From a virus: DNA of 64,000 bases. The notes under the pieces were generated by a model that was not told the DNA's origin, searched no databases, and was given only the letters and a program-made list of their open reading frames with translations. Each line of letters opens with the position of its first letter. The first letter of the stretch is position 1. The position numbers and the translations under genes were made by a program. This document shows, one piece after another, positions 1-64,000 of the stretch. The stretch lies in the IMG/VR virus record IMGVR_UViG_3300017971_000224, positions 1 through 64,000 of that record, one strand, 5' to 3'.

Positions 1-309
1 GAGGGTTCGTTGAACGTGGAGTTCGACGACATGATCCTCTACCACAAGTACGTCAACGGTACGGCTGCGTTTCTCGAGATTCGGTGTGTGGACGACGGCT
101 ATCAGATCGACGATTCAGCACCGGCTGGATTTGAGGTCTATGGCCAGAAGCACTGCATTCTGCCGAACATCGAGTACACAGGCACTACACCGCAAATTGG
201 AGGACCTGACCAGATCACACACGACATGCCGTTCACCGCTCTCATCGACAGCACGAACGACATGAACGAAATCGCCGTGATCTTCGTCAATGACCGTGCT
301 ACTATCTAG
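1..309 (+). CDS. Probable major tail (tube) protein, C-terminal part (5' partial)
   Basis: The frame is open from base 1 (GAG GGT TCG ...) to TAG at 307-309, so this is the last ~102 codons of a longer gene. No motif is diagnostic. The position just before the tail assembly chaperones and the tape measure gene is where siphoviruses encode the major tail tube protein, and the compact beta-like ending (ALIDSTNDMNEIAVIFVND) fits. The function is inferred from gene order only. A strong hairpin follows at once, as is common after highly expressed structural genes. Confidence 0.6.
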   Translation, partial: EGSLNVEFDDMILYHKYVNGTAAFLEIRCVDDGYQIDDSAPAGFEVYGQKHCILPNIEYTGTTPQIGGPDQITHDMPFTALIDSTNDMNEIAVIFVNDRATI

Positions 310-344
310 TGGCCGTCATCACTCTCCCGTGAGCGTCGCCATGT

Positions 345-406
345 GACCGGGGGCTTGTTGGCATAAGCCTCTCACCCCCCCAGAGGCCGTTAGCAAGCCC
401 CCGGTC
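345..406 (+). terminator. GC-rich nested hairpin after the major tail gene
   Basis: A perfect 13-bp inverted repeat (GACCGGGGGCTTG at 345-357, CAAGCCCCCGGTC at 394-406) encloses a second 6-bp hairpin (GCCTCT 367-372 with AGAGGC 382-387). No U-tract follows (GCTCCCCCTCAAC), so it is not a classical intrinsic terminator. It may stabilise or attenuate the upstream mRNA. Confidence 0.55.
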
Positions 407-425
407 GCTCCCCCTCAACAACAAA

Positions 426-674
426 ATGGGCATCATAACCAAAATATCTTTTTATTTGGCAATCATATTTTATTTGCCAGTAATAATACTGGCACATTTC
501 TATAATTTTATTGCAAGAGTTTTGATTAAATCGGGATTGAAAAAATATGGAATACTAGGTGGCAGAAGATCTCAAATTGCCTTGAAGCTCAATAAAAAGG
601 CTCATATAATCATGCGTGCAGTGTCGGTAGATACTGTAAGTTATACAACACAGATAAAAGACGAGGAGTTAATT
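426..674 (+). other. AT-rich in-frame extension upstream of the tail chaperone
   Basis: This stretch is open in the same frame as the chaperone and would encode an 83-residue N-terminal extension: one membrane-like segment (residues 8-23, FYLAIIFYLPVIILAH) followed by a basic region. There is no ribosome binding site before the ATG at 426, whereas a good AGGAG lies at 664-668 before an internal ATG at 675. It is much more AT-rich than the DNA on either side. It could be a small membrane-protein gene fused in frame, or a noncoding leader that happens to be open. Confidence 0.35.
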
Positions 675-1061
675 ATGAAAGCGATTGACGCGAAGAAAGC
701 TTACGATTTCATCTGTGAAGACGACAAGAAAGCCCCACCCGATCAGCGTACGGTCTTCAAGTGCAAGTACCTTGACCCGTACACCGCGGCCCGTCTCGGC
801 GATCAGATCTACAACGTGTCAGGAACCGGTTCCAAGCGCAAAGAGCGACTTCTGACAGGCACACAGCAATTCGAGATTCTCAAGTCGTGCCTCGTTGGAT
901 GGGAAAACATGGAACATCCGAACAATGAAGGTGAGAAGTTCACTTTCGATCGGGATCGCATCGAAGACATGATCGCAGCCATTCCTCCCAAGTACCGAGC
1001 CGAAATTGCGGACTTCATCCGCGGAGAGTCGGAACTCGAAGAGGGGGAAGGCAACGGCTAA
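675..1061 (+). CDS. Tail assembly chaperone, short form (G-like)
   Basis: 128-residue soluble, charged protein (from MKAIDAKKAYDFICEDDKK) immediately upstream of the second chaperone frame and the tape measure gene, the standard place for the lambda G/GT pair that coats the tape measure protein during tail assembly. The start at ATG 675 is chosen because AGGAG (664-668) sits 6 nt upstream; the frame is open back to ATG 426. The 3' end reads GAG GGG GAA GGC, and a -1 slip at GGGGGAA (1043-1049) enters the next frame with no intervening stop. Family assignment rests on gene order and the frameshift arrangement, not on a motif. Confidence 0.65.
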   Translation: MKAIDAKKAYDFICEDDKKAPPDQRTVFKCKYLDPYTAARLGDQIYNVSGTGSKRKERLLTGTQQFEILKSCLVGWENMEHPNNEGEKFTFDRDRIEDMIAAIPPKYRAEIADFIRGESELEEGEGNG

Positions 1062-1633
1062 GGGATATCGTCCGCTTTCGATATTTCTTGGCCTCGGGTG
1101 ACAATCCCGAACACAGGCAAAAAGAATGGTCGTGTGAGAACTGCAGTGAGCAGAAAGGTGAACGTCTACAACTTCAACGGAATTGCCCGTATCTGGATAA
1201 AGATGAAAAAAAAGAAATAAAAGAAATAGTAACCAAATCATCACTTAGTAAATATGATATAAAGCTTGCTAAGAAGAAAGCAAAAAGGAATAAAGAAAGA
1301 TTAGATAATGATGAGAAACGTAGGCCAATACTTGAAATAGGTTCTCATAAATTTTATTCATGTCCTGCTGGATTATTGATTGGTAACAGAGGGTTGATTG
1401 CTTTAATAGATTTGATAAACTGGTCAGAGAACATGAATACACCATTATTTGATGGTGGATTGACAAACCATACTCAGTATTATTTCGAATGCTATAGGAC
1501 CGTTATCGGGGAACAGAAAGCAATTGAAAATGAGGAAATGAAACGGAATCGGAAAGAGACAGAAAAGAAAAGTAAAAAACCAAAATCGCCACACAGAAAA
1601 CCAACTATAAAATCAGGAAGAAGAAGGCGATAA
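675..1633 (+). CDS. Tail assembly chaperone, frameshifted long form (GT-like)
   Basis: The frame ending at 1633 has no plausible start of its own: its first candidate is TTG 1088 with no ribosome binding site. The -1 frame is continuously open from GGGGGAA (1043-1049) through 1088, so a single -1 slip gives a fusion of about 319 residues. The T part (about residues 125-319) has a cysteine cluster (CENCSEQ ... NCPYL), a lysine/glutamate-rich stretch, and a very basic end (KSGRRRR). In lambda-like tails a small fraction of translation makes the fusion, whose T domain recruits the tail tube protein. The slippery site is not a perfect X XXY YYZ heptamer, so efficiency cannot be judged by eye. Confidence 0.6.
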
Positions 1634-1645
1634 AGGCAATGGAAA

Positions 1646-4600
1646 ATGGCAGACCGTCAGATTAACTTCGCCATTAATATTTCTAGGTCTGACCAGAATG
1701 TATTCAGAACCCTTATAAAAGAATTCCAACAATTCAGAAAAGAAGCTGGTGCGGCAAATCGCGCGCTTGCCGCTATGTCCAAGATAAGCACTAACGCCAC
1801 CAATGTCACACAAGCTGCTAGTGCCTTCAACGCGTTATCAGACGCAATTGCCAAAGTAGCAACTTCAGTGAATGCGGTTGATCTAACAAAAATTACAGCC
1901 ATGATGCGTCTTCTCAAGACTCAAGGTGAACTTGCTACGGGGCAGATCAAAGCGCTCCAAAAGCAGATGGATGCGTTGAATGCAACGCGCAGCCAAAAAG
2001 GCGCAAAGGACGCGGCATCAGCAGCTGATAAAGAAGTAAAAGCACAGGCAAAAGTTCTTGAAAATATAAGTAAAGTAGTTAATGCCAGACAGAATGAACT
2101 TACGCAATTAAGAAATAAGATACGGCAAAGCGCTGAGGCCGGGGAGGCAGATGCGAGTGCTGCGCGCAAGATGCAGACTCTGTCTACTGAGCTCAGAAAA
2201 CTGAGAGTAGCTGGTGTTGCAGCTGTTAAATCGCTCGAAGAGCAGCGTACTGCTGGGGCGAATCTTGACAAAAATACTCTTAATTTAATTCAATCGTTTG
2301 ATGGTGTTAAGAAAGCTATCAATAGTGAAATTGTTTCAATACAAAATTCTAATCAAACTCTTGTAAACGCAGAAAAAGTTATTCGTAAATTTGCTGTTGC
2401 CAATCGGCAGGCTTCAGCCGCTGCTATTTCTGCGTGGAATAAATACGCTACTGAACTACAGCGTAGTATGAAAGTGGCTGCGGCCGCCACTAAGACTACT
2501 ACCGGGCAAGAAGCCGCTCGGACTCGTGTAGCCGATGCATCCGCACAGCTTGGTAAACTTCAAGCTGCTGGCGCGCCATCTCAGGTTATTGACGCGCAGC
2601 GTGTTGCTCTTGATAGGGCTACAGAATCTTATAATAAATATTCAGCAGCTGTACAGTTGGCTCAAATTGCAGTAGAAAAACAAAAGACTGCTCAACAAGC
2701 AGCTCTTACGGTTACACAACGAATTGAAGAATATCGCGGCGCTTTGTTGAAACAGCGTGAAGCTTCGATCAGGGCACTACAAAATGTCGAAGACGCAGCA
2801 GCTCAACGCGCGCTGGCCAACGCCCAAAAGGAAGTGAAAGCGGCCCGTCAACGCGTACAAGCCGCTCGTGAAGTGTATGCAGTTGAAGCAGGTGTGCGTA
2901 AGAGCGCCGTTGAACGAATGGTGCAGGCCAACAGCGAGGCGGCAAAGTCGGCTACTGCAGCCGCGAATGCGCAAAAAAATGCATCGAAAGTCGCGAATCA
3001 AGCCGCCAGAGAACAGGCAAACGCACAACGTCAAGCCGCTAAGGCAGCGGCGGCGAATGCCAAGGCCACCACAAACTTCGCTGACCAGATTGCGAAGGGC
3101 TTCAACAATGTTATTGCTTCCCAGCTTAAATATCTGGGTGCGTCATTTGTTGTCTTCCGTCTGATTCAACGCATACGTGAGGCTTTTGAATCTATTATTG
3201 AAGTTAGCGATCGTGTGGCTAAAGCCTTTGCCGTATCGCGTTCTGCTATTTTGGGGTTGGAAGAACGGTATGATGCGCTTGGCGATTCTATTGAGAGTAC
3301 TGCCATCAAGATGGGCAGGAGCATCAAAGACGTCAGTGAAATATTGTTCCAATTTGGTAGTGCTGGTTTGCAGGCTGAAGAGTCAATGGCGGCTCTTCAA
3401 TCTACAATGCGACTTATTATTGCTACTGATGCGGATGTAACAGCTACTACGAAAACAGTGGCTGGTGTTTACAGGCTTCTTGGTAATCAATTAGATTATC
3501 TTGGTACACAAACACAGAAGTTTGCTCGAATTAATGATGTGTTGGCCGCGACCTATCGTGACAATCAGGTCGAGCTCAACGAATTGAATCAAGGTTTGAA
3601 GTTTGCGCTTCCTGTTGCAAAACAGTTGAATCTTTCGTTTGAACAAGTCTCAGGTATTCTGGCTACACTCCAGAACAATATGATTCGTGCTGGTGAAGCA
3701 GGTCGTTCATTGCGTTCGATCTTTTCACGCATGTCATCACAGTCAGAGGAATTTGCAGAAGCTTTTGGTATTGCTCTGGACCCAGATAAACCTCTTAGTT
3801 TTATTGATATGTTGGAAAAGCTGCAGAGCCGTATGAGTTCTGGCGCTTTGACTGTTGATCAGGTTGGTACTGTTTTTGAACGTTTTGGTTTGCGCGGTGC
3901 TAACTCGTTTCTCGTTTTGACTCAGCAATTTGATTCTTTGAGCGAGACAATCAGAAAATTAGAGGAGGATTCCCAAGGCGCTGCTGCGACCATGGCGCGC
4001 GTTCGTATTGAAAGTATTGCCGGCCAGGTTAACAAATTCAAAGAGACTGTTCTTGAATTAGCACGTGATGCCCTGTTGCCATTGGGTGCAATTATTTTTG
4101 GATTAATAGAAGCCTTCAATGACTTTTATGAGGTTTTACAAGAGACAGGATTAGACAAATATTTGAAAATAATTTTGGCTATTACTACAGCATTAATAGC
4201 AATAAAAATAGCAACTGTTGCTTGGACTGTTGTTACTAAGTTGCAGACTTTGTGGTTAATTAGGCAACAAGCCGCTGTAATAGGATCTGTGGTTGCACAA
4301 CATCAATATATCAGAGCTCTACACCTTTCTACTGTTGGCGTGTACACAAATATAAAAGCTCTTTTTTCAATGAGTGGTGCGCTGGGTGTTTTAGCAGGTG
4401 TATTGCAAACTGTTGCCACGGCTATGATTACGGCGTTTCCATATGTGCTAATAGGTGCTGCGATTGCACTAATAATATATTGGATTTATAGAATGCGTAA
4501 TGAATATCGCCTTACAATAGAAGAGAATAATAAGAGATTAGAGCAAATCAGAGAGGAAATTAGACAAAGAAGACACGAGAGAGATGCGCTTGATCGAACA

Positions 4601-7600
4601 ATAAGTAAATTGGAAGAAGTTAATCAAGCTTCAGCGGAAGGGCGAGCCAATCTAATTACGCAGAATAGAGCTATCTCAGAAGCCGTATCAGCACATGGTG
4701 AATTAGCGTTAGCCGCAGCTGAAAGCGGCGGTAATCTTGCAGTGTTCACACAAAAAGCTAGAGAACAAAGGCAAGTCGTTCAAGAAGCTATGGAGGTACT
4801 ACAACGGGAACAAGTTGATAAGTTTGGTGAAAGTATCAAACTACAGACAAAATTTTTGCAGGATTCAGCCGATCAGTATGAATTACTTCAAGATCAAATT
4901 GCTAATTATAAAGGACAATTAGCTGGTACAATACCCATACAATTTCAATCAAATCAGGCTATGTCCGCACGCGCTCAAGCCCAATTGGCCTTGACAAATG
5001 CGGAAAACAAACTTGCGGGGGTGATGGAGGAAGCAAGAAAAACACAAAGAGATATGAGTAAAAGTGTACAAGAAAATATAAAAATAATGCCACAATTTGT
5101 TGATGTATTGAAAGATGCTTCTCAGGCTGCATCACGGTTGTACGCTACTGATAGGCCCGTGAAGGCTTTCGGCGATTTCTATAGTTTTCTGCAGAGGTCT
5201 GTAAACCAGCTCTCGGAGTTCCCAATACAGGCCAAGATTTCTGAGTTGAATGATAAGATCGTGCGAGGATTGGAGAGTCTCAAATTTAGGTATTTGTTTG
5301 AATTTGATGTAGTTATTCCAGATTCAGTTGTTGATGATGCTGAAGCAGAAGTGGCTAGAGTATTCAAAGAATCCACTAGATTATTGAAAGAATCTCAGGA
5401 ATTAAGCACGATAGAACTTGATCAATTTATAGATGTTGATTTTGCTGAATCAGACAAAAAGATTCAGATGTTTGCTGACACAATACAAGAACAGTTAAGA
5501 GAATCAACGAAAGGTTTGGGTTTAAAAGAATTAATAGCTTTTGATGAAGAACAAGGTGAAGAATTATTTACAGCAATAACGGAAAATATACAACTATTGC
5601 CATCAGCTTTTGAGGAAGGCAGCGAGGCCGCGGAGAAATTTTATAATAATGCTAAAACAATACAAAACATTCAAGATGAATTAATTGCGCAAGTAGAGAA
5701 ACAGGATGATGCCGGTTTTTATCTTATTCAAAATGAAGAGGATAGAAAACAAGTTATTGATGGTATTAAAGGTTTATATGGTGATATGAATGATCTTTTG
5801 TATGATGGAAACCTTACACAAGAAGAACTAGTAGAATATGCTGATAGGATTTTCAATTTATCTAAGCAAACATTATTAGCACAAAACGCTGTTAACGGTA
5901 TATATGCACAACAGTTGGCCATTAGGCGGGCTTACAACTTAGCTCTGGGCCAAGCCGAGTCAATTAGTGACAATATATTATATGATGAGAAGCAATCACT
6001 TAATGTTATAGGTCAAAAAGTTCAATTAGCAGAAAAAGAACTAGAAGCTGCTAATGAAAGAGTAGAACGAATTAAGGAATCAGGACCTGTTCTTCAAGCG
6101 GCCTTGGACGCTCAAAAAGAAGCGCAGTCTGTAGTATTGGGATTGACTGCGGAGCAGGCTGCACAAACGAAAAAAGTCTGGGATACTGAGACCAGTATAG
6201 CGCGAACCAGAACTGAAGCTATTGGTGCTCTTGATAGGGAATATGCTTTTGGTCAAGCGCGTTCTTCTCAGTTGAAAGCGCAGTTGAGTCTATCTCGTCG
6301 ATTGGAGAAGATTCGTATCAGGCGGATCAACAAGATCGATGACGAGAGAAAACGCCGTGCTACGGCAGAGGCAGAAAGAAGAAAATTCATCGCTGCTCGT
6401 TTTGCATTGAATAGGCAGATTTTAGAAGCGGAGCAGCAGGAAGCCATAAATTTTGCCACAAGATTGAATGCTGCTCTGGAAATATTTAAAGCAGACGATA
6501 AGATATTAAAATCTGAAAATAGATTATTGATTGTTGAAAGAGAGTTGGCTTTTAGACGTGAGAAAATTGCTGAATTAGAATCAAGAAGAAATAAGAATGG
6601 TAAAGTGTATAAAAATCTTGTTGCTGATATTCGTACTACAGAAGGAGAAATAAACACCTTCAAAAGAGAACAACTATCTCTTGAAATTGGTATTCTAGAA
6701 ACTAGAACTGAATATAATGCTACACTTAATGAGCAAGTATCTTCATTAGAAAGTATTAGATTAAAATTAGTTCAGAGTAGTTTAATACAAGATAGGAATC
6801 TTGCTAATGTATATGAAGAAAATATCTTGAATGCTAAAATAGCCGCAACCAAAGAAAAAATTAGTTTCTTTAATGAAAAATTAAGTCGAGGTCTTGAGCT
6901 AAATACTGATGAACAATTAAAATATAACGATTTGATTGATGAATATGCCGGACTTCTATCAGAAGATATATTGCGCGATGAAGGAGAATTAGAAAAAATT
7001 AAAAAACAACAATTAGCAGTTCAAGATAAGATTAATTCGACTTATGATAAAGAACTTGGGTATTTAGCTGAGATACGTGGTGAGATAGAAGGTGCTACAT
7101 CTTCACTTCTGCAACAAAGATTTGGAGACGCACCATTTAGTGCGATGCAAGATGCTGCTCGCGCCCTTGGTAAGAGTATCTTTGAGATACAAGCTCTTGG
7201 CCCGCAAAAGACCATAGAGTTGATAAATAAAGGACTTCGTGAAGGAACGTTGTCTGCTGATAATTTCACAGGTAAAATGCATGAATTTGCTCGTGCTTTA
7301 TCTGTTGTTGGCGAAGAAGAAAGGAAAATTAGGGAAATACAAGAAGATATCAAACGGCAAAGATTTGAAACTGCTATTATACAGCTGCAAGCTGCGTTAG
7401 ACGCCGGAAACATTGAAAAAGCGTCTAAGGCCCTTGACGATATGGGCAATAGCGCTGAGGTCCTGAACCCACGTACAGGCAAAGTCGATTATCGAGCCAC
7501 TCTCGAGAATTTCGAAAAGATCAGAATTGCTGGTGGCCTGATAGGTGACGAACTAGCTGAATCAGGCGGCAGACTTGAAGCGAAGCTTGAAGTAAGTCGT

Positions 7601-10600
7601 GATAGGGCTGAACAATTACTACAAACTGTTGAAAAACATATCAATACTATTACTAAAGCTTTAAGTGAAGGTAAATTCTTAGATGGTTTCGTTGATAGTA
7701 TGAATACAGTAATATCACAATTGAAAAGGCTTGAAGGCACTACCATCACATTTGAGGTAAAAGAATATAGTGGCGGGACCGCTACGCGTGGGTATCAAGC
7801 TGGATTCTTTCACGGACAAGACGGCGGTGGTGTCCCGGGGCAGGGGCGAGGCGATATCGTACAGGCGATGTTGGAGCCTGGTGAATTTGTCATACCGCGT
7901 TCTGTAGTTGGTGTTCTTGGTTCTGATTTCTTTGAACAGTTCCGCGATCCGAACTTTGTGAATGCTCTGTCCAGGTCCGGCCAGGGTCTGCGCGGTGTCT
8001 TCGGCAATATACCTGGTATTGATCGACCATCAGCCTACACCAGTAGCAATCTGGTTCCTGGGGAGGGCCTTGGTGATATCATCCCAGCCAGACTGGCCGA
8101 GGGCGACTTTGTTATTCCGCGGTGGTCTGTCCAAACACTTGGAACCGAATTCTTTGGACGTTTGATTGATCCGGAACTTATCAAAAAATTGTCTGCAGCA
8201 AATATATCAAGACTTAAAAATGAATTAGGATATGAACAATTTGCTAATGTGAGAGAAGATCTCTTAAATGAAAATCGTCGTGCTATTGGCTATAAACATG
8301 GCGGCCTAGTTTCTCTTAGTGGAATACGTGGTTATGCAGATGGTGGTACCGCTATTAAAACCACTGGAGTATCTCAGGCAGAAGCCGAGACATATGCATT
8401 ATTAAAAATGACATTTGATGACATAGAGATTTCGTATAAAGGTCCTAGTGTTGCAGAACAAATTAATGACGTAGTTTTTAAGGATGTTTCAGTAGATATA
8501 GATCCTATGTTGGCGCCAATTGATGAAGTTGGTGAAAAGATTTTTTCTATTTCAAAAATAACTGCGCCAAAAGTTGAGATTGTAGATCCAAAAGAAGCTG
8601 AAAATGTAGCTAATGTAACGCAAGAGACGGAAAAACTTACAGAAGCAATTGACCAAAAGAATCAAGCGACAGGCGAGTCTGGCCAATATACCGCGGATGT
8701 TAAACAATCACTTGAGCTGCTTTTTAACACTACAGTAGCGACAGAAGAAGGCGCTAACGCCCAGGAAGTGTTTACTGCTGCTGTTGAACAAACAGTTGTA
8801 AAACTAAAAAATGTAGTAGGTGCGATATCTGCATTTCGTGCGCAAGTGAAAGCCGCGCAAGGTCCTTTTGTAGAATTAGCTGGCAAAATGCTTGATGCAT
8901 TTGGCAGCAAAATGGAAAAGGCTATTGATAATATTGCTGGTAAATTCAGTAATCTATTCTCAAAACAATTACCAGGTTTATTCGGTACGTTCGTAAAGGA
9001 CTTTGTTCTTGCCGGGGCGGAAGTCGTTGCCGCTAACGAAGAAAATCAAAAAGATATCATAGATTCGTTTAGAGAATCACGCGTTGCTCTTGTTGAACAA
9101 TTGAAACGTAATGAGATTTCATATTTTGATTATTTCAACAAACTAGAAGACCTGGCCGCAGACAGGGACAAGGCGCAGGCGGAAAGTGCCGAAGACGTTA
9201 CTGGTGAGTTACGCGATGTGTATGAGGATTTTACAAAGAATTTCTTTAGTGAATTTACTGGCTTGTTGACAGATATGGTTTCTGGATTCAATGAATTTTT
9301 TGACGATATTATTGATGGTATGGTTGGTTTGGCTGATAACGTTTTTAGCGTATTTGGTGATATAGGCGGAGCTGTAGGCAATATATTTGGCGAAACCGGA
9401 ATGGCTGCCGGCTCAGTAGTCGGTGGTGTTCTTGGCGAAGCTATGGGTTCGATCTTCTCTGCCGTTGGTAGTATCGCTAGTGCTTTTACAAGTGTGATAT
9501 CTTCTGCTGTTCAAGGGATACTTTCTATTATTCCGTATATAGTTGAATTGGGGATGATGGGTGAAGATGAAATCAAAGGAATGCTTGACTCATTCCGAGA
9601 GGCACCTGCCATTCTAGCTGATATTGGAGAAGGTTTTGTTCGAAATCTTCCGCTAGTTGCTAAGGCTTTAGAGGATAACTTCCCCACGATAGCTACTGCA
9701 TTTGTGGATATGGTTATCAAGATCATTGGTTCTATAGCGGATATATTGAGAAGTGATTTTATACCTGTATTCGTTGGTACAATTTTAGATGCTTTTGTTG
9801 ATATTGTTCAAGCCCTACCAGATTTGTTCCAGGGGATTTTTGTATCAATAGCAGAAACATTCGGAAATATTTTCTCCGGGGATCAACTTTCCACTTTAGC
9901 AGATGCTGTCCAATCAACTATCAGCACTGTGATACAAATTATTGTGAGTGGTATTAGTGATTTAGTTATTCCCATATTGCAATCTATTGTTGATGCTTTA
10001 CCAGCTATAGTTACCGCTATTGGCAGCGCAGTAGTCGCAGAAGCTCCTCAGTTAATGGATGCGGTCACCGCGTTGATGGATACTTTTGTCAATATGTTCA
10101 AGGATCCTGCGGTTTTGTCAAAATTGCAGGAAGCAGTTGTTGGTATGTTTGCCGGTCTTGGCGACATGGGTGGTGATGGTGGTCAATTTGGTGTGTTGTT
10201 TGAAAGTATTACTGGGTTTTTGGAGAGTATGTTCGAAGTATTACCAACAATGATTGAAGGTGGTGTGGCGGTTGTAAATACTTTTATGGCCTTGGCTCCT
10301 ATTATAATTGATGTACTTACAATAGTACAACAAGCTATATATTCAATACTCCCGCCGATAGCTACGTTATTAGCGGAGTTGGTTGGAAGTTTCAGTAAAA
10401 TATTTTCCGCAATCGTACCGACCATAATTAGCCTTATTGATATTATTGCTGATGCCGTTGGTCAGTTGATGCCGATTATTACACCAATCTTAACTGCAAT
10501 TGTGGATGCTTTTCTACCATTGGTAGAAGCATTTATGGGCTTATTAGATGCAGTTATTGAGCCGCTTGGCGAATTATTGATGGAGATCATTCCAATATTG

Positions 10601-12199
10601 GGAGAGATGTTCGCCAACTACATGGGACCGGCGATTATTATTCTTGAAGTGCTTATAGATGTATTGGTTGACATAATTGATGTGGTCACCGCAATAATAC
10701 CGGTTGTTCTAAATGCACTTATACCTATTTTTAAAGTAGTTATGAATATGATATCTTTAATGGTTCCCCCACTTACAGAATTGGTTGAAGCATTAGCACC
10801 GTTGTTAGAAATCTTTATCAAAGCCGGTATAGCGACCGCATTTGTGGTTCTTATTGCTGGTTTTATAGAAATACTTGTTTTGGGTATACCAATTATTCAA
10901 TCGCTGATGCCACTATTAATGTTTTCCGTTAGAGTGTTGATATATATTGTTCAAGTTACAGGTACGTTGGTAGCGGCCTTACAGGGTCTGACTGCTTTGT
11001 TTACTCGGCTGGCAGATGTATTTACAGGATTAAAAGAAAAAGCTACTGAAGCAATAGATAAATTCTCTTTCTTGAGTAAAGTATTCGATGCCATTCAAAA
11101 AGTATTGTATGGCAATAGTCTCATACCGGTACTTGAATTACTATACGATGTGTTTAAAGCAATAAGCGACTTCATCGCAAACACTTTTATGAAAGTGTTT
11201 GAAACTATGCAACAAGGTCTGAAGACCATTTCAGACTTTATTGAAAACACTTTCGTTACGGCATTTGATAGTCTCAGTGATGCCTTTTCAGATATTTTTG
11301 ATTTGATATCAGATATCGTTGGGATAATACCAACACCAGGGGACGCTACTGACTCTACGTCTAACGTAGTCGATACGGCCAAAAATGTAGGCGAAACCAT
11401 TGCTGATGGTGTTAAAGACGGTGTTTCAAATGCTGTTGGCGCGCTCAAAGATCTGACGCCATGGCACGCTGGAGGTATTTTCCAGGCATCTGATGACCCA
11501 GGCGCACGTGAATTCCATGATTTCCTTGGTCTCCGTGGAGATGAGGGCCTTGCGCTTCTGCAAAACGGAGAGGGAATTCTGACTCGTGCTGGCGTCAAGG
11601 CAATTGGTGGCGTTGAGGTGCTAGATGAGTTGAATGCCGGTGGCGATTCTATGCGTTTGCCACTTGACGGAGGTGGAGCACAGATACCCGCCTGGATGAT
11701 TGATGTACCAACCTTCCACGTGGGCGGTGTGTTTGAGGTCGCGACTGATGCCGCGACACAGGAATTCAACAGAATGTTGGGTCTACGTGCCGACGAGGGT
11801 CTGGCTCTTCTACAGAATGGTGAAGGTATCCTGACACGTACTGGAGTTGAAGCCATTGGCGGCGCTGACGCCGTAAACGCAGCCAATAAAAATGAGTTTG
11901 CTGTTGCTACGTTTGCTGACAATCCTGGTGTGCTTGGTGCGCACACACAAACAGTTAGGCCAATAGGAGGCGGCGGCCCCGAACCAGCAGGCGGAGGCGG
12001 CGGAGGCGGCGGTGGAGGACCAGTCACTATTCAAGTGAATGTGGACATGTCTGGTTCGAATTTCCAGTCAGAGACTATTGCCGAGGACGTTGAAAATAGT
12101 GTTGCTGATATGATGTCCAACGGCGAAGGGCGTGTGTACGAAGAGGTGAACAACGTAGCTGGTAACGATGAGCCAGAGGGTATCAGGTATAGGTCGTAG
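1646..12199 (+). CDS. Tail tape measure protein, very large
   Basis: 3517 residues. It sets tail length and is expelled during DNA injection. Order: Ala/Lys/Gln-rich coiled coil (about 1-490); a TP901-type tape measure core (about 500-730, including RSIKDVSEILFQFGSAGLQA and IRAGEAGRSLRSIFSRMSS); membrane-like segments near 838-865 and 905-950; long coiled coils to about 2030; two copies of the tape-measure repeat 'GxGxGDI..A.L..G(E/D)FVIPR' (7832-7960 and 8060-8180); a long hydrophobic helical region (about 2550-3110) able to span membranes; two copies of a 'DEGLALLQNGEGILTR' repeat (11464-11640, 11717-11890); and a poly-Gly linker near 3446 before a beta-rich end. At about 0.15 nm per residue the tail would be near 0.5 micrometre. 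A second ATG at 1639 is out of frame. Confidence 0.95.
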   Translation: MADRQINFAINISRSDQNVFRTLIKEFQQFRKEAGAANRALAAMSKISTNATNVTQAASAFNALSDAIAKVATSVNAVDLTKITAMMRLLKTQGELATGQIKALQKQMDALNATRSQKGAKDAASAADKEVKAQAKVLENISKVVNARQNELTQLRNKIRQSAEAGEADASAARKMQTLSTELRKLRVAGVAAVKSLEEQRTAGANLDKNTLNLIQSFDGVKKAINSEIVSIQNSNQTLVNAEKVIRKFAVANRQASAAAISAWNKYATELQRSMKVAAAATKTTTGQEAARTRVADASAQLGKLQAAGAPSQVIDAQRVALDRATESYNKYSAAVQLAQIAVEKQKTAQQAALTVTQRIEEYRGALLKQREASIRALQNVEDAAAQRALANAQKEVKAARQRVQAAREVYAVEAGVRKSAVERMVQANSEAAKSATAAANAQKNASKVANQAAREQANAQRQAAKAAAANAKATTNFADQIAKGFNNVIASQLKYLGASFVVFRLIQRIREAFESIIEVSDRVAKAFAVSRSAILGLEERYDALGDSIESTAIKMGRSIKDVSEILFQFGSAGLQAEESMAALQSTMRLIIATDADVTATTKTVAGVYRLLGNQLDYLGTQTQKFARINDVLAATYRDNQVELNELNQGLKFALPVAKQLNLSFEQVSGILATLQNNMIRAGEAGRSLRSIFSRMSSQSEEFAEAFGIALDPDKPLSFIDMLEKLQSRMSSGALTVDQVGTVFERFGLRGANSFLVLTQQFDSLSETIRKLEEDSQGAAATMARVRIESIAGQVNKFKETVLELARDALLPLGAIIFGLIEAFNDFYEVLQETGLDKYLKIILAITTALIAIKIATVAWTVVTKLQTLWLIRQQAAVIGSVVAQHQYIRALHLSTVGVYTNIKALFSMSGALGVLAGVLQTVATAMITAFPYVLIGAAIALIIYWIYRMRNEYRLTIEENNKRLEQIREEIRQRRHERDALDRTISKLEEVNQASAEGRANLITQNRAISEAVSAHGELALAAAESGGNLAVFTQKAREQRQVVQEAMEVLQREQVDKFGESIKLQTKFLQDSADQYELLQDQIANYKGQLAGTIPIQFQSNQAMSARAQAQLALTNAENKLAGVMEEARKTQRDMSKSVQENIKIMPQFVDVLKDASQAASRLYATDRPVKAFGDFYSFLQRSVNQLSEFPIQAKISELNDKIVRGLESLKFRYLFEFDVVIPDSVVDDAEAEVARVFKESTRLLKESQELSTIELDQFIDVDFAESDKKIQMFADTIQEQLRESTKGLGLKELIAFDEEQGEELFTAITENIQLLPSAFEEGSEAAEKFYNNAKTIQNIQDELIAQVEKQDDAGFYLIQNEEDRKQVIDGIKGLYGDMNDLLYDGNLTQEELVEYADRIFNLSKQTLLAQNAVNGIYAQQLAIRRAYNLALGQAESISDNILYDEKQSLNVIGQKVQLAEKELEAANERVERIKESGPVLQAALDAQKEAQSVVLGLTAEQAAQTKKVWDTETSIARTRTEAIGALDREYAFGQARSSQLKAQLSLSRRLEKIRIRRINKIDDERKRRATAEAERRKFIAARFALNRQILEAEQQEAINFATRLNAALEIFKADDKILKSENRLLIVERELAFRREKIAELESRRNKNGKVYKNLVADIRTTEGEINTFKREQLSLEIGILETRTEYNATLNEQVSSLESIRLKLVQSSLIQDRNLANVYEENILNAKIAATKEKISFFNEKLSRGLELNTDEQLKYNDLIDEYAGLLSEDILRDEGELEKIKKQQLAVQDKINSTYDKELGYLAEIRGEIEGATSSLLQQRFGDAPFSAMQDAARALGKSIFEIQALGPQKTIELINKGLREGTLSADNFTGKMHEFARALSVVGEEERKIREIQEDIKRQRFETAIIQLQAALDAGNIEKASKALDDMGNSAEVLNPRTGKVDYRATLENFEKIRIAGGLIGDELAESGGRLEAKLEVSRDRAEQLLQTVEKHINTITKALSEGKFLDGFVDSMNTVISQLKRLEGTTITFEVKEYSGGTATRGYQAGFFHGQDGGGVPGQGRGDIVQAMLEPGEFVIPRSVVGVLGSDFFEQFRDPNFVNALSRSGQGLRGVFGNIPGIDRPSAYTSSNLVPGEGLGDIIPARLAEGDFVIPRWSVQTLGTEFFGRLIDPELIKKLSAANISRLKNELGYEQFANVREDLLNENRRAIGYKHGGLVSLSGIRGYADGGTAIKTTGVSQAEAETYALLKMTFDDIEISYKGPSVAEQINDVVFKDVSVDIDPMLAPIDEVGEKIFSISKITAPKVEIVDPKEAENVANVTQETEKLTEAIDQKNQATGESGQYTADVKQSLELLFNTTVATEEGANAQEVFTAAVEQTVVKLKNVVGAISAFRAQVKAAQGPFVELAGKMLDAFGSKMEKAIDNIAGKFSNLFSKQLPGLFGTFVKDFVLAGAEVVAANEENQKDIIDSFRESRVALVEQLKRNEISYFDYFNKLEDLAADRDKAQAESAEDVTGELRDVYEDFTKNFFSEFTGLLTDMVSGFNEFFDDIIDGMVGLADNVFSVFGDIGGAVGNIFGETGMAAGSVVGGVLGEAMGSIFSAVGSIASAFTSVISSAVQGILSIIPYIVELGMMGEDEIKGMLDSFREAPAILADIGEGFVRNLPLVAKALEDNFPTIATAFVDMVIKIIGSIADILRSDFIPVFVGTILDAFVDIVQALPDLFQGIFVSIAETFGNIFSGDQLSTLADAVQSTISTVIQIIVSGISDLVIPILQSIVDALPAIVTAIGSAVVAEAPQLMDAVTALMDTFVNMFKDPAVLSKLQEAVVGMFAGLGDMGGDGGQFGVLFESITGFLESMFEVLPTMIEGGVAVVNTFMALAPIIIDVLTIVQQAIYSILPPIATLLAELVGSFSKIFSAIVPTIISLIDIIADAVGQLMPIITPILTAIVDAFLPLVEAFMGLLDAVIEPLGELLMEIIPILGEMFANYMGPAIIILEVLIDVLVDIIDVVTAIIPVVLNALIPIFKVVMNMISLMVPPLTELVEALAPLLEIFIKAGIATAFVVLIAGFIEILVLGIPIIQSLMPLLMFSVRVLIYIVQVTGTLVAALQGLTALFTRLADVFTGLKEKATEAIDKFSFLSKVFDAIQKVLYGNSLIPVLELLYDVFKAISDFIANTFMKVFETMQQGLKTISDFIENTFVTAFDSLSDAFSDIFDLISDIVGIIPTPGDATDSTSNVVDTAKNVGETIADGVKDGVSNAVGALKDLTPWHAGGIFQASDDPGAREFHDFLGLRGDEGLALLQNGEGILTRAGVKAIGGVEVLDELNAGGDSMRLPLDGGGAQIPAWMIDVPTFHVGGVFEVATDAATQEFNRMLGLRADEGLALLQNGEGILTRTGVEAIGGADAVNAANKNEFAVATFADNPGVLGAHTQTVRPIGGGGPEPAGGGGGGGGGGPVTIQVNVDMSGSNFQSETIAEDVENSVADMMSNGEGRVYEEVNNVAGNDEPEGIRYRS

Positions 12200-12209
12200 G
12201 TGAAGTGCG

Positions 12210-14198
12210 ATGTCGTTGTTTTTGGCAGACTTAGATCCTTATGACACCGAGTCGGATGTTGCAAAGGACACGAATGTCTACCTGCGCATTGGGGCCGATG
12301 GCGGCGACATTGTGGACTTGGACACGGTGCTAATCACCATCGAGGGGTCGGACGCCTATGACGGTGATGGCACGCCAGCGGGATACCAGGACGGGTTCTA
12401 TGGTACAGTGACTTCGGACGGTTCGAACGGTTACATTTTTGACATTGATCCTGAATCAGATTTTCCTGAAACAACTACAATAGATGTTGATGTTTATGCT
12501 GAGAATACTCTTGGTACAGTTATATTGAATCAATCATATTCTTTTGACATTACCACTTATCCATTTATTTCGGCTTTGGACCCAGCAAATGGTGAAACCG
12601 GTGTCGACCATGACAAAAACATCGAGATGACACTGGATGGTGGGTCTGGAAACATCACGAAATCCACAATTGAAGTGCGCGTAGATAGCGTACTTGCGTA
12701 TGACGATGATGGTGCTACACCAGGTTTTCAGCCTGGTTTTCAAGGTACAGGCTCCAGTATCGTGGTGAATGGTAATGGTTATGACCTGGTTATCGACCAG
12801 GAAGAGGATTTTGGTGCAGGCCAAAGGATTGATTTACAAATTGATGCTGATAATGACTTAAGTTTTTCTATTGATGAAGATAAGTATTTCAAAACTAATA
12901 TTTACACAACTCAGATCAATCCAGTTACACCTGTGGGTAATGAGAAGCTCGCGCCTATCGAACAAAGTATTTACATAGACTTTACCAAAACACCTGTTTT
13001 GATAAAGGTTAATTCAGTTGTGGCGTGGGACGGCGCTTTTCAAAATGGATGGTCTGGCCTCAACATTTCACATGTTGACGGTACCCGTATCGTCCTCGAC
13101 CCGCCATCTGATTTTACCATCAATGTGGGCGTGGTTGTTGAGGCTCAGACCACTACAGATTCACGAACTTGGCGCTTTCTACCTGGTACGACACAGGCCA
13201 CCACTACGCATGACACAGGTTCTCCTGTAGTTTTGGATGCCGATGGCAGCCTGTGGTACGCATACACCAGGGACTACGAAGAGGGCCTCACACCACCATT
13301 GCAGCCTGGCAACATTTACATGCGTAAGGGCAATCCGCTTACCGCCGAAGCCATCACGGTGACTGGACAGGTAGTAGATGTTGGTTTTGATGCTAATACA
13401 GGACTTATCAATGTTGTGTTTGAACACAATAGAAAAGTCCAGTTTATGACAGTGTTACCAACGGATAGTCCTAGTTACAAGAATCCAGAATCTATTCTTT
13501 TCACCAATGCCAATATGTCTCTTTATGGTGATCAGCGAAGACAACGTGGTACTATTTTCTATGGTAGTACATATGGTAATCAACGAAGAGGTATGACATA
13601 CGACTGGGGTACACCAGGACTTGGTGAATTTCTCAGTACACCGTATCCAGTCACACTACACTGCTACAATACCGTATCCTCATACATGCAGGAATATGTG
13701 ATTGGTTTTGAAGTGTACAAGAGCATTCCCGGCTCTTCGTATTGGAGACCACTCGGTACAATCAGTTATACGTATGGTGATCCATATGCGGTTTTTGTTG
13801 ATAATAAATTTATTGCTGGCGCATCATATCGATGCCGTGCAATATTTCAATATGATGATACGGCCACGTCTAAGATTTTCAAAAGCGTTACGAGCGACAT
13901 TGTAACACTGTCCGAAAATACGATGTCTGATTTAGCGGCGATGTCTATATATGGTGGCAGAAAACGCCAGGTTGTGTTGTCAGTTACTATCTCACCGCCT
14001 CTAAAAAGATTGATAGCTGATTATGGTGATATATCTGTTTATGGCGGTAGAAAACGTCAGGTTGTACCTTCGTCTACTAGTTATGTACCTGTCAAACGCG
14101 TATATGATACTGAAACTATGGACATGTCTGTGTACGGCGGAACTGATAGAATAGTGAAACTCGACATCACGGGATACGATCCGATAGGAGTTGGTTGA
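12210..14198 (+). CDS. Tail-tip protein with Big_5-type Ig-like domains and YGG(R/K)RQ repeats
   Basis: 662-residue structural protein. Residues 1-130 and about 130-230 are two Ig-like domains of the SbsA/Big_5 kind (LDPANGETGVDHDKNIEMTL; DAYDGDGTPAGYQDGFYGTV and a second copy, AYDDDGATPGFQPGFQGTG). The middle is a beta-rich propeller-like stretch. The C-terminal quarter has repeats of S-[LIV]-Y-G-[GD]-x-[RK]-[RK]-Q (MSLYGDQRRQ, MSIYGGRKRQVV, ISVYGGRKRQVV, MSVYGGTDRIV). It sits 10 nt after the tape measure gene and overlaps the next start. A distal tail or tip role is inferred from position and from Ig-like domains, which commonly decorate tail proteins. Confidence 0.75.
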   Translation: MSLFLADLDPYDTESDVAKDTNVYLRIGADGGDIVDLDTVLITIEGSDAYDGDGTPAGYQDGFYGTVTSDGSNGYIFDIDPESDFPETTTIDVDVYAENTLGTVILNQSYSFDITTYPFISALDPANGETGVDHDKNIEMTLDGGSGNITKSTIEVRVDSVLAYDDDGATPGFQPGFQGTGSSIVVNGNGYDLVIDQEEDFGAGQRIDLQIDADNDLSFSIDEDKYFKTNIYTTQINPVTPVGNEKLAPIEQSIYIDFTKTPVLIKVNSVVAWDGAFQNGWSGLNISHVDGTRIVLDPPSDFTINVGVVVEAQTTTDSRTWRFLPGTTQATTTHDTGSPVVLDADGSLWYAYTRDYEEGLTPPLQPGNIYMRKGNPLTAEAITVTGQVVDVGFDANTGLINVVFEHNRKVQFMTVLPTDSPSYKNPESILFTNANMSLYGDQRRQRGTIFYGSTYGNQRRGMTYDWGTPGLGEFLSTPYPVTLHCYNTVSSYMQEYVIGFEVYKSIPGSSYWRPLGTISYTYGDPYAVFVDNKFIAGASYRCRAIFQYDDTATSKIFKSVTSDIVTLSENTMSDLAAMSIYGGRKRQVVLSVTISPPLKRLIADYGDISVYGGRKRQVVPSSTSYVPVKRVYDTETMDMSVYGGTDRIVKLDITGYDPIGVG

Positions 14199-14731
14199 TG
14201 TCTATTCCCACACTCACACAGATGTTGAATAAACATCGAGCTGAGGGCCGTCTATCCTGGTTGCCTCGTTTAAGTGGTGAGATCTTTGCCACGTTGAGGG
14301 ATGAAGATGGGCGTATTGTTCAGCAGTTACGTCAAAAAAACTTGATGACAAGAACATACTGGGAATTCAGAACAAGGTATGATTATCAAATAAATACAGT
14401 GAGTATTTGTATTTCCAACGATGATGATGTGATGAATTTCAGAAAGACCATATTTAGAAATACTTATACTGATACTGGGTCTTTAACTTCTAATACGATC
14501 GAAGTTAATAACACAAGCAAGACTTGGACATTTAGAGGTACTTTTGGCGCGCCGTCTACTGATAATACTATTTATTGGGTGGGTTTGGCAACTAATTTTG
14601 CTGTTTTAACTTCTGGTGATTTTAACATAAAATATCAATGTTATTGTGGTACAAAATTATCTTCTTCGTTCGTACAAACAACATCACAAACGCTGGAACT
14701 CGTCTACAGAATTTCTCTCACACAGGTGTGA
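14198..14731 (+). CDS. Probable tail-tip structural protein, unknown family
   Basis: 177 residues. ATG 14198 overlaps the previous TGA and has AGGAG at 14186-14190. The N-terminus (LNKHRAEGRLSWLPRLSGEI) resembles the 'export/attach' start of the following protein in style only. The rest is beta-rich and polar with no enzymatic motif. Tight coupling to its neighbours argues for a virion component of the tail tip. Confidence 0.6.
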   Translation: MSIPTLTQMLNKHRAEGRLSWLPRLSGEIFATLRDEDGRIVQQLRQKNLMTRTYWEFRTRYDYQINTVSICISNDDDVMNFRKTIFRNTYTDTGSLTSNTIEVNNTSKTWTFRGTFGAPSTDNTIYWVGLATNFAVLTSGDFNIKYQCYCGTKLSSSFVQTTSQTLELVYRISLTQV

Positions 14732-14734
14732 CAC

Positions 14735-17700
14735 ATGAGTAACCATCTTTGCACAGGGTATTTGAACCTTCGTATCAAGAACGCAGTCACTGGTGAAGAG
14801 AAAAACTCCAGGCACCCTAATGCATTTGTGATGTCTGCCAATCTCCAGGAAGGCATGTTCAACGATATAGTTGGCGGTCGTGGCGGATATAGTGTTGGTG
14901 TCGGAGCTATGTGTATGTTTCTGCGTACTGATGGCGGGTATCGTTATGAAAAAGATACTCATACTGTTTTATATATAGACCATTACAACATGTCAGATTT
15001 GTGGGATCACTATTGGGCTGCTGGCTCTGCTGACTACATGAGAAGACGACAATATCCATCTGCAAATCGAACAGCCACATTAACTGAAGGTATCAATGCT
15101 GTCGCTTCATTCATTTCTGGTTGGGATAATTATAGGTATTTGACAGAAAACGTAGTTGGTTTCCCGACAAATTATTATGGTATACCGGCGATTTCGTTTA
15201 TTGACTTACAGGGTACCGCAATTAGCCCATTGTTGTTTAAACATGAAAAAGGTTTCAACAATATTTTCAATCATGCAACAGCAGGTACTGACATTGCTCT
15301 CAGCCAGGGTGATGTTGAAATAGAAGGAGTGTATTCGCCTGATTATTTACAACATCGTTGGTATTGCATTTATTATGCTAATGAAGGCGGTACCGGAATC
15401 ATCGATTCTGGTGTCGGGGAACGTGATGATGGTTCTGTTTCTACTGGCTCTGATACCTTTACCGCGAATAGTGGTACTGCGCCGTTTGCCGGTGATGCTT
15501 CTGATGTTGGAAGATACATTGTTATTAAAAATGCCACCAATGCTATCAATAATGGTGTTTTCGAAATAACTGCTTTTATCAGTACTACCCAATGCACAGT
15601 TGACGCCACGACCATTAATCAACCATTCGTGACCGAGGGTGGTGCTTCGCCTAGCGGTTTGGAATGGACATTGCGCGATGGTCCTGTTGGTGAGTATCTG
15701 ATTAGAAGAAACACATATACCAGACAAAATACACAAGGCACTACTGTACCCAGTTATGCATATGGTGGTGGGCGTTTGTATGGTATGCGTCATGAATATC
15801 ATGGCACAGAAGAAGTTGGTATGTTTGGGTATGAAAGTGTGTTTGATCGAGGTGCGAGTTGGTGGTGGATTCACAGAAGAGATGATGAATCTACAACACG
15901 AGCTGGTGCCGGTATCAATCGCTGGCTGCACATGGCACCAAGGGGTTTTGATCCTGTTTATCAGGACGGTGATATACAAAATATGCCGACTGGCATTCGA
16001 GCTTGGCGTTCGATAAATATAGATGATGAAAATAAGATATGGGCTGCATGGTCTAATTATGACTATCAACCAGATCCACCACATGCCGACAAAATACTTG
16101 CTCGGATTGATCCATATCCGAGTGGTAACGCCAGGTATCCTGCCGTCACAGATCTTCATGATCCGGGCAACTACGATTTATTTGAAGCGCAAACTGGGCC
16201 CACTGACGACGAAGGTTTGTGTTCAAATTATCCTATTGGTATTTGTTGTGATGAAATCAATGGTCGTGTGATTGTTGCACACAACCCTGGCAATCTCCAT
16301 GTTGGTGAAACGTACGAGGATATGGAAAAGGGCGGGTTCTCGTACACAGAGAATGCGGGTGCAGCTGAGTACGGGGATGCGTGGAAACGTTTGCATTTGT
16401 TGCATTCTGCTTCTGGCACTGTGACTCCTTCAGGTACCACACTCAATGGTACCAGCACGTTCTTCCAGGATGAGTTTGCTGTTGGTGATTGGATTCGACC
16501 TGAGCCTAAGCCGGCGACAGGTCAGATCACATCTATGATTCCGGCTGACTACACGGACGGCGACTGGTTCACGTTAGATGACGGGCTGAATGACCCGGTC
16601 AAGTTCTTCTTCGATGTATCTGGCTCCTATAGTCCTGGTTCACCGCCTGCTGGTTGGCAGTACGTGACTATTACTATTACTGGTCTTGGTACTGACGTAC
16701 TCATCGCCGATCAGATTCGAACTGATGTCAATGGTACAAGTAATTTGGATATAACGGCTGGGAATACAACTGCACAAGTAGATTTCACAGCCGATAATGA
16801 TGGTGATCGTGCGAACAACACAATCACGGAAATGATTCAAGCCCCCACCAAAACTCTTAATCCTAGTGGTTTGAGTGGCGGAATCATCAGGGCCTTTGAA
16901 ATAACTGGCATTACAAACCAGACAACAATGACTATCAGTCCAACATATCCAGAATCATATACAAATCTGACAATTGAGAAAGGTGCACTTACTGCCGCAC
17001 AAGCGGTTGTCTATACAAGATATCATACCCCATCAACAGATACCAGTGATTACACCATTAGGTGTTATGTTGATTATGATAAACAAGGCAATTTCTTTTG
17101 GGTTTCTGATGATGGTAATCAAATCAATAAGTGGAGTTTTTCTAAGGGTTATGCCGAATCAAGAACTACAGCCGAATTCTCGAGGGTTGCTACTGATAAG
17201 ATCAGAAATCTAGTTGTCACTAGATTCAAGACTGACGGATTTTCCGATCACGCTTTTGAAGGTAATGTGTGGACCGGTTCATTTGGCCTTAACGCAGCTC
17301 TGAGAATTGATAACGATGGTACGAACGATTTTTTGAAGTGTCAAGTAACACAATATCACCATAGCGCGTCTGATAACTGGCCAACTGAAATCCAGATACG
17401 GGATTATGATCATGACTATGGTTTATATGTGCTTTGGAATCCAAATATAGGGGCACTGGGATTATGGGCTCCGTATTCAGCTGGTATCGAGCGTCATTAT
17501 TGGGTAATCAATACAGTACATTCAGGTATTCCACTTGGGTATTGCCCACGTCTTGGTAGTCTATCTGAATTAAGTGATAGTGAATCTACTTGGAGTGTTA
17601 TACACGACATGCGTTGGGACGATGTTGGTATGAATAATCAATTGCTTGTTGGTCATGGCAAATCAACAGATTATGATGCAAATACAAGAGATGCTTTATA

Positions 17701-20700
17701 CTCTTTTGGCAGAATGAGTTATTTATGGGATGGTCAAAGTTGGTATTTGACACATTTAGTTAGCCACAGATATTACGATCTTGATTTCGAGAATACAACT
17801 GGAGATGGCCCGTTTACTGAAGAAACATTGTCGGTAGGCAACGGATTGAAACGTATGCATGATGATTTTCAACTCATGCAGGACGGGTTGTACATTCGTT
17901 TTGTTGATTCTGGAGCCGCCTCTCAGACAGACGAATTCGTACAAGACGAGACAACTACATTTGCTGCCTACATTGGTGTAGGAAAAGATAACACTCAAGA
18001 AGTTGAATATTCTATAGAAAGATATTCTTCACCTACAGTTCATAGAGATCGTTCAGAACCCATGAAGGGTTTATCCAATATGTGGACTGTGGATGGTGGT
18101 ATTGATGGTGGGTACATCCACGATCTTACTGTACAGCGTACAGTACCATTCCATCGTGGTGTAGCTGAATATGACGGTTATGCGTCGTATGGCCAAGATG
18201 GTAGTGCAACTGGTACACAAGCAGATTATTATTATAATTTTTTCAATCAAGATGGCTACGACGAACACGACGATCCAGACGACGCACATTTTATGGCTGC
18301 ACTTAGGATCAAAGATGAATCTGATGGTGTTGATGAATTCCCCGGTGATGGTTTTGTTACCAATGGCAGTGATGTGTTCACCACTGAAACATATGCTGTT
18401 GGTTCAATTACAGCCCTCCCAAACGATGGTACACCGTGGTCTACTGGTCTGAAGGATGGTGATACTTTTACACTTGATGATGGTGTGAATTCACCAACTA
18501 CGTTTTGGTTTGATGCCTCTGGTAGTGGTTCTGGTAGTGGAGTGGAGATTGACATCAGTGCTGTATCTACTCCAGGCGATGTTGCTGATTTGATTCGTTC
18601 TGCTATCAATAGTGCTGCTAGTCTAGACATTACTGCAGACAGTAATTTAGGTGACCCGTACATCACACTCAAGAATGATGCTACTGGCAGTGCAGGCAAC
18701 CAGGTTATCACTGAGAGCTTGGCGAATATAGCTTCACTTAGGCCGGTTGGCATGAGGATGCACACGTTCTCGGCAGCCGATGAGGGAAAATCAATTTTCA
18801 TCGAGAATGCCACTACCGCAGGAAACAACGGTCAGGCTGTGATTTTGGAGTTTAATCCCAGCGGTTCTGATCCCAATGAAGTGAAGGTTGATCGTACATT
18901 TAATGCTGGTGATGAAAGTGGTGTTAATACGTTACGGTGGAAGTTGCGAGACATACCGGCTGTTGCGTATGTTGTATATACTGTGGAGTATACAGACCGA
19001 ATGGATACTATGGTTGGTGGTATAGATTGGAAATTATATTCAAGTAGGGACCACGGCAGTACATGGACGCAAGTCAAAAAATGGTTGAGCTACAACGGTG
19101 TATCAATAAATGATCCGCTTTCTACTGTTCAAGATCACGGTGTGTATTGGAATGATTATGATTATGTTGGTACATATCATTACCGTACAGATGCTCTAAG
19201 GGGTTCGCCCAGCCTGTGGTTTGATCTGAGAGACTTACCTGAAGCGTCTAGGAGAAGACAATACTGGAAAGTATACAGAAGTTATTATGGTGGTACTAAT
19301 GGCCAGCATAGATTTTCTTCTGTTCGTTTGCTAGATGCTAATGGCGCTTATATTGGTGTACTTGACACACAACAATTATCAGATCGTAGTGATGAACATT
19401 ATGTGTCTAATTTGACGGAACTTTATAAACTAAATGTTTTTGAAGGAGGCGGTACGATCGCCGCCACTGATGATAATGACGGTGATAATCTAACTTATAT
19501 ACTCACCACATCAACAACAGATTTATATGAAGATACTGGAAGTGGTAATGCAAAAATCACACGAATGGGAAATATACAAATTACATCAGATACTTTTGTG
19601 CCAACAGATGTTGGAAAACTAATCAGAATATCTGATGCCAACGATTCTGATAACGACGGTTTTGCAAACATCACCACATACATCAACGCCAGAGAAGTAA
19701 TCACCGATAAGGCGTTTACGTACGAAGACGGTACGTTCGATTGGCAAATATTGTATATGGGTGAAGATGATCAGATTTGTTTCTATCAAGATCCATATTC
19801 GACTGACGACACGTTTTTCTTGTCTGATCGCTATATGCCACTGAGGAATTTCAACCCTCAGATATTAGATGTACCTGCAAATAACACCATTTATTTGAAA
19901 ACCGATAACGTTCCACTACAAATAGGCGGAACACCATTCAGTGGATTCAAATTCTTTGTGTATAGGGCGCTGGATACTCAATCATCTTCTAATCCAGGGC
20001 GCGCGGGTTCTACAGACATAAATTTGGCTATGTGGGTGAGCCAGCGTGGTGGCGGAGTGTATGCATCCGATGTCCTTGAGTTCATTACACTTATTGCCAC
20101 TACAGCCGGTGCGACATCGCCCGCTGATGACGATGGGGATAGCAGAACAGATATCGTTGATCTTCCGGTTGACGTGAATGCTTTTGATGTGGCAGTTGGT
20201 GATTATATTGTCATAGAAGGCAATACAAGTAATTATGGCAGAAGAGTACATGAAATTCGTAACATTAATGTGGAAACACTCGGTGCTGCTGAGACCTGGA
20301 CGCTTACGGCTTTGGTTAAGGGCAGCTACTCGAATGGCGACTACTTCGTCATGGATGACGGTATCAATCCGGTGGTGTCCTTCTACCTCGATGTAGATGG
20401 GTTGTATGATGCTCCTGCCGGTACAGTGGAAATTGATATTTCCGGTACGTCCACAGCCATCGATGTGGCCAACGCCATCCGCACTGCCATTCTCGAGGCA
20501 CCCATTAGGATCACGCCGGATGCGCCTGGTGCCGCACTCATTAACCTAACGGCCGATCAAGCGGGAACGCAAGCGGCTAACGATATTCAGGATTTCACCA
20601 CAGGCGGGTTGTCACCAACTCGCGGAGCCACGGCCTCGGACGGCACTACGCAGTTACAGGTGTGGTACGACGAGATACTAGTCAGCAAGTCATTCAGTTT

Positions 20701-20776
20701 CTCTATTGTCAGGCGACGTCCAGATTGGAAGCTATGGGTTGGGTCTATAGTTATCGTCGCGCAGGAGCAGATATAG
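14735..20776 (+). CDS. Giant modular tail-fibre/tip protein (2013 aa)
   Basis: A 2013-residue beta-rich protein with no catalytic motif. It carries three copies of the DGD-F-LDDG module (A1 about 596-720, A2 about 1226-1335, A3 about 1857-1965) and three or four copies of a second module (B: 'DVGrxIxIxNAT..NNG...ITxxI.....vDk.F......W.lrd', near 232-318, 1342-1410, 1612-1675 and the last 60 residues, where A3 interrupts it). An Asp-box-like motif (SRDHGSTWTQ) is near 1439. The architecture suits a long receptor-binding or decoration fibre. Its last 43 nt overlap the next gene. Start ATG 14735 has AGGTG upstream and follows the previous stop by 3 nt. Confidence 0.75.
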   Translation: MSNHLCTGYLNLRIKNAVTGEEKNSRHPNAFVMSANLQEGMFNDIVGGRGGYSVGVGAMCMFLRTDGGYRYEKDTHTVLYIDHYNMSDLWDHYWAAGSADYMRRRQYPSANRTATLTEGINAVASFISGWDNYRYLTENVVGFPTNYYGIPAISFIDLQGTAISPLLFKHEKGFNNIFNHATAGTDIALSQGDVEIEGVYSPDYLQHRWYCIYYANEGGTGIIDSGVGERDDGSVSTGSDTFTANSGTAPFAGDASDVGRYIVIKNATNAINNGVFEITAFISTTQCTVDATTINQPFVTEGGASPSGLEWTLRDGPVGEYLIRRNTYTRQNTQGTTVPSYAYGGGRLYGMRHEYHGTEEVGMFGYESVFDRGASWWWIHRRDDESTTRAGAGINRWLHMAPRGFDPVYQDGDIQNMPTGIRAWRSINIDDENKIWAAWSNYDYQPDPPHADKILARIDPYPSGNARYPAVTDLHDPGNYDLFEAQTGPTDDEGLCSNYPIGICCDEINGRVIVAHNPGNLHVGETYEDMEKGGFSYTENAGAAEYGDAWKRLHLLHSASGTVTPSGTTLNGTSTFFQDEFAVGDWIRPEPKPATGQITSMIPADYTDGDWFTLDDGLNDPVKFFFDVSGSYSPGSPPAGWQYVTITITGLGTDVLIADQIRTDVNGTSNLDITAGNTTAQVDFTADNDGDRANNTITEMIQAPTKTLNPSGLSGGIIRAFEITGITNQTTMTISPTYPESYTNLTIEKGALTAAQAVVYTRYHTPSTDTSDYTIRCYVDYDKQGNFFWVSDDGNQINKWSFSKGYAESRTTAEFSRVATDKIRNLVVTRFKTDGFSDHAFEGNVWTGSFGLNAALRIDNDGTNDFLKCQVTQYHHSASDNWPTEIQIRDYDHDYGLYVLWNPNIGALGLWAPYSAGIERHYWVINTVHSGIPLGYCPRLGSLSELSDSESTWSVIHDMRWDDVGMNNQLLVGHGKSTDYDANTRDALYSFGRMSYLWDGQSWYLTHLVSHRYYDLDFENTTGDGPFTEETLSVGNGLKRMHDDFQLMQDGLYIRFVDSGAASQTDEFVQDETTTFAAYIGVGKDNTQEVEYSIERYSSPTVHRDRSEPMKGLSNMWTVDGGIDGGYIHDLTVQRTVPFHRGVAEYDGYASYGQDGSATGTQADYYYNFFNQDGYDEHDDPDDAHFMAALRIKDESDGVDEFPGDGFVTNGSDVFTTETYAVGSITALPNDGTPWSTGLKDGDTFTLDDGVNSPTTFWFDASGSGSGSGVEIDISAVSTPGDVADLIRSAINSAASLDITADSNLGDPYITLKNDATGSAGNQVITESLANIASLRPVGMRMHTFSAADEGKSIFIENATTAGNNGQAVILEFNPSGSDPNEVKVDRTFNAGDESGVNTLRWKLRDIPAVAYVVYTVEYTDRMDTMVGGIDWKLYSSRDHGSTWTQVKKWLSYNGVSINDPLSTVQDHGVYWNDYDYVGTYHYRTDALRGSPSLWFDLRDLPEASRRRQYWKVYRSYYGGTNGQHRFSSVRLLDANGAYIGVLDTQQLSDRSDEHYVSNLTELYKLNVFEGGGTIAATDDNDGDNLTYILTTSTTDLYEDTGSGNAKITRMGNIQITSDTFVPTDVGKLIRISDANDSDNDGFANITTYINAREVITDKAFTYEDGTFDWQILYMGEDDQICFYQDPYSTDDTFFLSDRYMPLRNFNPQILDVPANNTIYLKTDNVPLQIGGTPFSGFKFFVYRALDTQSSSNPGRAGSTDINLAMWVSQRGGGVYASDVLEFITLIATTAGATSPADDDGDSRTDIVDLPVDVNAFDVAVGDYIVIEGNTSNYGRRVHEIRNINVETLGAAETWTLTALVKGSYSNGDYFVMDDGINPVVSFYLDVDGLYDAPAGTVEIDISGTSTAIDVANAIRTAILEAPIRITPDAPGAALINLTADQAGTQAANDIQDFTTGGLSPTRGATASDGTTQLQVWYDEILVSKSFSFSIVRRRPDWKLWVGSIVIVAQEQI
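16522..16893 (+). repeat. Structural module A, copy 1
   Basis: Encodes about 120 residues with the pattern 'DGDWFTLDDG ... FFFDVSG ... IADQIRTDVNG ... LDITA ... ANNTITE ... GLSGG'. It sits inside another module: the upstream flank ends VGDWIRPEP and the downstream flank resumes FEITGITNQTTMTISP, which together resemble one phage-fibre motif split by the insert. Confidence 0.7.
18410..18756 (+). repeat. Structural module A, copy 2
   Basis: Pattern 'DGDTFTLDDGVN ... FWFDASG ... VEIDISAVSTPGDVADLIR ... LDITADSN ... GNQVITE'. It lies between FVTNGSDVFTTETYAVG and HTFSAADEGKSIFIENAT, which correspond to the two halves of the B module seen uninterrupted at 15429-15687. Confidence 0.7.
20305..20640 (+). 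repeat. Structural module A, copy 3
   Basis: Pattern 'NGDYFVMDDGIN ... FYLDVDG ... VEIDISGTSTAIDVANAIRTAI ... AANDIQDF'. The flanks (VGDYIVIEGNTSNYGRRVHE before; TTQLQVWYDEILVSKSFSF after) again read as a split B module. The DNA here is more GC-rich than its surroundings. Confidence 0.7.
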
Positions 20777-22653
20777 CACTTTCGAACCCAGCCGTCGCCG
20801 CCCTTGTCGGCGATGCAGAAAGAGTTCGCTTCATACACTTGCCCAATATGCCTGGGTCTATCAAGGCGTATGTGGTGTATGTTGCACTGTTGACTTCGCA
20901 AAAGAAACAGTTTGTTTTTAAGGAAATAGAGTCTCTCCTGACGGACCCGGCTAAAGAGCTCATCGCCCCAATGAATGATATTGCGCACAATGTAATACCA
21001 AATGATGAGGCTGTGGATATTCAGAATTTTTATATAATAGAAACCAATACAAACAATAATGTTCTCTTCTTGTGGGACGATGGTGCAGATATATGGAAGA
21101 TGGTCTATGATTTCCAGAATCTTCAAACCACGGTTATTCCGCAGGTGGCGTTCGCCGGTACACACCCAGTTCTGGCTCGGGACTGGATGCTGCGTGCGTT
21201 TTATGTGGTGTCGCGTGATTTGAAGCTCAGAAATGAATTGACTGTTCCTGAGCTGGATATTGTTACGCATTCAGCATATCGTTTGCTGAGTTTTGATATA
21301 GACGATAAATCATCAGATAGTTTTGTTTATTACATAGGTAATTATGACAATAAAGCTAATATTCCATTGCCATTGTCGACGGACGCGTACACCAGAATTC
21401 TTTTAGATTGTACGCGCGAAACACTGGGCCCAGGTGCTCACCAGACTGTTGACATTATTGGCGGTTTAGTTTTAACAAATACTACACCAAGTCTTGTTCA
21501 TACAGGGCAACCCGGGCAGATTGGTGAATCATGGCTTTTTGAATATCAGTCGGGTTGGTTTTCAAATTGGAATATTCCATTAAGTGCGCCACTATCATTT
21601 ACTGATTTTTCCGTAAGTGTTTGGATATATGGCGGTGCTGATCAGCCAGTCAATAGCACTATAATCTATGGTAGAGATGCTAGTTCAAATAGAGTTTTTG
21701 AAATACTTCTACCTTGGGGAAGTGGCACTGTTTATTGGCGATGTGGGAATAGCGACACAAGTTCTTATGACCAGTTAACATATACAGGTAGTGCTAGTTA
21801 TTACAAAGGTAAATGGACACATTATCTTTTCACCAAAAGCGTGTCTGGTGGAAGGATGAAAATATTTAGGGACAATGTTCAAGTTGCTAGTACAACAGGA
21901 AAGACACGTTTTCTTTCAGATGTGGACGCCCTTTGGGTGGTGCCAAGATATTCTGGTTATGTGGCTGAAGTCGTGTTCATGGACAAGGAAGTTGTGACAT
22001 CTGAATTGGCAAACATATACAATAGAGGACTGCAAGGAAACCGTATTGATAGTTCTATTGTCGGGGGTTTGGAGCATTATTGGACTTTTGATAATTATGA
22101 TGCAAGAGTTATAGTTGATGATTCTGGTAACGCGTACAACGCTGTTATCAATGACGAATGGTCAATTTCTGATGAAGGTGCCATTCGTATCGGCGATTAT
22201 CCAGCACAAATTAATCAATGGGATGTTGGAGGGCCTGGCGCTCAAATCACAATAGAAGCTTGGGTTACTCCTAAGTTTATAAGCCAATTGGGTTACGTAG
22301 TGAATGGCGATATAAGATTTTATTATGACCTGAGTGGTGAATTGCATTTTGAATTTGATGGTGCCAGTACCCATCATTTGCAACAGGTTGCATTGCACAC
22401 TATGAGATGGAACGAACCAAATCACATCGTGGTTTCACACACCTTTGGAAACTCTACAAACACTTTCATGGCTATCAACGGGAACCCGGTGCCATCACAA
22501 TGGATGTCTGGCGACGGCAATGAAGATCCGTCTTTTGGCTTGATTAATACAACTATCGAAACTGGATTGTATGATATATTGAGTCAGTATAAGATATCCT
22601 TTATAGCAAAGACAGAAGCTGAGATAAAAGATTATATAACAGGGAGAGTATAA
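20734..22653 (+). CDS. LamG/concanavalin-type tail protein
   Basis: 639 residues from ATG 20734 (GGAAG just upstream; the frame is open back to GTG 20662). After an N-terminal beta domain, two laminin-G/concanavalin-like sandwiches can be seen: about 223-433 (FTDFSVSVWIYGG, KGKWTHYLFTKS) and about 446-639 (GLEHYWTFDNYDA, ITIEAWVTPKF). Such domains bind carbohydrates or act as spacers in phage fibres, so adsorption to a surface glycan is a reasonable inference. It overlaps the preceding gene by 43 nt and its TAA overlaps the next ATG. Confidence 0.75.
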   Translation: MGWVYSYRRAGADIALSNPAVAALVGDAERVRFIHLPNMPGSIKAYVVYVALLTSQKKQFVFKEIESLLTDPAKELIAPMNDIAHNVIPNDEAVDIQNFYIIETNTNNNVLFLWDDGADIWKMVYDFQNLQTTVIPQVAFAGTHPVLARDWMLRAFYVVSRDLKLRNELTVPELDIVTHSAYRLLSFDIDDKSSDSFVYYIGNYDNKANIPLPLSTDAYTRILLDCTRETLGPGAHQTVDIIGGLVLTNTTPSLVHTGQPGQIGESWLFEYQSGWFSNWNIPLSAPLSFTDFSVSVWIYGGADQPVNSTIIYGRDASSNRVFEILLPWGSGTVYWRCGNSDTSSYDQLTYTGSASYYKGKWTHYLFTKSVSGGRMKIFRDNVQVASTTGKTRFLSDVDALWVVPRYSGYVAEVVFMDKEVVTSELANIYNRGLQGNRIDSSIVGGLEHYWTFDNYDARVIVDDSGNAYNAVINDEWSISDEGAIRIGDYPAQINQWDVGGPGAQITIEAWVTPKFISQLGYVVNGDIRFYYDLSGELHFEFDGASTHHLQQVALHTMRWNEPNHIVVSHTFGNSTNTFMAINGNPVPSQWMSGDGNEDPSFGLINTTIETGLYDILSQYKISFIAKTEAEIKDYITGRV

Positions 22654-22919
22654 TGGAGTTTCCTATTCATATCGTGATTGAAAATCATACATCATCAAAT
22701 ATTACATTTAATCTCAGGCAAATATTTTATTTTGGCCATGTGAATTTAGAAAATTCAACACCTTTGATAGAAGCTGGTTCACAATACGAATTTGATGCAG
22801 GTCTTTGTGATGGGAGTGATTATATCGACGCTATGCGACGTTATTGTAGAAATAATGAAATCATATTCAATCCTAGTACTGGCATCTGGGTCACGGTGAC
22901 GGATAACGAGCCGCTCTAA
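22653..22919 (+). CDS. Small protein in tail-tip operon, unknown
   Basis: 88 residues; ATG 22653 overlaps the TAA of the previous gene. No family recognised. It is beta-rich with two cysteines and an acidic C-terminus. Translational coupling to the LamG gene suggests an accessory or assembly factor for the tail tip. Confidence 0.6.
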   Translation: MEFPIHIVIENHTSSNITFNLRQIFYFGHVNLENSTPLIEAGSQYEFDAGLCDGSDYIDAMRRYCRNNEIIFNPSTGIWVTVTDNEPL

Positions 22920-22945
22920 AGCCCAGAAAACAGAGGTGAGCGGCT

Positions 22946-25900
22946 ATGCCAGACATTTTTCTTGGGGAGTTAGATCTAGATCTCACCCCGCCTTATGTCC
23001 AGAATGAGGACCCAGCACCAGGTCAGACAAACGTCTCTATAGAAACCGCTATAAGTTTCAACATATTGGAACCAAATTTTGAGGCTGGCGTTGATCCTGA
23101 CACCATCACTGTCACCGTCAATGGCACCAACGCCATCCTCGATGGGTTTTTCCAGACGGGGTACAACGGATCAATCTCCCCCATCACATTGGGTTTAGCT
23201 GTTGGATACCGCGTCATCATTGTGCCAGCTATCTACCTGTCAGACGACAGTACCTTCCTCATCACCGTAGACGCAGATGACCTTGCTGGTATTCCGAACA
23301 CGATGCCAACGCACAGCTGGACGTTTTACACCGGTGAGCAGTTTGATACCAACGCCCACATTTTTCTTGCCAACTCTATGACTCAGACGGTGAACTCTGC
23401 ATCTTCTGCATTTCAATCAAAGTTCAATCAGGTGCAGGCCGGGAGCCATGGCAACATTTCGTTGTCCGTGGAGAAGGATAACCCAGACCCGACGAAGAAC
23501 TATCAGATCCGTACTATCGTTGCCGGTCGCCTTGATACAAAACTCAACGTGGTCCAAAACACTGAACTTGAGCTCGGTGTGGGCCAGATTACGTATGAGG
23601 ACGAGAAGGTCTTCAAGGGCGATTATCAACCGCCATTGGTTGTAGTGGATGATGGTGATGAAGTCTATGGCATTAATCGTACGTTCAATCGTATGGTGTA
23701 CTCATCTATTAACAACCCAATTTTCAATCTTAGATTAGTAGATAGAGATGATGATACTTTCTTTGTTTTTTATAGAGATGGCATTGGGGTTAAGGCGTCA
23801 GCTGTAAATAAAGTTAATACATCTGGTTCAACTGGAATCACAGCGCTTTTGGTAAGCGGCGCGAGCGGCATGGATGCTGCTGTTAAATTATCTTTTACTT
23901 CGTTTATGGTTGCTAGCCTCAGTAGTTCCTCTGCTGGTGGTGTTAGAACATATACAATGGAAATAGTTAAATGTGATCAATATGTTGTTAATGAAGAGGT
24001 GATCAGCCCGTTTCAATTCACAGGCCCAGACGCATCAGACGCAGGGCACTTAGATCTCATAGCTGACGGTAGTGGGAATGTTTATGGAACTTTCTATTAT
24101 ACAGAAACTGGCAATGATATAGATAGAAAGATTCGTTTTATAAGGTCATACGATAACGGGAATAATTGGGATTTTGTTTATTTTCCAGGCACGAATGAAA
24201 TCTCCACATTACCAAACTTTTTTGATGAGATTGGATTTGATCCATACACTACAAATGGTGATGGTCTTGAATATCCAAGATTATCATACGATCCAATAAA
24301 TGAAATTTTCATCATTACCGTGATGTCTAAACGTACCGCCCCTGATGCCGGCGCAAGATGTGGAACAGCGTATTCAAAGGATTTTGTTACGTGGAATAGA
24401 TTGAATTACCCTGTATTCAGAAATTTTGTTCAATTATGGAGTACAGCTGAAGATTTGGATACAGATGAAAAGAGTGCAAAGTTAGTGAGATTCAATAATA
24501 AATATTTTTCTATATGTTCAGATTCTGAAGGTATTTATTCTTGTATATTCGAAAGTGAAAATGAAACGCATGGTTCACGTCGTGGTTTGGTGTGGGCTGG
24601 GGACAATAGTTCTGCGACTGGTGGTTATCGTATAGATAAGCACGACTATGCTGTTTTTAATAATGTATTGTATTATGCGACTGAATTCTTAAGTACTGGA
24701 TTCGCAAAAATTGGATTTGTAATTCATGCATTGGGTGGGCATACCAATTTGCCTGATAAAACACAATACAGCGGTGGATGGTTCGGTACAGTTGGAGAAC
24801 CAGATTCTGATATTGGATTTTCTAAAACTGTTGGTGGTACAAGTAGTGCTTCATCAGATCAATATGGATTAACTATTACTGTAAATACTGGTGCAGCAGA
24901 TCAACTTTATTACGGTAGAACAGATCTAGATACTAGCGTCATGAAAGACGATGGCGCAAAAGTCAAGTTTGTTATTAAACCAGTACAAGACGGAGGACGA
25001 ACTTCTGACAGCGCGCAAAGAATACATTTGAAACTTCCAAATACGGGCAATACTGATAATTTTCATATTACAGTAAGAGTTAGTACAGATGGTATATATG
25101 TAGTTAATGAATCACCAGGTGGTGAATCTGCACAGTTCGCTATAACTATAAATGATTTCTATGAAATATTATTGGTTGCGAAACCATCGTCTACTACATG
25201 TGTGGTGAAATGTTTCTATAGATCTGTATACGCTAATGCGCTTTGGACACCCGCGTCTATTGAAAGTACTACAGACACGTGGATAGAATTAACCGGTATA
25301 CCGACGTTTACTTCTCCTGATACAACTTCTAAAGGCGAATTTCATTTTGGTTTGATCGGCCCACAACCTTCTCAAACGTCTGAGGCCATTTGGAAATCAG
25401 TGTATTATTGTGATGGTGTTGAACCAACAGATATAGAATTCACAACAACGGATTCTATTGATACGTATAATCCTTCGACAGATGAAGCTAGTTTAGATTT
25501 ATTGCCAATAGGACGTGAAGGTATACGGCAACGTACAGTCGGTAGTGTAGATACATGGCAACGTACAATCAGCGGTATTATACTGCGTTGGCACGGCTTG
25601 GATGCTTTCAAAAATGACAGTTGGACTTTTAATACTACAAGTGATTTTAATGAAGTAAATGTAACTAGTAAAATACCAAAGCTTGTTTATCGCACAGAAA
25701 ATACAAGTTCTGATCAATCAGTATTATTCTTTTCTGAAGATGACGATATGGGCGCATATATTATGGATACATTCATAATGTTAAATACAAATTTCCGTTA
25801 TTGTAAAATACAGGCAAATAATGATGGTACTACTTGGTCGCCAGCGCCATTGGAGCTTGATGTAGATTTTGGTTTAGAAGATGGCACAATATATGAAACG

Positions 25901-26695
25901 ACATTAAGAATAAATGAAGATATGTTGACTATCAGATGTGTTGATAAAGAGTGGTTACATGGTGAGTTGCGAGGTAAATACATTCTCCTGGAACGAATCT
26001 TCGAACCGCATGTGGTAGCACCTCCGGGTTCTGATCAGGAATACAGAAATGTTGCTTTTAAAATCGTGGATAATGGTGCTGATTTTGTCATAATCAGCAC
26101 AGCTGGTTTGATAGATGATGCCGCACATGGCGGGGCTTCATCCCACTTGTTTCAAGATCAACGTGTTGTGGCTGGAGATTCTTTTGTTATTTATGATTCA
26201 AGAATGAGTTTAGTTACACGTGATGTTTCTGCTTATAAATATGTCAGGTTTTTCATTAGACAATCTGATTTATGGTCCGATCCGTGGGGTAATAACCAGC
26301 CAAGTTTGCCGAATGAAGACTCATGGTCAGTTGGCGAATTAGACTTTGGGAAACGTATCGAGTTGGAAGACAACTTTAGCTATGGATCGACTCGACAATT
26401 ACAACAGAACAATACAATCAAGGAGAATGACTATGGCCAGTCAGATGTAACGAATCAAGGAGAGCCAATTCACGTATTCTCTATGGTATACAACATTACT
26501 TCCGATGATGATGCTGATGCGCTTCAAGCGTTGTACGATGCCGCCAACGAAGTAGGTCAGCCGTTTTGGTACATTCCTGATGTGGTAACAAGCCCAGAGG
26601 AATTGTACCTTGTTGTATTCTCTAAGGATTATTCGTATTCAAAGACACTCCCAGATCGGCAGGATATCAAGTTCTTGTTGGAAGAGGTCGTGTGA
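22946..26695 (+). CDS. Tail protein with Big_5 Ig domain, Asp-box propeller and concanavalin-like domain
   Basis: 1249 residues; GAGGTGA precedes ATG 22946. Order: Big_5 Ig-like domain (about 10-130; DPAPGQTNVSIETAISFNI); a propeller-like region (about 230-620) with a sialidase Asp-box (SYDNGNNWDF near 401) and a related SKDFVTWNR; a concanavalin-like sandwich (about 640-830); a beta-rich C-terminal domain ending in KDYSYSKTLPDRQDIKFLL. Asp-boxes mark sialidase-like folds but no catalytic Arg triad is evident, so glycan binding is likelier than hydrolysis. Probably part of the adsorption apparatus. Confidence 0.75.
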   Translation: MPDIFLGELDLDLTPPYVQNEDPAPGQTNVSIETAISFNILEPNFEAGVDPDTITVTVNGTNAILDGFFQTGYNGSISPITLGLAVGYRVIIVPAIYLSDDSTFLITVDADDLAGIPNTMPTHSWTFYTGEQFDTNAHIFLANSMTQTVNSASSAFQSKFNQVQAGSHGNISLSVEKDNPDPTKNYQIRTIVAGRLDTKLNVVQNTELELGVGQITYEDEKVFKGDYQPPLVVVDDGDEVYGINRTFNRMVYSSINNPIFNLRLVDRDDDTFFVFYRDGIGVKASAVNKVNTSGSTGITALLVSGASGMDAAVKLSFTSFMVASLSSSSAGGVRTYTMEIVKCDQYVVNEEVISPFQFTGPDASDAGHLDLIADGSGNVYGTFYYTETGNDIDRKIRFIRSYDNGNNWDFVYFPGTNEISTLPNFFDEIGFDPYTTNGDGLEYPRLSYDPINEIFIITVMSKRTAPDAGARCGTAYSKDFVTWNRLNYPVFRNFVQLWSTAEDLDTDEKSAKLVRFNNKYFSICSDSEGIYSCIFESENETHGSRRGLVWAGDNSSATGGYRIDKHDYAVFNNVLYYATEFLSTGFAKIGFVIHALGGHTNLPDKTQYSGGWFGTVGEPDSDIGFSKTVGGTSSASSDQYGLTITVNTGAADQLYYGRTDLDTSVMKDDGAKVKFVIKPVQDGGRTSDSAQRIHLKLPNTGNTDNFHITVRVSTDGIYVVNESPGGESAQFAITINDFYEILLVAKPSSTTCVVKCFYRSVYANALWTPASIESTTDTWIELTGIPTFTSPDTTSKGEFHFGLIGPQPSQTSEAIWKSVYYCDGVEPTDIEFTTTDSIDTYNPSTDEASLDLLPIGREGIRQRTVGSVDTWQRTISGIILRWHGLDAFKNDSWTFNTTSDFNEVNVTSKIPKLVYRTENTSSDQSVLFFSEDDDMGAYIMDTFIMLNTNFRYCKIQANNDGTTWSPAPLELDVDFGLEDGTIYETTLRINEDMLTIRCVDKEWLHGELRGKYILLERIFEPHVVAPPGSDQEYRNVAFKIVDNGADFVIISTAGLIDDAAHGGASSHLFQDQRVVAGDSFVIYDSRMSLVTRDVSAYKYVRFFIRQSDLWSDPWGNNQPSLPNEDSWSVGELDFGKRIELEDNFSYGSTRQLQQNNTIKENDYGQSDVTNQGEPIHVFSMVYNITSDDDADALQALYDAANEVGQPFWYIPDVVTSPEELYLVVFSKDYSYSKTLPDRQDIKFLLEEVV

Positions 26696-29600
26696 TGGTG
26701 CAGACTGGTTTTTTACATAATCGCGCCTTACACAAGTTAGCTGCAATTCATTCTGAGGACACAGCAGAATATAAGTATGCAGTAGAAAGCACATCAAATA
26801 TCAATCCTGCAGAAGAAAATGCAGCTGAGTTTTCTATTATTGATTTTGATCCGACACAAGATTTAGAAGTACACAGCACGTCTCCTAATACGTATTATGG
26901 TATGCGTGTAAGAAATATCAATGGAGGCCCATTAATTGATAAACATAGCAATTATCGTTATCCAGTTGATGTACCAGATTTCGCTCTGGGAACAGCTCGT
27001 TTCGCATTAGTTGATTATGTAAATGATTGTATTGATAACAAGGCTAAAGACGAATATTGGTCATTTTACAATCATAGTGTAATTTCAAGTTTATCCTCTG
27101 ACAGAGTTAAGCATTCTGGCCACAGTGATGGCGAAGTTCTAATGTGCAGCTTCTATAAATATGCTGGCAATTTCTATGAAATATATGTTTCTGTTTATAA
27201 TGAATCTACTGAAACTTGGGGTGCTTATATATTAATAGATACGATACCAAGATTTCTCATTAGTGCAATTAATATAGATTGTTCTCCAACATTTTTGACT
27301 GTTCCTAATCTTGGAACGCTTTTATTGTATTATTCTATATCACAAGATGCGTATGGTTCGTTGGATTATTCTGCTCAAAATGTAACTATGGCAATCACTA
27401 AAAATCACGGACAAACATGGGAGAAGTTTGGTAGTTTTACTTTGGATCCCTATCATGGAAAAGTTGTGCCATCAGACGTGCTATTAGAATGGGGTTGTAC
27501 CGTACTGAAAGCTATATATCACAATAATAAAATTATATTAGGTACTATGTTACAAGGTACTGATTCACCTGGCGCTCCTGCTGATGATGAGTTAAGAAGT
27601 CAAAGAATATTAAACATAGTTTATTCAAATGATTTAGGCAAAAGCTGGACAACAGTACCATTTGAATTTGTTAGTGCTTCAACGCTTGGTGGTATACCGG
27701 CGACTTCATATAACTATGGTGATAGTAATAATAGTGGCCCAGCTAATTTCGGCCTTGGTGTTGAACCTCAAAGCGACAAAGTTGTTGTTGTACTTAGAAG
27801 TACTGGTGATGAAGAAATAATTGAGAATACTGAAAAGATATTTTTCTTTTATAATATTGATGACGATTTGGGGCAATGGGGTGCATCTACTGTTGGTAGC
27901 CGTAATTATCGTTTGATTGATGATTTTTCAGAGAATAGTCTTGAGACGCGTGCTAGTGGTTCACTGATTGCTGTAACTAAATCTAATTTGAACGATGGCG
28001 ACTATTTTATTTTGAATGATGGTGTAAATATAGCAACAGAATTCTATTTTGATGTGAGCGGCACATATACTCCTCCAAGTGGAGTAGAGATTGATATTAG
28101 TGCTACTGCCACTGCACAAGATGTATCAGATACTATTGTTTCTGTAGTCAACGGTGTGGGTACACTCGATATAACAGCTATAAACTACGGTGGAACTTCT
28201 ACAAGAGTTTTATTTATAGCAGATAATTATGGATCAGCGGCAAATAACAAAATTATTGAATATACCAATTCGACATTGAATGTCGATGGCATGTCTGGCG
28301 GTATTACATATCCAGTTTTGAAATATTTGATTGAAGATATTGATATTGGTTCAACCGTAACAGACACTCCATCCAATTGGCATGTGTCTGGCGGTTATTT
28401 AGTACAAGATAGTTATATTAACGACCCAAGCCGTGCTGGTGGTGCTGGAGGCACACAACTAATTTATAGAGAACATGACGATCCTACATTAAATAGAACA
28501 GTCGGTTTGCATGTAGATGTAAAATACTTTTTTGATGTTTTCCACACTGTTGGAAGTGGCGTATTTGGGTTGGGTTTTTGTAGGCAAGATGAGGATTCGT
28601 ATTATACGGTTGAGATAGATACGACTAACATCGCATATGGTATATGTGATATGAATATATATTTAATTAATGGCGCCATCGGGACAAGAACAGCAATTAG
28701 TTCATCTGCCCAAATCCCATTTAATTATATCAGCGGAGACGGCGCTATAGATGTAATCTTTGAAGGTGATGATACAATTAGAGTATTTTTCAATGGTGAT
28801 TTAATCTGTACTGCTACAGATAATATATTAAGAACAGGAAGAATTTTCTTGTTCTGTAATGGTATGGCTCCAATCAGATTCGATAACTGGGGTTTGTTAA
28901 CCAATATTGAAAGAAAGAATGTTATTGGTACCGGGGCTGATGATGGTTTTAGTAATATCTTCCCAATGGTTGGATCAAATATAGAGTTAGTTGTTGATCA
29001 ATACAATCAAGCGTGGATCGCTGCAGATATCAAAAGTACTCATTGGGGGTCTACGCAATTCAATTCATTTGGTGTTGCATTTAACAAATTTGTACTTGAA
29101 AGAGATGTAGAACGTGTAGAGGGAAAATTCTTGGCAAAGGATACTTATTCTGTAAAGTTTCATAATTCAAAATATTTCAATGATGATTGTGGTTATTATT
29201 TCTCGCCACATGAATTTGGTTTGTATCCAACCCATTATGATACAACACCAACCACACGCGTGTTCATGGAAGCTTTTCTATGGCACAAAGAAGAACCTGT
29301 TTTCTATATCCGCAGCGGTACGGACAGCAGCGGTACAGAAGAATTATTTTTAGTACAAAGAGCTATATATTCTACAAGAACAATATCACCTAATTTTGGT
29401 TCAGTTTACAGCGCTGTTCCTTGGACATCGGATCCAGAGTACTCAGGTTGGTATCTGAATGGTACGTACACAGATGTAGATGGATGGTTCATACGTACAC
29501 AACAATCTACTGGTTGGATTGAACAATCATATGTATTTGATACTGATACCTTTAGCACTGACGGCAACAGAGCGATGCCGGTTAGATATTGGGATTTTTA

Positions 29601-31200
29601 TCATCGAGGCTTCGTGTTCTTAATGTCAACAAGAAGTTATTCTGCCAATAGTGTTAATGCTACAAGAACAATTTGCGAATTTACCGTACCACGCATTATT
29701 CAAGGTGCTGCGTCACCAGAAGAATGCAAGCTGCGTATTGTGTCTACAGACGAATCTGGTGTTGGGAATGAAGACGGTAGCTATGACCTTCAACATTATG
29801 TGGGTGGTACAACTTGGACGTCATTGGATACTTTGAACAACATAGACCCAAAAGGTGGGGCCACAGGTGTGTTCTGGGACATCATGGTCTTTCTTGTGCC
29901 GTCCATGATGACATCGGATTCGTATCCACACGTGTCGGCCTACGCGCGCCTCTCAGGGTCAGCGGAGTGGTCCGTCATTGCTGAGGACGAGACAGTCAGT
30001 ACATATACGGTGGCTAGTATCGTGGCTGATGTCAGAGCTGGTTCGATAGGTGGTTCTGGAGCCATCAATCAACAAGAAATCAAATTTCTTGGTTATACAG
30101 ATACATGTTTTGTTGATCCAGCTATTAATCCTGTTCGTGGTGAAAGTCTTTTTAGTGGTGAGCGGGTAAAGGCCACACATGGAATCGTGTATACGGTTGG
30201 CGGAGGTTTCAGTAGCAAAGGAGATGAGTGGCATATCACAGATTTAGAAAGAAGTGATTATCCTGCGTCTAATGTCTTCGATCGTAAATCTGTTTTATGG
30301 GAAAGTGACGGTGACAATACTGATAAAGAAGTAATAATAGACGCAGACCATGATGTTGAATTTAATTCGATTGTATTAACAGGTGTTAACACAAGATATA
30401 TAGCTGTTCAGTCAAATGATACTGATAATTTTACAACACCCAATTTCTCTGTTGAAATTGATCTAGCAAAATATACTGATGTACCCATTGATAAAATAGT
30501 TAATCAAGATGATATGGTACGGTTGTATACTGTTGGCACTGGATTCCGTAGAGATGAGCTCCGAGACCAGCTGTTCATTACAGAAAATTCCAGTCACGGT
30601 TGTTTCCGTATCCGTGCAAATAGTGGCCGTTATTTATTTTATGAGACTGATACGGCAGCTTCTATACCAGTTGGAAATTGGTATATACATATACTTTCAG
30701 ACAGTGTCGCTCTTAAACTTGTGAAGAGACATAAGGATAGATATTTCAGAATCATTTGCCGAAAGAGTGGTTACACATACCCAACACCAGAGGGCTATTT
30801 CAAGATTGGTCAATTTTCAGTTGGTATGTTTGACGACTTACAAGAGAATCCAGAACGCAATCGTGACGTTACATATCAAAATCACACGAAAACAGTCAAA
30901 TCTCTTGGTGGATCGACAAGAATGTTGCGCCAAGGACCTGTATCTAGAAATAGAAGAGTTTTGTTTTCTGCCATCAGTACAAATAAACGTGCTTTTGCCG
31001 AACAATTACGTAGAATTGTTGAACATTGTGATGGCAGGTACCCTTTATTTTTCGTTGATGATATAGAAGAATATCAATTAACGTCATATGGCACATACTC
31101 TTTAAATGTTTTCCCATGTTACATAGATAAAGATATAAGCATGCCACAGAATCCAGGGAATATAACTAATATAACATTACAGCTTAAGGAAGATATATAA
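26695..31200 (+). CDS. Large tail protein with Asp-boxes, module A and concanavalin-like domain
   Basis: 1501 residues; ATG 26695 overlaps the previous TGA, with AAGAGG upstream (GTG 26692 is a possible alternative). Asp-box motifs (KNHGQTWEKF near 236; SNDLGKSWTT near 312) indicate a beta-propeller; module A occupies about 425-540; a concanavalin-like sandwich follows (about 560-740; DDTIRVFFNGDL). The C-terminus (RNRRVLFSAISTNKRAFAEQL ... RYPLFFVDD) parallels that of the preceding protein in position and style, as if both dock to a common tip structure. Its TAA overlaps the next ATG. Confidence 0.75.
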   Translation: MVQTGFLHNRALHKLAAIHSEDTAEYKYAVESTSNINPAEENAAEFSIIDFDPTQDLEVHSTSPNTYYGMRVRNINGGPLIDKHSNYRYPVDVPDFALGTARFALVDYVNDCIDNKAKDEYWSFYNHSVISSLSSDRVKHSGHSDGEVLMCSFYKYAGNFYEIYVSVYNESTETWGAYILIDTIPRFLISAINIDCSPTFLTVPNLGTLLLYYSISQDAYGSLDYSAQNVTMAITKNHGQTWEKFGSFTLDPYHGKVVPSDVLLEWGCTVLKAIYHNNKIILGTMLQGTDSPGAPADDELRSQRILNIVYSNDLGKSWTTVPFEFVSASTLGGIPATSYNYGDSNNSGPANFGLGVEPQSDKVVVVLRSTGDEEIIENTEKIFFFYNIDDDLGQWGASTVGSRNYRLIDDFSENSLETRASGSLIAVTKSNLNDGDYFILNDGVNIATEFYFDVSGTYTPPSGVEIDISATATAQDVSDTIVSVVNGVGTLDITAINYGGTSTRVLFIADNYGSAANNKIIEYTNSTLNVDGMSGGITYPVLKYLIEDIDIGSTVTDTPSNWHVSGGYLVQDSYINDPSRAGGAGGTQLIYREHDDPTLNRTVGLHVDVKYFFDVFHTVGSGVFGLGFCRQDEDSYYTVEIDTTNIAYGICDMNIYLINGAIGTRTAISSSAQIPFNYISGDGAIDVIFEGDDTIRVFFNGDLICTATDNILRTGRIFLFCNGMAPIRFDNWGLLTNIERKNVIGTGADDGFSNIFPMVGSNIELVVDQYNQAWIAADIKSTHWGSTQFNSFGVAFNKFVLERDVERVEGKFLAKDTYSVKFHNSKYFNDDCGYYFSPHEFGLYPTHYDTTPTTRVFMEAFLWHKEEPVFYIRSGTDSSGTEELFLVQRAIYSTRTISPNFGSVYSAVPWTSDPEYSGWYLNGTYTDVDGWFIRTQQSTGWIEQSYVFDTDTFSTDGNRAMPVRYWDFYHRGFVFLMSTRSYSANSVNATRTICEFTVPRIIQGAASPEECKLRIVSTDESGVGNEDGSYDLQHYVGGTTWTSLDTLNNIDPKGGATGVFWDIMVFLVPSMMTSDSYPHVSAYARLSGSAEWSVIAEDETVSTYTVASIVADVRAGSIGGSGAINQQEIKFLGYTDTCFVDPAINPVRGESLFSGERVKATHGIVYTVGGGFSSKGDEWHITDLERSDYPASNVFDRKSVLWESDGDNTDKEVIIDADHDVEFNSIVLTGVNTRYIAVQSNDTDNFTTPNFSVEIDLAKYTDVPIDKIVNQDDMVRLYTVGTGFRRDELRDQLFITENSSHGCFRIRANSGRYLFYETDTAASIPVGNWYIHILSDSVALKLVKRHKDRYFRIICRKSGYTYPTPEGYFKIGQFSVGMFDDLQENPERNRDVTYQNHTKTVKSLGGSTRMLRQGPVSRNRRVLFSAISTNKRAFAEQLRRIVEHCDGRYPLFFVDDIEEYQLTSYGTYSLNVFPCYIDKDISMPQNPGNITNITLQLKEDI
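27967..28303 (+). repeat. Structural module A, copy 4 (in a different gene)
   Basis: Pattern 'DGDYFILNDGVN ... FYFDVSG ... VEIDISATATAQDVSDTIV ... LDITAINYG ... AANNKIIE ... GMSGG', in the 1501-residue protein encoded from 26695. It appears to interrupt the start of a concanavalin-like domain (DDFSENSLETRASG before it). Confidence 0.7.
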
Positions 31201-33911
31201 TGGAAGATTATAAAAACACAAGAATATTACTAGACATAGATCTGATAGATAGGCACTATCGGTATTCAGATGTTGATGGCCCTGCGCACAAATACTCAAC
31301 TTCTTCAAATGGTAATGTTATAGTAGAAGATGATATAATTTTATATAAAGGTTTAATAATGAATTCAGGTGATATAAAAAATTCATTCAATGTGACAACA
31401 AACAAACCATCTGTTGGCAACGTATCGGTGTCTATATTTAATGAAGATAATTTACATCTAGGCAATCACCCTGTAGCAATAGAATCAGGGAATGCTTCTA
31501 TAAAAATTATTAATAATGATGATTATGAAGATATAATAAATTCATTTAGTGGAAAAATTGATTCGGTACAATGGGACAGAGAAATAATAAAATTTCAAAT
31601 CAGAAGTGAAGAGATAACAATATATAGAAATGTTCCAGATATTGTCTTTGATGAGAAAACATTTCAAGACACACGCGTCATTGTAGATCCAAAATTTGTA
31701 GTTTCTGAAGGAATAATTATGCGGTTTGGCGAAACAGCTACACCAATATGGGGGTATGAGGATGATGACAGAATAGAAGTTCGATATGCCAAACGTATCA
31801 CGCATCCAGAGCTCAAGGCGCCAGATGACTACTGGAAAGGCGCACGCATTGACTGTGTTGATGCTAGTGGTACGATAGCCGATCCAGAGAGCAGCAATTT
31901 TGCTATAGGCGAGTTTGCAGTAGCTATTCGCTCGGCAGATGATTATATTGTATTGCCAACAGTTTTAGATCGTTATTATATGTACACTTTTATTGATAAA
32001 AATCTACGCGAACATGGAAACGACGCGACTGGCGGAAACGCTCCATCCGCGCCATATGAAATGCATAGTGTTTTAAATAATACAATGTCCAATGCCTGGA
32101 AAGCAGATACGGTATTGATAAAAAATGGTGGTTTTGATGTTGATGCGGAATGGACTAAGGGCGTAGGTTGGTCCATAGGCAGTGGTGTGGCAACCTGTAC
32201 ACCAACAGTTGGTTCTACTGATTTAGCATATAATGATACAACTATGTTTGAAGAAGGAGCTATATATATAGTTGAATTTGATTTGCTTAGTTTTACACAA
32301 GGCCGTATATCAGTACATATCAATGGTGTTCCAGTTGGTGCCGACTTTTCTACTACAATCAGATATCTGGCTCCGGGCATTAGCGGCAGATACAAGATGC
32401 GAATCAAGGCTGGAGCCCAGACCGGTGGCGCTACAGACGGCTTGCGCTTCTACACGGGGCCGTGGGGTGGTTTCGAATTCGGTGGTTCGATTGATAACGT
32501 GACGGTCAACAAAACCGACACCGCCAAGTTCTTGATCACCAGGAAACCTGTGCCTGAGAATGCCGACAGCGTTGGTAAGCCGTTCCCCATTGTCTACGGC
32601 CACGTAGAGAAGATGTACGCGGTCTGGGCCATTAGCGCTAAGAGCACGCGTCAGAACTCGTTGTCGGCTGGTGACGACCTGTATGTGATTGCTGGGCACA
32701 AAATCTACGATCGCAGTCCCACGGAGGTCAGAGTCTATTTTGGACTTGATGAGAACGCGCAGGGCATGAACTACAAGCACGGGTCGTTGGACTACGTACC
32801 AAACCCATTACCACGTAGCATCTCTGAGATTGATCCGTGGCACGAAGGCAACCTGACAGGCGATACGCAGCCAACAGTTACTAGCAAGTATGACTTGCGC
32901 TCAGGAGACCCGTCAAAAGACGTATGTCCGTTCCACAAGCTCGTGGAGGTCACGACCAACTACGGCGATGTGGTGACAGCTATCAAGCTGCGTGGAGACG
33001 AGTACACAGGTTGGTTTGATGGCAACGAACTACCGCCAGTTGAGGTTGGAGACGGCGACCTGCCAGGAATAAATGGCCAACCTCAGTTCCCAATACGTTA
33101 TGGGCTTGGTAATAGTAAGATATATGTCTCGTTTCGAGGCATGGAAGATACCACAGGTGTTATTACTGGTATCCCAAATTCTCTCATTGAGCACCCAGTA
33201 GACATCATCAAACATTTTCTCTTGCATTATACGAATATCAACAATGACAGATCAAAGATCAACGATCAGACTTTCGCTGATGCCAAAGCCAGACTAGAGA
33301 ATTGGCGTTTCGGCGCGGCGATCACAGATATAGCAGATGGCAAGAAAATTCTTGAGCGTTTGACAGGTCAGTGCAAAGCCAACTGGCAGTGGAAGAACGG
33401 TGTATTTAATATTAGCGTATTAGACTTAGAAAATCGTGATCCTGTATTTTTTATTAATGAACGCGAACACTTTGTTGGGAAACAGAGTTGGTCAAGACCT
33501 AAGCTTTCTGGAATGTATAATGACTTTATAATGAAATATGGTTTCAATTCTATAAAGAATGAGTATGACCGTGTTGTAGTACGGAATAAATCAAATGATC
33601 AGCTATGCCGCAATATGTATTCAGAGTATGGTGTAATAAGATCACTTAAAGAGATACTTTGTCCTGACATATTTGATTCCTTCACGGCAAATAAATTGAT
33701 GGATCACTATGTATTACTGTATGCAATCCAAAGGCATACGTTTACGACCAATCTTCGGTATTCAGAAGATACCAGGGAAATTCAACCAGGCTCAGTAGTT
33801 AGTATTACTTTTGTTGACGTTGATGACGTGGAAACGACTGAAACGTATTTGGCTACTTCAATTAGTATGAAGAGAGATTCCTTCAAAGCTTCGTTTTTAG
33901 AATTACCATAA
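31200..33911 (+). CDS. Tail hub / tip attachment-like protein with a CBM-like insert
   Basis: 903 residues, last gene of the late tail operon. N- and C-terminal regions look like a siphovirus hub (for example KKILERLTGQCKANWQWKNG near 715 and LRYSEDTREIQPGSVVSITF near the end). In the middle (about 309-430) is a jelly-roll reminiscent of CBM4/9-type carbohydrate-binding modules (NGGFDVDAEW ... GSIDNVTV). GC content jumps within the gene: AT-rich to about 32150, GC-rich 32380-33060, AT-rich after. A role as central tip protein is inferred from gene order (last after the fibres) and general resemblance. Confidence 0.65.
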   Translation: MEDYKNTRILLDIDLIDRHYRYSDVDGPAHKYSTSSNGNVIVEDDIILYKGLIMNSGDIKNSFNVTTNKPSVGNVSVSIFNEDNLHLGNHPVAIESGNASIKIINNDDYEDIINSFSGKIDSVQWDREIIKFQIRSEEITIYRNVPDIVFDEKTFQDTRVIVDPKFVVSEGIIMRFGETATPIWGYEDDDRIEVRYAKRITHPELKAPDDYWKGARIDCVDASGTIADPESSNFAIGEFAVAIRSADDYIVLPTVLDRYYMYTFIDKNLREHGNDATGGNAPSAPYEMHSVLNNTMSNAWKADTVLIKNGGFDVDAEWTKGVGWSIGSGVATCTPTVGSTDLAYNDTTMFEEGAIYIVEFDLLSFTQGRISVHINGVPVGADFSTTIRYLAPGISGRYKMRIKAGAQTGGATDGLRFYTGPWGGFEFGGSIDNVTVNKTDTAKFLITRKPVPENADSVGKPFPIVYGHVEKMYAVWAISAKSTRQNSLSAGDDLYVIAGHKIYDRSPTEVRVYFGLDENAQGMNYKHGSLDYVPNPLPRSISEIDPWHEGNLTGDTQPTVTSKYDLRSGDPSKDVCPFHKLVEVTTNYGDVVTAIKLRGDEYTGWFDGNELPPVEVGDGDLPGINGQPQFPIRYGLGNSKIYVSFRGMEDTTGVITGIPNSLIEHPVDIIKHFLLHYTNINNDRSKINDQTFADAKARLENWRFGAAITDIADGKKILERLTGQCKANWQWKNGVFNISVLDLENRDPVFFINEREHFVGKQSWSRPKLSGMYNDFIMKYGFNSIKNEYDRVVVRNKSNDQLCRNMYSEYGVIRSLKEILCPDIFDSFTANKLMDHYVLLYAIQRHTFTTNLRYSEDTREIQPGSVVSITFVDVDDVETTETYLATSISMKRDSFKASFLELP

Positions 33912-33918
33912 TTGGCAT

Positions 33919-33945
33919 TAGCTGTCATGCAGCTAGCACTTTTTC
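33919..33945 (+). terminator. Intrinsic terminator after the tail operon
   Basis: A perfect 6-bp stem TAGCTG/CAGCTA (33919-33924 and 33930-33935), 5-nt loop, followed by GCACTTTTTCTTC. It lies 8 nt after the last tail gene. Confidence 0.65.
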
Positions 33946-34573
33946 TTCTAGCAGGGAAATAAGCTATTATTATACTGTATTATTATGAGACAGAAGTGGT
34001 GGTTTCCAGCACAGATCACCTAAAATTGTATCAAAATGATACAAAAACTGTATGGCACGAACTTTTCAAATTTTTTTTTCGATTTTCTCGCAATTTTTTT
34101 TCTTGTGTAACTGGATGCAATCATTACGAAAGTGAAAAAATTTTTGTTTACAGTTGACACAGAAATATTTTTCCCCCTTAAGAACCCCCGACACTCGCGG
34201 TTACCGCGTTCATCAGTTGCAAGAAAGCCGCAAACCGTCAACCACCCAACAGCTCAAAGCGATCACATTGGGGCATCGCCCCTTTTACTCGATGACGAGG
34301 GCGAAGCCCGAGGAATCGAGTAGGTGACGTACGTTACTCAGTCATCCACTTCTCGTACATCTCGTTCAATGAACCAGAATCCAGGGGTGATCGTCGTCAA
34401 CGTTAATGGCGTACTGCGCCTAGGCCAACCCCATGACAGCCAGGCCATTCTCCCTTCTGTCGAAGGGAGAGAATGACCCACCTGTCTTTCTTAAGAAAAA
34501 AATCTTTCTTGGCCGCGGATTTTTGTGTCGAATTTTTCACCAATTTTTATACGTTTTGCGGTAGATATGCGTC
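33946..34573. other. Noncoding gap between tail and replication modules
   Basis: No credible gene. It holds a short GC hairpin followed by TTTT (GGGGC-atc-GCCCC, 34270-34286), an 8-bp stem around a GGGC-GAA-GCCC hairpin (34286-34322), a 9-bp hairpin (TCTCCCTTC/GAAGGGAGA, 34449-34470), a 12-bp palindrome (TTTCTTAAGAAA near 34490), and long A/T runs near 34060-34150. A TTGACA at 34154-34159 has no good -10. This is a plausible place for regulatory signals, or an origin or packaging site. Confidence 0.5.
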
Positions 34574-36073
34574 ATGAGCAAACGTTTCACTATCTATGTG
34601 TCGCCATCAGAATGTTCGATCGAGCCACAACTTCCCATTCGTGTCGTGCGTGCCATCAATAAAGTCACGTCGTTTGAGTTGCCAGGAGCTTGGGTTTCTG
34701 GTTTTGGACCGCGAAGGAGATACTTGTTTTCGCAGGCTAAGCAGAAATTTCCGGTCGGGCTTCTGAAACGCGTGCGTAGAACAATAAAGAAAAATGGGTA
34801 TAGAACTAAGACAATTGATTATAGAGATGAAGTAGATGTTGATGAAGATCAATTATCAGATGTGATTGATAGCCTTGATAGAATACCGAGATGGTATCAA
34901 GTAGAAGGTATTGTATCAGGTATCAAATATCCATATGGATTATTTTGGTGGCCAACTGGTTCAGGAAAAACCACGCTTTTTAGTGTGTTGTTATTATGCT
35001 ATGACATCCCCTCCCTTATCCTAACTCACAGGCGTGAGTTGCTATACCAATTGAAGTCTCAGATTTCCGCCATTACAGACCATGAAGTTGGAATCATTGG
35101 TGACGGAAAATGGAAACCCAAAAAGTGGACTGTTGGTATCGTAAATAGTTTTATAAATAAAGGCTCGATACGAGACACACGTGTTAAAGAATATTTGAAC
35201 ACTGTTGAGTATTTGATTATAGATGAGTGTCATCATTTGGGCGCAAGTACATGGATCAATATAGCCAGAGGATGTAGAAATACCAAAGCTCGTCATGGTT
35301 TCTCTGGGACATGTTTCAGAACAGACAATGCAGACCTCTTACTTCTGGCACATACCGGAGATGTGATTAGTAAATTCACTACAAGTTATATGATAGACAA
35401 TGGTTGGTTGTCTAGGCCGCATATATACTCAGATGAAATAAATTACAAAGGGGAGACTGGTTCTGGTAGTAGTTGGCACACAGTACAGAAAGAACTCATT
35501 GTCGATAATCTGATAAGAAATCTGAAAGGTTGTAAGTTTATATACGATAATTATTGTAAGAATTTACAAGTATTGGTTATGGTAAATCGTATTGCACACG
35601 GTCATGTGCTTCGTTCAATGCTGCAGGGCGAATATGGTGTTGAAGGTCGCGATATTAGATTCATGACTGGCAGCGAGGCGTGGAATGTCAGAGAAAAGGC
35701 GCTTGAGGATTATCGTTCTGGGGTATATCCAATATTGATAGGGACTTCGATTTATGACGAGGGTATTGATTTACCAACCGTTGGCGCGGCGGCGAATATG
35801 GCTGGTGGTGATAGTGATATCAAAACCACACAGCGTCTTGGCCGCGCGATACGCAAGGTACCTACCCCTGGCGAGGCTGATGTAGATCCTGATACGGAAC
35901 AAACAGTCAACTACTACGATCCTTTTGATAAGGGTCACGCATTTGTCAGAAAACACAGCAAACACAGACACGCAGTATATGAAAATGAAAAAGCCTTTGT
36001 TAAGTGTGGTGCATGGGGAGAATCAATTGATAAAAAGACATCCAAGACCAAAGCTTCCAAAAAAAGATGTTGA
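34574..36073 (+). CDS. SF2 DNA/RNA helicase (UvsW/RecG-like)
   Basis: 499-residue superfamily 2 helicase. Visible motifs: Walker A (WPTGSGKT, about 127), motif II DECHH (about 216), motif III-like FSGTCFR, motif VI TTQRLGRAIRK (about 420). A basic N-terminal region precedes the motor. In T4-like phages UvsW remodels replication and recombination intermediates; location at the head of a replication block next to the helicase loader fits that role. ATG 34574 has only a weak ribosome binding site. It overlaps the next gene. Confidence 0.9.
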   Translation: MSKRFTIYVSPSECSIEPQLPIRVVRAINKVTSFELPGAWVSGFGPRRRYLFSQAKQKFPVGLLKRVRRTIKKNGYRTKTIDYRDEVDVDEDQLSDVIDSLDRIPRWYQVEGIVSGIKYPYGLFWWPTGSGKTTLFSVLLLCYDIPSLILTHRRELLYQLKSQISAITDHEVGIIGDGKWKPKKWTVGIVNSFINKGSIRDTRVKEYLNTVEYLIIDECHHLGASTWINIARGCRNTKARHGFSGTCFRTDNADLLLLAHTGDVISKFTTSYMIDNGWLSRPHIYSDEINYKGETGSGSSWHTVQKELIVDNLIRNLKGCKFIYDNYCKNLQVLVMVNRIAHGHVLRSMLQGEYGVEGRDIRFMTGSEAWNVREKALEDYRSGVYPILIGTSIYDEGIDLPTVGAAANMAGGDSDIKTTQRLGRAIRKVPTPGEADVDPDTEQTVNYYDPFDKGHAFVRKHSKHRHAVYENEKAFVKCGAWGESIDKKTSKTKASKKRC

Positions 36074-36566
36074 AGAAGCGACAACAGGTAGTGTTGTTGA
36101 TTTTTCAAAGATCAGACAAGCATCTAAAAATCGCAAAAAACAAAAGTTATCAGAGGCACGAAATGCTAAGGTAATAATGTCTCAATTGAAGAAAATGTTT
36201 CAAGAATTACATGAAGAAATATTTGGTACACAGTTTCCATTCAAAGGAAAAACTCATTTTGTTACTGTGCGAACTAAAGGGAAGTTGATCAGGAGACGTT
36301 ATCGTTCTGATAGCTCTGTGTTATATGAGATATATAAATATAATAAGGCTATCTACGGTATAGATTTAGATGATTTTAAAAGATTTCTATTATATGTGTT
36401 TAATACAATTGAAAATACTACTATCAAAAATGTAAGGCAAGTTATGTCAGTGTTGTCTGATGAATCTGATAAATATTTCATAGAAAAATACAAACGCCAA
36501 ATAGGCAAAAGAAAACTAAAGAAACAAATGAGAAGAGTTGAAGAGGATGCAAAGTTTTTTGAGTGA
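36027..36566 (+). CDS. Small replication-module protein with N-terminal RHPRPK tag
   Basis: About 179 residues, lysine-rich and helical; no family recognised. The start is chosen as TTG 36027 because GGGGAG lies 6 nt upstream; the frame is open further back to 35925, inside the helicase gene. The protein then begins MIKRHPRPKLPKK, one of the seven proteins in the window with this basic-proline terminal motif. It lies between the SF2 helicase and the helicase loader. Confidence 0.65.
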   Translation: MIKRHPRPKLPKKDVEEATTGSVVDFSKIRQASKNRKKQKLSEARNAKVIMSQLKKMFQELHEEIFGTQFPFKGKTHFVTVRTKGKLIRRRYRSDSSVLYEIYKYNKAIYGIDLDDFKRFLLYVFNTIENTTIKNVRQVMSVLSDESDKYFIEKYKRQIGKRKLKKQMRRVEEDAKFFE

Positions 36567-37389
36567 AGATAAGGATGAATGTAGGGTTTCACTGGTATCG
36601 CAACAAGCAGCGAAACTCAAAACAGAACTCATCGGTAGTTGCCAACGATGTGATGGAAGAGGACGTATATTAACTCCATATTTTTCTGAACAAACTCTAT
36701 CGTTGAGAACATTTCCTTGTAAATGTTATAGAAGATTTATTTATTTATTCGATATGATGGTTTCAGGAGTATCTTATGAAATGGCGCGTGAAATAATAGA
36801 TATAAAATGGGAAGACACAGAAGTTGTGGAATTAGATATATTCGCTGGCAAAGAATATCCACGTGGTAAAACACAATTGTATGCAGATAACTTATCTCCG
36901 TACATGAAGAACATGGAAAAGGTTATTGATAGAGGATACAGTTTTCTATTTATAGGTGTCAACAATACTGGAAAAACTTTTGCGTCAATGAAAGTATTAC
37001 ATCATTTCCTTAAATATAAGCATAGCGGACATTTTATAAAGTTTCGCAAATTGATGAAGCTTATTAATGATTCATTTCAAAGCGATAAAAAAGGTAGATT
37101 TTCCAGAGATTTATTGAATGAGATTGCTAATGTCGATTTATTAATTATAGATGAGTTTGGTAAGGAGACAGGCAAAAGAGAACATATCGCAGCAGAGGCT
37201 GAAGAGTTGCTTAAAGATCGTGATATGGCTAGAAAGCCCACTATTGTGATAACGAATAATACTTATAAAGAATTGCAAGAACTTTATACAATGAATATTG
37301 TAGGTGCATTCATAAGAAATTATAGAGCATTATTATTTAATCCCAAAAAGAATTTTAGAAAGCTCGCCAGAGAAGATTGGTATAAATAA
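36547..37389 (+). CDS. DnaC/DnaI-like helicase loader ATPase
   Basis: 280-residue AAA+ protein. An N-terminal zinc-binding cluster (CQRCDGRG ... CKCY) precedes the ATPase domain with Walker A GVNNTGKT (about 136) and Walker B LLIIDEFGKE (about 200), the arrangement of DnaC/DnaI/IstB-type loaders that place the hexameric helicase on DNA. It is directly followed by the DnaB-like gene (TAA overlapping ATG), which supports that partner. ATG 36547 is preferred over TTG 36538; it overlaps the previous gene. Confidence 0.85.
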   Translation: MQSFLSEDKDECRVSLVSQQAAKLKTELIGSCQRCDGRGRILTPYFSEQTLSLRTFPCKCYRRFIYLFDMMVSGVSYEMAREIIDIKWEDTEVVELDIFAGKEYPRGKTQLYADNLSPYMKNMEKVIDRGYSFLFIGVNNTGKTFASMKVLHHFLKYKHSGHFIKFRKLMKLINDSFQSDKKGRFSRDLLNEIANVDLLIIDEFGKETGKREHIAAEAEELLKDRDMARKPTIVITNNTYKELQELYTMNIVGAFIRNYRALLFNPKKNFRKLAREDWYK

Positions 37390-38714
37390 TGGCTGAACCC
37401 ACTATTGAACGAGACATAGTTCTTGGTGCCCTGCACGATGAAAATTTTATGCCAGTTCTCCTCGATTCAAATGTGAGAGGAGATCATTTTGATAAATCTG
37501 TATTCGGTTGGATCATTGATAAATGCGTGGATTTTTGGCTGAGCGATAAGTATGGTCGTACAAAAATCAACAAAACAGCATTAAAGAACTATGTTGAAAG
37601 GGATAGCGAATTAGATGAAGCAAAAGCGAAAAAATATTTACGTGTTATAAAAAAACTATACAAAACAGATCCTGAAAATGCGAGGTATTCGTTAGCTGAG
37701 TTACAAAAATTCTCGAGATATAAAGACTTTCTAGGGACTATGGAAAAGACTGTTGACAAAATTGAGAAAAATACAGATGTAGATGAGGCAATTGATTTCG
37801 TTCATAAGCAAATTCTAGAAATTGAAATGTCTAAACAGAAGGAGTGGGAGTCTAGAGATCTACTTATAGGTTTTGAAGAGAGACAAGAGTTTAGAAAACA
37901 ACGTAAGTTACATCCGGAGAAATTTAAAGTTTTTCGTTTTGGTATAAAAGGAGTTGATATACGAATTGCTAGGGGAATAATACCTGGATGGTTGGTTGCC
38001 ATTGCAGCTAAAACCGGTATCGGCAAATCAATTTTCTGTATTCATGTTGGTTTATTTGGGTTATATCAGAAATTTAATGTTACACATATTATTACAGAGA
38101 ATGAATTTGATCAGATTGAAGGTAGATATGATAGCCGCATTACGATGGTACCTTATCTTCTGTTACAGGGTTATGATTATGGTGGAAGACACGCACCATT
38201 GTTGTCTCAGGCAAGTCGCAATTTTGATATGTTGAGAGATATTGTTAATACAAATTTGAAAACTGTTAAATGTATACCTAATAAAACTAATATTTTAACA
38301 ATATATAATATCCTTGAATATCTTGAAAGACGGGAAGGACACAAAACAGATTTGCTTATCATTGATTCGCCAGAACTGATGACATCAGTTGCAACTTTTA
38401 AGGAATATCGTCTGCAGAAAGCAGCTGTTTATTGGGAATTGAAATCACTGTTACTGGAGAAGAATATCATTGGTTTTGTTACATCACAACTTCGTTCCTC
38501 AACAGATGACTCTATGCCCACGGCAGAGGATATGAGTGAGGCTTATGATAAAGCGCGGTTACTAGATTATATGTTGGTATTGAGTAGAACTCAAAGGCAT
38601 ATCATTGAAGGAACTGCAGCTTTAACAATTGTCAAATCAAGAGATAGCGACAATGACGGCAGACCAATAGAACTCAATCCAGATTATAGTTGTATGATGA
38701 TGGACGTTTCTTAA
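37389..38714 (+). CDS. dnaB: Replicative DNA helicase, DnaB-like
   Basis: 441 residues. An N-terminal helical domain (ERDIVLGALHDENFMP, as in DnaB) precedes a RecA-like motor with Walker A AAKTGIGKS (about 206) and Walker B LLIIDSPEL (about 322), then VTSQLRSS and an R-rich LVLSRTQRH. It unwinds DNA 5'-3' at the fork and should partner the adjacent DnaC-like loader and DnaG-like primase. The C-terminus is short after the motor. Start overlaps the loader's stop codon. Confidence 0.88.
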   Translation: MAEPTIERDIVLGALHDENFMPVLLDSNVRGDHFDKSVFGWIIDKCVDFWLSDKYGRTKINKTALKNYVERDSELDEAKAKKYLRVIKKLYKTDPENARYSLAELQKFSRYKDFLGTMEKTVDKIEKNTDVDEAIDFVHKQILEIEMSKQKEWESRDLLIGFEERQEFRKQRKLHPEKFKVFRFGIKGVDIRIARGIIPGWLVAIAAKTGIGKSIFCIHVGLFGLYQKFNVTHIITENEFDQIEGRYDSRITMVPYLLLQGYDYGGRHAPLLSQASRNFDMLRDIVNTNLKTVKCIPNKTNILTIYNILEYLERREGHKTDLLIIDSPELMTSVATFKEYRLQKAAVYWELKSLLLEKNIIGFVTSQLRSSTDDSMPTAEDMSEAYDKARLLDYMLVLSRTQRHIIEGTAALTIVKSRDSDNDGRPIELNPDYSCMMMDVS

Positions 38715-39784
38715 TGTATGTTGAGAAAAAAGATTTTATTAAATGGATTATAAATGAATTGGGTGCAAAACCCTCATATAAAAAAGATGAATATATATGC
38801 AATTGTCCTTTTTGTGATAAAAACGAAAATCATTACGACTTTACAATAAATACAGAAAAAATGGTGATGAATTGTTGGCGAGGTTTCGATCGCCGTTGTG
38901 AGTCTGGGCATAATGTTCTGACTCTGTTGTCATTTTACTATGATGTGTCGTTCGAACGGGCGAAAGAACTTGTTAAAGAAAAGTTTGAGACAGAAAATTC
39001 TTTGCTAAGACTGAAAAAAAAGCTGAAAAATTTGGACAACAGGAGGATATTACAGATCGACACACAGAAAATATTATGGGATATGCCACGTGGAGTAGAA
39101 TCGATTGAAGAACCAGTGACTGATGGTGGAAAAAAAGCTAAGAAATGGCTGTTGAAAACTAGAAAAATACCTTTGGAACTTATAACTGCAATTAAACCAT
39201 ATTATTTTGGGAAGAATGTAGATAAAAGATGGAGAAAATATAATGACAGAGTTTTCTTTCCGGTTGTATCGAAAAGTAATAAAGCGTGGATTGCCTATAG
39301 TATGGATAAAAAATCAACTAAAAAAAGACCGAAGACAATGAATCCTCCTGGATCAATATTGAGTAATATGCTTTTTATGTACGACTTCTGTTTTGACTCT
39401 AAAATCATTGTTGTCTGTGAGGGAATTTTTGATGCGTTACGTATGTTCATGTTTGGCTATGCGGCAGTGGCCATTTTCGGTGTGAATATATCAGGTTCAC
39501 AACTAGATCTTCTTAATGATCTGGATGCTGATGAGCTTGTTGTATGCCTTGATCCAGATGCCAATAAAGTGGTGGTGGATAGTAAAGGAAGAAAAAGTTC
39601 AAAATCCTTCAAATTAGCTAGAGAAGTAGAACAGTTTTTTCTTGGTGACGTCAGCATCATGAAGCTGAAAAGGGAGGATCCTGATCGCTCAAGTTTCAAG
39701 GAGATTAGGATTTGCTACGGAAACCGCGAGAGACTAGGGCGCAGTACCAGGCGTTTGAAAGCTCTACGCACCATGAGAACATGA
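38714..39784 (+). CDS. dnaG: DNA primase, DnaG-type
   Basis: 356 residues from ATG 38714, which overlaps the helicase stop (TTG 38690 is less likely). A CHC2-type zinc domain (CNCPFC ... CWRGFDRRCESGHN, about 29-65) is followed by a TOPRIM domain (VVCEGIFDALRMF about 234, then LDPDAN), giving the metal-binding Glu and Asp-x-Asp. It synthesises RNA primers. It is shorter than cellular DnaG (about 600), lacking an obvious C-terminal helicase-binding domain, as in many phage primases. Confidence 0.88.
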   Translation: MYVEKKDFIKWIINELGAKPSYKKDEYICNCPFCDKNENHYDFTINTEKMVMNCWRGFDRRCESGHNVLTLLSFYYDVSFERAKELVKEKFETENSLLRLKKKLKNLDNRRILQIDTQKILWDMPRGVESIEEPVTDGGKKAKKWLLKTRKIPLELITAIKPYYFGKNVDKRWRKYNDRVFFPVVSKSNKAWIAYSMDKKSTKKRPKTMNPPGSILSNMLFMYDFCFDSKIIVVCEGIFDALRMFMFGYAAVAIFGVNISGSQLDLLNDLDADELVVCLDPDANKVVVDSKGRKSSKSFKLAREVEQFFLGDVSIMKLKREDPDRSSFKEIRICYGNRERLGRSTRRLKALRTMRT

Positions 39785-39794
39785 GGAGTGACAG

Positions 39795-40625
<831 letters not shown>

Positions 40626-40664
40626 CTTATTCGCATTTTTTGTCTCTTACTTTGGCGGTAAGCA

Positions 40665-41102
40665 ATGGATGAAACAAATAGAACGAGGCACCGTGCCGTT
40701 GACCGTATTGATGGCTGCATAATACCTACTGGGTTTGAGTACTTCGTCGAGCTAATGGAGGAAATTAGTGCGGTGAAACACAAGGGTACTGTAAGCGTTT
40801 TTTTGGATGAAACTGAGCGCCCTTTTCTATCTATCATGAAACAGGGCAGCAATAATCAGCGCATCACTATCGTGCTCAATAAGAGTAGAGAGTGGGAGCC
40901 AACAAGACGTTACAAAAGTATTACTCTTGAACCATGGCATACAGGAGATATCAGAGTTACGGTGCCTGCGAACGAGAAAGCACTGAAACAGGCATTCAAG
41001 CTTGCACGCGAGTGGAAAGAGGCAAAGGATTTCCATAAGCCCACTACCACTGTGCTTGGTACAAAAAAAGGTATACGACGTCGGCCTCGTCCAAAACTGT
41101 AG
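40665..41102 (+). CDS. Unknown protein with C-terminal RRRPRPKL tag
   Basis: 145 residues between the poly-Asp gene and the polymerase gene. No domain recognised; a beta-rich core (GTVSVFLDETERPFLSIMK) precedes a basic helix, and the last nine residues are IRRRPRPKL. The shared terminal motif links it to proteins at 36027, 52048, 53400, 57204, 63250 and 63785. Confidence 0.65.
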   Translation: MDETNRTRHRAVDRIDGCIIPTGFEYFVELMEEISAVKHKGTVSVFLDETERPFLSIMKQGSNNQRITIVLNKSREWEPTRRYKSITLEPWHTGDIRVTVPANEKALKQAFKLAREWKEAKDFHKPTTTVLGTKKGIRRRPRPKL

Positions 41103-41138
41103 ACCCATCTTCTGTACAATTCTATCCTGAGACGAAGC

Positions 41139-44100
41139 ATGAAACACTTCGCACATCTGCACGTCCATTCTGAATATTCAATTCTTAAAGGGATTGGTGA
41201 GATCAAGTCCTGGTATGAAGCAGCTGCAAAGCGTGGGATATCGGCATTAGCTTTTACTGAATATGGGAATATGAATTCTGCTATGGCTTCTTATCTACAG
41301 TCATTAGATACGGATGGAGTGAAGGCAATATTTGGTATGCAAACTCTTGTTGTACAGGATGTGCATGCGACCATGCAAGAGGAACCAATAATATTACTGG
41401 CTAAAAATGAGACAGGTTATAAGAATTTATTGCAACTGAATAATTGGGCGTGGATAAATGGGTTTGATAGTAAACGTCAAACCGCACGCGTTGGCTATGA
41501 ACAATTATATGATTACAGGAAGGGTTTATTTGCATTGACAGGCTCGCTTTCTGGGCCTGTGGCAATGGCTTCTGAAGTTGATTTTCATATTGCTGAAAGA
41601 GCTATTTATCAATTGAAAGAAATATTTGGTAAGCGCTTATATCTTGAACTTCAATTGAATGATGTACATGAACAAAAAATATATAATAATAAATTGATTA
41701 GATTATCACATAATACAAATGTAGAAATAGTTATTACAAACGATTGTCATTATCCCAATAAAGGAGAACACAAATTAGCTGATGTTGTGGAGAAAATAGA
41801 TCGAATGAGTATTAAATCCTCTAAAAGAGGAAGATCATTTGATAGCACACAAAAGTGGTTAAAGAGTTATAAACAATTAAATATTATTAGAAATAAACTT
41901 CATGCTTATATTACATTAACAGATTTTAATAAATATGTCTCGAATACTAATAAAATAGCGGAACAATGTAATGTTAGTATATCTATTGGTAAACATAGTT
42001 TGCCACAATATGATATAAAATCACATCCTATGTATGAAGATGATATGAAAGATGATAAAGATTTATTTAATAAAATAGCTAAGACTGGATTTCGTAGTAA
42101 AATAATAAAAAGTAAAAAGAGAAAGAATAATAAAAAGAAATATTTGAAACAGTTTAAATATGAAGTTGATATTATAGGCAAAGCAAATTTCATAAATTAT
42201 TTTTTAATTGTTGAAGATATTATTAGATACGCGAGAGTATCAAATATTGAAGTGGGCGCAGCGCGCGGTTCTGTTGCTGGTTCATTGGTTGCATTCTGTA
42301 TGGGTATTACTGATGTAGATCCGTTTGAATTTGATTTGATGTTTGAGCGTTTTTTGAATCCAACACGTATTAGTGGTGAGCGCGCGCAAAGTGCTGACGC
42401 GCTGCCTGATATTGACTTGGATTTTGAGAGGGTAAGGCGCCCTGAAATTAAGAAATATTTAGTTGAAAAGTATGGAGAAGATAGAGTTTGTACAATTGGT
42501 TCGTATCAGACTATGAAATTGAAGAGTTTATTACGTGACTTACATAGAGCATTCGAACATCGTATACCAGATGAGACAGGTTATTATGATTATAGTAATG
42601 ATGAATTATTTGCTTTAATTAGGAAATTAGACAAAGACAAAATTGATGACTTAGATAAAGCTTTGAATAAAAGTGAAGCGTTTAAGGAGTTTTATAAAAG
42701 ATTTCCTTATTTTGTTGACTTTTATTTGAAGAAACTTGATGGGCAAATTCGTTCACGCTCTAAACATGCGGCTGGTGTCATTGTGACACCAACATCCATA
42801 TCAGATTGGATTCCGATTAGGACACAGAAGGTTGAAGATGAAGAGGAACGAGTCGCTGTTTCACAGTGGGAAGATACCTTTTGTGAGCGTCGTGGTTTGC
42901 TTAAGTTAGATGTGCTTGGCATCAAGACCCTCAACGTTTTCAAACGTGCCAGGGAGCTTATCCTCAAGCGACGCGGTAAAAAGATCGATCTATCTAAAGT
43001 TAGGTTGGACGACCAGGATGTGTTTGATGAATTTGATGCTGGTAAAACCGAGGGTGTTTTTCAGTTTAATTCTCATTTACAGAGTCAATATCTGAAGCGT
43101 TTAGATGTGACAGAGTTTGAAGATCTTATTACTACTAATGCTTTGTTGCGGCCTGGCCCAATGGATGCGAAGGCTCATGAATTATATATTGAATTGAAGT
43201 CTGGTGAACGCAAACCAAAATATGATCATCCTATGATTGAACCGTATCTGCGTAGGACATATGGACTTTATGTGTATCAGGAAGACGTTATGCGCACTGC
43301 GCATGTTCTTGGTAAATTGACTTTGGCAGAAGCAGATATTATGCGCACTGCTATGAAAAAACACGACAAAGATCAGATGGAGGCTTTTCGTGAGAAATTT
43401 GTTAAAGGATGTGTGGAAAATGGTTTGAAGAAAAAACATGGGAATAAGGTTTGGGATAAATTACTGGCATTTTTTGCTTATGGTTTCAATAGATGTATAC
43501 ACGCCTTTTCAGAAATAACTCTATCAAATGGTAAAAAAAGAAGAATATCTAGATTGTATAATGATTATCTAAAAGGGAAGGAAATAGTATTAAAAAGTTA
43601 TGATATAGAAACTGGAAAAATTGTTGATAATGTAGTTGAAGAGATTGTATATACTGGTAAAAAGAATTTAGCTAAGTTTTTTCTACAAGATGGTAAGAAT
43701 ATACGGTTGACAAGTAGACACGGTATTGGCACTGATCGTGGTTTTCGATTGATGAAAGATATTATTAATACCGATCTGATTTGGATATTAAATGGAAGTG
43801 AGGCGCAACAAGTTGGCGTTGATGCTTATAATACTTTTTATGATGATAGATACAAAGAAGATACATATGATATTGTAATGGTAAATAAACCGCATAATTA
43901 TTTCGCCAATGACATACTTGTTCATAACAGCCACAGCGCAAGCTATGCATTGATTGGATATCTTTGTCAATGGTTGAAAGTATATTATCCGCTTGAATAT
44001 TGGTCTGCGACATTAGAGTACGCTGCAGACGACGAAAAGAAGTCTGAAAATATATGGACTTTTCGTAGTACTATTATTAAGTATGGATATCAATTTGAAC

Positions 44101-44825
44101 GCCCACGTGCAAATCGCAGTGATTATCATTTCTCGATATCTAAGCGAGGCAGAATCATATGGCCAATCAGGGCTATCAAAGGCGTGGGTGTTAAAAGTGC
44201 GATTGCAATAGCTCAAGCTTGTAAGGAACATAAGCCAAAGACTCTTGTTGATTTTTATAATGTTGTACCGAAGAGGTCTGCTAATAAAAGAGTATTCAAT
44301 AAACTTATCACATCTGGCGCATTCGATAATTTTGGTACACCATATGAGATTGCAAAAGAATATTATGAAGATATTCGCCGCGAGGAAATACCTAAAGAAC
44401 TTAATGTGCCAAGTAAACGTAAAGCGTATTGGATGAAAATGCGCGAAAGTGTATTAGGTTATATGGAAAAATCTTTCCAACAACAGTTCTCTCACTGGTT
44501 CAGCAAGAGCATCACTCCAGTTTCTGAATTGGCCAATATACCAAGTGGTAAATATGTTATATCAGGTGGAAAAGTAAAGAGAAGTTTTCCTTATAATGCC
44601 AGAACAGGTTGGATGTTTTTTGTCACAGTATATGATTTGGACGGGGAGTTCTTGTTAATGATTACCCCTGAGTATTATAAGAGACACAAGAAAAAAGTGA
44701 AAGAAGGCGACATCATCGAAGTGCTTGGTAGATGTGGGAGATCAAAGCGAGGAGAAATACAGATTACTCTTGGCAAGGATAAGGCGTCACAGCTAGAAGT
44801 ATATGACTTGTCTCATGAAATTTGA
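41139..44825 (+). CDS. dnaE: DNA polymerase III alpha subunit (DnaE-type) with mini-intein
   Basis: 1228 residues. PHP domain at the N-terminus (HLHVHSEYS, TEYGN, NDCHYPN); C-family polymerase palm with ARGSVAGSL (about 375) and the catalytic PDIDLDFE (about 422); then FQFNSHLQ, LLRPGPMDA and YVYQEDVMR. The conserved 'YGFN-SHSASYALIGY' is interrupted by a 145-residue intein (C786-N930), so the mature polymerase is about 1083 residues. The PHP 'TDxxN' Asp is Glu here, so proofreading may rely on the separate DnaQ-like gene at 52674. No sliding clamp or clamp loader is in the window; a host clamp may be used or genes lie elsewhere. Confidence 0.93.
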   Translation: MKHFAHLHVHSEYSILKGIGEIKSWYEAAAKRGISALAFTEYGNMNSAMASYLQSLDTDGVKAIFGMQTLVVQDVHATMQEEPIILLAKNETGYKNLLQLNNWAWINGFDSKRQTARVGYEQLYDYRKGLFALTGSLSGPVAMASEVDFHIAERAIYQLKEIFGKRLYLELQLNDVHEQKIYNNKLIRLSHNTNVEIVITNDCHYPNKGEHKLADVVEKIDRMSIKSSKRGRSFDSTQKWLKSYKQLNIIRNKLHAYITLTDFNKYVSNTNKIAEQCNVSISIGKHSLPQYDIKSHPMYEDDMKDDKDLFNKIAKTGFRSKIIKSKKRKNNKKKYLKQFKYEVDIIGKANFINYFLIVEDIIRYARVSNIEVGAARGSVAGSLVAFCMGITDVDPFEFDLMFERFLNPTRISGERAQSADALPDIDLDFERVRRPEIKKYLVEKYGEDRVCTIGSYQTMKLKSLLRDLHRAFEHRIPDETGYYDYSNDELFALIRKLDKDKIDDLDKALNKSEAFKEFYKRFPYFVDFYLKKLDGQIRSRSKHAAGVIVTPTSISDWIPIRTQKVEDEEERVAVSQWEDTFCERRGLLKLDVLGIKTLNVFKRARELILKRRGKKIDLSKVRLDDQDVFDEFDAGKTEGVFQFNSHLQSQYLKRLDVTEFEDLITTNALLRPGPMDAKAHELYIELKSGERKPKYDHPMIEPYLRRTYGLYVYQEDVMRTAHVLGKLTLAEADIMRTAMKKHDKDQMEAFREKFVKGCVENGLKKKHGNKVWDKLLAFFAYGFNRCIHAFSEITLSNGKKRRISRLYNDYLKGKEIVLKSYDIETGKIVDNVVEEIVYTGKKNLAKFFLQDGKNIRLTSRHGIGTDRGFRLMKDIINTDLIWILNGSEAQQVGVDAYNTFYDDRYKEDTYDIVMVNKPHNYFANDILVHNSHSASYALIGYLCQWLKVYYPLEYWSATLEYAADDEKKSENIWTFRSTIIKYGYQFERPRANRSDYHFSISKRGRIIWPIRAIKGVGVKSAIAIAQACKEHKPKTLVDFYNVVPKRSANKRVFNKLITSGAFDNFGTPYEIAKEYYEDIRREEIPKELNVPSKRKAYWMKMRESVLGYMEKSFQQQFSHWFSKSITPVSELANIPSGKYVISGGKVKRSFPYNARTGWMFFVTVYDLDGEFLLMITPEYYKRHKKKVKEGDIIEVLGRCGRSKRGEIQITLGKDKASQLEVYDLSHEI
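43494..43928 (+). mobile_element. Mini-intein in the polymerase gene
   Basis: The host protein reads ...AYGFNR | CIHAFSEITL ... NDILVHN | SHSASYA.... The insert begins with Cys (block A), has TSRH (block B, TxxH), and ends with NYFANDILVHN followed by Ser as the +1 residue (blocks F and G with the His-Asn pair). At 145 residues it is a minimal splicing domain with no homing endonuclease. The site is three residues downstream of the cyanobacterial split DnaE intein site. Confidence 0.9.
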
Positions 44826-44929
44826 ACTCCAACTTCATTAAAAATTTCTTAATATTTTTCTCTATGGTGGTATATATTATCGTACGCCGTCGGCAAACGG
44901 TTTGCCGCACTATAACAAGGAGTAAAAAG
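44826..44929 (+). promoter_or_regulatory. Leader of the HU-like gene with hairpin operator-like element
   Basis: Short AT-rich gap holding a perfect hairpin CGGCAAA-CGG-TTTGCCG (44891-44907), then AAGGAG (44917-44922) 7 nt before ATG 44930. The dyad is placed where it could be an operator or an RNA hairpin controlling translation; no clear -35/-10 pair is seen. Confidence 0.45.
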
Positions 44930-45370
44930 ATGGCGAAGGACAAGAAAGAGAAGAAAAGCAAGAAGGAAAAGAAAGAGAAGAAGTCCAACAACAACGAGGC
45001 GACTGAAACTCAGGCTGCTGATGACGGCGAGGAGAAGAAGGCGAAGAAGTCCAAGAAGGACAAAAAGGACAAGAAATCAAAAAAGAAATCCAAAAGTTCG
45101 AATGGCGAACCACAGACATTCACGGTTGCGGATCTTGCCGACAAGGCGGATGTGGATATCCGTGATGCGAAATCTCTGTTCAACATTCTTGGCCGTACTC
45201 TCGAGAAGATGCCATTGGGTTCGAAAGTACGACTCAACAACATCTGCAACTTCGTGAAGATCGAGACCAAGCCACGGAAAAGTCGCAATCCACGTACCGG
45301 GGAACCAGTGGATGTTCCATCGAAGAGGAAGGTCAAGGCGAAGATTTCGAACAATCTGAAGAACCTCTGA
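44930..45370 (+). CDS. HU/IHF-family DNA-binding protein with Lys-rich N-terminal extension
   Basis: 146 residues from ATG 44930 (strong AAGGAG); the open frame extends back to 44822 but without a ribosome binding site. Residues 1-60 are almost wholly Lys/Glu/Ser. The remainder is an HU-like domain (FTVADLADKADVDIRDAKS ... GSKVRLNNICNFVKIE ... RNPRTGEPVDVPSKRKVKA), including the DNA-bending RNPRTGE arm. It likely coats and bends phage DNA. The extension resembles the lysine-rich tails of some bacterial and eukaryote-like histones. Confidence 0.85.
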   Translation: MAKDKKEKKSKKEKKEKKSNNNEATETQAADDGEEKKAKKSKKDKKDKKSKKKSKSSNGEPQTFTVADLADKADVDIRDAKSLFNILGRTLEKMPLGSKVRLNNICNFVKIETKPRKSRNPRTGEPVDVPSKRKVKAKISNNLKNL

Positions 45371-45386
45371 GCACGTCTGACCTGCA

Positions 45387-45899
45387 GTGGCAAAAAAACG
45401 AAATCGGCTGAGGGAGCTTCTTCTCATCAAGGATCATCTCCTTGGTGAGAAGATTGTTCTCGATGTTTGGGATGATCTCAAGCTGAACGAAGACGAACCT
45501 GAAGTAATGATGCAGGATTGTCTTTTCGGGCACCAGTTGTCTGGGCATCTTGAGGCTGTGGCAGAGGCGCGATATGAACTTGGCAAGGTCGAGTTAGATC
45601 ACGTCTATGCCGAGATGGACAATTTCGCGCGTGAGATGGAGGTCATGGCAAGACCAACAGATGCTAAGGTAAAAGCATGGATTCTACGTGAAGGAAAATA
45701 TATAACCAAACGCAAAGAATTAATTGAATTAAAAATGAAGTATCAATTCTTGAAAGTATTAAGTAAATCATTCGTAATGAAGGCTGATTTCATTCGTACG
45801 AAAGTGGCAAGCAGACGCGCTGAGCTCGCGATGCCAGCGACTTCTGTTGAGACAGTGAAGAGAAAGAAAAAAAAGAAGAAGAAAAAATCGGAGGAATAA
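45387..45899 (+). CDS. Probable recombination mediator (UvsY-like), Lys-rich C-terminus
   Basis: 170 residues, all-helical, with the central pattern ARYELGKVELDHVYAEMDNF ... KRKELIELKMKYQFLKVLSK and a run of about ten lysines at the end. It sits between the HU gene and the ssDNA-binding and RecA-like genes. Small helical proteins in that position are commonly recombination mediators that load the recombinase on SSB-coated DNA; this is inferred from context and shape. The start GTG 45387 has no good ribosome binding site; the stop is next to the following ATG. Confidence 0.5.
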   Translation: MAKKRNRLRELLLIKDHLLGEKIVLDVWDDLKLNEDEPEVMMQDCLFGHQLSGHLEAVAEARYELGKVELDHVYAEMDNFAREMEVMARPTDAKVKAWILREGKYITKRKELIELKMKYQFLKVLSKSFVMKADFIRTKVASRRAELAMPATSVETVKRKKKKKKKKSEE

Positions 45900-46892
45900 A
45901 TGGCCGTCAAGACTGACCTGGCCAAGCTAGGTAAACGGGCCGCCGATCATAAAGCTGGTAGGGACAGATATGACGGCCCAGGCAATTTCATAGTTGAAGC
46001 AGATTCAAGCAGGTTCATCATTCTCTGCCCACCGCACGAAAACATGGGTGGTTATCCATTCGTCGAAAACATGTATCATCACCGTGATATACCACGGGAT
46101 GCTAATGGTAGTTTCAACATCCGCTGTATGCGGAATAACTACAAAGATGATACTAATAAATGCGCACCTTGTACAAAGATGGTCAAATTCAGAAAGAAGC
46201 GCAAGGACAAGGGCGACAAATGGGATGAGAAAGCGCGCGAACACGCACCAAAGTTGAAGCCAATTGGGCAGGTGATCGACATTACCTGTATCATGCGTGC
46301 CAATGGCGAGATTAAGAAAAAAGTCAAGCCGTGTTTTGGCGCTTATGGCGACGAAGACGGTTGTGACAAGTGCTATATGCGCGACGCGTGTGAGGACCTC
46401 CCCAAGAAGTACTATTGCCCAGTGGGCGTGTGGGAGGAGCTGCTCGACCATTTCGAGGACGAGGGCGACATCACAGACTTGAGTAAGGCTATCCCAATTC
46501 GTATTAAGCGTAAGGGTTCTGGTCGCTACGATACGAAGTACAAGACCAAGGCCTTCCCAAAGTCGGCTATCGAGTTCCCATCCAAAGCCAGGAAGCGTAT
46601 CGAGAAAGCGCTCTATGATCTAAGTACTCTGGATCCAAAACCAGAGGGTACGGCGGATGAGATAAAAGAAAAGTACAGAAAGTTCTTCTCACTGGAGGAT
46701 ATAGATACTGACACCAGTGGCGATGATGATGACGACGAGCCCAAGCGTCGTCCGCGGTCTGGTGGTAAGAAAAAATCTGCAAAGAAAAATAACAAAAAGA
46801 AGTCCAGTGAGAATACGGACAAAAAGAAACGCGGCGAGAAGCTCAGGAACAAGTTGAAGAAGAAAGCGAAGAAGGGCAAACTCGACCGTTAG
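45900..46892 (+). CDS. Single-stranded DNA-binding protein, gp32-like
   Basis: 330 residues. The core (about 20-180) contains a zinc-like cysteine set (CMRNNYKDDTNKCAPCTKM; CFGAYGDEDGCDKCYMRDAC) in a beta-rich fold like T4 gp32-type SSBs; FIILCPPHENMGGYPFVE precedes it. The C-terminus is unusual: an acidic patch (SGDDDDDEP) followed by about 55 strongly basic residues (KRRPRSGGKKK ... KKAKKGKLDR), whereas gp32 and bacterial SSB end in an acidic tail. Genes for a probable mediator and the recombinase flank it, giving a UvsY-gp32-UvsX-like cluster. Confidence 0.7.
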   Translation: MAVKTDLAKLGKRAADHKAGRDRYDGPGNFIVEADSSRFIILCPPHENMGGYPFVENMYHHRDIPRDANGSFNIRCMRNNYKDDTNKCAPCTKMVKFRKKRKDKGDKWDEKAREHAPKLKPIGQVIDITCIMRANGEIKKKVKPCFGAYGDEDGCDKCYMRDACEDLPKKYYCPVGVWEELLDHFEDEGDITDLSKAIPIRIKRKGSGRYDTKYKTKAFPKSAIEFPSKARKRIEKALYDLSTLDPKPEGTADEIKEKYRKFFSLEDIDTDTSGDDDDDEPKRRPRSGGKKKSAKKNNKKKSSENTDKKKRGEKLRNKLKKKAKKGKLDR

Positions 46893-46904
46893 TGGAATCA
46901 GTAA

Positions 46905-47990
46905 ATGATTTGTCGAATCCCCCGTAGGAAGACAGAGCACACACAGAAAAAAAAGGTATCCAGAAATCAGTTGATTCGTTCGCTGAAGAAAATCGGATAC
47001 AAAGATCTATCGGATCAATCGAGTTCTCTGCTTGTTCGGCGATGTCTTCCTACGGGGATTCCATGTCTCGACGTGCTCTCAGCCTGTGACGTGGATGGTG
47101 TCTACGGCTTACCATTTGGCCGTCAGATTGAATTCTCCGGGAAAGAAGATTCTGGTAAGACCAGCATCATGCTGGCCATAGCGGCCTCTGCACAGCGCCA
47201 GGGGTACATCGTGCTTTGGATAGAGACAGAGCAGACTTTGTCAAAGGAAAGAGCTCAGGTGCTGGGCGCTGACATCGATTACTTCCTGTTGGATGAGCCT
47301 GACTACCTGGAACAGGCCATATCTCGTGTCAAAAAAGCGGTGGAAAAATTACCACAATATGATGAGAAAGGATATTCGAAGAATAAAGGTCTTGTGATTT
47401 TTTGGGACAGCATTGCCGCTACTCCAACAAAGGCAGAGTATGCGCCCAAGAAAAAGAAAGACGTCGATGAGGAAAAAGACAGTGCGATGGCTGATTTCGC
47501 AAGGAAGATGTCTCGCTTTCAACGGCAAATGAAGAAGAAGATTGCGAAGCGCAATGTGATGATGATCTACGCTAATCAAATCAAAGAGAAGATTGGTGTT
47601 ATGTTTGGCTCGAAGACCGCCACTTACGGTGGGAAGGCGCTGAAGTATCATTGTACATTGAGATTCGTGATCACATACACGGGAAAAATAAAAGGGAAAA
47701 ATAACAAACCAGTCGGTATGACTATAAAAGTAGATAACATAAAGAATAAATGTCGTATGCCATTCAGAGGTTTTGAGGGCTTGGAATTCACCTTCGGCGG
47801 TGGATTCAATTATCCACAAGCTCTTTTGTATGCTTTGGAAACACTTGGGTATGCAAAGAAAGAAGGACCAAAATATTTTGTGTATCCATTGGGTCAAGAA
47901 GCATCTTATAAAAAATCTGAATTCGAGAAGTTAATAAAAAATAAACCTGTGATAGCAAGAAAACTCATGGAAGTTGTCAATGGTTCCTAA
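46905..47990 (+). CDS. RecA/UvsX-family recombinase
   Basis: 361 residues. Walker A GKEDSGKT (about 80), IETEQTL after it, Walker B LVIFWDSIAA (about 165), a lysine-rich loop region and MMIYANQIKEKIG, as in RecA/UvsX. It should form filaments on ssDNA and drive strand exchange for recombination-dependent replication. The start ATG 46905 lies 13 nt after the SSB gene. It is closer in length to RecA than to UvsX (about 390), and I cannot choose between them by eye. Confidence 0.88.
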   Translation: MICRIPRRKTEHTQKKKVSRNQLIRSLKKIGYKDLSDQSSSLLVRRCLPTGIPCLDVLSACDVDGVYGLPFGRQIEFSGKEDSGKTSIMLAIAASAQRQGYIVLWIETEQTLSKERAQVLGADIDYFLLDEPDYLEQAISRVKKAVEKLPQYDEKGYSKNKGLVIFWDSIAATPTKAEYAPKKKKDVDEEKDSAMADFARKMSRFQRQMKKKIAKRNVMMIYANQIKEKIGVMFGSKTATYGGKALKYHCTLRFVITYTGKIKGKNNKPVGMTIKVDNIKNKCRMPFRGFEGLEFTFGGGFNYPQALLYALETLGYAKKEGPKYFVYPLGQEASYKKSEFEKLIKNKPVIARKLMEVVNGS

Positions 47991-48294
47991 AGAGCGCATA
48001 CTTCTCGCCTTGAATGAACATGTTACTGAAAGGTTGAGAGGGCAGGTGGATCACAATGTCTTACAGATGATTGAAGATTTGGTGAATAAAAGTACTGAAA
48101 TAGTTTTATATAATATTATTAAAACGCACCCAGAGAATGAAATTGATATCGCATTAAGTAGGGTTTCTGGCAATGTGGAGAACTTTATTAGCCTTGTGGT
48201 ATTGCAATTGATTGATTTTGGTAGTGGTAGGAACGAGGGCCCATTTATCAATATGTTCGATAGTCTCTTGCAGCAACAATGCGAACTGTCTTGA
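47980..48294 (+). CDS. Small helical protein after recombinase, unknown
   Basis: 104 residues from ATG 47980 (GGAAG upstream; TTG 47974 possible), overlapping the recombinase gene by 11 nt. Mostly alpha-helical with no known motif. Coupling to recA- and sbcD-like genes suggests a role in recombination. Confidence 0.55.
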   Translation: MVPKERILLALNEHVTERLRGQVDHNVLQMIEDLVNKSTEIVLYNIIKTHPENEIDIALSRVSGNVENFISLVVLQLIDFGSGRNEGPFINMFDSLLQQQCELS

Positions 48295-48303
48295 AGACCT
48301 GCA

Positions 48304-49413
48304 ATGACCCATATTATTACCAGTGCCGACTGGCATTTACGTAATTCTGATTCCTATGGCGTCTTTGATCACGATGGTGTCAATGACTTTCTGACTTATC
48401 GCGTTTCCGCGGCGAGGCAAACAATTCAATCAGCGATAGACTGCGGTGGCCATTTGGTCATTGCTGGTGACATGTTAGATGATAAAGTGGTTGATTCTGT
48501 AACTATGTATCATGCTTCTGAACTTGTGCGTATGATGCAGGGCACCAGGTTGGCTGTGTTGTTGGAGGGCAACCATGGTTATGACAGTAAGAGTAATGCA
48601 CATTCTTCAATTGCTCATTGGAAGCATTTGGCTAATAAAAATATAAAGATTATTACATATCCAAAAGTGATACATAAAGATAATATTAGTTATCATTGTA
48701 TTCCAGCTGTAAATGCTCTTGAAATAAATTTTGCTAAGATTGTTGATAGTCTTTGGTGCCATAAGAAAAAAGGCAATGTCAATATACTTGTAATACATGG
48801 GCCTGTTATTGGAGCTAGATTTGATAGCGGTATTAAATCTAAAACCGGTATCAAAATGAAAGATATCCATAGGGCAAGTAAGAAATATAATTATATTGTA
48901 TGTGGTGATTTTCATAGATATCAAATGTTATTTGATAATGTTTGGTATACAGGTTCTTTAATACAAACTTCATTGCGTGATAAAAATCAGGATAAAGGAT
49001 ATCAAATAATAGATTTAGATAATGATGAAGTTAAATTTGTGAAATTAAATGGTCCAGAGTTTATTGAATTAGACTGGGAGATTACAAAAAAGATTAGTCC
49101 TATTATTAGAAGGCCACATTTATATAAAGGAACATTAAAGAATAGTATTTGTGTCATACGTATATCAGGAACTTCATCAGAATTTAATACTGTATCAAAT
49201 GAATTAGATTCAGTTAGAGAATCACTCATAGAAAATGGATCAATTCGAGTTTTTATAGATAAGCAGACTACGGAATCAAAGAGAAAAAAAGCTACCATTA
49301 GTATGAATATGGGATTTCAAGAAATGATTGAGTCATATGTGTCTTATAAGAAGCGTTCACTGCCAGCCAAAAAGAAGCAAGTCATAGAAAAAGGTTTGTT
49401 TTATATAAGGTGA
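48304..49413 (+). CDS. sbcD: SbcD/Mre11-like nuclease subunit (T4 gp47-like)
   Basis: 369-residue calcineurin-like phosphoesterase with all five metal-site motifs: ADWHL (D-x-H), IAGDMLDD, LEGNHGYD, VIHGPV, and CGDFHRYQ. With an SbcC/Rad50 ATPase it resects DNA ends. Its partner gene (53770) is 4.4 kb downstream rather than adjacent, separated by nucleotide and repair genes. Confidence 0.88.
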   Translation: MTHIITSADWHLRNSDSYGVFDHDGVNDFLTYRVSAARQTIQSAIDCGGHLVIAGDMLDDKVVDSVTMYHASELVRMMQGTRLAVLLEGNHGYDSKSNAHSSIAHWKHLANKNIKIITYPKVIHKDNISYHCIPAVNALEINFAKIVDSLWCHKKKGNVNILVIHGPVIGARFDSGIKSKTGIKMKDIHRASKKYNYIVCGDFHRYQMLFDNVWYTGSLIQTSLRDKNQDKGYQIIDLDNDEVKFVKLNGPEFIELDWEITKKISPIIRRPHLYKGTLKNSICVIRISGTSSEFNTVSNELDSVRESLIENGSIRVFIDKQTTESKRKKATISMNMGFQEMIESYVSYKKRSLPAKKKQVIEKGLFYIR

Positions 49414-49417
49414 AAAA

Positions 49418-52048
49418 GTGGAAAACAAAATCACGCTTAAGTTCGAGCCATATTTCATATCATCCGAAGAAGATCTTGATGAACATCTCAATTGGATACA
49501 AAGAGATGCTGTTATAAAAGGTGCTGATGGCAGTATAATTTTTCAACAAAAAGATGTTGAATTCCCTGATTTCTGGTCCGATACAGCTGTCAATATAGTA
49601 TCTGATAAGTACTTCAGAGGTATTCTCGGTTCTGATGAACGAGAATATAGTTTGAAACAGTTGGTGAACCGTGTTGTCGATACAATTACTCAGTATGGTA
49701 TTGAGTTAGGATATTTTGATGATGAGAACGCTAAAATATTTCAGTGTGATTTGAAGTTTCTTATTTATATGCAATATTACTCTTTCAATTCTCCAGTTTA
49801 TTTCAATGTTGGTATTGATCCGAATCCACAAGTCGCCGCGTGTTTCATACTTGGCGTAGATGACCACATGCCATCCATTATGGAATTGGCACGCACAGAA
49901 GCTATGATTTTCAAGGGAGGTTCAGGCGCCGGTACTAATTTTTCCAAGCTCCGCAGCAAATACGAGCATCTATCAGGAGGAGGTAAAGCTAGTGGGCCTG
50001 TGTCTTTCATGCGTGGTTTGGATAGCTTCTCTGGCGTGATTAAGAGTGGTGGTAAAACTAGACGTGCTGCGAAGATGGCTATCCTTGACATAGACCATTT
50101 AGATATATTGGAATTTGTTGAATGCAAGCTGATAGAGGAAGGTAAGGCTTCTGCTCTTATTCAAGCAGGATACAGCCCACATTTCGAAGCAGATAACAAT
50201 GCGTATTCTTCTGTTGCGTTTCAAAATGAGAATCACACCATTAGAGTATTTGATAAATTCATGCAAGCTGTAGAACAAGATGATGAATGGGATTTACGTT
50301 ACGTAACAAATCAACAACGCAAATACGTTAAAGCGCGTGAAATATTCATGCGTATCTGTGAATGCGCACACCAATGCGGCGATCCTGGGTTGTTATTTTC
50401 TGATACAGCGAATCGATATCATACAACTCCAGCTTCTGGTAAAATTGTGGCTACTAATCCTTGTGGCGAATATATTGATATTGATGATTCCGCATGCAAT
50501 TTAGGTTCATTCAATCTTATGCGTTTTGTACAACATCACGATAGTCATTTTTCATTTGATGTTGATGCATTTAAGGCGGCCGTTAGGATCGCAACGATAG
50601 CGCAGGAAATCATTATTGATAAAGCTAGTTATCCAACCGATAAGATCAAGCGTAATGCGGTTAATCATAGGCAATTAGGGCTTGGATATTCAAATCTAGG
50701 TACGTTGATTATGTATTGTGGTTATCCATACGACTCACGCGACGGACGTGCACTGGCTGCTTCTATTTCTGCCTTGTTGACCTCTTCTGTATATAACACT
50801 AGTTGTGATGTTGCTCTTGTGAAGGGTACGTTTAAAGAGTTTGATAAGAATAAGGATAAGATGCAGCAAGTTTTGTGGCGTCATGCTTCTAATGTGAAAG
50901 ATATTGAGACAGATGTAGATGGTATTAAAGAGATCATAGATGCTGTTGAAGATACGTGGCAGTCTGTTACGGAGAAATATCAACATCATGGTATTCGCAA
51001 TTCAAAAGCTACAGTGATAGCCCCAACAGGCACTATCGGGTTTATGATGGATTGCGATACGACTGGAGCTGAGCCAGAACTTTTTCTTGTAAAACACAAG
51101 ACACTGGTAGGTGGTGGTAGTATTAAAATCGTTAATAGGTCTATAGGTCATGTGCTGGCTAATTTAGGATATGACCAAAAAACAATATCTAAGATTGCAA
51201 ATTACATAACTGAGAATGAGACATTGGAACGATGTAAGTTAATCAAAAAAGAACATATTCCGATTTTTGATTGTGCTTTTGGCAGTAGTGAGAAAAGTAG
51301 AGTCATTGCCCCAGAAGGTCATGTCAGAATGTTGGCTGCTATTCAACCACATATATCTGGAGGTATTTCAAAGACAGTGAATCTTCCTGAAAAGGCTTCT
51401 GTGCAGGATGTATATAATATTTTTATGTTAGCGCACAAGCTTAAGCTAAAAGCTATTACAATTTATCGTAACAATTCGAAGGGCTCGCAACCGTTAAATG
51501 TGAAGAAAAATGATGATGATAAAAAGCCTAAGCAGGTAAAGAGAAAGATGGCTGCAGAGCGCAAGGCCTTAGCCCATGATTTTAATATTCAAGGCCATAA
51601 GATCTATCTTCATTGTGGACTTTTCCCAGATGGCACATTGGGTGAAATTTTCATTCGTGCGTCTAAAGAAGGTTCCACTATGACGGGGTTATTGGATTCA
51701 ATTGCCGTTTTAACATCTACCTCATTACAATATGGTGTACCTCTCGAGGTGCTTTCAAAGAAGCTGGCATATACTACTTTTGAGCCACAGGGATTTACAC
51801 CTAAGATGGGTTATGCTCGCAGTATAACAGATTATATTTTTCGTTATTTGCTCCAGAAATTCAGCGGTCACGTTTTGGATGGTGACACAGTGATTGAAGA
51901 TGATGAAGAAGCTCCTGTGCCGCCACGTGCTTTGCTGGACACCCCTACATACGACGCTCCGCCGTGTCCCAACTGCGGTTCGATCATGGTCAGGAATGGT
52001 TCGTGTTTTAAGTGTGAGACATGTGGAGAGACTAGTGGGTGTTCATGA
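49418..52048 (+). CDS. nrdJ: Ribonucleotide reductase, class II (adenosylcobalamin-dependent)
   Basis: 876 residues. Seen: the first redox Cys region (QVAACFILGVDDHMPSI), GGSGAGTNFSKLR, the active site NPCGEYIDIDDSACNLGS, and TVIAPTGTIGFMMDCDT, plus a C-terminal zinc/redox tail (CPNCGSIMVRNGSCFKCETC). This is the NrdJ pattern: no separate small subunit or glycyl-radical domain is present. It makes dNTPs aerobically or anaerobically if the host supplies B12. Start GTG 49418, 4 nt after sbcD with AAGGTG upstream. Confidence 0.92.
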   Translation: MENKITLKFEPYFISSEEDLDEHLNWIQRDAVIKGADGSIIFQQKDVEFPDFWSDTAVNIVSDKYFRGILGSDEREYSLKQLVNRVVDTITQYGIELGYFDDENAKIFQCDLKFLIYMQYYSFNSPVYFNVGIDPNPQVAACFILGVDDHMPSIMELARTEAMIFKGGSGAGTNFSKLRSKYEHLSGGGKASGPVSFMRGLDSFSGVIKSGGKTRRAAKMAILDIDHLDILEFVECKLIEEGKASALIQAGYSPHFEADNNAYSSVAFQNENHTIRVFDKFMQAVEQDDEWDLRYVTNQQRKYVKAREIFMRICECAHQCGDPGLLFSDTANRYHTTPASGKIVATNPCGEYIDIDDSACNLGSFNLMRFVQHHDSHFSFDVDAFKAAVRIATIAQEIIIDKASYPTDKIKRNAVNHRQLGLGYSNLGTLIMYCGYPYDSRDGRALAASISALLTSSVYNTSCDVALVKGTFKEFDKNKDKMQQVLWRHASNVKDIETDVDGIKEIIDAVEDTWQSVTEKYQHHGIRNSKATVIAPTGTIGFMMDCDTTGAEPELFLVKHKTLVGGGSIKIVNRSIGHVLANLGYDQKTISKIANYITENETLERCKLIKKEHIPIFDCAFGSSEKSRVIAPEGHVRMLAAIQPHISGGISKTVNLPEKASVQDVYNIFMLAHKLKLKAITIYRNNSKGSQPLNVKKNDDDKKPKQVKRKMAAERKALAHDFNIQGHKIYLHCGLFPDGTLGEIFIRASKEGSTMTGLLDSIAVLTSTSLQYGVPLEVLSKKLAYTTFEPQGFTPKMGYARSITDYIFRYLLQKFSGHVLDGDTVIEDDEEAPVPPRALLDTPTYDAPPCPNCGSIMVRNGSCFKCETCGETSGCS

Positions 52049-52677
52049 TGTCTATACACACCGATAATCGCGCAGCTATGTTCAAAAGAGATACCAAAAC
52101 TAAGTGGCAAACGCCACTTTGGTTTTTTCGTTTCTTTGATAATCAGTATCATTTTGAATGGGATATGGCTGCGTCTAAAAAGAATCGATTATGTAAGAAA
52201 TACGTCAATCAGAAGATGGACGCCACGTCGTTTGATTGGCCATCTAACAGCAGTCTTTGGTGTAATCCACCATATGATAGTCGTCGTCTGCATTTGTGGT
52301 TTGAACGCGGGTGGGATGCGGCTAGACATGGTTCTACGGTCGTGTTCCTTGTGCATGCGCGTACAGATACTGTGTGGTATCACGAGTGGGCTATACGTGG
52401 TCATGTTGGTTTCGTACGAGGCAGGATGAAATTTCTGTACAAAGACAGAGAGACAGATGCTGCGCCATTTCCATCTTTAGTGGTGATATATGATCCAAAA
52501 GCTGTCGAAAATTATGAGAAGAGTGGTATAGATCTATTACATCATTTTGATGGCTTCTGTATCGATGGTCGTTTGGGGACAACTTGGAGGAAATTACCAC
52601 GTTATCCTAGGGCAATTGTTAGATACCCAAGAAAAATAATAAGAACACCAAAACCAAAACATTGGAGTGGAAAGTGA
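52048..52677 (+). CDS. Phage DNA N6-adenine methyltransferase (Dam-like)
   Basis: 209 residues from ATG 52048 (ATG 52045 also possible), overlapping the reductase stop. The pattern WQTPLWFFRFFDNQYHFEWD followed by catalytic NPPY (about 73) and FLVHARTDTVWYH is that of phage Dam-type enzymes (PF05869), which methylate adenine and may protect DNA from host restriction. The C-terminal 25 residues are unlike the family: PRYPRAIVRYPRKI followed by IRTPKPK, a threefold version of the terminal basic-proline motif. Confidence 0.85.
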   Translation: MSIHTDNRAAMFKRDTKTKWQTPLWFFRFFDNQYHFEWDMAASKKNRLCKKYVNQKMDATSFDWPSNSSLWCNPPYDSRRLHLWFERGWDAARHGSTVVFLVHARTDTVWYHEWAIRGHVGFVRGRMKFLYKDRETDAAPFPSLVVIYDPKAVENYEKSGIDLLHHFDGFCIDGRLGTTWRKLPRYPRAIVRYPRKIIRTPKPKHWSGK

Positions 52678-53369
52678 ATGATATATATAAAAAAGATTGG
52701 AGAAAACTAAAGATAGCATGCTTTGACACTGAAACAACCGGTACGAATATCAATGACGATAGAATAACAGAAATGGGTATAATTATATTTAAGAAGGGTG
52801 AACCAATAAAAAAATATTGTCGTTTGATCAATCCTAAGAAAAAAATTCATCCAAAAGCTGCGAAAGTAAGTGGTATCACAGATAGCGATGTGAAGGAGCA
52901 GCGTACTTTCAAACAACGTTTCAAAAAAATATATAAGCTTTTATATGGCGCAGATCTTTGGTGTGCATTCAACGATCAGTTCGATCGCGGTATCATGGCG
53001 GCTGAATTCAGACGTTGTGGTGAAGAATACGAGGATAAACCATGTATTGATCCAAGAATATGGGCAGACCACATGTGGCCAGGTCAGACAAACAATTTGG
53101 ATTCTGTTTCTGCCAGATTGAGAGTGAATGTACCAAGAACAGTTACGGATGAATTGAAGATCAATGTTGCTCGCCATAGAGCTGATTACGATTCATTAGT
53201 GACAGGATATTGTCTTTTTGCAATGATGTCTGCTATGCCAAAAACTTTGAGACAGACGTTGTATGTACAAGATTACATTTATAGGAGATGGTTGACAAAC
53301 GTATACAATAATAATCCAAGATTCGCTCGTAGTGTTGAACCAACTATGCCACCGGAACATGTCAGATAG
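52674..53369 (+). CDS. DnaQ-like 3'-5' exonuclease (DEDDh)
   Basis: 231 residues from GTG 52674 (GGAG upstream), overlapping the methylase TGA. Exo I FDTETTG (about 17), Exo II region AFNDQFDR, Exo III HRADYDS (about 168): the DEDDh active site of polymerase proofreading subunits. Possibly works with the polymerase at 41139, or in repair. The C-terminal 40 residues are not part of the nuclease fold. Confidence 0.85.
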   Translation: MNDIYKKDWRKLKIACFDTETTGTNINDDRITEMGIIIFKKGEPIKKYCRLINPKKKIHPKAAKVSGITDSDVKEQRTFKQRFKKIYKLLYGADLWCAFNDQFDRGIMAAEFRRCGEEYEDKPCIDPRIWADHMWPGQTNNLDSVSARLRVNVPRTVTDELKINVARHRADYDSLVTGYCLFAMMSAMPKTLRQTLYVQDYIYRRWLTNVYNNNPRFARSVEPTMPPEHVR

Positions 53370-53399
53370 AAACCGTGTTGTCTATGAGAAAAAAGAACG

Positions 53400-53792
53400 A
53401 TGATTTGCAAAGCAATAAAATACCATCCACGTCCTCTCATTCAACGGTTTCCTAGACCGAAGCGTATACCGTATCCAAAAAAACCAATCCACCGAGGCGA
53501 ATGCCGTGATGGCATACGTCCATGTCCTTTTGTTTCATGTAGGTATCATCTTTACGCAGATATAGTATCTGGTGTTTGGAAAGAATATTTTGAGGCTCCA
53601 TGGCTTATGGAGGAGACGTGTGCTCTTGATTTGGCTGAAAGAGAACGTGGTATGAATCTTGATGACATTAGTTATTATTTTGATCTAACACGCGAGAGAA
53701 TAAGGCAAATAATAGATAATTCTTTAAGAACCATCAGAACAAGAAAATTAGCTAGAGATAGGTCTATTCATGATAAAATTTCTATCGGTTGA
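53400..53792 (+). CDS. Sigma-70 region-4-like HTH protein with N-terminal basic-proline repeats
   Basis: 130 residues. C-terminal helix-turn-helix resembling sigma region 4.2 (MNLDDISYYFDLTRERIRQI, about 84-110). A cysteine pair (CPFVSC) lies before it. The N-terminal 28 residues (IKYHPRPLIQRFPRPK then RIPYPKK) are three degenerate copies of the basic-proline motif. There is no region 2, so it is not a full sigma factor; a phage transcription regulator or anti-sigma-like partner is possible. It overlaps the sbcC start. Confidence 0.7.
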   Translation: MICKAIKYHPRPLIQRFPRPKRIPYPKKPIHRGECRDGIRPCPFVSCRYHLYADIVSGVWKEYFEAPWLMEETCALDLAERERGMNLDDISYYFDLTRERIRQIIDNSLRTIRTRKLARDRSIHDKISIG

Positions 53793-55641
53793 GCTCTTTA
53801 ACTTCGTTACACATAAACATACTTACATAGATATGGAAAGCGGTGGTAGCCTGTATATTTCAGGTTGGAACAAAGATGCTCATGCCATTGGAAGTAATGG
53901 CGCTGGTAAATCACTTATCTATGATGCTATTTATTGGTGTTTATACGATGTCACTGTACGTGGATTTGGTAAAGATGATGTTATAGGCAAGAATGAAGAT
54001 TATACTTGGGTACAAACATGTTGGTTGGATGATGATGGTCGTAGTGTTGTTATTAGAAGATTTCGTAATCACCCAGAATACAAACATGATGTTCAATTGT
54101 TAATTGATGGTGAAGATGCAAGTAAGACTCGTAATATAAGTAAGCACGGTACTAACGCTCATATCGTGCGTATTTTCAAAATGGATAGGGTGGCGTTTCT
54201 GTATTCTGTAATTTTCAGTAAAAGTCGAGGGAGTATCTGTGAAGCCAAGGATGTGAAGAGGCGCGAATTACTATCACACATTATTGGCCTGGATATTACA
54301 GATGAAGGTTTGAAAGCGGCGCGTAAAGATCGCAAGGAACTTGATAAATATTTGAATACATTGAAAATAAAGCTGTCATCAGTTGAAACGGAATCTCATC
54401 AATTTGAGAAACGACTTCATGATGCGCAGGAACAATTGATTGAGGAGGAGCGTAGGATTGAGGAAAGAAAAGCCAAAATTGCTAGTGAAAATAAAGATAT
54501 CAAGGAAAAAGAAAAAGAACTAAAAGAAAAACGTAAGAAAATAAAAGACAAGATTAAGTCCATTGAAGGTAAACTTGTTGAACAGATAAATATTGATAAA
54601 GAAATTACATCTATTGAAAATAATATTGATATGGTTAATGAAAAAGTATCCAAATATAAAGTTGATTTGGATTATAAAGTTCAAGTTGAAGATAAAGCAC
54701 AGCGTGCAATGACGGCGTGTAGAGAGAAGTCAGGTTCTGTCTGCCCGACATGCGAGCAAGTAATACCCGGCAACCATGTACGACGTCAGCTGTTCAATCT
54801 CAAAAAACTTAGAGATAAAGCGCGTGCTGAGAAAAAGTATTGTGCCAAGAAATATCAGAAATGGGAAAAGAGACGCACACAACTTGTCAAGGAAAAAAAT
54901 GCACTCAAGTTGTCTGTTGATAAGAAATTGGAACGTCAATATTTCAAACTCGAATCGCAGTTGAAGTATATCAAACGTGATTTGAAACATATTGTATTTG
55001 TTGATGAAAATAGTATTGAAGACAACAGTGACGCTTTGCGTCAAAAGGTGCGTTCTCTAAACGATGAACATCAGGACTCATTGAATAGGAAAAATCTTTT
55101 GGAGTCACAGATCAAAACTGTTGAACAGAAGCTTGCAATAGCTGAATTTTGGGTTGTAGGTTTTGGGTCAAAAGGTTTAAAAAACTTTGTGATCAACGGT
55201 ATATTAGGATTACTGGAACAGAGGACAAACGAGTACCTCAGTGAACTGACTGACGGTTATATGCGTGTGTCTTGGGAGAGTGAAAAACAATCAAAAAAGA
55301 CAAAGAAATCTATGGATAAACTTATGTTAAATGTGAAGACAGGTAATAGAGGATATAGAGAATATCATTGGTGTAGTGAAGGGGAAAGATCCAGAGTTTG
55401 GTTGTCAACAGAGTTGGCATTAAATGAAATCAAAAGAACAACTGTTGATATAGGTCTGATAGATGAATGTCTTGATGGTTTGGATTCACAAGGCATTGTA
55501 AAGGCTGTCGAGTTAATAAGTGGCGAGAGTACGAAGAGAAAAATGATATGTATTTCACACAGAGAAGGTGTTGAAAAACATTTCAGAAATAAAAAAGTAG
55601 TTATCATGCACAAGGGAACGTCAACGCTGCGCGCAGCATAG
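53770..55641 (+). CDS. sbcC: SbcC/Rad50-like ATPase (T4 gp46-like)
   Basis: 623 residues. Walker A GSNGAGKS (about 43), long coiled coils, a zinc-hook CPTC (about 324), ABC signature SEGERSR (about 536), Walker B LIDECLDGLD (about 562) and H-loop SHREG. It tethers DNA ends and powers the SbcD nuclease. It is about 60% of the bacterial SbcC length, as usual in phages (gp46 is about 560). It starts 22 nt before the end of the previous gene. Confidence 0.92.
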   Translation: MIKFLSVELFNFVTHKHTYIDMESGGSLYISGWNKDAHAIGSNGAGKSLIYDAIYWCLYDVTVRGFGKDDVIGKNEDYTWVQTCWLDDDGRSVVIRRFRNHPEYKHDVQLLIDGEDASKTRNISKHGTNAHIVRIFKMDRVAFLYSVIFSKSRGSICEAKDVKRRELLSHIIGLDITDEGLKAARKDRKELDKYLNTLKIKLSSVETESHQFEKRLHDAQEQLIEEERRIEERKAKIASENKDIKEKEKELKEKRKKIKDKIKSIEGKLVEQINIDKEITSIENNIDMVNEKVSKYKVDLDYKVQVEDKAQRAMTACREKSGSVCPTCEQVIPGNHVRRQLFNLKKLRDKARAEKKYCAKKYQKWEKRRTQLVKEKNALKLSVDKKLERQYFKLESQLKYIKRDLKHIVFVDENSIEDNSDALRQKVRSLNDEHQDSLNRKNLLESQIKTVEQKLAIAEFWVVGFGSKGLKNFVINGILGLLEQRTNEYLSELTDGYMRVSWESEKQSKKTKKSMDKLMLNVKTGNRGYREYHWCSEGERSRVWLSTELALNEIKRTTVDIGLIDECLDGLDSQGIVKAVELISGESTKRKMICISHREGVEKHFRNKKVVIMHKGTSTLRAA

Positions 55642-55650
55642 GGAGTAGAG

Positions 55651-56217
55651 ATGAAAGACCCAGCAGAATTGATGAAGTTGGTGAATTTCCAGAACATGAA
55701 GATCCGCGAGCTCGGCCTCAAGATCAACGAACTTGAGGGACAGGCGATTCACTTGTACCAGAACTTCGATGCTTTGGCCCAGTTCTTGATCTACATGATT
55801 CAAAAGTTCGGAGAAGATCAAAGCGGTACTTGTTCGGTTGGCATTCCACTGGAAAGCCTGCGCTCGGTACCACCTGGAAGTTGGGTTAAGACAGAGAACA
55901 TCGAGGACATGAAGATCTTGACCGTGATGGAACATGATACGATGGAGGAGATTATGGGTCAGGGCGGCGGTGGTCCAGTGCCATTGGCCGGTGCCACACC
56001 ACCGGGACGGACAACACCTCCAGGACGTCCACAGCCTATGGCTGCCCCACCACCGCCGCCCCGCCCACCACGTCATTGCGCGCCACCACCGCCTTCAGCG
56101 AAGATGGATATGGATGACGCCCCCACGTCAAAGCCATCAGTGCATGAGGTGACTTTGTCATCCCAGTCCGTGGTTCCGCAGGATAGCAACCCGGCGCCCA
56201 GCACTGATGGTGAATGA
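55651..56217 (+). CDS. Proline-rich protein, unknown
   Basis: 188 residues from ATG 55651 (AGGGAG upstream). N-terminal 60 residues are a coiled-coil-like helix; the C-terminal half is proline-rich (TTPPGRPQPM, PPPPPRPPRH). The Pro-Gly-rich DNA is GC-rich relative to neighbours. No family recognised; such linkers suggest a scaffold. Confidence 0.6.
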   Translation: MKDPAELMKLVNFQNMKIRELGLKINELEGQAIHLYQNFDALAQFLIYMIQKFGEDQSGTCSVGIPLESLRSVPPGSWVKTENIEDMKILTVMEHDTMEEIMGQGGGGPVPLAGATPPGRTTPPGRPQPMAAPPPPPRPPRHCAPPPPSAKMDMDDAPTSKPSVHEVTLSSQSVVPQDSNPAPSTDGE

Positions 56218-56218
56218 C

Positions 56219-56446
56219 ATGCCGATCTACGACTATTATTGTGAGAAATGCCATCAGAGGTTCGAGGACTGGCATACACGGATGGATGACGATCCGGAGC
56301 CATGCCCAACGTGCGGAGCTCTCTCGCCGCGTGTGAGGCATACAAGCCAGAATCTGAAGAAGGTTGAATACGTACCTCCTCCGCGTGCGAAACGCAGATT
56401 TGGTGAACATCGGGCCTGGCACCATAAGCGTCCTAGGTGGGTCTGA
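56219..56446 (+). CDS. FmdB-type zinc-ribbon protein
   Basis: 75 residues from ATG 56219, starting MPIYDYYCEKCHQRFE with CPTCG further on, matching the FmdB/CxxC-CxxC zinc ribbon (regulatory family) of small bacterial and phage proteins. A basic C-terminus (HHKRPRWV). Overlaps both neighbours by a few bases. Exact role unknown. Confidence 0.75.
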   Translation: MPIYDYYCEKCHQRFEDWHTRMDDDPEPCPTCGALSPRVRHTSQNLKKVEYVPPPRAKRRFGEHRAWHHKRPRWV

Positions 56447-57207
56447 TGGCGAAGAAACCGATTCCAGTCCAAGAACAGCGTCGTTTATTGGTCGAGAACA
56501 TGAGATATTTACATCATGTTTTCACCAGTTACGATAAACAATGGGTGATGGGAATCGATCCATCGTTGAATCATACAGCTGTAGCAGTGCAAAAAATACG
56601 GAAAAAGCGTGTCAAAGTATCCAGTTCACCAGCTACAATACGAGATTCAAAGCAGAAAAAAACCGCTACACATCGAATCGCGCTTACCCGTCATTTCCTG
56701 ATAAACCAGGTTCAAAAATACCCACCATTATTGATTGCGGTTGAAGGCTATGCCTACGGCCGCGCCATGAATCGTGAGCTGCTTGGAGAAGTCGGAGGTA
56801 TGATTCGTCTGAATGTGTTTTGGGATCATCCAGATGAAGTTGGGCCGGTATTGATTGTTGGTGCCACGCAATTGAAAAAATTCATTTTGGGTTCAGGAAC
56901 AGTAGGAGGTGGTAAAAAGACAAAACAATTAATAATTATGAATGTGTTTAAGAAATGGGGTATTGAAGTAGCTGATGATAATGAAGCTGATGCTATAGTG
57001 TTGGTTAGGATGGCAAAAGAATTCGTGAAATTTGTTTTAAAATTACATGATAAAATTCCGTCTGATGAAAAAGGATTACGTAATTTTGTAAATAATGGAT
57101 GGGAAGAATATGGATATAAAAAATATATATGGGAAATATTTTGTTCGTTTGTGATCAATAAAGGTAATAACCAGCTCTTTGATTTTTGTAGTGAAGGCAA
57201 ACTATGA
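56446..57207 (+). CDS. RuvC-like Holliday junction resolvase
   Basis: 253 residues from ATG 56446. RuvC-type RNase H fold: GIDPSLNHTAVAV with the first catalytic Asp (about 36), VEGYAYG (about 100, Glu), and DDNEADAIVLV (about 177, acidic pair). It should cut four-way junctions before packaging. A 60-residue C-terminal extension follows the core. The stop overlaps the next ATG. Confidence 0.85.
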   Translation: MAKKPIPVQEQRRLLVENMRYLHHVFTSYDKQWVMGIDPSLNHTAVAVQKIRKKRVKVSSSPATIRDSKQKKTATHRIALTRHFLINQVQKYPPLLIAVEGYAYGRAMNRELLGEVGGMIRLNVFWDHPDEVGPVLIVGATQLKKFILGSGTVGGGKKTKQLIIMNVFKKWGIEVADDNEADAIVLVRMAKEFVKFVLKLHDKIPSDEKGLRNFVNNGWEEYGYKKYIWEIFCSFVINKGNNQLFDFCSEGKL

Positions 57208-57758
57208 AAATTAAGAGAAGGCCTAGAAAAATTTATAGAATTCCAAAAGAATCTTTGAAAAAAGGATGTGTTCTTGAGAGTAAATACTTTCCATATAAGT
57301 TGTTAATGTATATTATCAAATGGGGTATACCATATAATTTATATTCCAATAACAAAATGTATTATTTGAATATATTGGGTAAGGCGAAATACAAAAGAGA
57401 GAAACATTTTAATAGAAAGCCAAGAAGTTATTCTTCATGCGAGCCAATTTATAATAACGGCGTTAAACCTAAAGACAAAGACCCAGTTTTATATAAACAA
57501 TATAAACAATTGAGAGAATGTTTTATTAATAAGGGTAGGCCATTACATGTTTACTGTGAATATGACATGCATCAGGTATCTTTGGAAACTTGTTTTTGCA
57601 GGTGTGATAAAGAATGTTCTTCGCTGCGGCCTCGCTGGTTGGTTGGGGAAGATGATGGTTTGTACAGTTATATGAATGATTTTATGAAATTGCAGAGGTT
57701 GGTCAATTTGTTGTACGGCACCGTTAGAAAACGTGACATAGAACCAACCAATCAATGA
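57204..57758 (+). CDS. Unknown protein with N-terminal basic-proline motif and Cys cluster
   Basis: 184 residues starting MKIKRRPRKIYRIPK, two degenerate copies of the terminal motif. The middle is Tyr/Lys-rich; near 140 lies a cysteine cluster (CFCRCDKEC) that may bind zinc. No family recognised. It overlaps both neighbours by 4 nt. Confidence 0.6.
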   Translation: MKIKRRPRKIYRIPKESLKKGCVLESKYFPYKLLMYIIKWGIPYNLYSNNKMYYLNILGKAKYKREKHFNRKPRSYSSCEPIYNNGVKPKDKDPVLYKQYKQLRECFINKGRPLHVYCEYDMHQVSLETCFCRCDKECSSLRPRWLVGEDDGLYSYMNDFMKLQRLVNLLYGTVRKRDIEPTNQ

Positions 57759-58057
57759 AGAGTGAGCGTGAAAATTTTACCGAAGGTGAAAGGGATATGT
57801 GTCGTTATTTATTGGCGGTTGCAATCAAAGATGCTGTCACCAATAGTAACAAACAATATGATATGAAGTGTAAACGTGATGCAGTAAGATGGTTAAAATC
57901 TGATAATGAAATGGGGTTCTCATTTATAAATGTTGTGTCTTTCTTATTTGGGGATCAATTAGATTATTCTTGTTTGAGGAAAAGGATATTAGAACTAATT
58001 GAAGAAAAATCAGTCACAGCAGATGACGCCAACATTGAAAGATTAATAGATGCATGA
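57755..58057 (+). CDS. Small helical protein, unknown
   Basis: 100 residues (ERDMCRYLLAVAIKDAV; RDAVRWLKSDNEMGFSF). Similar in character to small phage proteins that carry 'AvrWL.s' segments; no function assigned. Overlaps both neighbours. Confidence 0.6.
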   Translation: MKSERENFTEGERDMCRYLLAVAIKDAVTNSNKQYDMKCKRDAVRWLKSDNEMGFSFINVVSFLFGDQLDYSCLRKRILELIEEKSVTADDANIERLIDA

Positions 58058-58613
58058 AATACCAAGACAATCCATTTGTAACATGTGCCGCCTGTGGAAA
58101 ACCAGGAGGCAAGTGGTCGTGTCTGACGGCGGGATCCGTGAATGCCGAGTGGTGGTTGTTGGTGAGGCACCTGGTGCTGAAGAAGACAAGAAAGGCAAAC
58201 CTTTCGTCGGTAAGAGCGGTAGCTTACTTCGAAGTGCTATTCAGGAATCTGTCGGGATCGTATTAGGTACAGATGCGGTCGTTCTCAATACTGTCAGCTG
58301 TAGACCACCCAATAATAGAGACCCCAAGGATGATGAGAAAGACGCATGTTTGAATTGGTTGCGTCTCAATATACGCAGGATCAAACCGAGGATAGTATTA
58401 TCTGTTGGCAAACATGCGGCGGCTGTATTCACCCCTGAGAGAGATAGAGGTTTATTTTTCAGTAAGCGATACTTATATGAGATGTGGCGCGAATATGGAT
58501 TCATTATGATGCATGTGTGGCACCCTGGTTATGTTCTAAGAAATCGAACAAGTATGAATGAATGGTGTAGGCATTTGAAACTTTTCGGCGAAAGATTGTT
58601 GGAGTTGTCATGA
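58050..58613 (+). CDS. Uracil-DNA glycosylase, family 4 type
   Basis: 187 residues. GEAPGAEEDKKGKPFVGKSG (about 39-58), NTVSCRPPNNRDP and HPGYVLR match the Fe-S-containing family-4 UDG; cysteines at CNMC and downstream can ligate the cluster. It removes uracil from DNA (or handles phage-modified DNA). Located with replication genes, so a repair function is likely. The start at ATG 58050 overlaps the previous gene. Confidence 0.87.
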   Translation: MHEIPRQSICNMCRLWKTRRQVVVSDGGIRECRVVVVGEAPGAEEDKKGKPFVGKSGSLLRSAIQESVGIVLGTDAVVLNTVSCRPPNNRDPKDDEKDACLNWLRLNIRRIKPRIVLSVGKHAAAVFTPERDRGLFFSKRYLYEMWREYGFIMMHVWHPGYVLRNRTSMNEWCRHLKLFGERLLELS

Positions 58614-58810
58614 TAATAAAATATGAATCTATATCTTGCCCAAAGTGTGGTTCTTATATATGTCAAAGTGTTGTAGTTAATACATTGTTTTATGACTCAG
58701 GACCGGAATGTGTTCATGTTGGTTATTGTATATTTTGCAGACATTATTATGAAATAGATCCTATTGGCGAACGTCTAGTTGATATGGGTTCAGTCAGTAT
58801 AGCAAGGTGA
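58610..58810 (+). CDS. Small zinc-ribbon protein
   Basis: 66 residues with CPKCG near the start and CIFC further on, a two-knuckle zinc ribbon. ATG 58610 overlaps the UDG stop. Function unknown. Confidence 0.6.
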   Translation: MIIKYESISCPKCGSYICQSVVVNTLFYDSGPECVHVGYCIFCRHYYEIDPIGERLVDMGSVSIAR

Positions 58811-58814
58811 ACTA

Positions 58815-59093
58815 ATGCCAAAGACAAATATGAAACGTATGCGGCGTCGTATTAAACGCCATCGTAAAGAAAAAGAAGAATATGGAGGTCCTTTGATCGT
58901 TGTTGATGACGGCAATGATGTGAGATTCAATATTGGCAGTGGCAGGCTTGCTCCATGGAAAGGAGCATTGACTTCTGAGATGGCAACAGATCATGATGGT
59001 CGTGGTATTTTGAGGTGGATTATTGAAAAGAGTGATTTTGATGAGACTGCTAAAGAGATAATTACAGAGCAATTGGATTCGGTTTGGTTCTAA
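58815..59093 (+). CDS. Small protein with basic N-terminus, unknown
   Basis: 92 residues; the first 22 are strongly basic (MKRMRRRIKRHRKEKEEYGG), the rest acidic and mixed (VVDDGNDVRFNIGSGRL). No family recognised. In operon with the small zinc proteins. Confidence 0.6.
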   Translation: MPKTNMKRMRRRIKRHRKEKEEYGGPLIVVDDGNDVRFNIGSGRLAPWKGALTSEMATDHDGRGILRWIIEKSDFDETAKEIITEQLDSVWF

Positions 59094-59094
59094 T

Positions 59095-59343
59095 ATGAAC
59101 AACGCAACCAGATATATATTAAGTTGTATTTTGCCAAGAACCCCTTCTTACATAGGTGGTAACTTTGCTATGACTACAAATGGTGCGTCAGAACCAGGGC
59201 CAATGGTTCGTTGCATAGATTGCGTTGAACGTAAGAAATGTAAACGTATATCTAGAAATGTTAATAAATATAAGAAAAGAGAATGTAGATATTTTGTAAT
59301 AGATTTAGTGAAACAATCTAATTATTATGCAAATAAAAAATGA
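59095..59343 (+). CDS. Small Cys-containing protein, unknown
   Basis: 82 residues with a cysteine set (CIDCVERKKCKR ... RECRYF) that could bind zinc. Last gene of the long plus-strand operon. No family recognised. Confidence 0.55.
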   Translation: MNNATRYILSCILPRTPSYIGGNFAMTTNGASEPGPMVRCIDCVERKKCKRISRNVNKYKKRECRYFVIDLVKQSNYYANKK

Positions 59344-59361
59344 TATACGATACACAATTAC

Positions 59362-59389
59362 TTGAATATACAATTTATTCACATATAAT
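59362..59389 (+). promoter_or_regulatory. Consensus sigma-70 promoter
   Basis: TTGAAT (59362-59367), 16-nt spacer, perfect TATAAT (59384-59389). Transcription would start near 59396, just before AGGAGG (59406-59411) of the lipoprotein gene. Confidence 0.7.
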
Positions 59390-59416
59390 AATCTTTATTA
59401 GTAAGAGGAGGTTGCT

Positions 59417-59587
59417 ATGACCAGAATTCTTGGTTTGTTGTTGGTTTTTGTCGGTCTTTTGTTAGGTTGTCCGAAGAAAAGTGCCGTGAAACCGGCGGAT
59501 GAAGAGCCGCAGCTCAAGGTGGATGGCGGGAAAGTTGAATCTCCACAGAAAGCGGAGATCGCGAAGGAAGATGCGGGGAAGAAATAG
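59417..59587 (+). CDS. Small lipoprotein
   Basis: 56 residues: MTRILGLLLVFVGLLLGC is a signal peptide with lipobox (LLLGC, Cys18), followed by a short charged tail (KPADEEPQLKVDGGK). It has a strong AGGAGG site and its own sigma-70 promoter, unlike other genes here. Candidates are an Rz1-like spanin component or a superinfection-exclusion lipoprotein; no Rz partner was seen, and I do not choose. Its TAG abuts the 3' end of tRNA-Gln on the other strand. Confidence 0.75.
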   Translation: MTRILGLLLVFVGLLLGCPKKSAVKPADEEPQLKVDGGKVESPQKAEIAKEDAGKK

Positions 59588-59660
59588 CAGGGGTGGGAGG
59601 GTTCGAACCCCCGGCCCCCAGGACCAAAACCTGGTGTTCTACCAACTGAACTACACCCCT
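59588..59660 (-). tRNA. tRNA-Gln(TTG)
   Basis: Cloverleaf on the minus strand: acceptor AGGGGTG/CACCCCT, loop TTTTGGT giving anticodon TTG, T-loop TTCGAAC. CCA not encoded. Confidence 0.9.
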
Positions 59661-59991
59661 ATCTGTTATCACCACTTCCATTTAGTGCATCTCGTTGTTT
59701 TCTAGATGCTAATTTTTGTAGATTTTCAAATGCAACTCCTTCCATGTCTAAACCGAGCTCAGTACACATAGCAGCTATGTACCAAAGAACGTCACCAAGT
59801 TCTTTGCTTATTTCTCTTATTTTATCAGGAGTCATTATTCCATTGTTGTCACGTAATACTTTCTTTACTTTCTCGGCTACTTCTCCGGCTTCTCCCGTAA
59901 GACCAAGAACAGGATAAATATAGTTATTATAACGATTTGGATATTTGGCTGTTTCGAATGCACCTTCTTGATAATCGCGAAAACTTAGCAT
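59659..59991 (-). CDS. mazG: MazG-like nucleotide pyrophosphohydrolase
   Basis: 110 residues: GLTGEAGEVAEKVKK and KELGDVLWYIAAM give the EExxE..ExxD metal-binding pattern of all-alpha NTP pyrophosphatases. Phage MazG homologues clear aberrant dNTPs or alter host alarmone levels. AGGAG lies just upstream of the ATG. The stop codon TAG overlaps the first two bases of tRNA-Gln. Confidence 0.85.
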   Translation of the reverse strand: MLSFRDYQEGAFETAKYPNRYNNYIYPVLGLTGEAGEVAEKVKKVLRDNNGIMTPDKIREISKELGDVLWYIAAMCTELGLDMEGVAFENLQKLASRKQRDALNGSGDNR

Positions 59992-60011
59992 GTTTTATCT
60001 CCTTATGTGAA

Positions 60012-60099
60012 TGGCGGAAGGGGAGGGATTCGAACCCCCGGAGCTTTTACACCCTCTTGTTTTCAAGACAAGTACCATAAGCCGCTCGGTCACCCTTCC
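60012..60099 (-). tRNA. tRNA-Ser(TGA)
   Basis: Class II tRNA: anticodon loop CTTGAAA, long variable arm (GAGGGTGTAAAAGCTC), T-loop TTCGAAT, discriminator G, encoded CCA. Confidence 0.9.
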
Positions 60100-60111
60100 A
60101 CAAGAACAAGA

Positions 60112-60196
60112 CGGAAGGTAGAGGATTCGAACCTCTGGAGCTGTTACACCCTCACGCTCTCCAAGCGCGCGCCTTAAACCGCTCGGCCAACCTTCC
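60112..60196 (-). tRNA. tRNA-Ser(GGA)
   Basis: Class II; anticodon loop TTGGAGA, long variable arm, discriminator G, no encoded CCA. Confidence 0.9.
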
Positions 60197-60204
60197 AAGA
60201 TGAT

Positions 60205-60289
60205 CGGAAGAGAGAGGATTCGAACCTCTGAGGCTGTTACACCCACTTGTTTTCGAGACAAGCGCCTTCAACCACTCGGCCACTCTTCC
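60205..60289 (-). tRNA. tRNA-Ser(CGA)
   Basis: Class II; anticodon loop CTCGAAA, long variable arm, discriminator G, no encoded CCA. Confidence 0.9.
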
Positions 60290-60290
60290 A

Positions 60291-60378
60291 TGGCGGAAGG
60301 TAGAGGATTCGAACCTCTGGAGCTGTTACACCCGCTGGTTTAGCAAACCAGTGCCTTCAACCTCTCGGCCAACCTTCC
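60291..60378 (-). tRNA. tRNA-Ser(GCT)
   Basis: Class II; anticodon loop TTGCTAA, long variable arm, discriminator G, encoded CCA. A small CDS ends inside it. Confidence 0.9.
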
Positions 60379-60514
60379 CTTGTATTATATTTGTGAGATT
60401 TTCTAATTCTTTGATTGTGAAATCAATTATATCTACCATTTCTTGTTGTGTTTTGCCAAGGCACAGCTGCCTAGTGAAACATTCGATCATAATTTTTGCT
60501 TGTTTGGTCCCCAT
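60326..60514 (-). CDS. Small protein ending inside tRNA-Ser(GCT), unknown
   Basis: 62 residues. The first 46 (MIECFTRQLCLGKTQQEMVD ... KELENLTNII) read as an ordinary helical protein; the remaining 16 are encoded by the 5' part of tRNA-Ser(GCT). AGGGG from the 3' end of tRNA-Leu(CAA) sits 7 nt before the ATG. No family recognised; may be a short genuine gene with a borrowed stop. Confidence 0.45.
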   Translation of the reverse strand: MGTKQAKIMIECFTRQLCLGKTQQEMVDIIDFTIKELENLTNIIQGKVGREVEGTGLLNQRV

Positions 60515-60518
60515 AGTT

Positions 60519-60593
60519 TGCCCCTGGAAGGATTCGAACCTTCACTGCGCGGTGCTTGAAACCGCTGTCTCTACCAAGTTGGACTACAGGGGC
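60519..60593 (-). tRNA. tRNA-Leu(CAA), short variable loop
   Basis: Acceptor GCCCCTG/CAGGGGC, Leu-like D-arm (3-bp GTC/GAC, A14, A22), loop TTCAAGC, variable loop only GCAGT, discriminator A. No encoded CCA. Confidence 0.85.
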
Positions 60594-60648
60594 ATGATAA
60601 CAAAAACAGCTTGACAATATCAGTGACTCAGTTATTATGGCGGCTTCG

Positions 60649-60702
60649 AAACACCGTAACCATCTTCTGCAGGCGCCCTGGAGAAACGTGGTTACGGTGT
60701 TT
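60649..60702. terminator. Perfect 14-bp hairpin between tRNA genes
   Basis: AAACACCGTAACCA (60649-60662) with TGGTTACGGTGTTT (60689-60702); an inner CAGG-cgc-CCTG adds to the stem. It lies immediately 3' of tRNA-Leu(CAG), with TTTT on the plus side. It could end transcription on either strand or direct tRNA processing. Confidence 0.5.
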
Positions 60703-60707
60703 TGCTT

Positions 60708-60782
60708 TGCCCACCCTGAGATTCGAACTCAGACTTTCACGGACCTGAACCGTGTCCCTCTACCAAGTTGGGGTAGGTGGGC
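60708..60782 (-). tRNA. tRNA-Leu(CAG), short variable loop
   Basis: Acceptor GCCCACC/GGTGGGC, Leu-like D-arm, loop TTCAGGT, variable loop AAAGT, discriminator A, no encoded CCA. Confidence 0.85.
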
Positions 60783-60789
60783 TGGGGAA

Positions 60790-60908
60790 GGTACTGGTCG
60801 GATTCTCACCGGCGGTCCACCGATAGGGCCATGGTGGTCACTCACCCAGTGCGTTACCGGGAGTTGCTTATTCTGGCCCATAGCGCGACCCGTCGCGCAC
60901 GCAGTACC
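60790..60908 (-). ncRNA. Structured RNA element 1 (terminal helix GGTACTG/CAGTACC)
   Basis: 119 nt, GC-rich, noncoding. Minus-strand 5' GGTACTG (60902-60908) pairs perfectly with 3' CAGTACC (60790-60796). Inside are GCGCGA-CGGG-TCGCGC (60883-60898) and GGGCCA/TGGCCC (60826-60831 with 60874-60879). It shares its terminal helix, the following CG, the CGGG hairpin loop and an ATCC near the 3' end with element 2. Not a canonical tRNA. Confidence 0.5.
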
Positions 60909-60917
60909 ACAGGAAAT

Positions 60918-61017
60918 GCAGCAGCGGGACACCCCGGCGTCAGGATCTTGAGGCATCGGAACCGGGTCTAACATCCTCAAGTCTGTGTCCAGGCCACCTC
61001 GACCTCTCGACTGCTGC
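60918..61017 (-). ncRNA. Structured RNA element 3 (nested perfect helices)
   Basis: 100 nt between element 1 and tRNA-Tyr. Minus-strand GCAGCAG/CTGCTGC (61011-61017 with 60918-60924) encloses GGACAC/GTGTCC, which encloses CTTGAGG/CCTCAAG (60975-60981 with 60947-60953). The nesting suggests a long rod-like RNA; family unknown. Confidence 0.45.
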
Positions 61018-61019
61018 GA

Positions 61020-61104
61020 TGTGCGGGGGAGGATTCGAACCTCCATGTTTAGCCTGAGGCGGCAGGTTTACAGCCTGCTGGTTTCACCGTTCACCCACCC
61101 GCAC
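61020..61104 (-). tRNA. tRNA-Tyr(GTA)
   Basis: Class II; acceptor GTGCGGG/CCCGCAC, loop CTGTAAA, long variable arm (CGCCTCAGGCTAAACAT), discriminator A, no encoded CCA. Confidence 0.9.
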
Positions 61105-61113
61105 ATAAATCAA

Positions 61114-61186
61114 TACTCGTGCAGGGATTCGAACCCCGAACATCCTGGTCCTAAGCCAGGCGCCTCTGCCGTTGGGCTACACGAGC
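61114..61186 (-). tRNA. tRNA-Leu(TAG), short variable loop
   Basis: Acceptor GCTCGTG/CACGAGT (G-U at the end), Leu-like D-arm, loop CTTAGGA, variable loop ATGTT, discriminator A. Confidence 0.85.
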
Positions 61187-61225
61187 AAATGAGGTAATGA
61201 AATGTCGAAAGGAGGTAAAAAATCA

Positions 61226-61310
61226 GGTACTGGCAGGATTTTGGCTACCTGCGGTATGGTCTCTTGACCCTGCTTTGTGGCAGTCGACACCCGTGCCGAT
61301 CCGCAGTACC
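61226..61310 (-). ncRNA. Structured RNA element 2 (cloverleaf-like, terminal helix GGTACTG/CAGTACC)
   Basis: 85 nt in the 3' flank of the next gene. Minus-strand 5' GGTACTG (61304-61310) pairs with 3' CAGTACC (61226-61232). Inner hairpins: CGGCA-CGGG-TGTCG, CTGC-CACAAA-GCAG, GGTC-AAGA-GACC, and GCAGG/CCTGC with a 10-nt loop. Four arms give a cloverleaf-like fold, but loop sizes do not fit a tRNA. It is related to element 1. Confidence 0.5.
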
Positions 61311-61313
61311 TTT

Positions 61314-61592
61314 CTAGAACTTCTTCCCTCTACGCGCTTGGTGCTTTTGCCAACGTTTCCTCTGGCGCTCGAGGAAATCGTTTTTCAATGGCGCGAGCTC
61401 CTCCAGCACGATGTGGGAAGAGGTTTGGCTATCTTCAGAAAAAACCAACACCGTATCTTGATTTATATACGTTGTTGATTCTTTACACCACATACATTCT
61501 TGTACCCTTATTCTCTGGTATTCGTCAATATAAACATTAAGCTGTGCGCCACAAACATTGCAATAATATTGTTTTGGTTCAATAGCTATCAT
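61314..61592 (-). CDS. Zinc-ribbon protein
   Basis: 92 residues: YYCNVCGAQLN and ECMWCKES form a zinc ribbon; the C-terminus is basic (RKRWQKHQARRGKKF). Start ATG overlaps the stop of the upstream gene. Function unknown. Confidence 0.65.
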   Translation of the reverse strand: MIAIEPKQYYCNVCGAQLNVYIDEYQRIRVQECMWCKESTTYINQDTVLVFSEDSQTSSHIVLEELAPLKNDFLERQRKRWQKHQARRGKKF

Positions 61593-61792
61593 TTCTTTTT
61601 CTCAATCTTTTTCATGACTTTCGCCATTCTTTTCTCTTGACCGTGAAAACATTTCATGATCTTTTTTAGTGCCTTTTTTGGGTTGTGGTGCATTATCTTA
61701 CAATGTGTGCTTTGTTCTTCAGCTACCCATTTTTGATCTTTTTCGTGCCAGAAGACAGAGAATTGGTAGTTTTTTAAGAGAGGATATTTCAC
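61589..61792 (-). CDS. Small basic protein, unknown
   Basis: 67 residues from GTG 61792 (GGAG 8 nt upstream); the frame extends to TTG 61825. Sequence VFWHEKDQKWVAEEQSTHCK and a Lys-rich end (KVMKKIEKKK). Overlaps the next gene's ATG. Confidence 0.55.
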   Translation of the reverse strand: MKYPLLKNYQFSVFWHEKDQKWVAEEQSTHCKIMHHNPKKALKKIMKCFHGQEKRMAKVMKKIEKKK

Positions 61793-62595
61793 TACACAGG
61801 CTCCACATCCCAAGCGACCATACAAGAGCCAGTGAGAGGAATCGAACCCCCAACATCTTCATTACAAGTGAAGCGCTCTACCGATTGAGCTACACTGGCA
61901 TACTCAAAATCACCACGTTCGATCGCCTCGAGATGTTTGATTGAAGGACGGCATTGGTTCAATGATTTGTTGTTGTTCAATACACTCGTTGCAATCTTCG
62001 AGATAATATCCGGATCCGTCCAATATGACTGGCCTTTTTTCAATCTCAATTTCCGCACATGGTAACGGACAGCAGATTCTGACAGCTCTGTGACTCTGCA
62101 GATTTCTTTGACGGTAATTGTACCTGATTTCCAGATTATACCCATTGCTCTGCATTTTATTTCGATTGCTTTTCTGCTTCTTCCAAGGCGTTTGGATGCA
62201 TATTTCAATGGCATTCTTCCGGCGAGAAAAAGTAGTAAATCTTCTTCTTTTTTTGTCCATGGTTTTACCTTAATGCCATGTCTTGATGGCATTATTTGTG
62301 CTTTCAAACCAAGTTTTTGAAGTTTGGTCCCAACAGCATTAATAGATCTATTCAGTTTTTCTGATATTTGTTTTTTTGTATGTGTTGGTAGAAGTTTTTT
62401 TAGTTGTTGAATTTCTTCATCAGACCACGGTGGATTATGTTTTAATTTTGCTATACCAAGTTGATTGACTTTGTTTTGTATTACTTTATGGCTTCTATCT
62501 AAAGCTTCTGCAATTTCTTTTATTGATCTACGACCATGCCAATATCGTATGTAGTCGTATTCTTCTTCAGTGAATCTTCTTGAATTATCACCCAT
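61792..62595 (-). CDS. DNA-binding protein with repeated SANT/HTH-like motifs, reading through tRNA-Thr
   Basis: 267 residues. Three tandem HTH modules of the 'W..EE...L......k.Ia..L.RS..ai..K...LG' kind (for example PWSDEEIQQLKKLLPTHTK; PWTKKEEDLLLFLAG), as in phage DNA-binding and GcrA/SANT-like proteins, followed by a fourth HTH (VKEICRVTELSESAVRYHVRK). The last ~35 residues (FEYASVAQSVERF ... GGSIPLTGS) are translated from the tRNA-Thr gene itself, so the natural coding end is probably near 61905. Likely regulator. Confidence 0.7.
   Translation of the reverse strand: MGDNSRRFTEEEYDYIRYWHGRRSIKEIAEALDRSHKVIQNKVNQLGIAKLKHNPPWSDEEIQQLKKLLPTHTKKQISEKLNRSINAVGTKLQKLGLKAQIMPSRHGIKVKPWTKKEEDLLLFLAGRMPLKYASKRLGRSRKAIEIKCRAMGIIWKSGTITVKEICRVTELSESAVRYHVRKLRLKKGQSYWTDPDIISKIATSVLNNNKSLNQCRPSIKHLEAIERGDFEYASVAQSVERFTCNEDVGGSIPLTGSCMVAWDVEPV
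61827..61899 (-). tRNA. tRNA-Thr(TGT)
   Basis: Acceptor GCCAGTG/CACTGGC, loop CTTGTAA, T-loop TTCGATT. It lies inside the 3' end of the HTH gene. Confidence 0.9.
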
Positions 62596-62597
62596 GA

Positions 62598-62726
62598 TTA
62601 TTCTTCACATTCATCGCAGATTTTTATATCTTTTTTAGCTTCTTTTTTTGTTAATTTATCACCGCAATATAAACAACATTTTGGATGTGGTCTATTGTAA
62701 TCTTTTTTCTTTGTTTTCTTTTCCAT
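62598..62726 (-). CDS. Tiny zinc-ribbon protein
   Basis: 42 residues (MEKKTKKKDYNRPHPKCC ... CDECEE) with CCLYC and CDEC pairs. The stop is 2 nt before the HTH gene's ATG, suggesting translational coupling. Function unknown. Confidence 0.55.
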   Translation of the reverse strand: MEKKTKKKDYNRPHPKCCLYCGDKLTKKEAKKDIKICDECEE

Positions 62727-62742
62727 TATTTTACTCGCAGTC

Positions 62743-62806
62743 CCAACCCGCCCCCTACTACAACTTCAGGGGCGGGTTGGAATGTGCCCACGGAGGGGAA
62801 GGCACA
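62743..62806 (-). terminator. Two GC-rich hairpins between tRNA-Pro and the tiny zinc gene
   Basis: CCAACCCGCCCC (62743-62754) with GGGGCGGGTTGG (62769-62780), 12-bp perfect; TGTGCC (62783-62788) with GGCACA (62801-62806). No U-tract on the minus side. Confidence 0.45.
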
Positions 62807-62843
62807 CATGCAGTATAACCGAGTCTCGTCTCATACAAAATGA

Positions 62844-62917
62844 TCCGGGTAGAAGGACTCGAACCTCCGACTTCCTGGTCCCAGGCCAGGAGCGCTACCA
62901 ATCTGCGCCATACCCGG
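62844..62917 (-). tRNA. tRNA-Pro(TGG)
   Basis: Acceptor CCGGGTA/TACCCGG, loop CCTGGGA, T-loop TTCGAGT, discriminator A. Confidence 0.88.
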
Positions 62918-62921
62918 TCGA

Positions 62922-62996
62922 TGTCCGTCCTGGGATTCGAACCCAGACTGGCAGCGCCCTCAACGCTGTTCCTCTACCTTGTTGGGATAGACGGAC
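62922..62996 (-). tRNA. tRNA-Leu(GAG), short variable loop
   Basis: Acceptor GTCCGTC/GACGGAC, Leu-like D-arm, loop TTGAGGG, variable loop CCAGT, discriminator A. Confidence 0.85.
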
Positions 62997-63247
62997 TAGA
63001 ATGCCAGAGTTGGTGGTGTTCCATTGGTGAAGTACTCATACCATTCTTCTAACCAATCTCTTCTCACATCATCTGGCTCAATTAATCTCCATGGTTTATT
63101 GCCTGTTTCTGGTTCTGGTGGCATTAACTTACAACAGAACACAGGGCAATATCTGCATATTGCTGATTGTCCATATTCATTAATCTCATGTATATATAAA
63201 CAATCTTCCGGACAATTATCAGGAAATTCTAATCCTTGAATATGCAT
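62996..63247 (-). CDS. Small Cys-rich protein, unknown
   Basis: 83 residues with six or more cysteines (NCPEDCLYIHE; CRYCPVFCC) that could bind metal. The last base of its TAG is the first base of tRNA-Leu(GAG). No family recognised. Confidence 0.6.
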   Translation of the reverse strand: MHIQGLEFPDNCPEDCLYIHEINEYGQSAICRYCPVFCCKLMPPEPETGNKPWRLIEPDDVRRDWLEEWYEYFTNGTPPTLAF

Positions 63248-63249
63248 TG

Positions 63250-63771
63250 TTATTCCTTTGGTCTTGGATATCTTTGTATTGATACACTTGCTTTTCTTCT
63301 TGTCTCATGTTCATAACATTTGATGCAGATGCTGTGAGGCCAGTCGCCAACTCGTCTGAGTAGTGATACGAGACATGCGATTTCGGCTTTGGCGTTGTAC
63401 GGTAGTAATATGTTTGGAGGCTTCTTGATGGTTATGGCTTTGCCAGTACTGCCGATGATTAGCAGCCCCCAGTTATCTGGGACTTCATGTTTTTCAATGA
63501 TCCCCGCTGGTGCACAGTAGTAGCGGATTCTACCCATCCCCATCTCAGTCTTCTTCCTAAAGCTCTTTTTTTTGTCCTTTAGGAAATCAGATCTTGAGAT
63601 CTTGCATTCAATAACTACGCTCACATTGCTACCAAATGCAAGTACGTCTGGTGACTCACGTGTCGTGCTAACAATTTCTGTTATCACAACTGGATATTTT
63701 TTCTTGGCCCAGCGTGCAGCTTTTGCGATGACTTGTTCATGTGTGTAAGTGTACATGTATGTATATACCAC
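63250..63771 (-). CDS. PD-(D/E)XK-type nuclease (MmcB-like) with C-terminal RYPRPK tag
   Basis: 173 residues from GTG 63771 (ATG 63756 also possible). The core DVLAF ... VVIECKISRSDFLKDKK has the D ... ExK nuclease signature and resembles MmcB-like repair endonucleases. Cysteines near the C-terminus (SICIKCYEHE). It ends IQRYPRPKE, one of the basic-proline terminal motifs, two codons of gap before the next gene's start. Confidence 0.7.
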   Translation of the reverse strand: MVYTYMYTYTHEQVIAKAARWAKKKYPVVITEIVSTTRESPDVLAFGSNVSVVIECKISRSDFLKDKKKSFRKKTEMGMGRIRYYCAPAGIIEKHEVPDNWGLLIIGSTGKAITIKKPPNILLPYNAKAEIACLVSLLRRVGDWPHSICIKCYEHETRRKASVSIQRYPRPKE

Positions 63772-63784
63772 AACGCTGAATTTT

Positions 63785-64000
63785 TTATTGAGTTTTTGGT
63801 CTTGGATATCTTTTTATTGGCCTGGGGTATCTTTTTATTTTTGCATTAAGTTCTTTTTTCTTACCGCCATTCCATAATTTGTTTTGACAAATATATCCTA
63901 TAGTAGACAAATGCACTCCATATATTGATGCAATGTATTTTAATGTATTACCATGTGTACGTAGTGTCTTAATCTCTTCAACGTCTTGTTCAGATAATTT
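63785..64000 (-). CDS. HTH DNA-binding protein, C-terminal part, with tandem KRYPRP tag (5' partial)
   Basis: Open from 64000 to TAA at 63785-63787 (71 residues visible). A helix-turn-helix (LSEQDVEEIKTLRTHG, YIASIYGVHLSTIGYIC) is followed by a basic linker and the tandem IKRYPRP IKRYPRPK. The two copies use different codons (TAC CCC AGG CCA and TAT CCA AGA CCA). The N-terminus lies outside the window; HTHs of this type occur at the end of HNH endonucleases and in regulators. Confidence 0.75.
   Translation of the reverse strand, partial: KLSEQDVEEIKTLRTHGNTLKYIASIYGVHLSTIGYICQNKLWNGGKKKELNAKIKRYPRPIKRYPRPKTQ

Follow-up and report, generated by a model that had tools for sequence, protein, structure and literature searches.

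Module A, a segment of around 115 residues that recurs in the tail-region proteins of a tailed phage, is an unnamed domain family. It is very probably an autonomously folding insertion domain that has spread in frame within and between phage genomes, and that has been kept where it projects from a surface. The original prediction was made from the window (the stretch of 64,000 nucleotides that was analysed, part of a source record of 104,103 bases) and described A as a domain spreading by in-frame insertion in loops. This reading is now strongly supported by the existence of homologues with and without A in three protein families, by the use of four different sites in the tail sheath, by an A phylogeny in conflict with host descent and by the autonomy of the predicted fold.

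The position of the tape measure gene (Table 1) indicates that the large open reading frames after it encode tail-tip or fibre-region proteins, which places both genes that host A in the tail module. Genes for a helicase, DnaB, DNA polymerase, UvsX, SbcCD and ribonucleotide reductase are found further along the record. IMG/VR contig 3300028840_005764 (142,861 bases) is identical over 10520-22882 and 21958-34302, 12.3 kb each. Neither host protein matched a Pfam or PHROG family at a meaningful score, a DNA search using the host gene gave no match, and within IMG/VR the ORF at 14735-20776 had no relatives apart from one identical contig. On the longer contig of the same phage, L167:5171-7129 matched PHROG 15433 ('tail sheath', E 3e-110) and no Pfam sheath model.

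Table 1. Features of the window that bear on module A and its hosts.
Feature	Position	Strand	Evidence or remark
Tail length tape measure protein, 3517 aa	1646..12199	+	PHROG 1272, E 1e-50
Tail-region protein, 2013 aa, host of A1-A3	14735..20776	+	
Module C1, A-free paralogue of the module interrupted by A2	15413..15727	+	collinear with spliced C2
A1 left flank (GTSTFFQDEFAVGDWIRPEP), possible C-like module	16433..16519	+	weak
A1, aa 596-716 of ORF 14735-20776	16520..16882	+	profile E 1e-43
A1 right flank (FEITGITNQTTMTISP)	16883..16969	+	weak
Module C2, left piece (DGFVTNGSDVFTTETYAVG), broken by A2	18347..18403	+	
A2, aa 1224-1342 of ORF 14735-20776	18404..18760	+	tblastn and profile; nested in module C2
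Module C2, right piece (HTFSAADEGKSIFIENATTAGNNG...), after A2	18761..18994	+	
Module C3, second A-free C-family member of the same gene	19562..19756	+	
A3, aa 1852-1970 of ORF 14735-20776	20288..20644	+	profile
Tail-region protein, 1502 aa, host of A4	26692..31200	+	
A4, aa 422-537 of ORF 26692-31200	27955..28302	+	profile; AlphaFold2 model made

The claim of four copies in two genes was borne out, as tblastn and profile searches of the entire record returned exactly these four matches. In pairwise comparisons, identity between the copies is 35-47% for amino acids and 44-55% for DNA, and the scores lie 13-27 SD over shuffles. Given these identities they represent old duplicates, and the DNA values rule out that any of them arose recently by duplication in the window. 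The ends of A, which had been described as consistent, are so across the family, with a G-x-I start (94/78%) and a G-M-x-G-G end (75-96% per position). Within the window, the GxSGG end is present in A1 and A4 only; A2 reads GMRM and A3 GATAS. A3 is the GC-richest stretch of its gene (GC 0.57 and GC3 0.61, against at most 0.53 and 0.56 elsewhere), and since the elevation runs on to the end of the gene it is a mere hint of separate acquisition. A search for repeats resembling insertion scars beside the copies found none, and no DNA-level signature of the transfer event was detected. Among the large genes checked, the highest GC3 (up to 0.71) was observed in ORF 31200-33911, at window positions 32121-32640; this peak partly overlaps what reads as a separate beta-sandwich, carbohydrate-binding-like domain (NGGFDVDAEWTKGVGWSIGSG...SIDNVTVNK), which may be another recently acquired insert.

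At least three of the window copies had been thought to interrupt continuous units. This is demonstrated for A2, as its flanks, once spliced, align collinearly with C1 at a score of 119, where the right half by itself scores 85. An equal gain came from 4 of 2000 shuffles and from none of the 35-residue stretches elsewhere in this protein (542 compared). The case of A1 is suggestive, with a weak resemblance of the spliced host to C1 (3 of 300 shuffles), and a third case is unproven; for the spliced host of A3 the corresponding figure was 16 of 300. Neither the A1 flanks nor the A3 flanks were picked up by a profile of the C family, and a motif search for modules of the type flanking these two copies found nothing. 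No A-free homologues were found for the hosts of A3 and A4, nor a solved-structure or phage relative for the latter, and a concanavalin-like reading of the A4 host, made by eye, received no support from Pfam, PDB and phage searches. In a nested model of the A2 region, whose overall confidence is low (pLDDT 65, pTM 0.43) and which leaves the left flank unresolved, the order of the A2 elements is unchanged and separate host strands follow. C1-type modules form a family of their own, with A-free members in other phages; module C, itself an uncatalogued recurring module, has at least four significant occurrences in L157 (the ORF of 2013 residues) and weaker ones elsewhere. As judged from the family sequences in other phages, nesting of A is the rule.

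Profile-guided scans recovered relatives of A from many uncultivated phages and from myxobacterial, planctomycete and other bacterial contigs, around 40 of which are non-redundant. The conserved positions comprise D-G-[ED]-x-F-x-L-[DN]-D-G-x-N, F-x-F-D, A-[IV]-N, G-x-x-G-N and the terminal G-M-x-G-G. The invariant residues (Gly, Asp, Asn and Phe) look structural, the conserved aromatics are few and resemble core strand residues, and a search for a binding-site motif found none. CBM families gave no match. None of these results supports the glycan-binding decoration that had been suggested as a possibility. No model in Pfam or NCBIfam covers A. Annotated phage and plasmid records yielded no match with a single window copy as the query and one marginal match (Virus Rctr197k) with the copy of a relative, and a partial literature search found no description of the domain. 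In-frame insertion at many sites would also fit an intein, or some other element capable of self-splicing or homing, yet the probability of this is practically nil: A begins with Gly and not with Cys or Ser, it ends on GMSGG and not on His-Asn before Cys, Ser or Thr, its ~115 residues hold no endonuclease, and no intein family of Pfam or NCBIfam was matched.

The bacterial relatives include giant planctomycete proteins with several diverged copies each (L065, L063, L064, L062, L066, L061 and L058; 2300-3400+ residues, partly clipped by locus ends), L065 having more than 10 A matches. In myxobacterial/deltaproteobacterial Cys-rich CGDG...CDDG repeat proteins (L055, L056) A is located near the C-terminus, between the Cys-rich repeats. 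Some of the A-bearing bacterial proteins look secreted. Tandem and partial copies within one phage protein, half-length ones included, were observed in L014 (about 5800-6900) and in L034, as if they had been duplicated by unequal exchange.

The proteins that host A (sheath, baseplate-J-like, adaptor-like and fibre-region proteins) are several unrelated virion proteins, and A-free homologues were found for the first three. In the tail sheath family of L012 (Pfam Phage_sheath_1C, 3.5e-9), 15 of the 47 distinct full-length members carry A and 32 lack it, or 11 clusters versus 29 after clustering at 95%; the sheaths without A are mostly 834-908 residues long and those with A mostly 953-1063. L093, which lacks A, shows 75% identity to L012 and 75% to L092; these two carry A and share 72%. 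Four different sheath positions hold A (L015; L135; L041, L136 and L137; L012, L092, L094 and L047) and every one of these is empty in the remaining members. For L023, L033, L026 and L043 the label 'sheath' was assigned by inspection, without Pfam confirmation. In the adaptor-like family (L009, labelled by inspection alone, as Pfam gave no match) the gap closes sharply, with 'FGYVEDGIPAH[A]GVPYAIVRAL' against the A-free 'FGFVEED-MSVPKLIQRAL', and in the baseplate-J-like family (L007) 'FTTPMAGTKPT[A]TDGIKGIWEYYDG' is found against the A-free 'FTT-LAA-NIKGVWEYYDG'. The Pfam Baseplate_J model matched L007 at 0.0037 and the A-bearing L036 at 2.3e-20. At the first sheath site, where L015 holds A, a different domain is present in L099, L111 and L135, and L135 has both A and the other insert at neighbouring sites; this suggests a hotspot at the first site, into which unrelated domains insert.

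In the tree of A, which was made without A3, has poor resolution at its deep branches and had a bootstrap not yet fully settled, a single clade of sheath-family copies was rejected (AU p 0.0036), as was a clade of the copies at the fourth sheath site (AU p 0.0087). The baseplate copy of L037 nests with adaptor copies (support 97/94), A1 and A4 of the window pair at 97/91 despite lying in different genes, and two copies within protein L035 pair at 97/88. The conflict with host descent indicates that A moved between genes and between phages; protein-level mosaicism is well documented for phages (PMC10684548). It is extremely improbable that A and its flanks constitute a single ancestral fold from which A was lost in the A-free proteins. 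Loss as such belongs to turnover under any model, but the four positions within one sheath family, the unrelated host folds and the conflicting phylogeny all argue against this explanation. For the sheath, adaptor and baseplate families it is refuted, and a fold of A plus flanks conserved in all homologues, which would have spoken against mobility, was not what we found.

The AlphaFold model of A4, based on this copy and 38 aligned relatives (pLDDT 90.3, pTM 0.86), consists of strands, one central 13-residue helix and again strands, and A is confidently predicted to be an autonomous beta-plus-one-helix fold. The closest solved structures in Foldseek are the phage sheaths 8kee (cyanophage A-1(L)) and 9ndy and the flagellar cap FliD; the match to 8kee has a probability of 1.00 but a TM of 0.47, and that to FliD 5h5v a probability of 0.80, a TM of 0.44 and an E of 0.05. 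In predicted viral structures, Foldseek located A within baseplate-J-like, sheath, Kelch-repeat and uncharacterised proteins, of which it makes up a small part. A region with the fold of A is also predicted in a Marseillevirus (LCMAC101) protein (BFVD A0A481YRU0, TM 0.72), and this match between models hints at a spread of A to giant viruses of eukaryotes. A divergent Ig-like domain, acting as an ordinary Ig-like decoration, would share the ecology of A, as a promiscuous accessory domain in the structural proteins of phages. This identity is nevertheless very improbable considering the helix in the predicted fold, the sheath and FliD as best solved matches (the matches to antibody and T-cell-receptor chains all had E>1 and a low probability), and the lack of a match to any Pfam Ig or Big family.

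In the mechanism that we favour, the two ends of A are probably near each other, which would allow it to fit into a loop; its chain would enter and leave within one surface loop and the host fold would remain undisturbed. Transfer would occur by in-frame recombination, presumably illegitimate or guided by short homology and without a dedicated enzyme, after which selection would act on reading frame and tolerance, and copies of A projecting from the surface of a virion or cell would be the ones retained. The insertion in loops suggests that A is exposed on the surface of the particle. The most likely function would be surface decoration, in the sense of weak adhesion or virion stabilisation, and we tentatively put a decorating role in weak adhesion to cells or surroundings at somewhat less than an even chance.

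Rather unlikely is a role as structural cement, in which A would contact neighbouring subunits and stabilise tail or baseplate, without cell binding. Tail cementing has been proposed for additional sheath domains (PMC9230969), one of the hosts of A is adaptor-like and probably no adhesion organ, and the structural look of the invariant residues of A would suit such a role; however, the proteins and sites between which A moves are unrelated and offer no conserved neighbours, and A is also present outside virions, in the bacterial Cys-rich and giant proteins. It is unlikely that A is a nearly neutral passenger, self-folding, tolerated and with ends suited to loops. The open frames over long divergence, the strongly conserved core motif and the many recurrences in surface-type proteins suggest selection for retaining A, as against the patchy presence (two-thirds of the sheath relatives lack it) and the absence of a recognisable active site, which favour a passenger. 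Less probable again, A could be a dedicated 'plug-in' display domain with one common partner, or its DNA could be biased to loops by an unrecognised mechanism. With a common partner, selection would equip whichever virion proteins are exposed with an identical docking point. Candidate partners would be a host or environmental ligand, a soluble phage decoration or a metal such as calcium, for which the conserved acidic D-G-E-x-F-x-L-D-D-G-x-N...F-E-F-D hairpin would offer a putative route.

The distribution of A provides unusually clean natural experiments: among sheath, adaptor and baseplate homologues, the difference is a single insert with sharp boundaries, located at several sites. This makes it testable how phages gain in-frame domain insertions, and whether accessory domains of the virion aid infection, stability or nothing. 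In addition, with a profile of A, many phage proteins now called 'hypothetical' could be annotated in part, and protein engineering could draw on naturally tolerated insertion sites together with a self-contained insert.

Several known systems invite comparison. The tail sheath of Vibrio phage XM1 contains an insertion domain (InD) with Dali similarity to D3 of FliD (5H5V), which its authors considered possibly host-derived (PMC10457771). Likewise, A is inserted in a sheath and has FliD 5H5V among its top Foldseek matches, although the XM1 domain was described as a unique single case, whereas A is a sequence family with many sites in many proteins. More distant is the internal region (about 128-186; PDB 8fop, 8kee) of the phrog_165 tail sheath family, which received weak matches from 20 of 39 A members (best 2.3e-5) and which appears there as part of one protein family; residues 121-171 of the phage Milano sheath 8fop matched A at E 0.04. 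The Flagellin hook IN motif (PF07196) and FliD D2-D3 show a similar helix-then-strand pattern ('DVADAI..AIN...LDITA') and differ from A in protein context. The PF07196 matches were weak (E 0.0067-0.5, below the Pfam cutoff, with the best value in 1 of 39 members), and the L012 protein reached 15.8 bits against a cutoff of 22.7. The Ig-like accessory domains, as described by Fraser 2006 (cited in PMC9230969), are promiscuous, optional and of surface type, with weak adhesion as the proposed role, and for the additional sheath domains, most of them Ig-like, a contribution to adhesion or stability is assumed (PMC9230969). Like these, A is promiscuous, optional and found in many virion proteins, as it shows the two hallmarks of such domains, namely occurrence in several unrelated virion proteins and optional presence among homologues (three families). 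Ig-like phage domains are usually added at ends or between domains. A, on the other hand, has another fold and sits nested in host loops; it is a non-Ig kind of promiscuous phage accessory domain, distinctive by its loop insertion at many sites.
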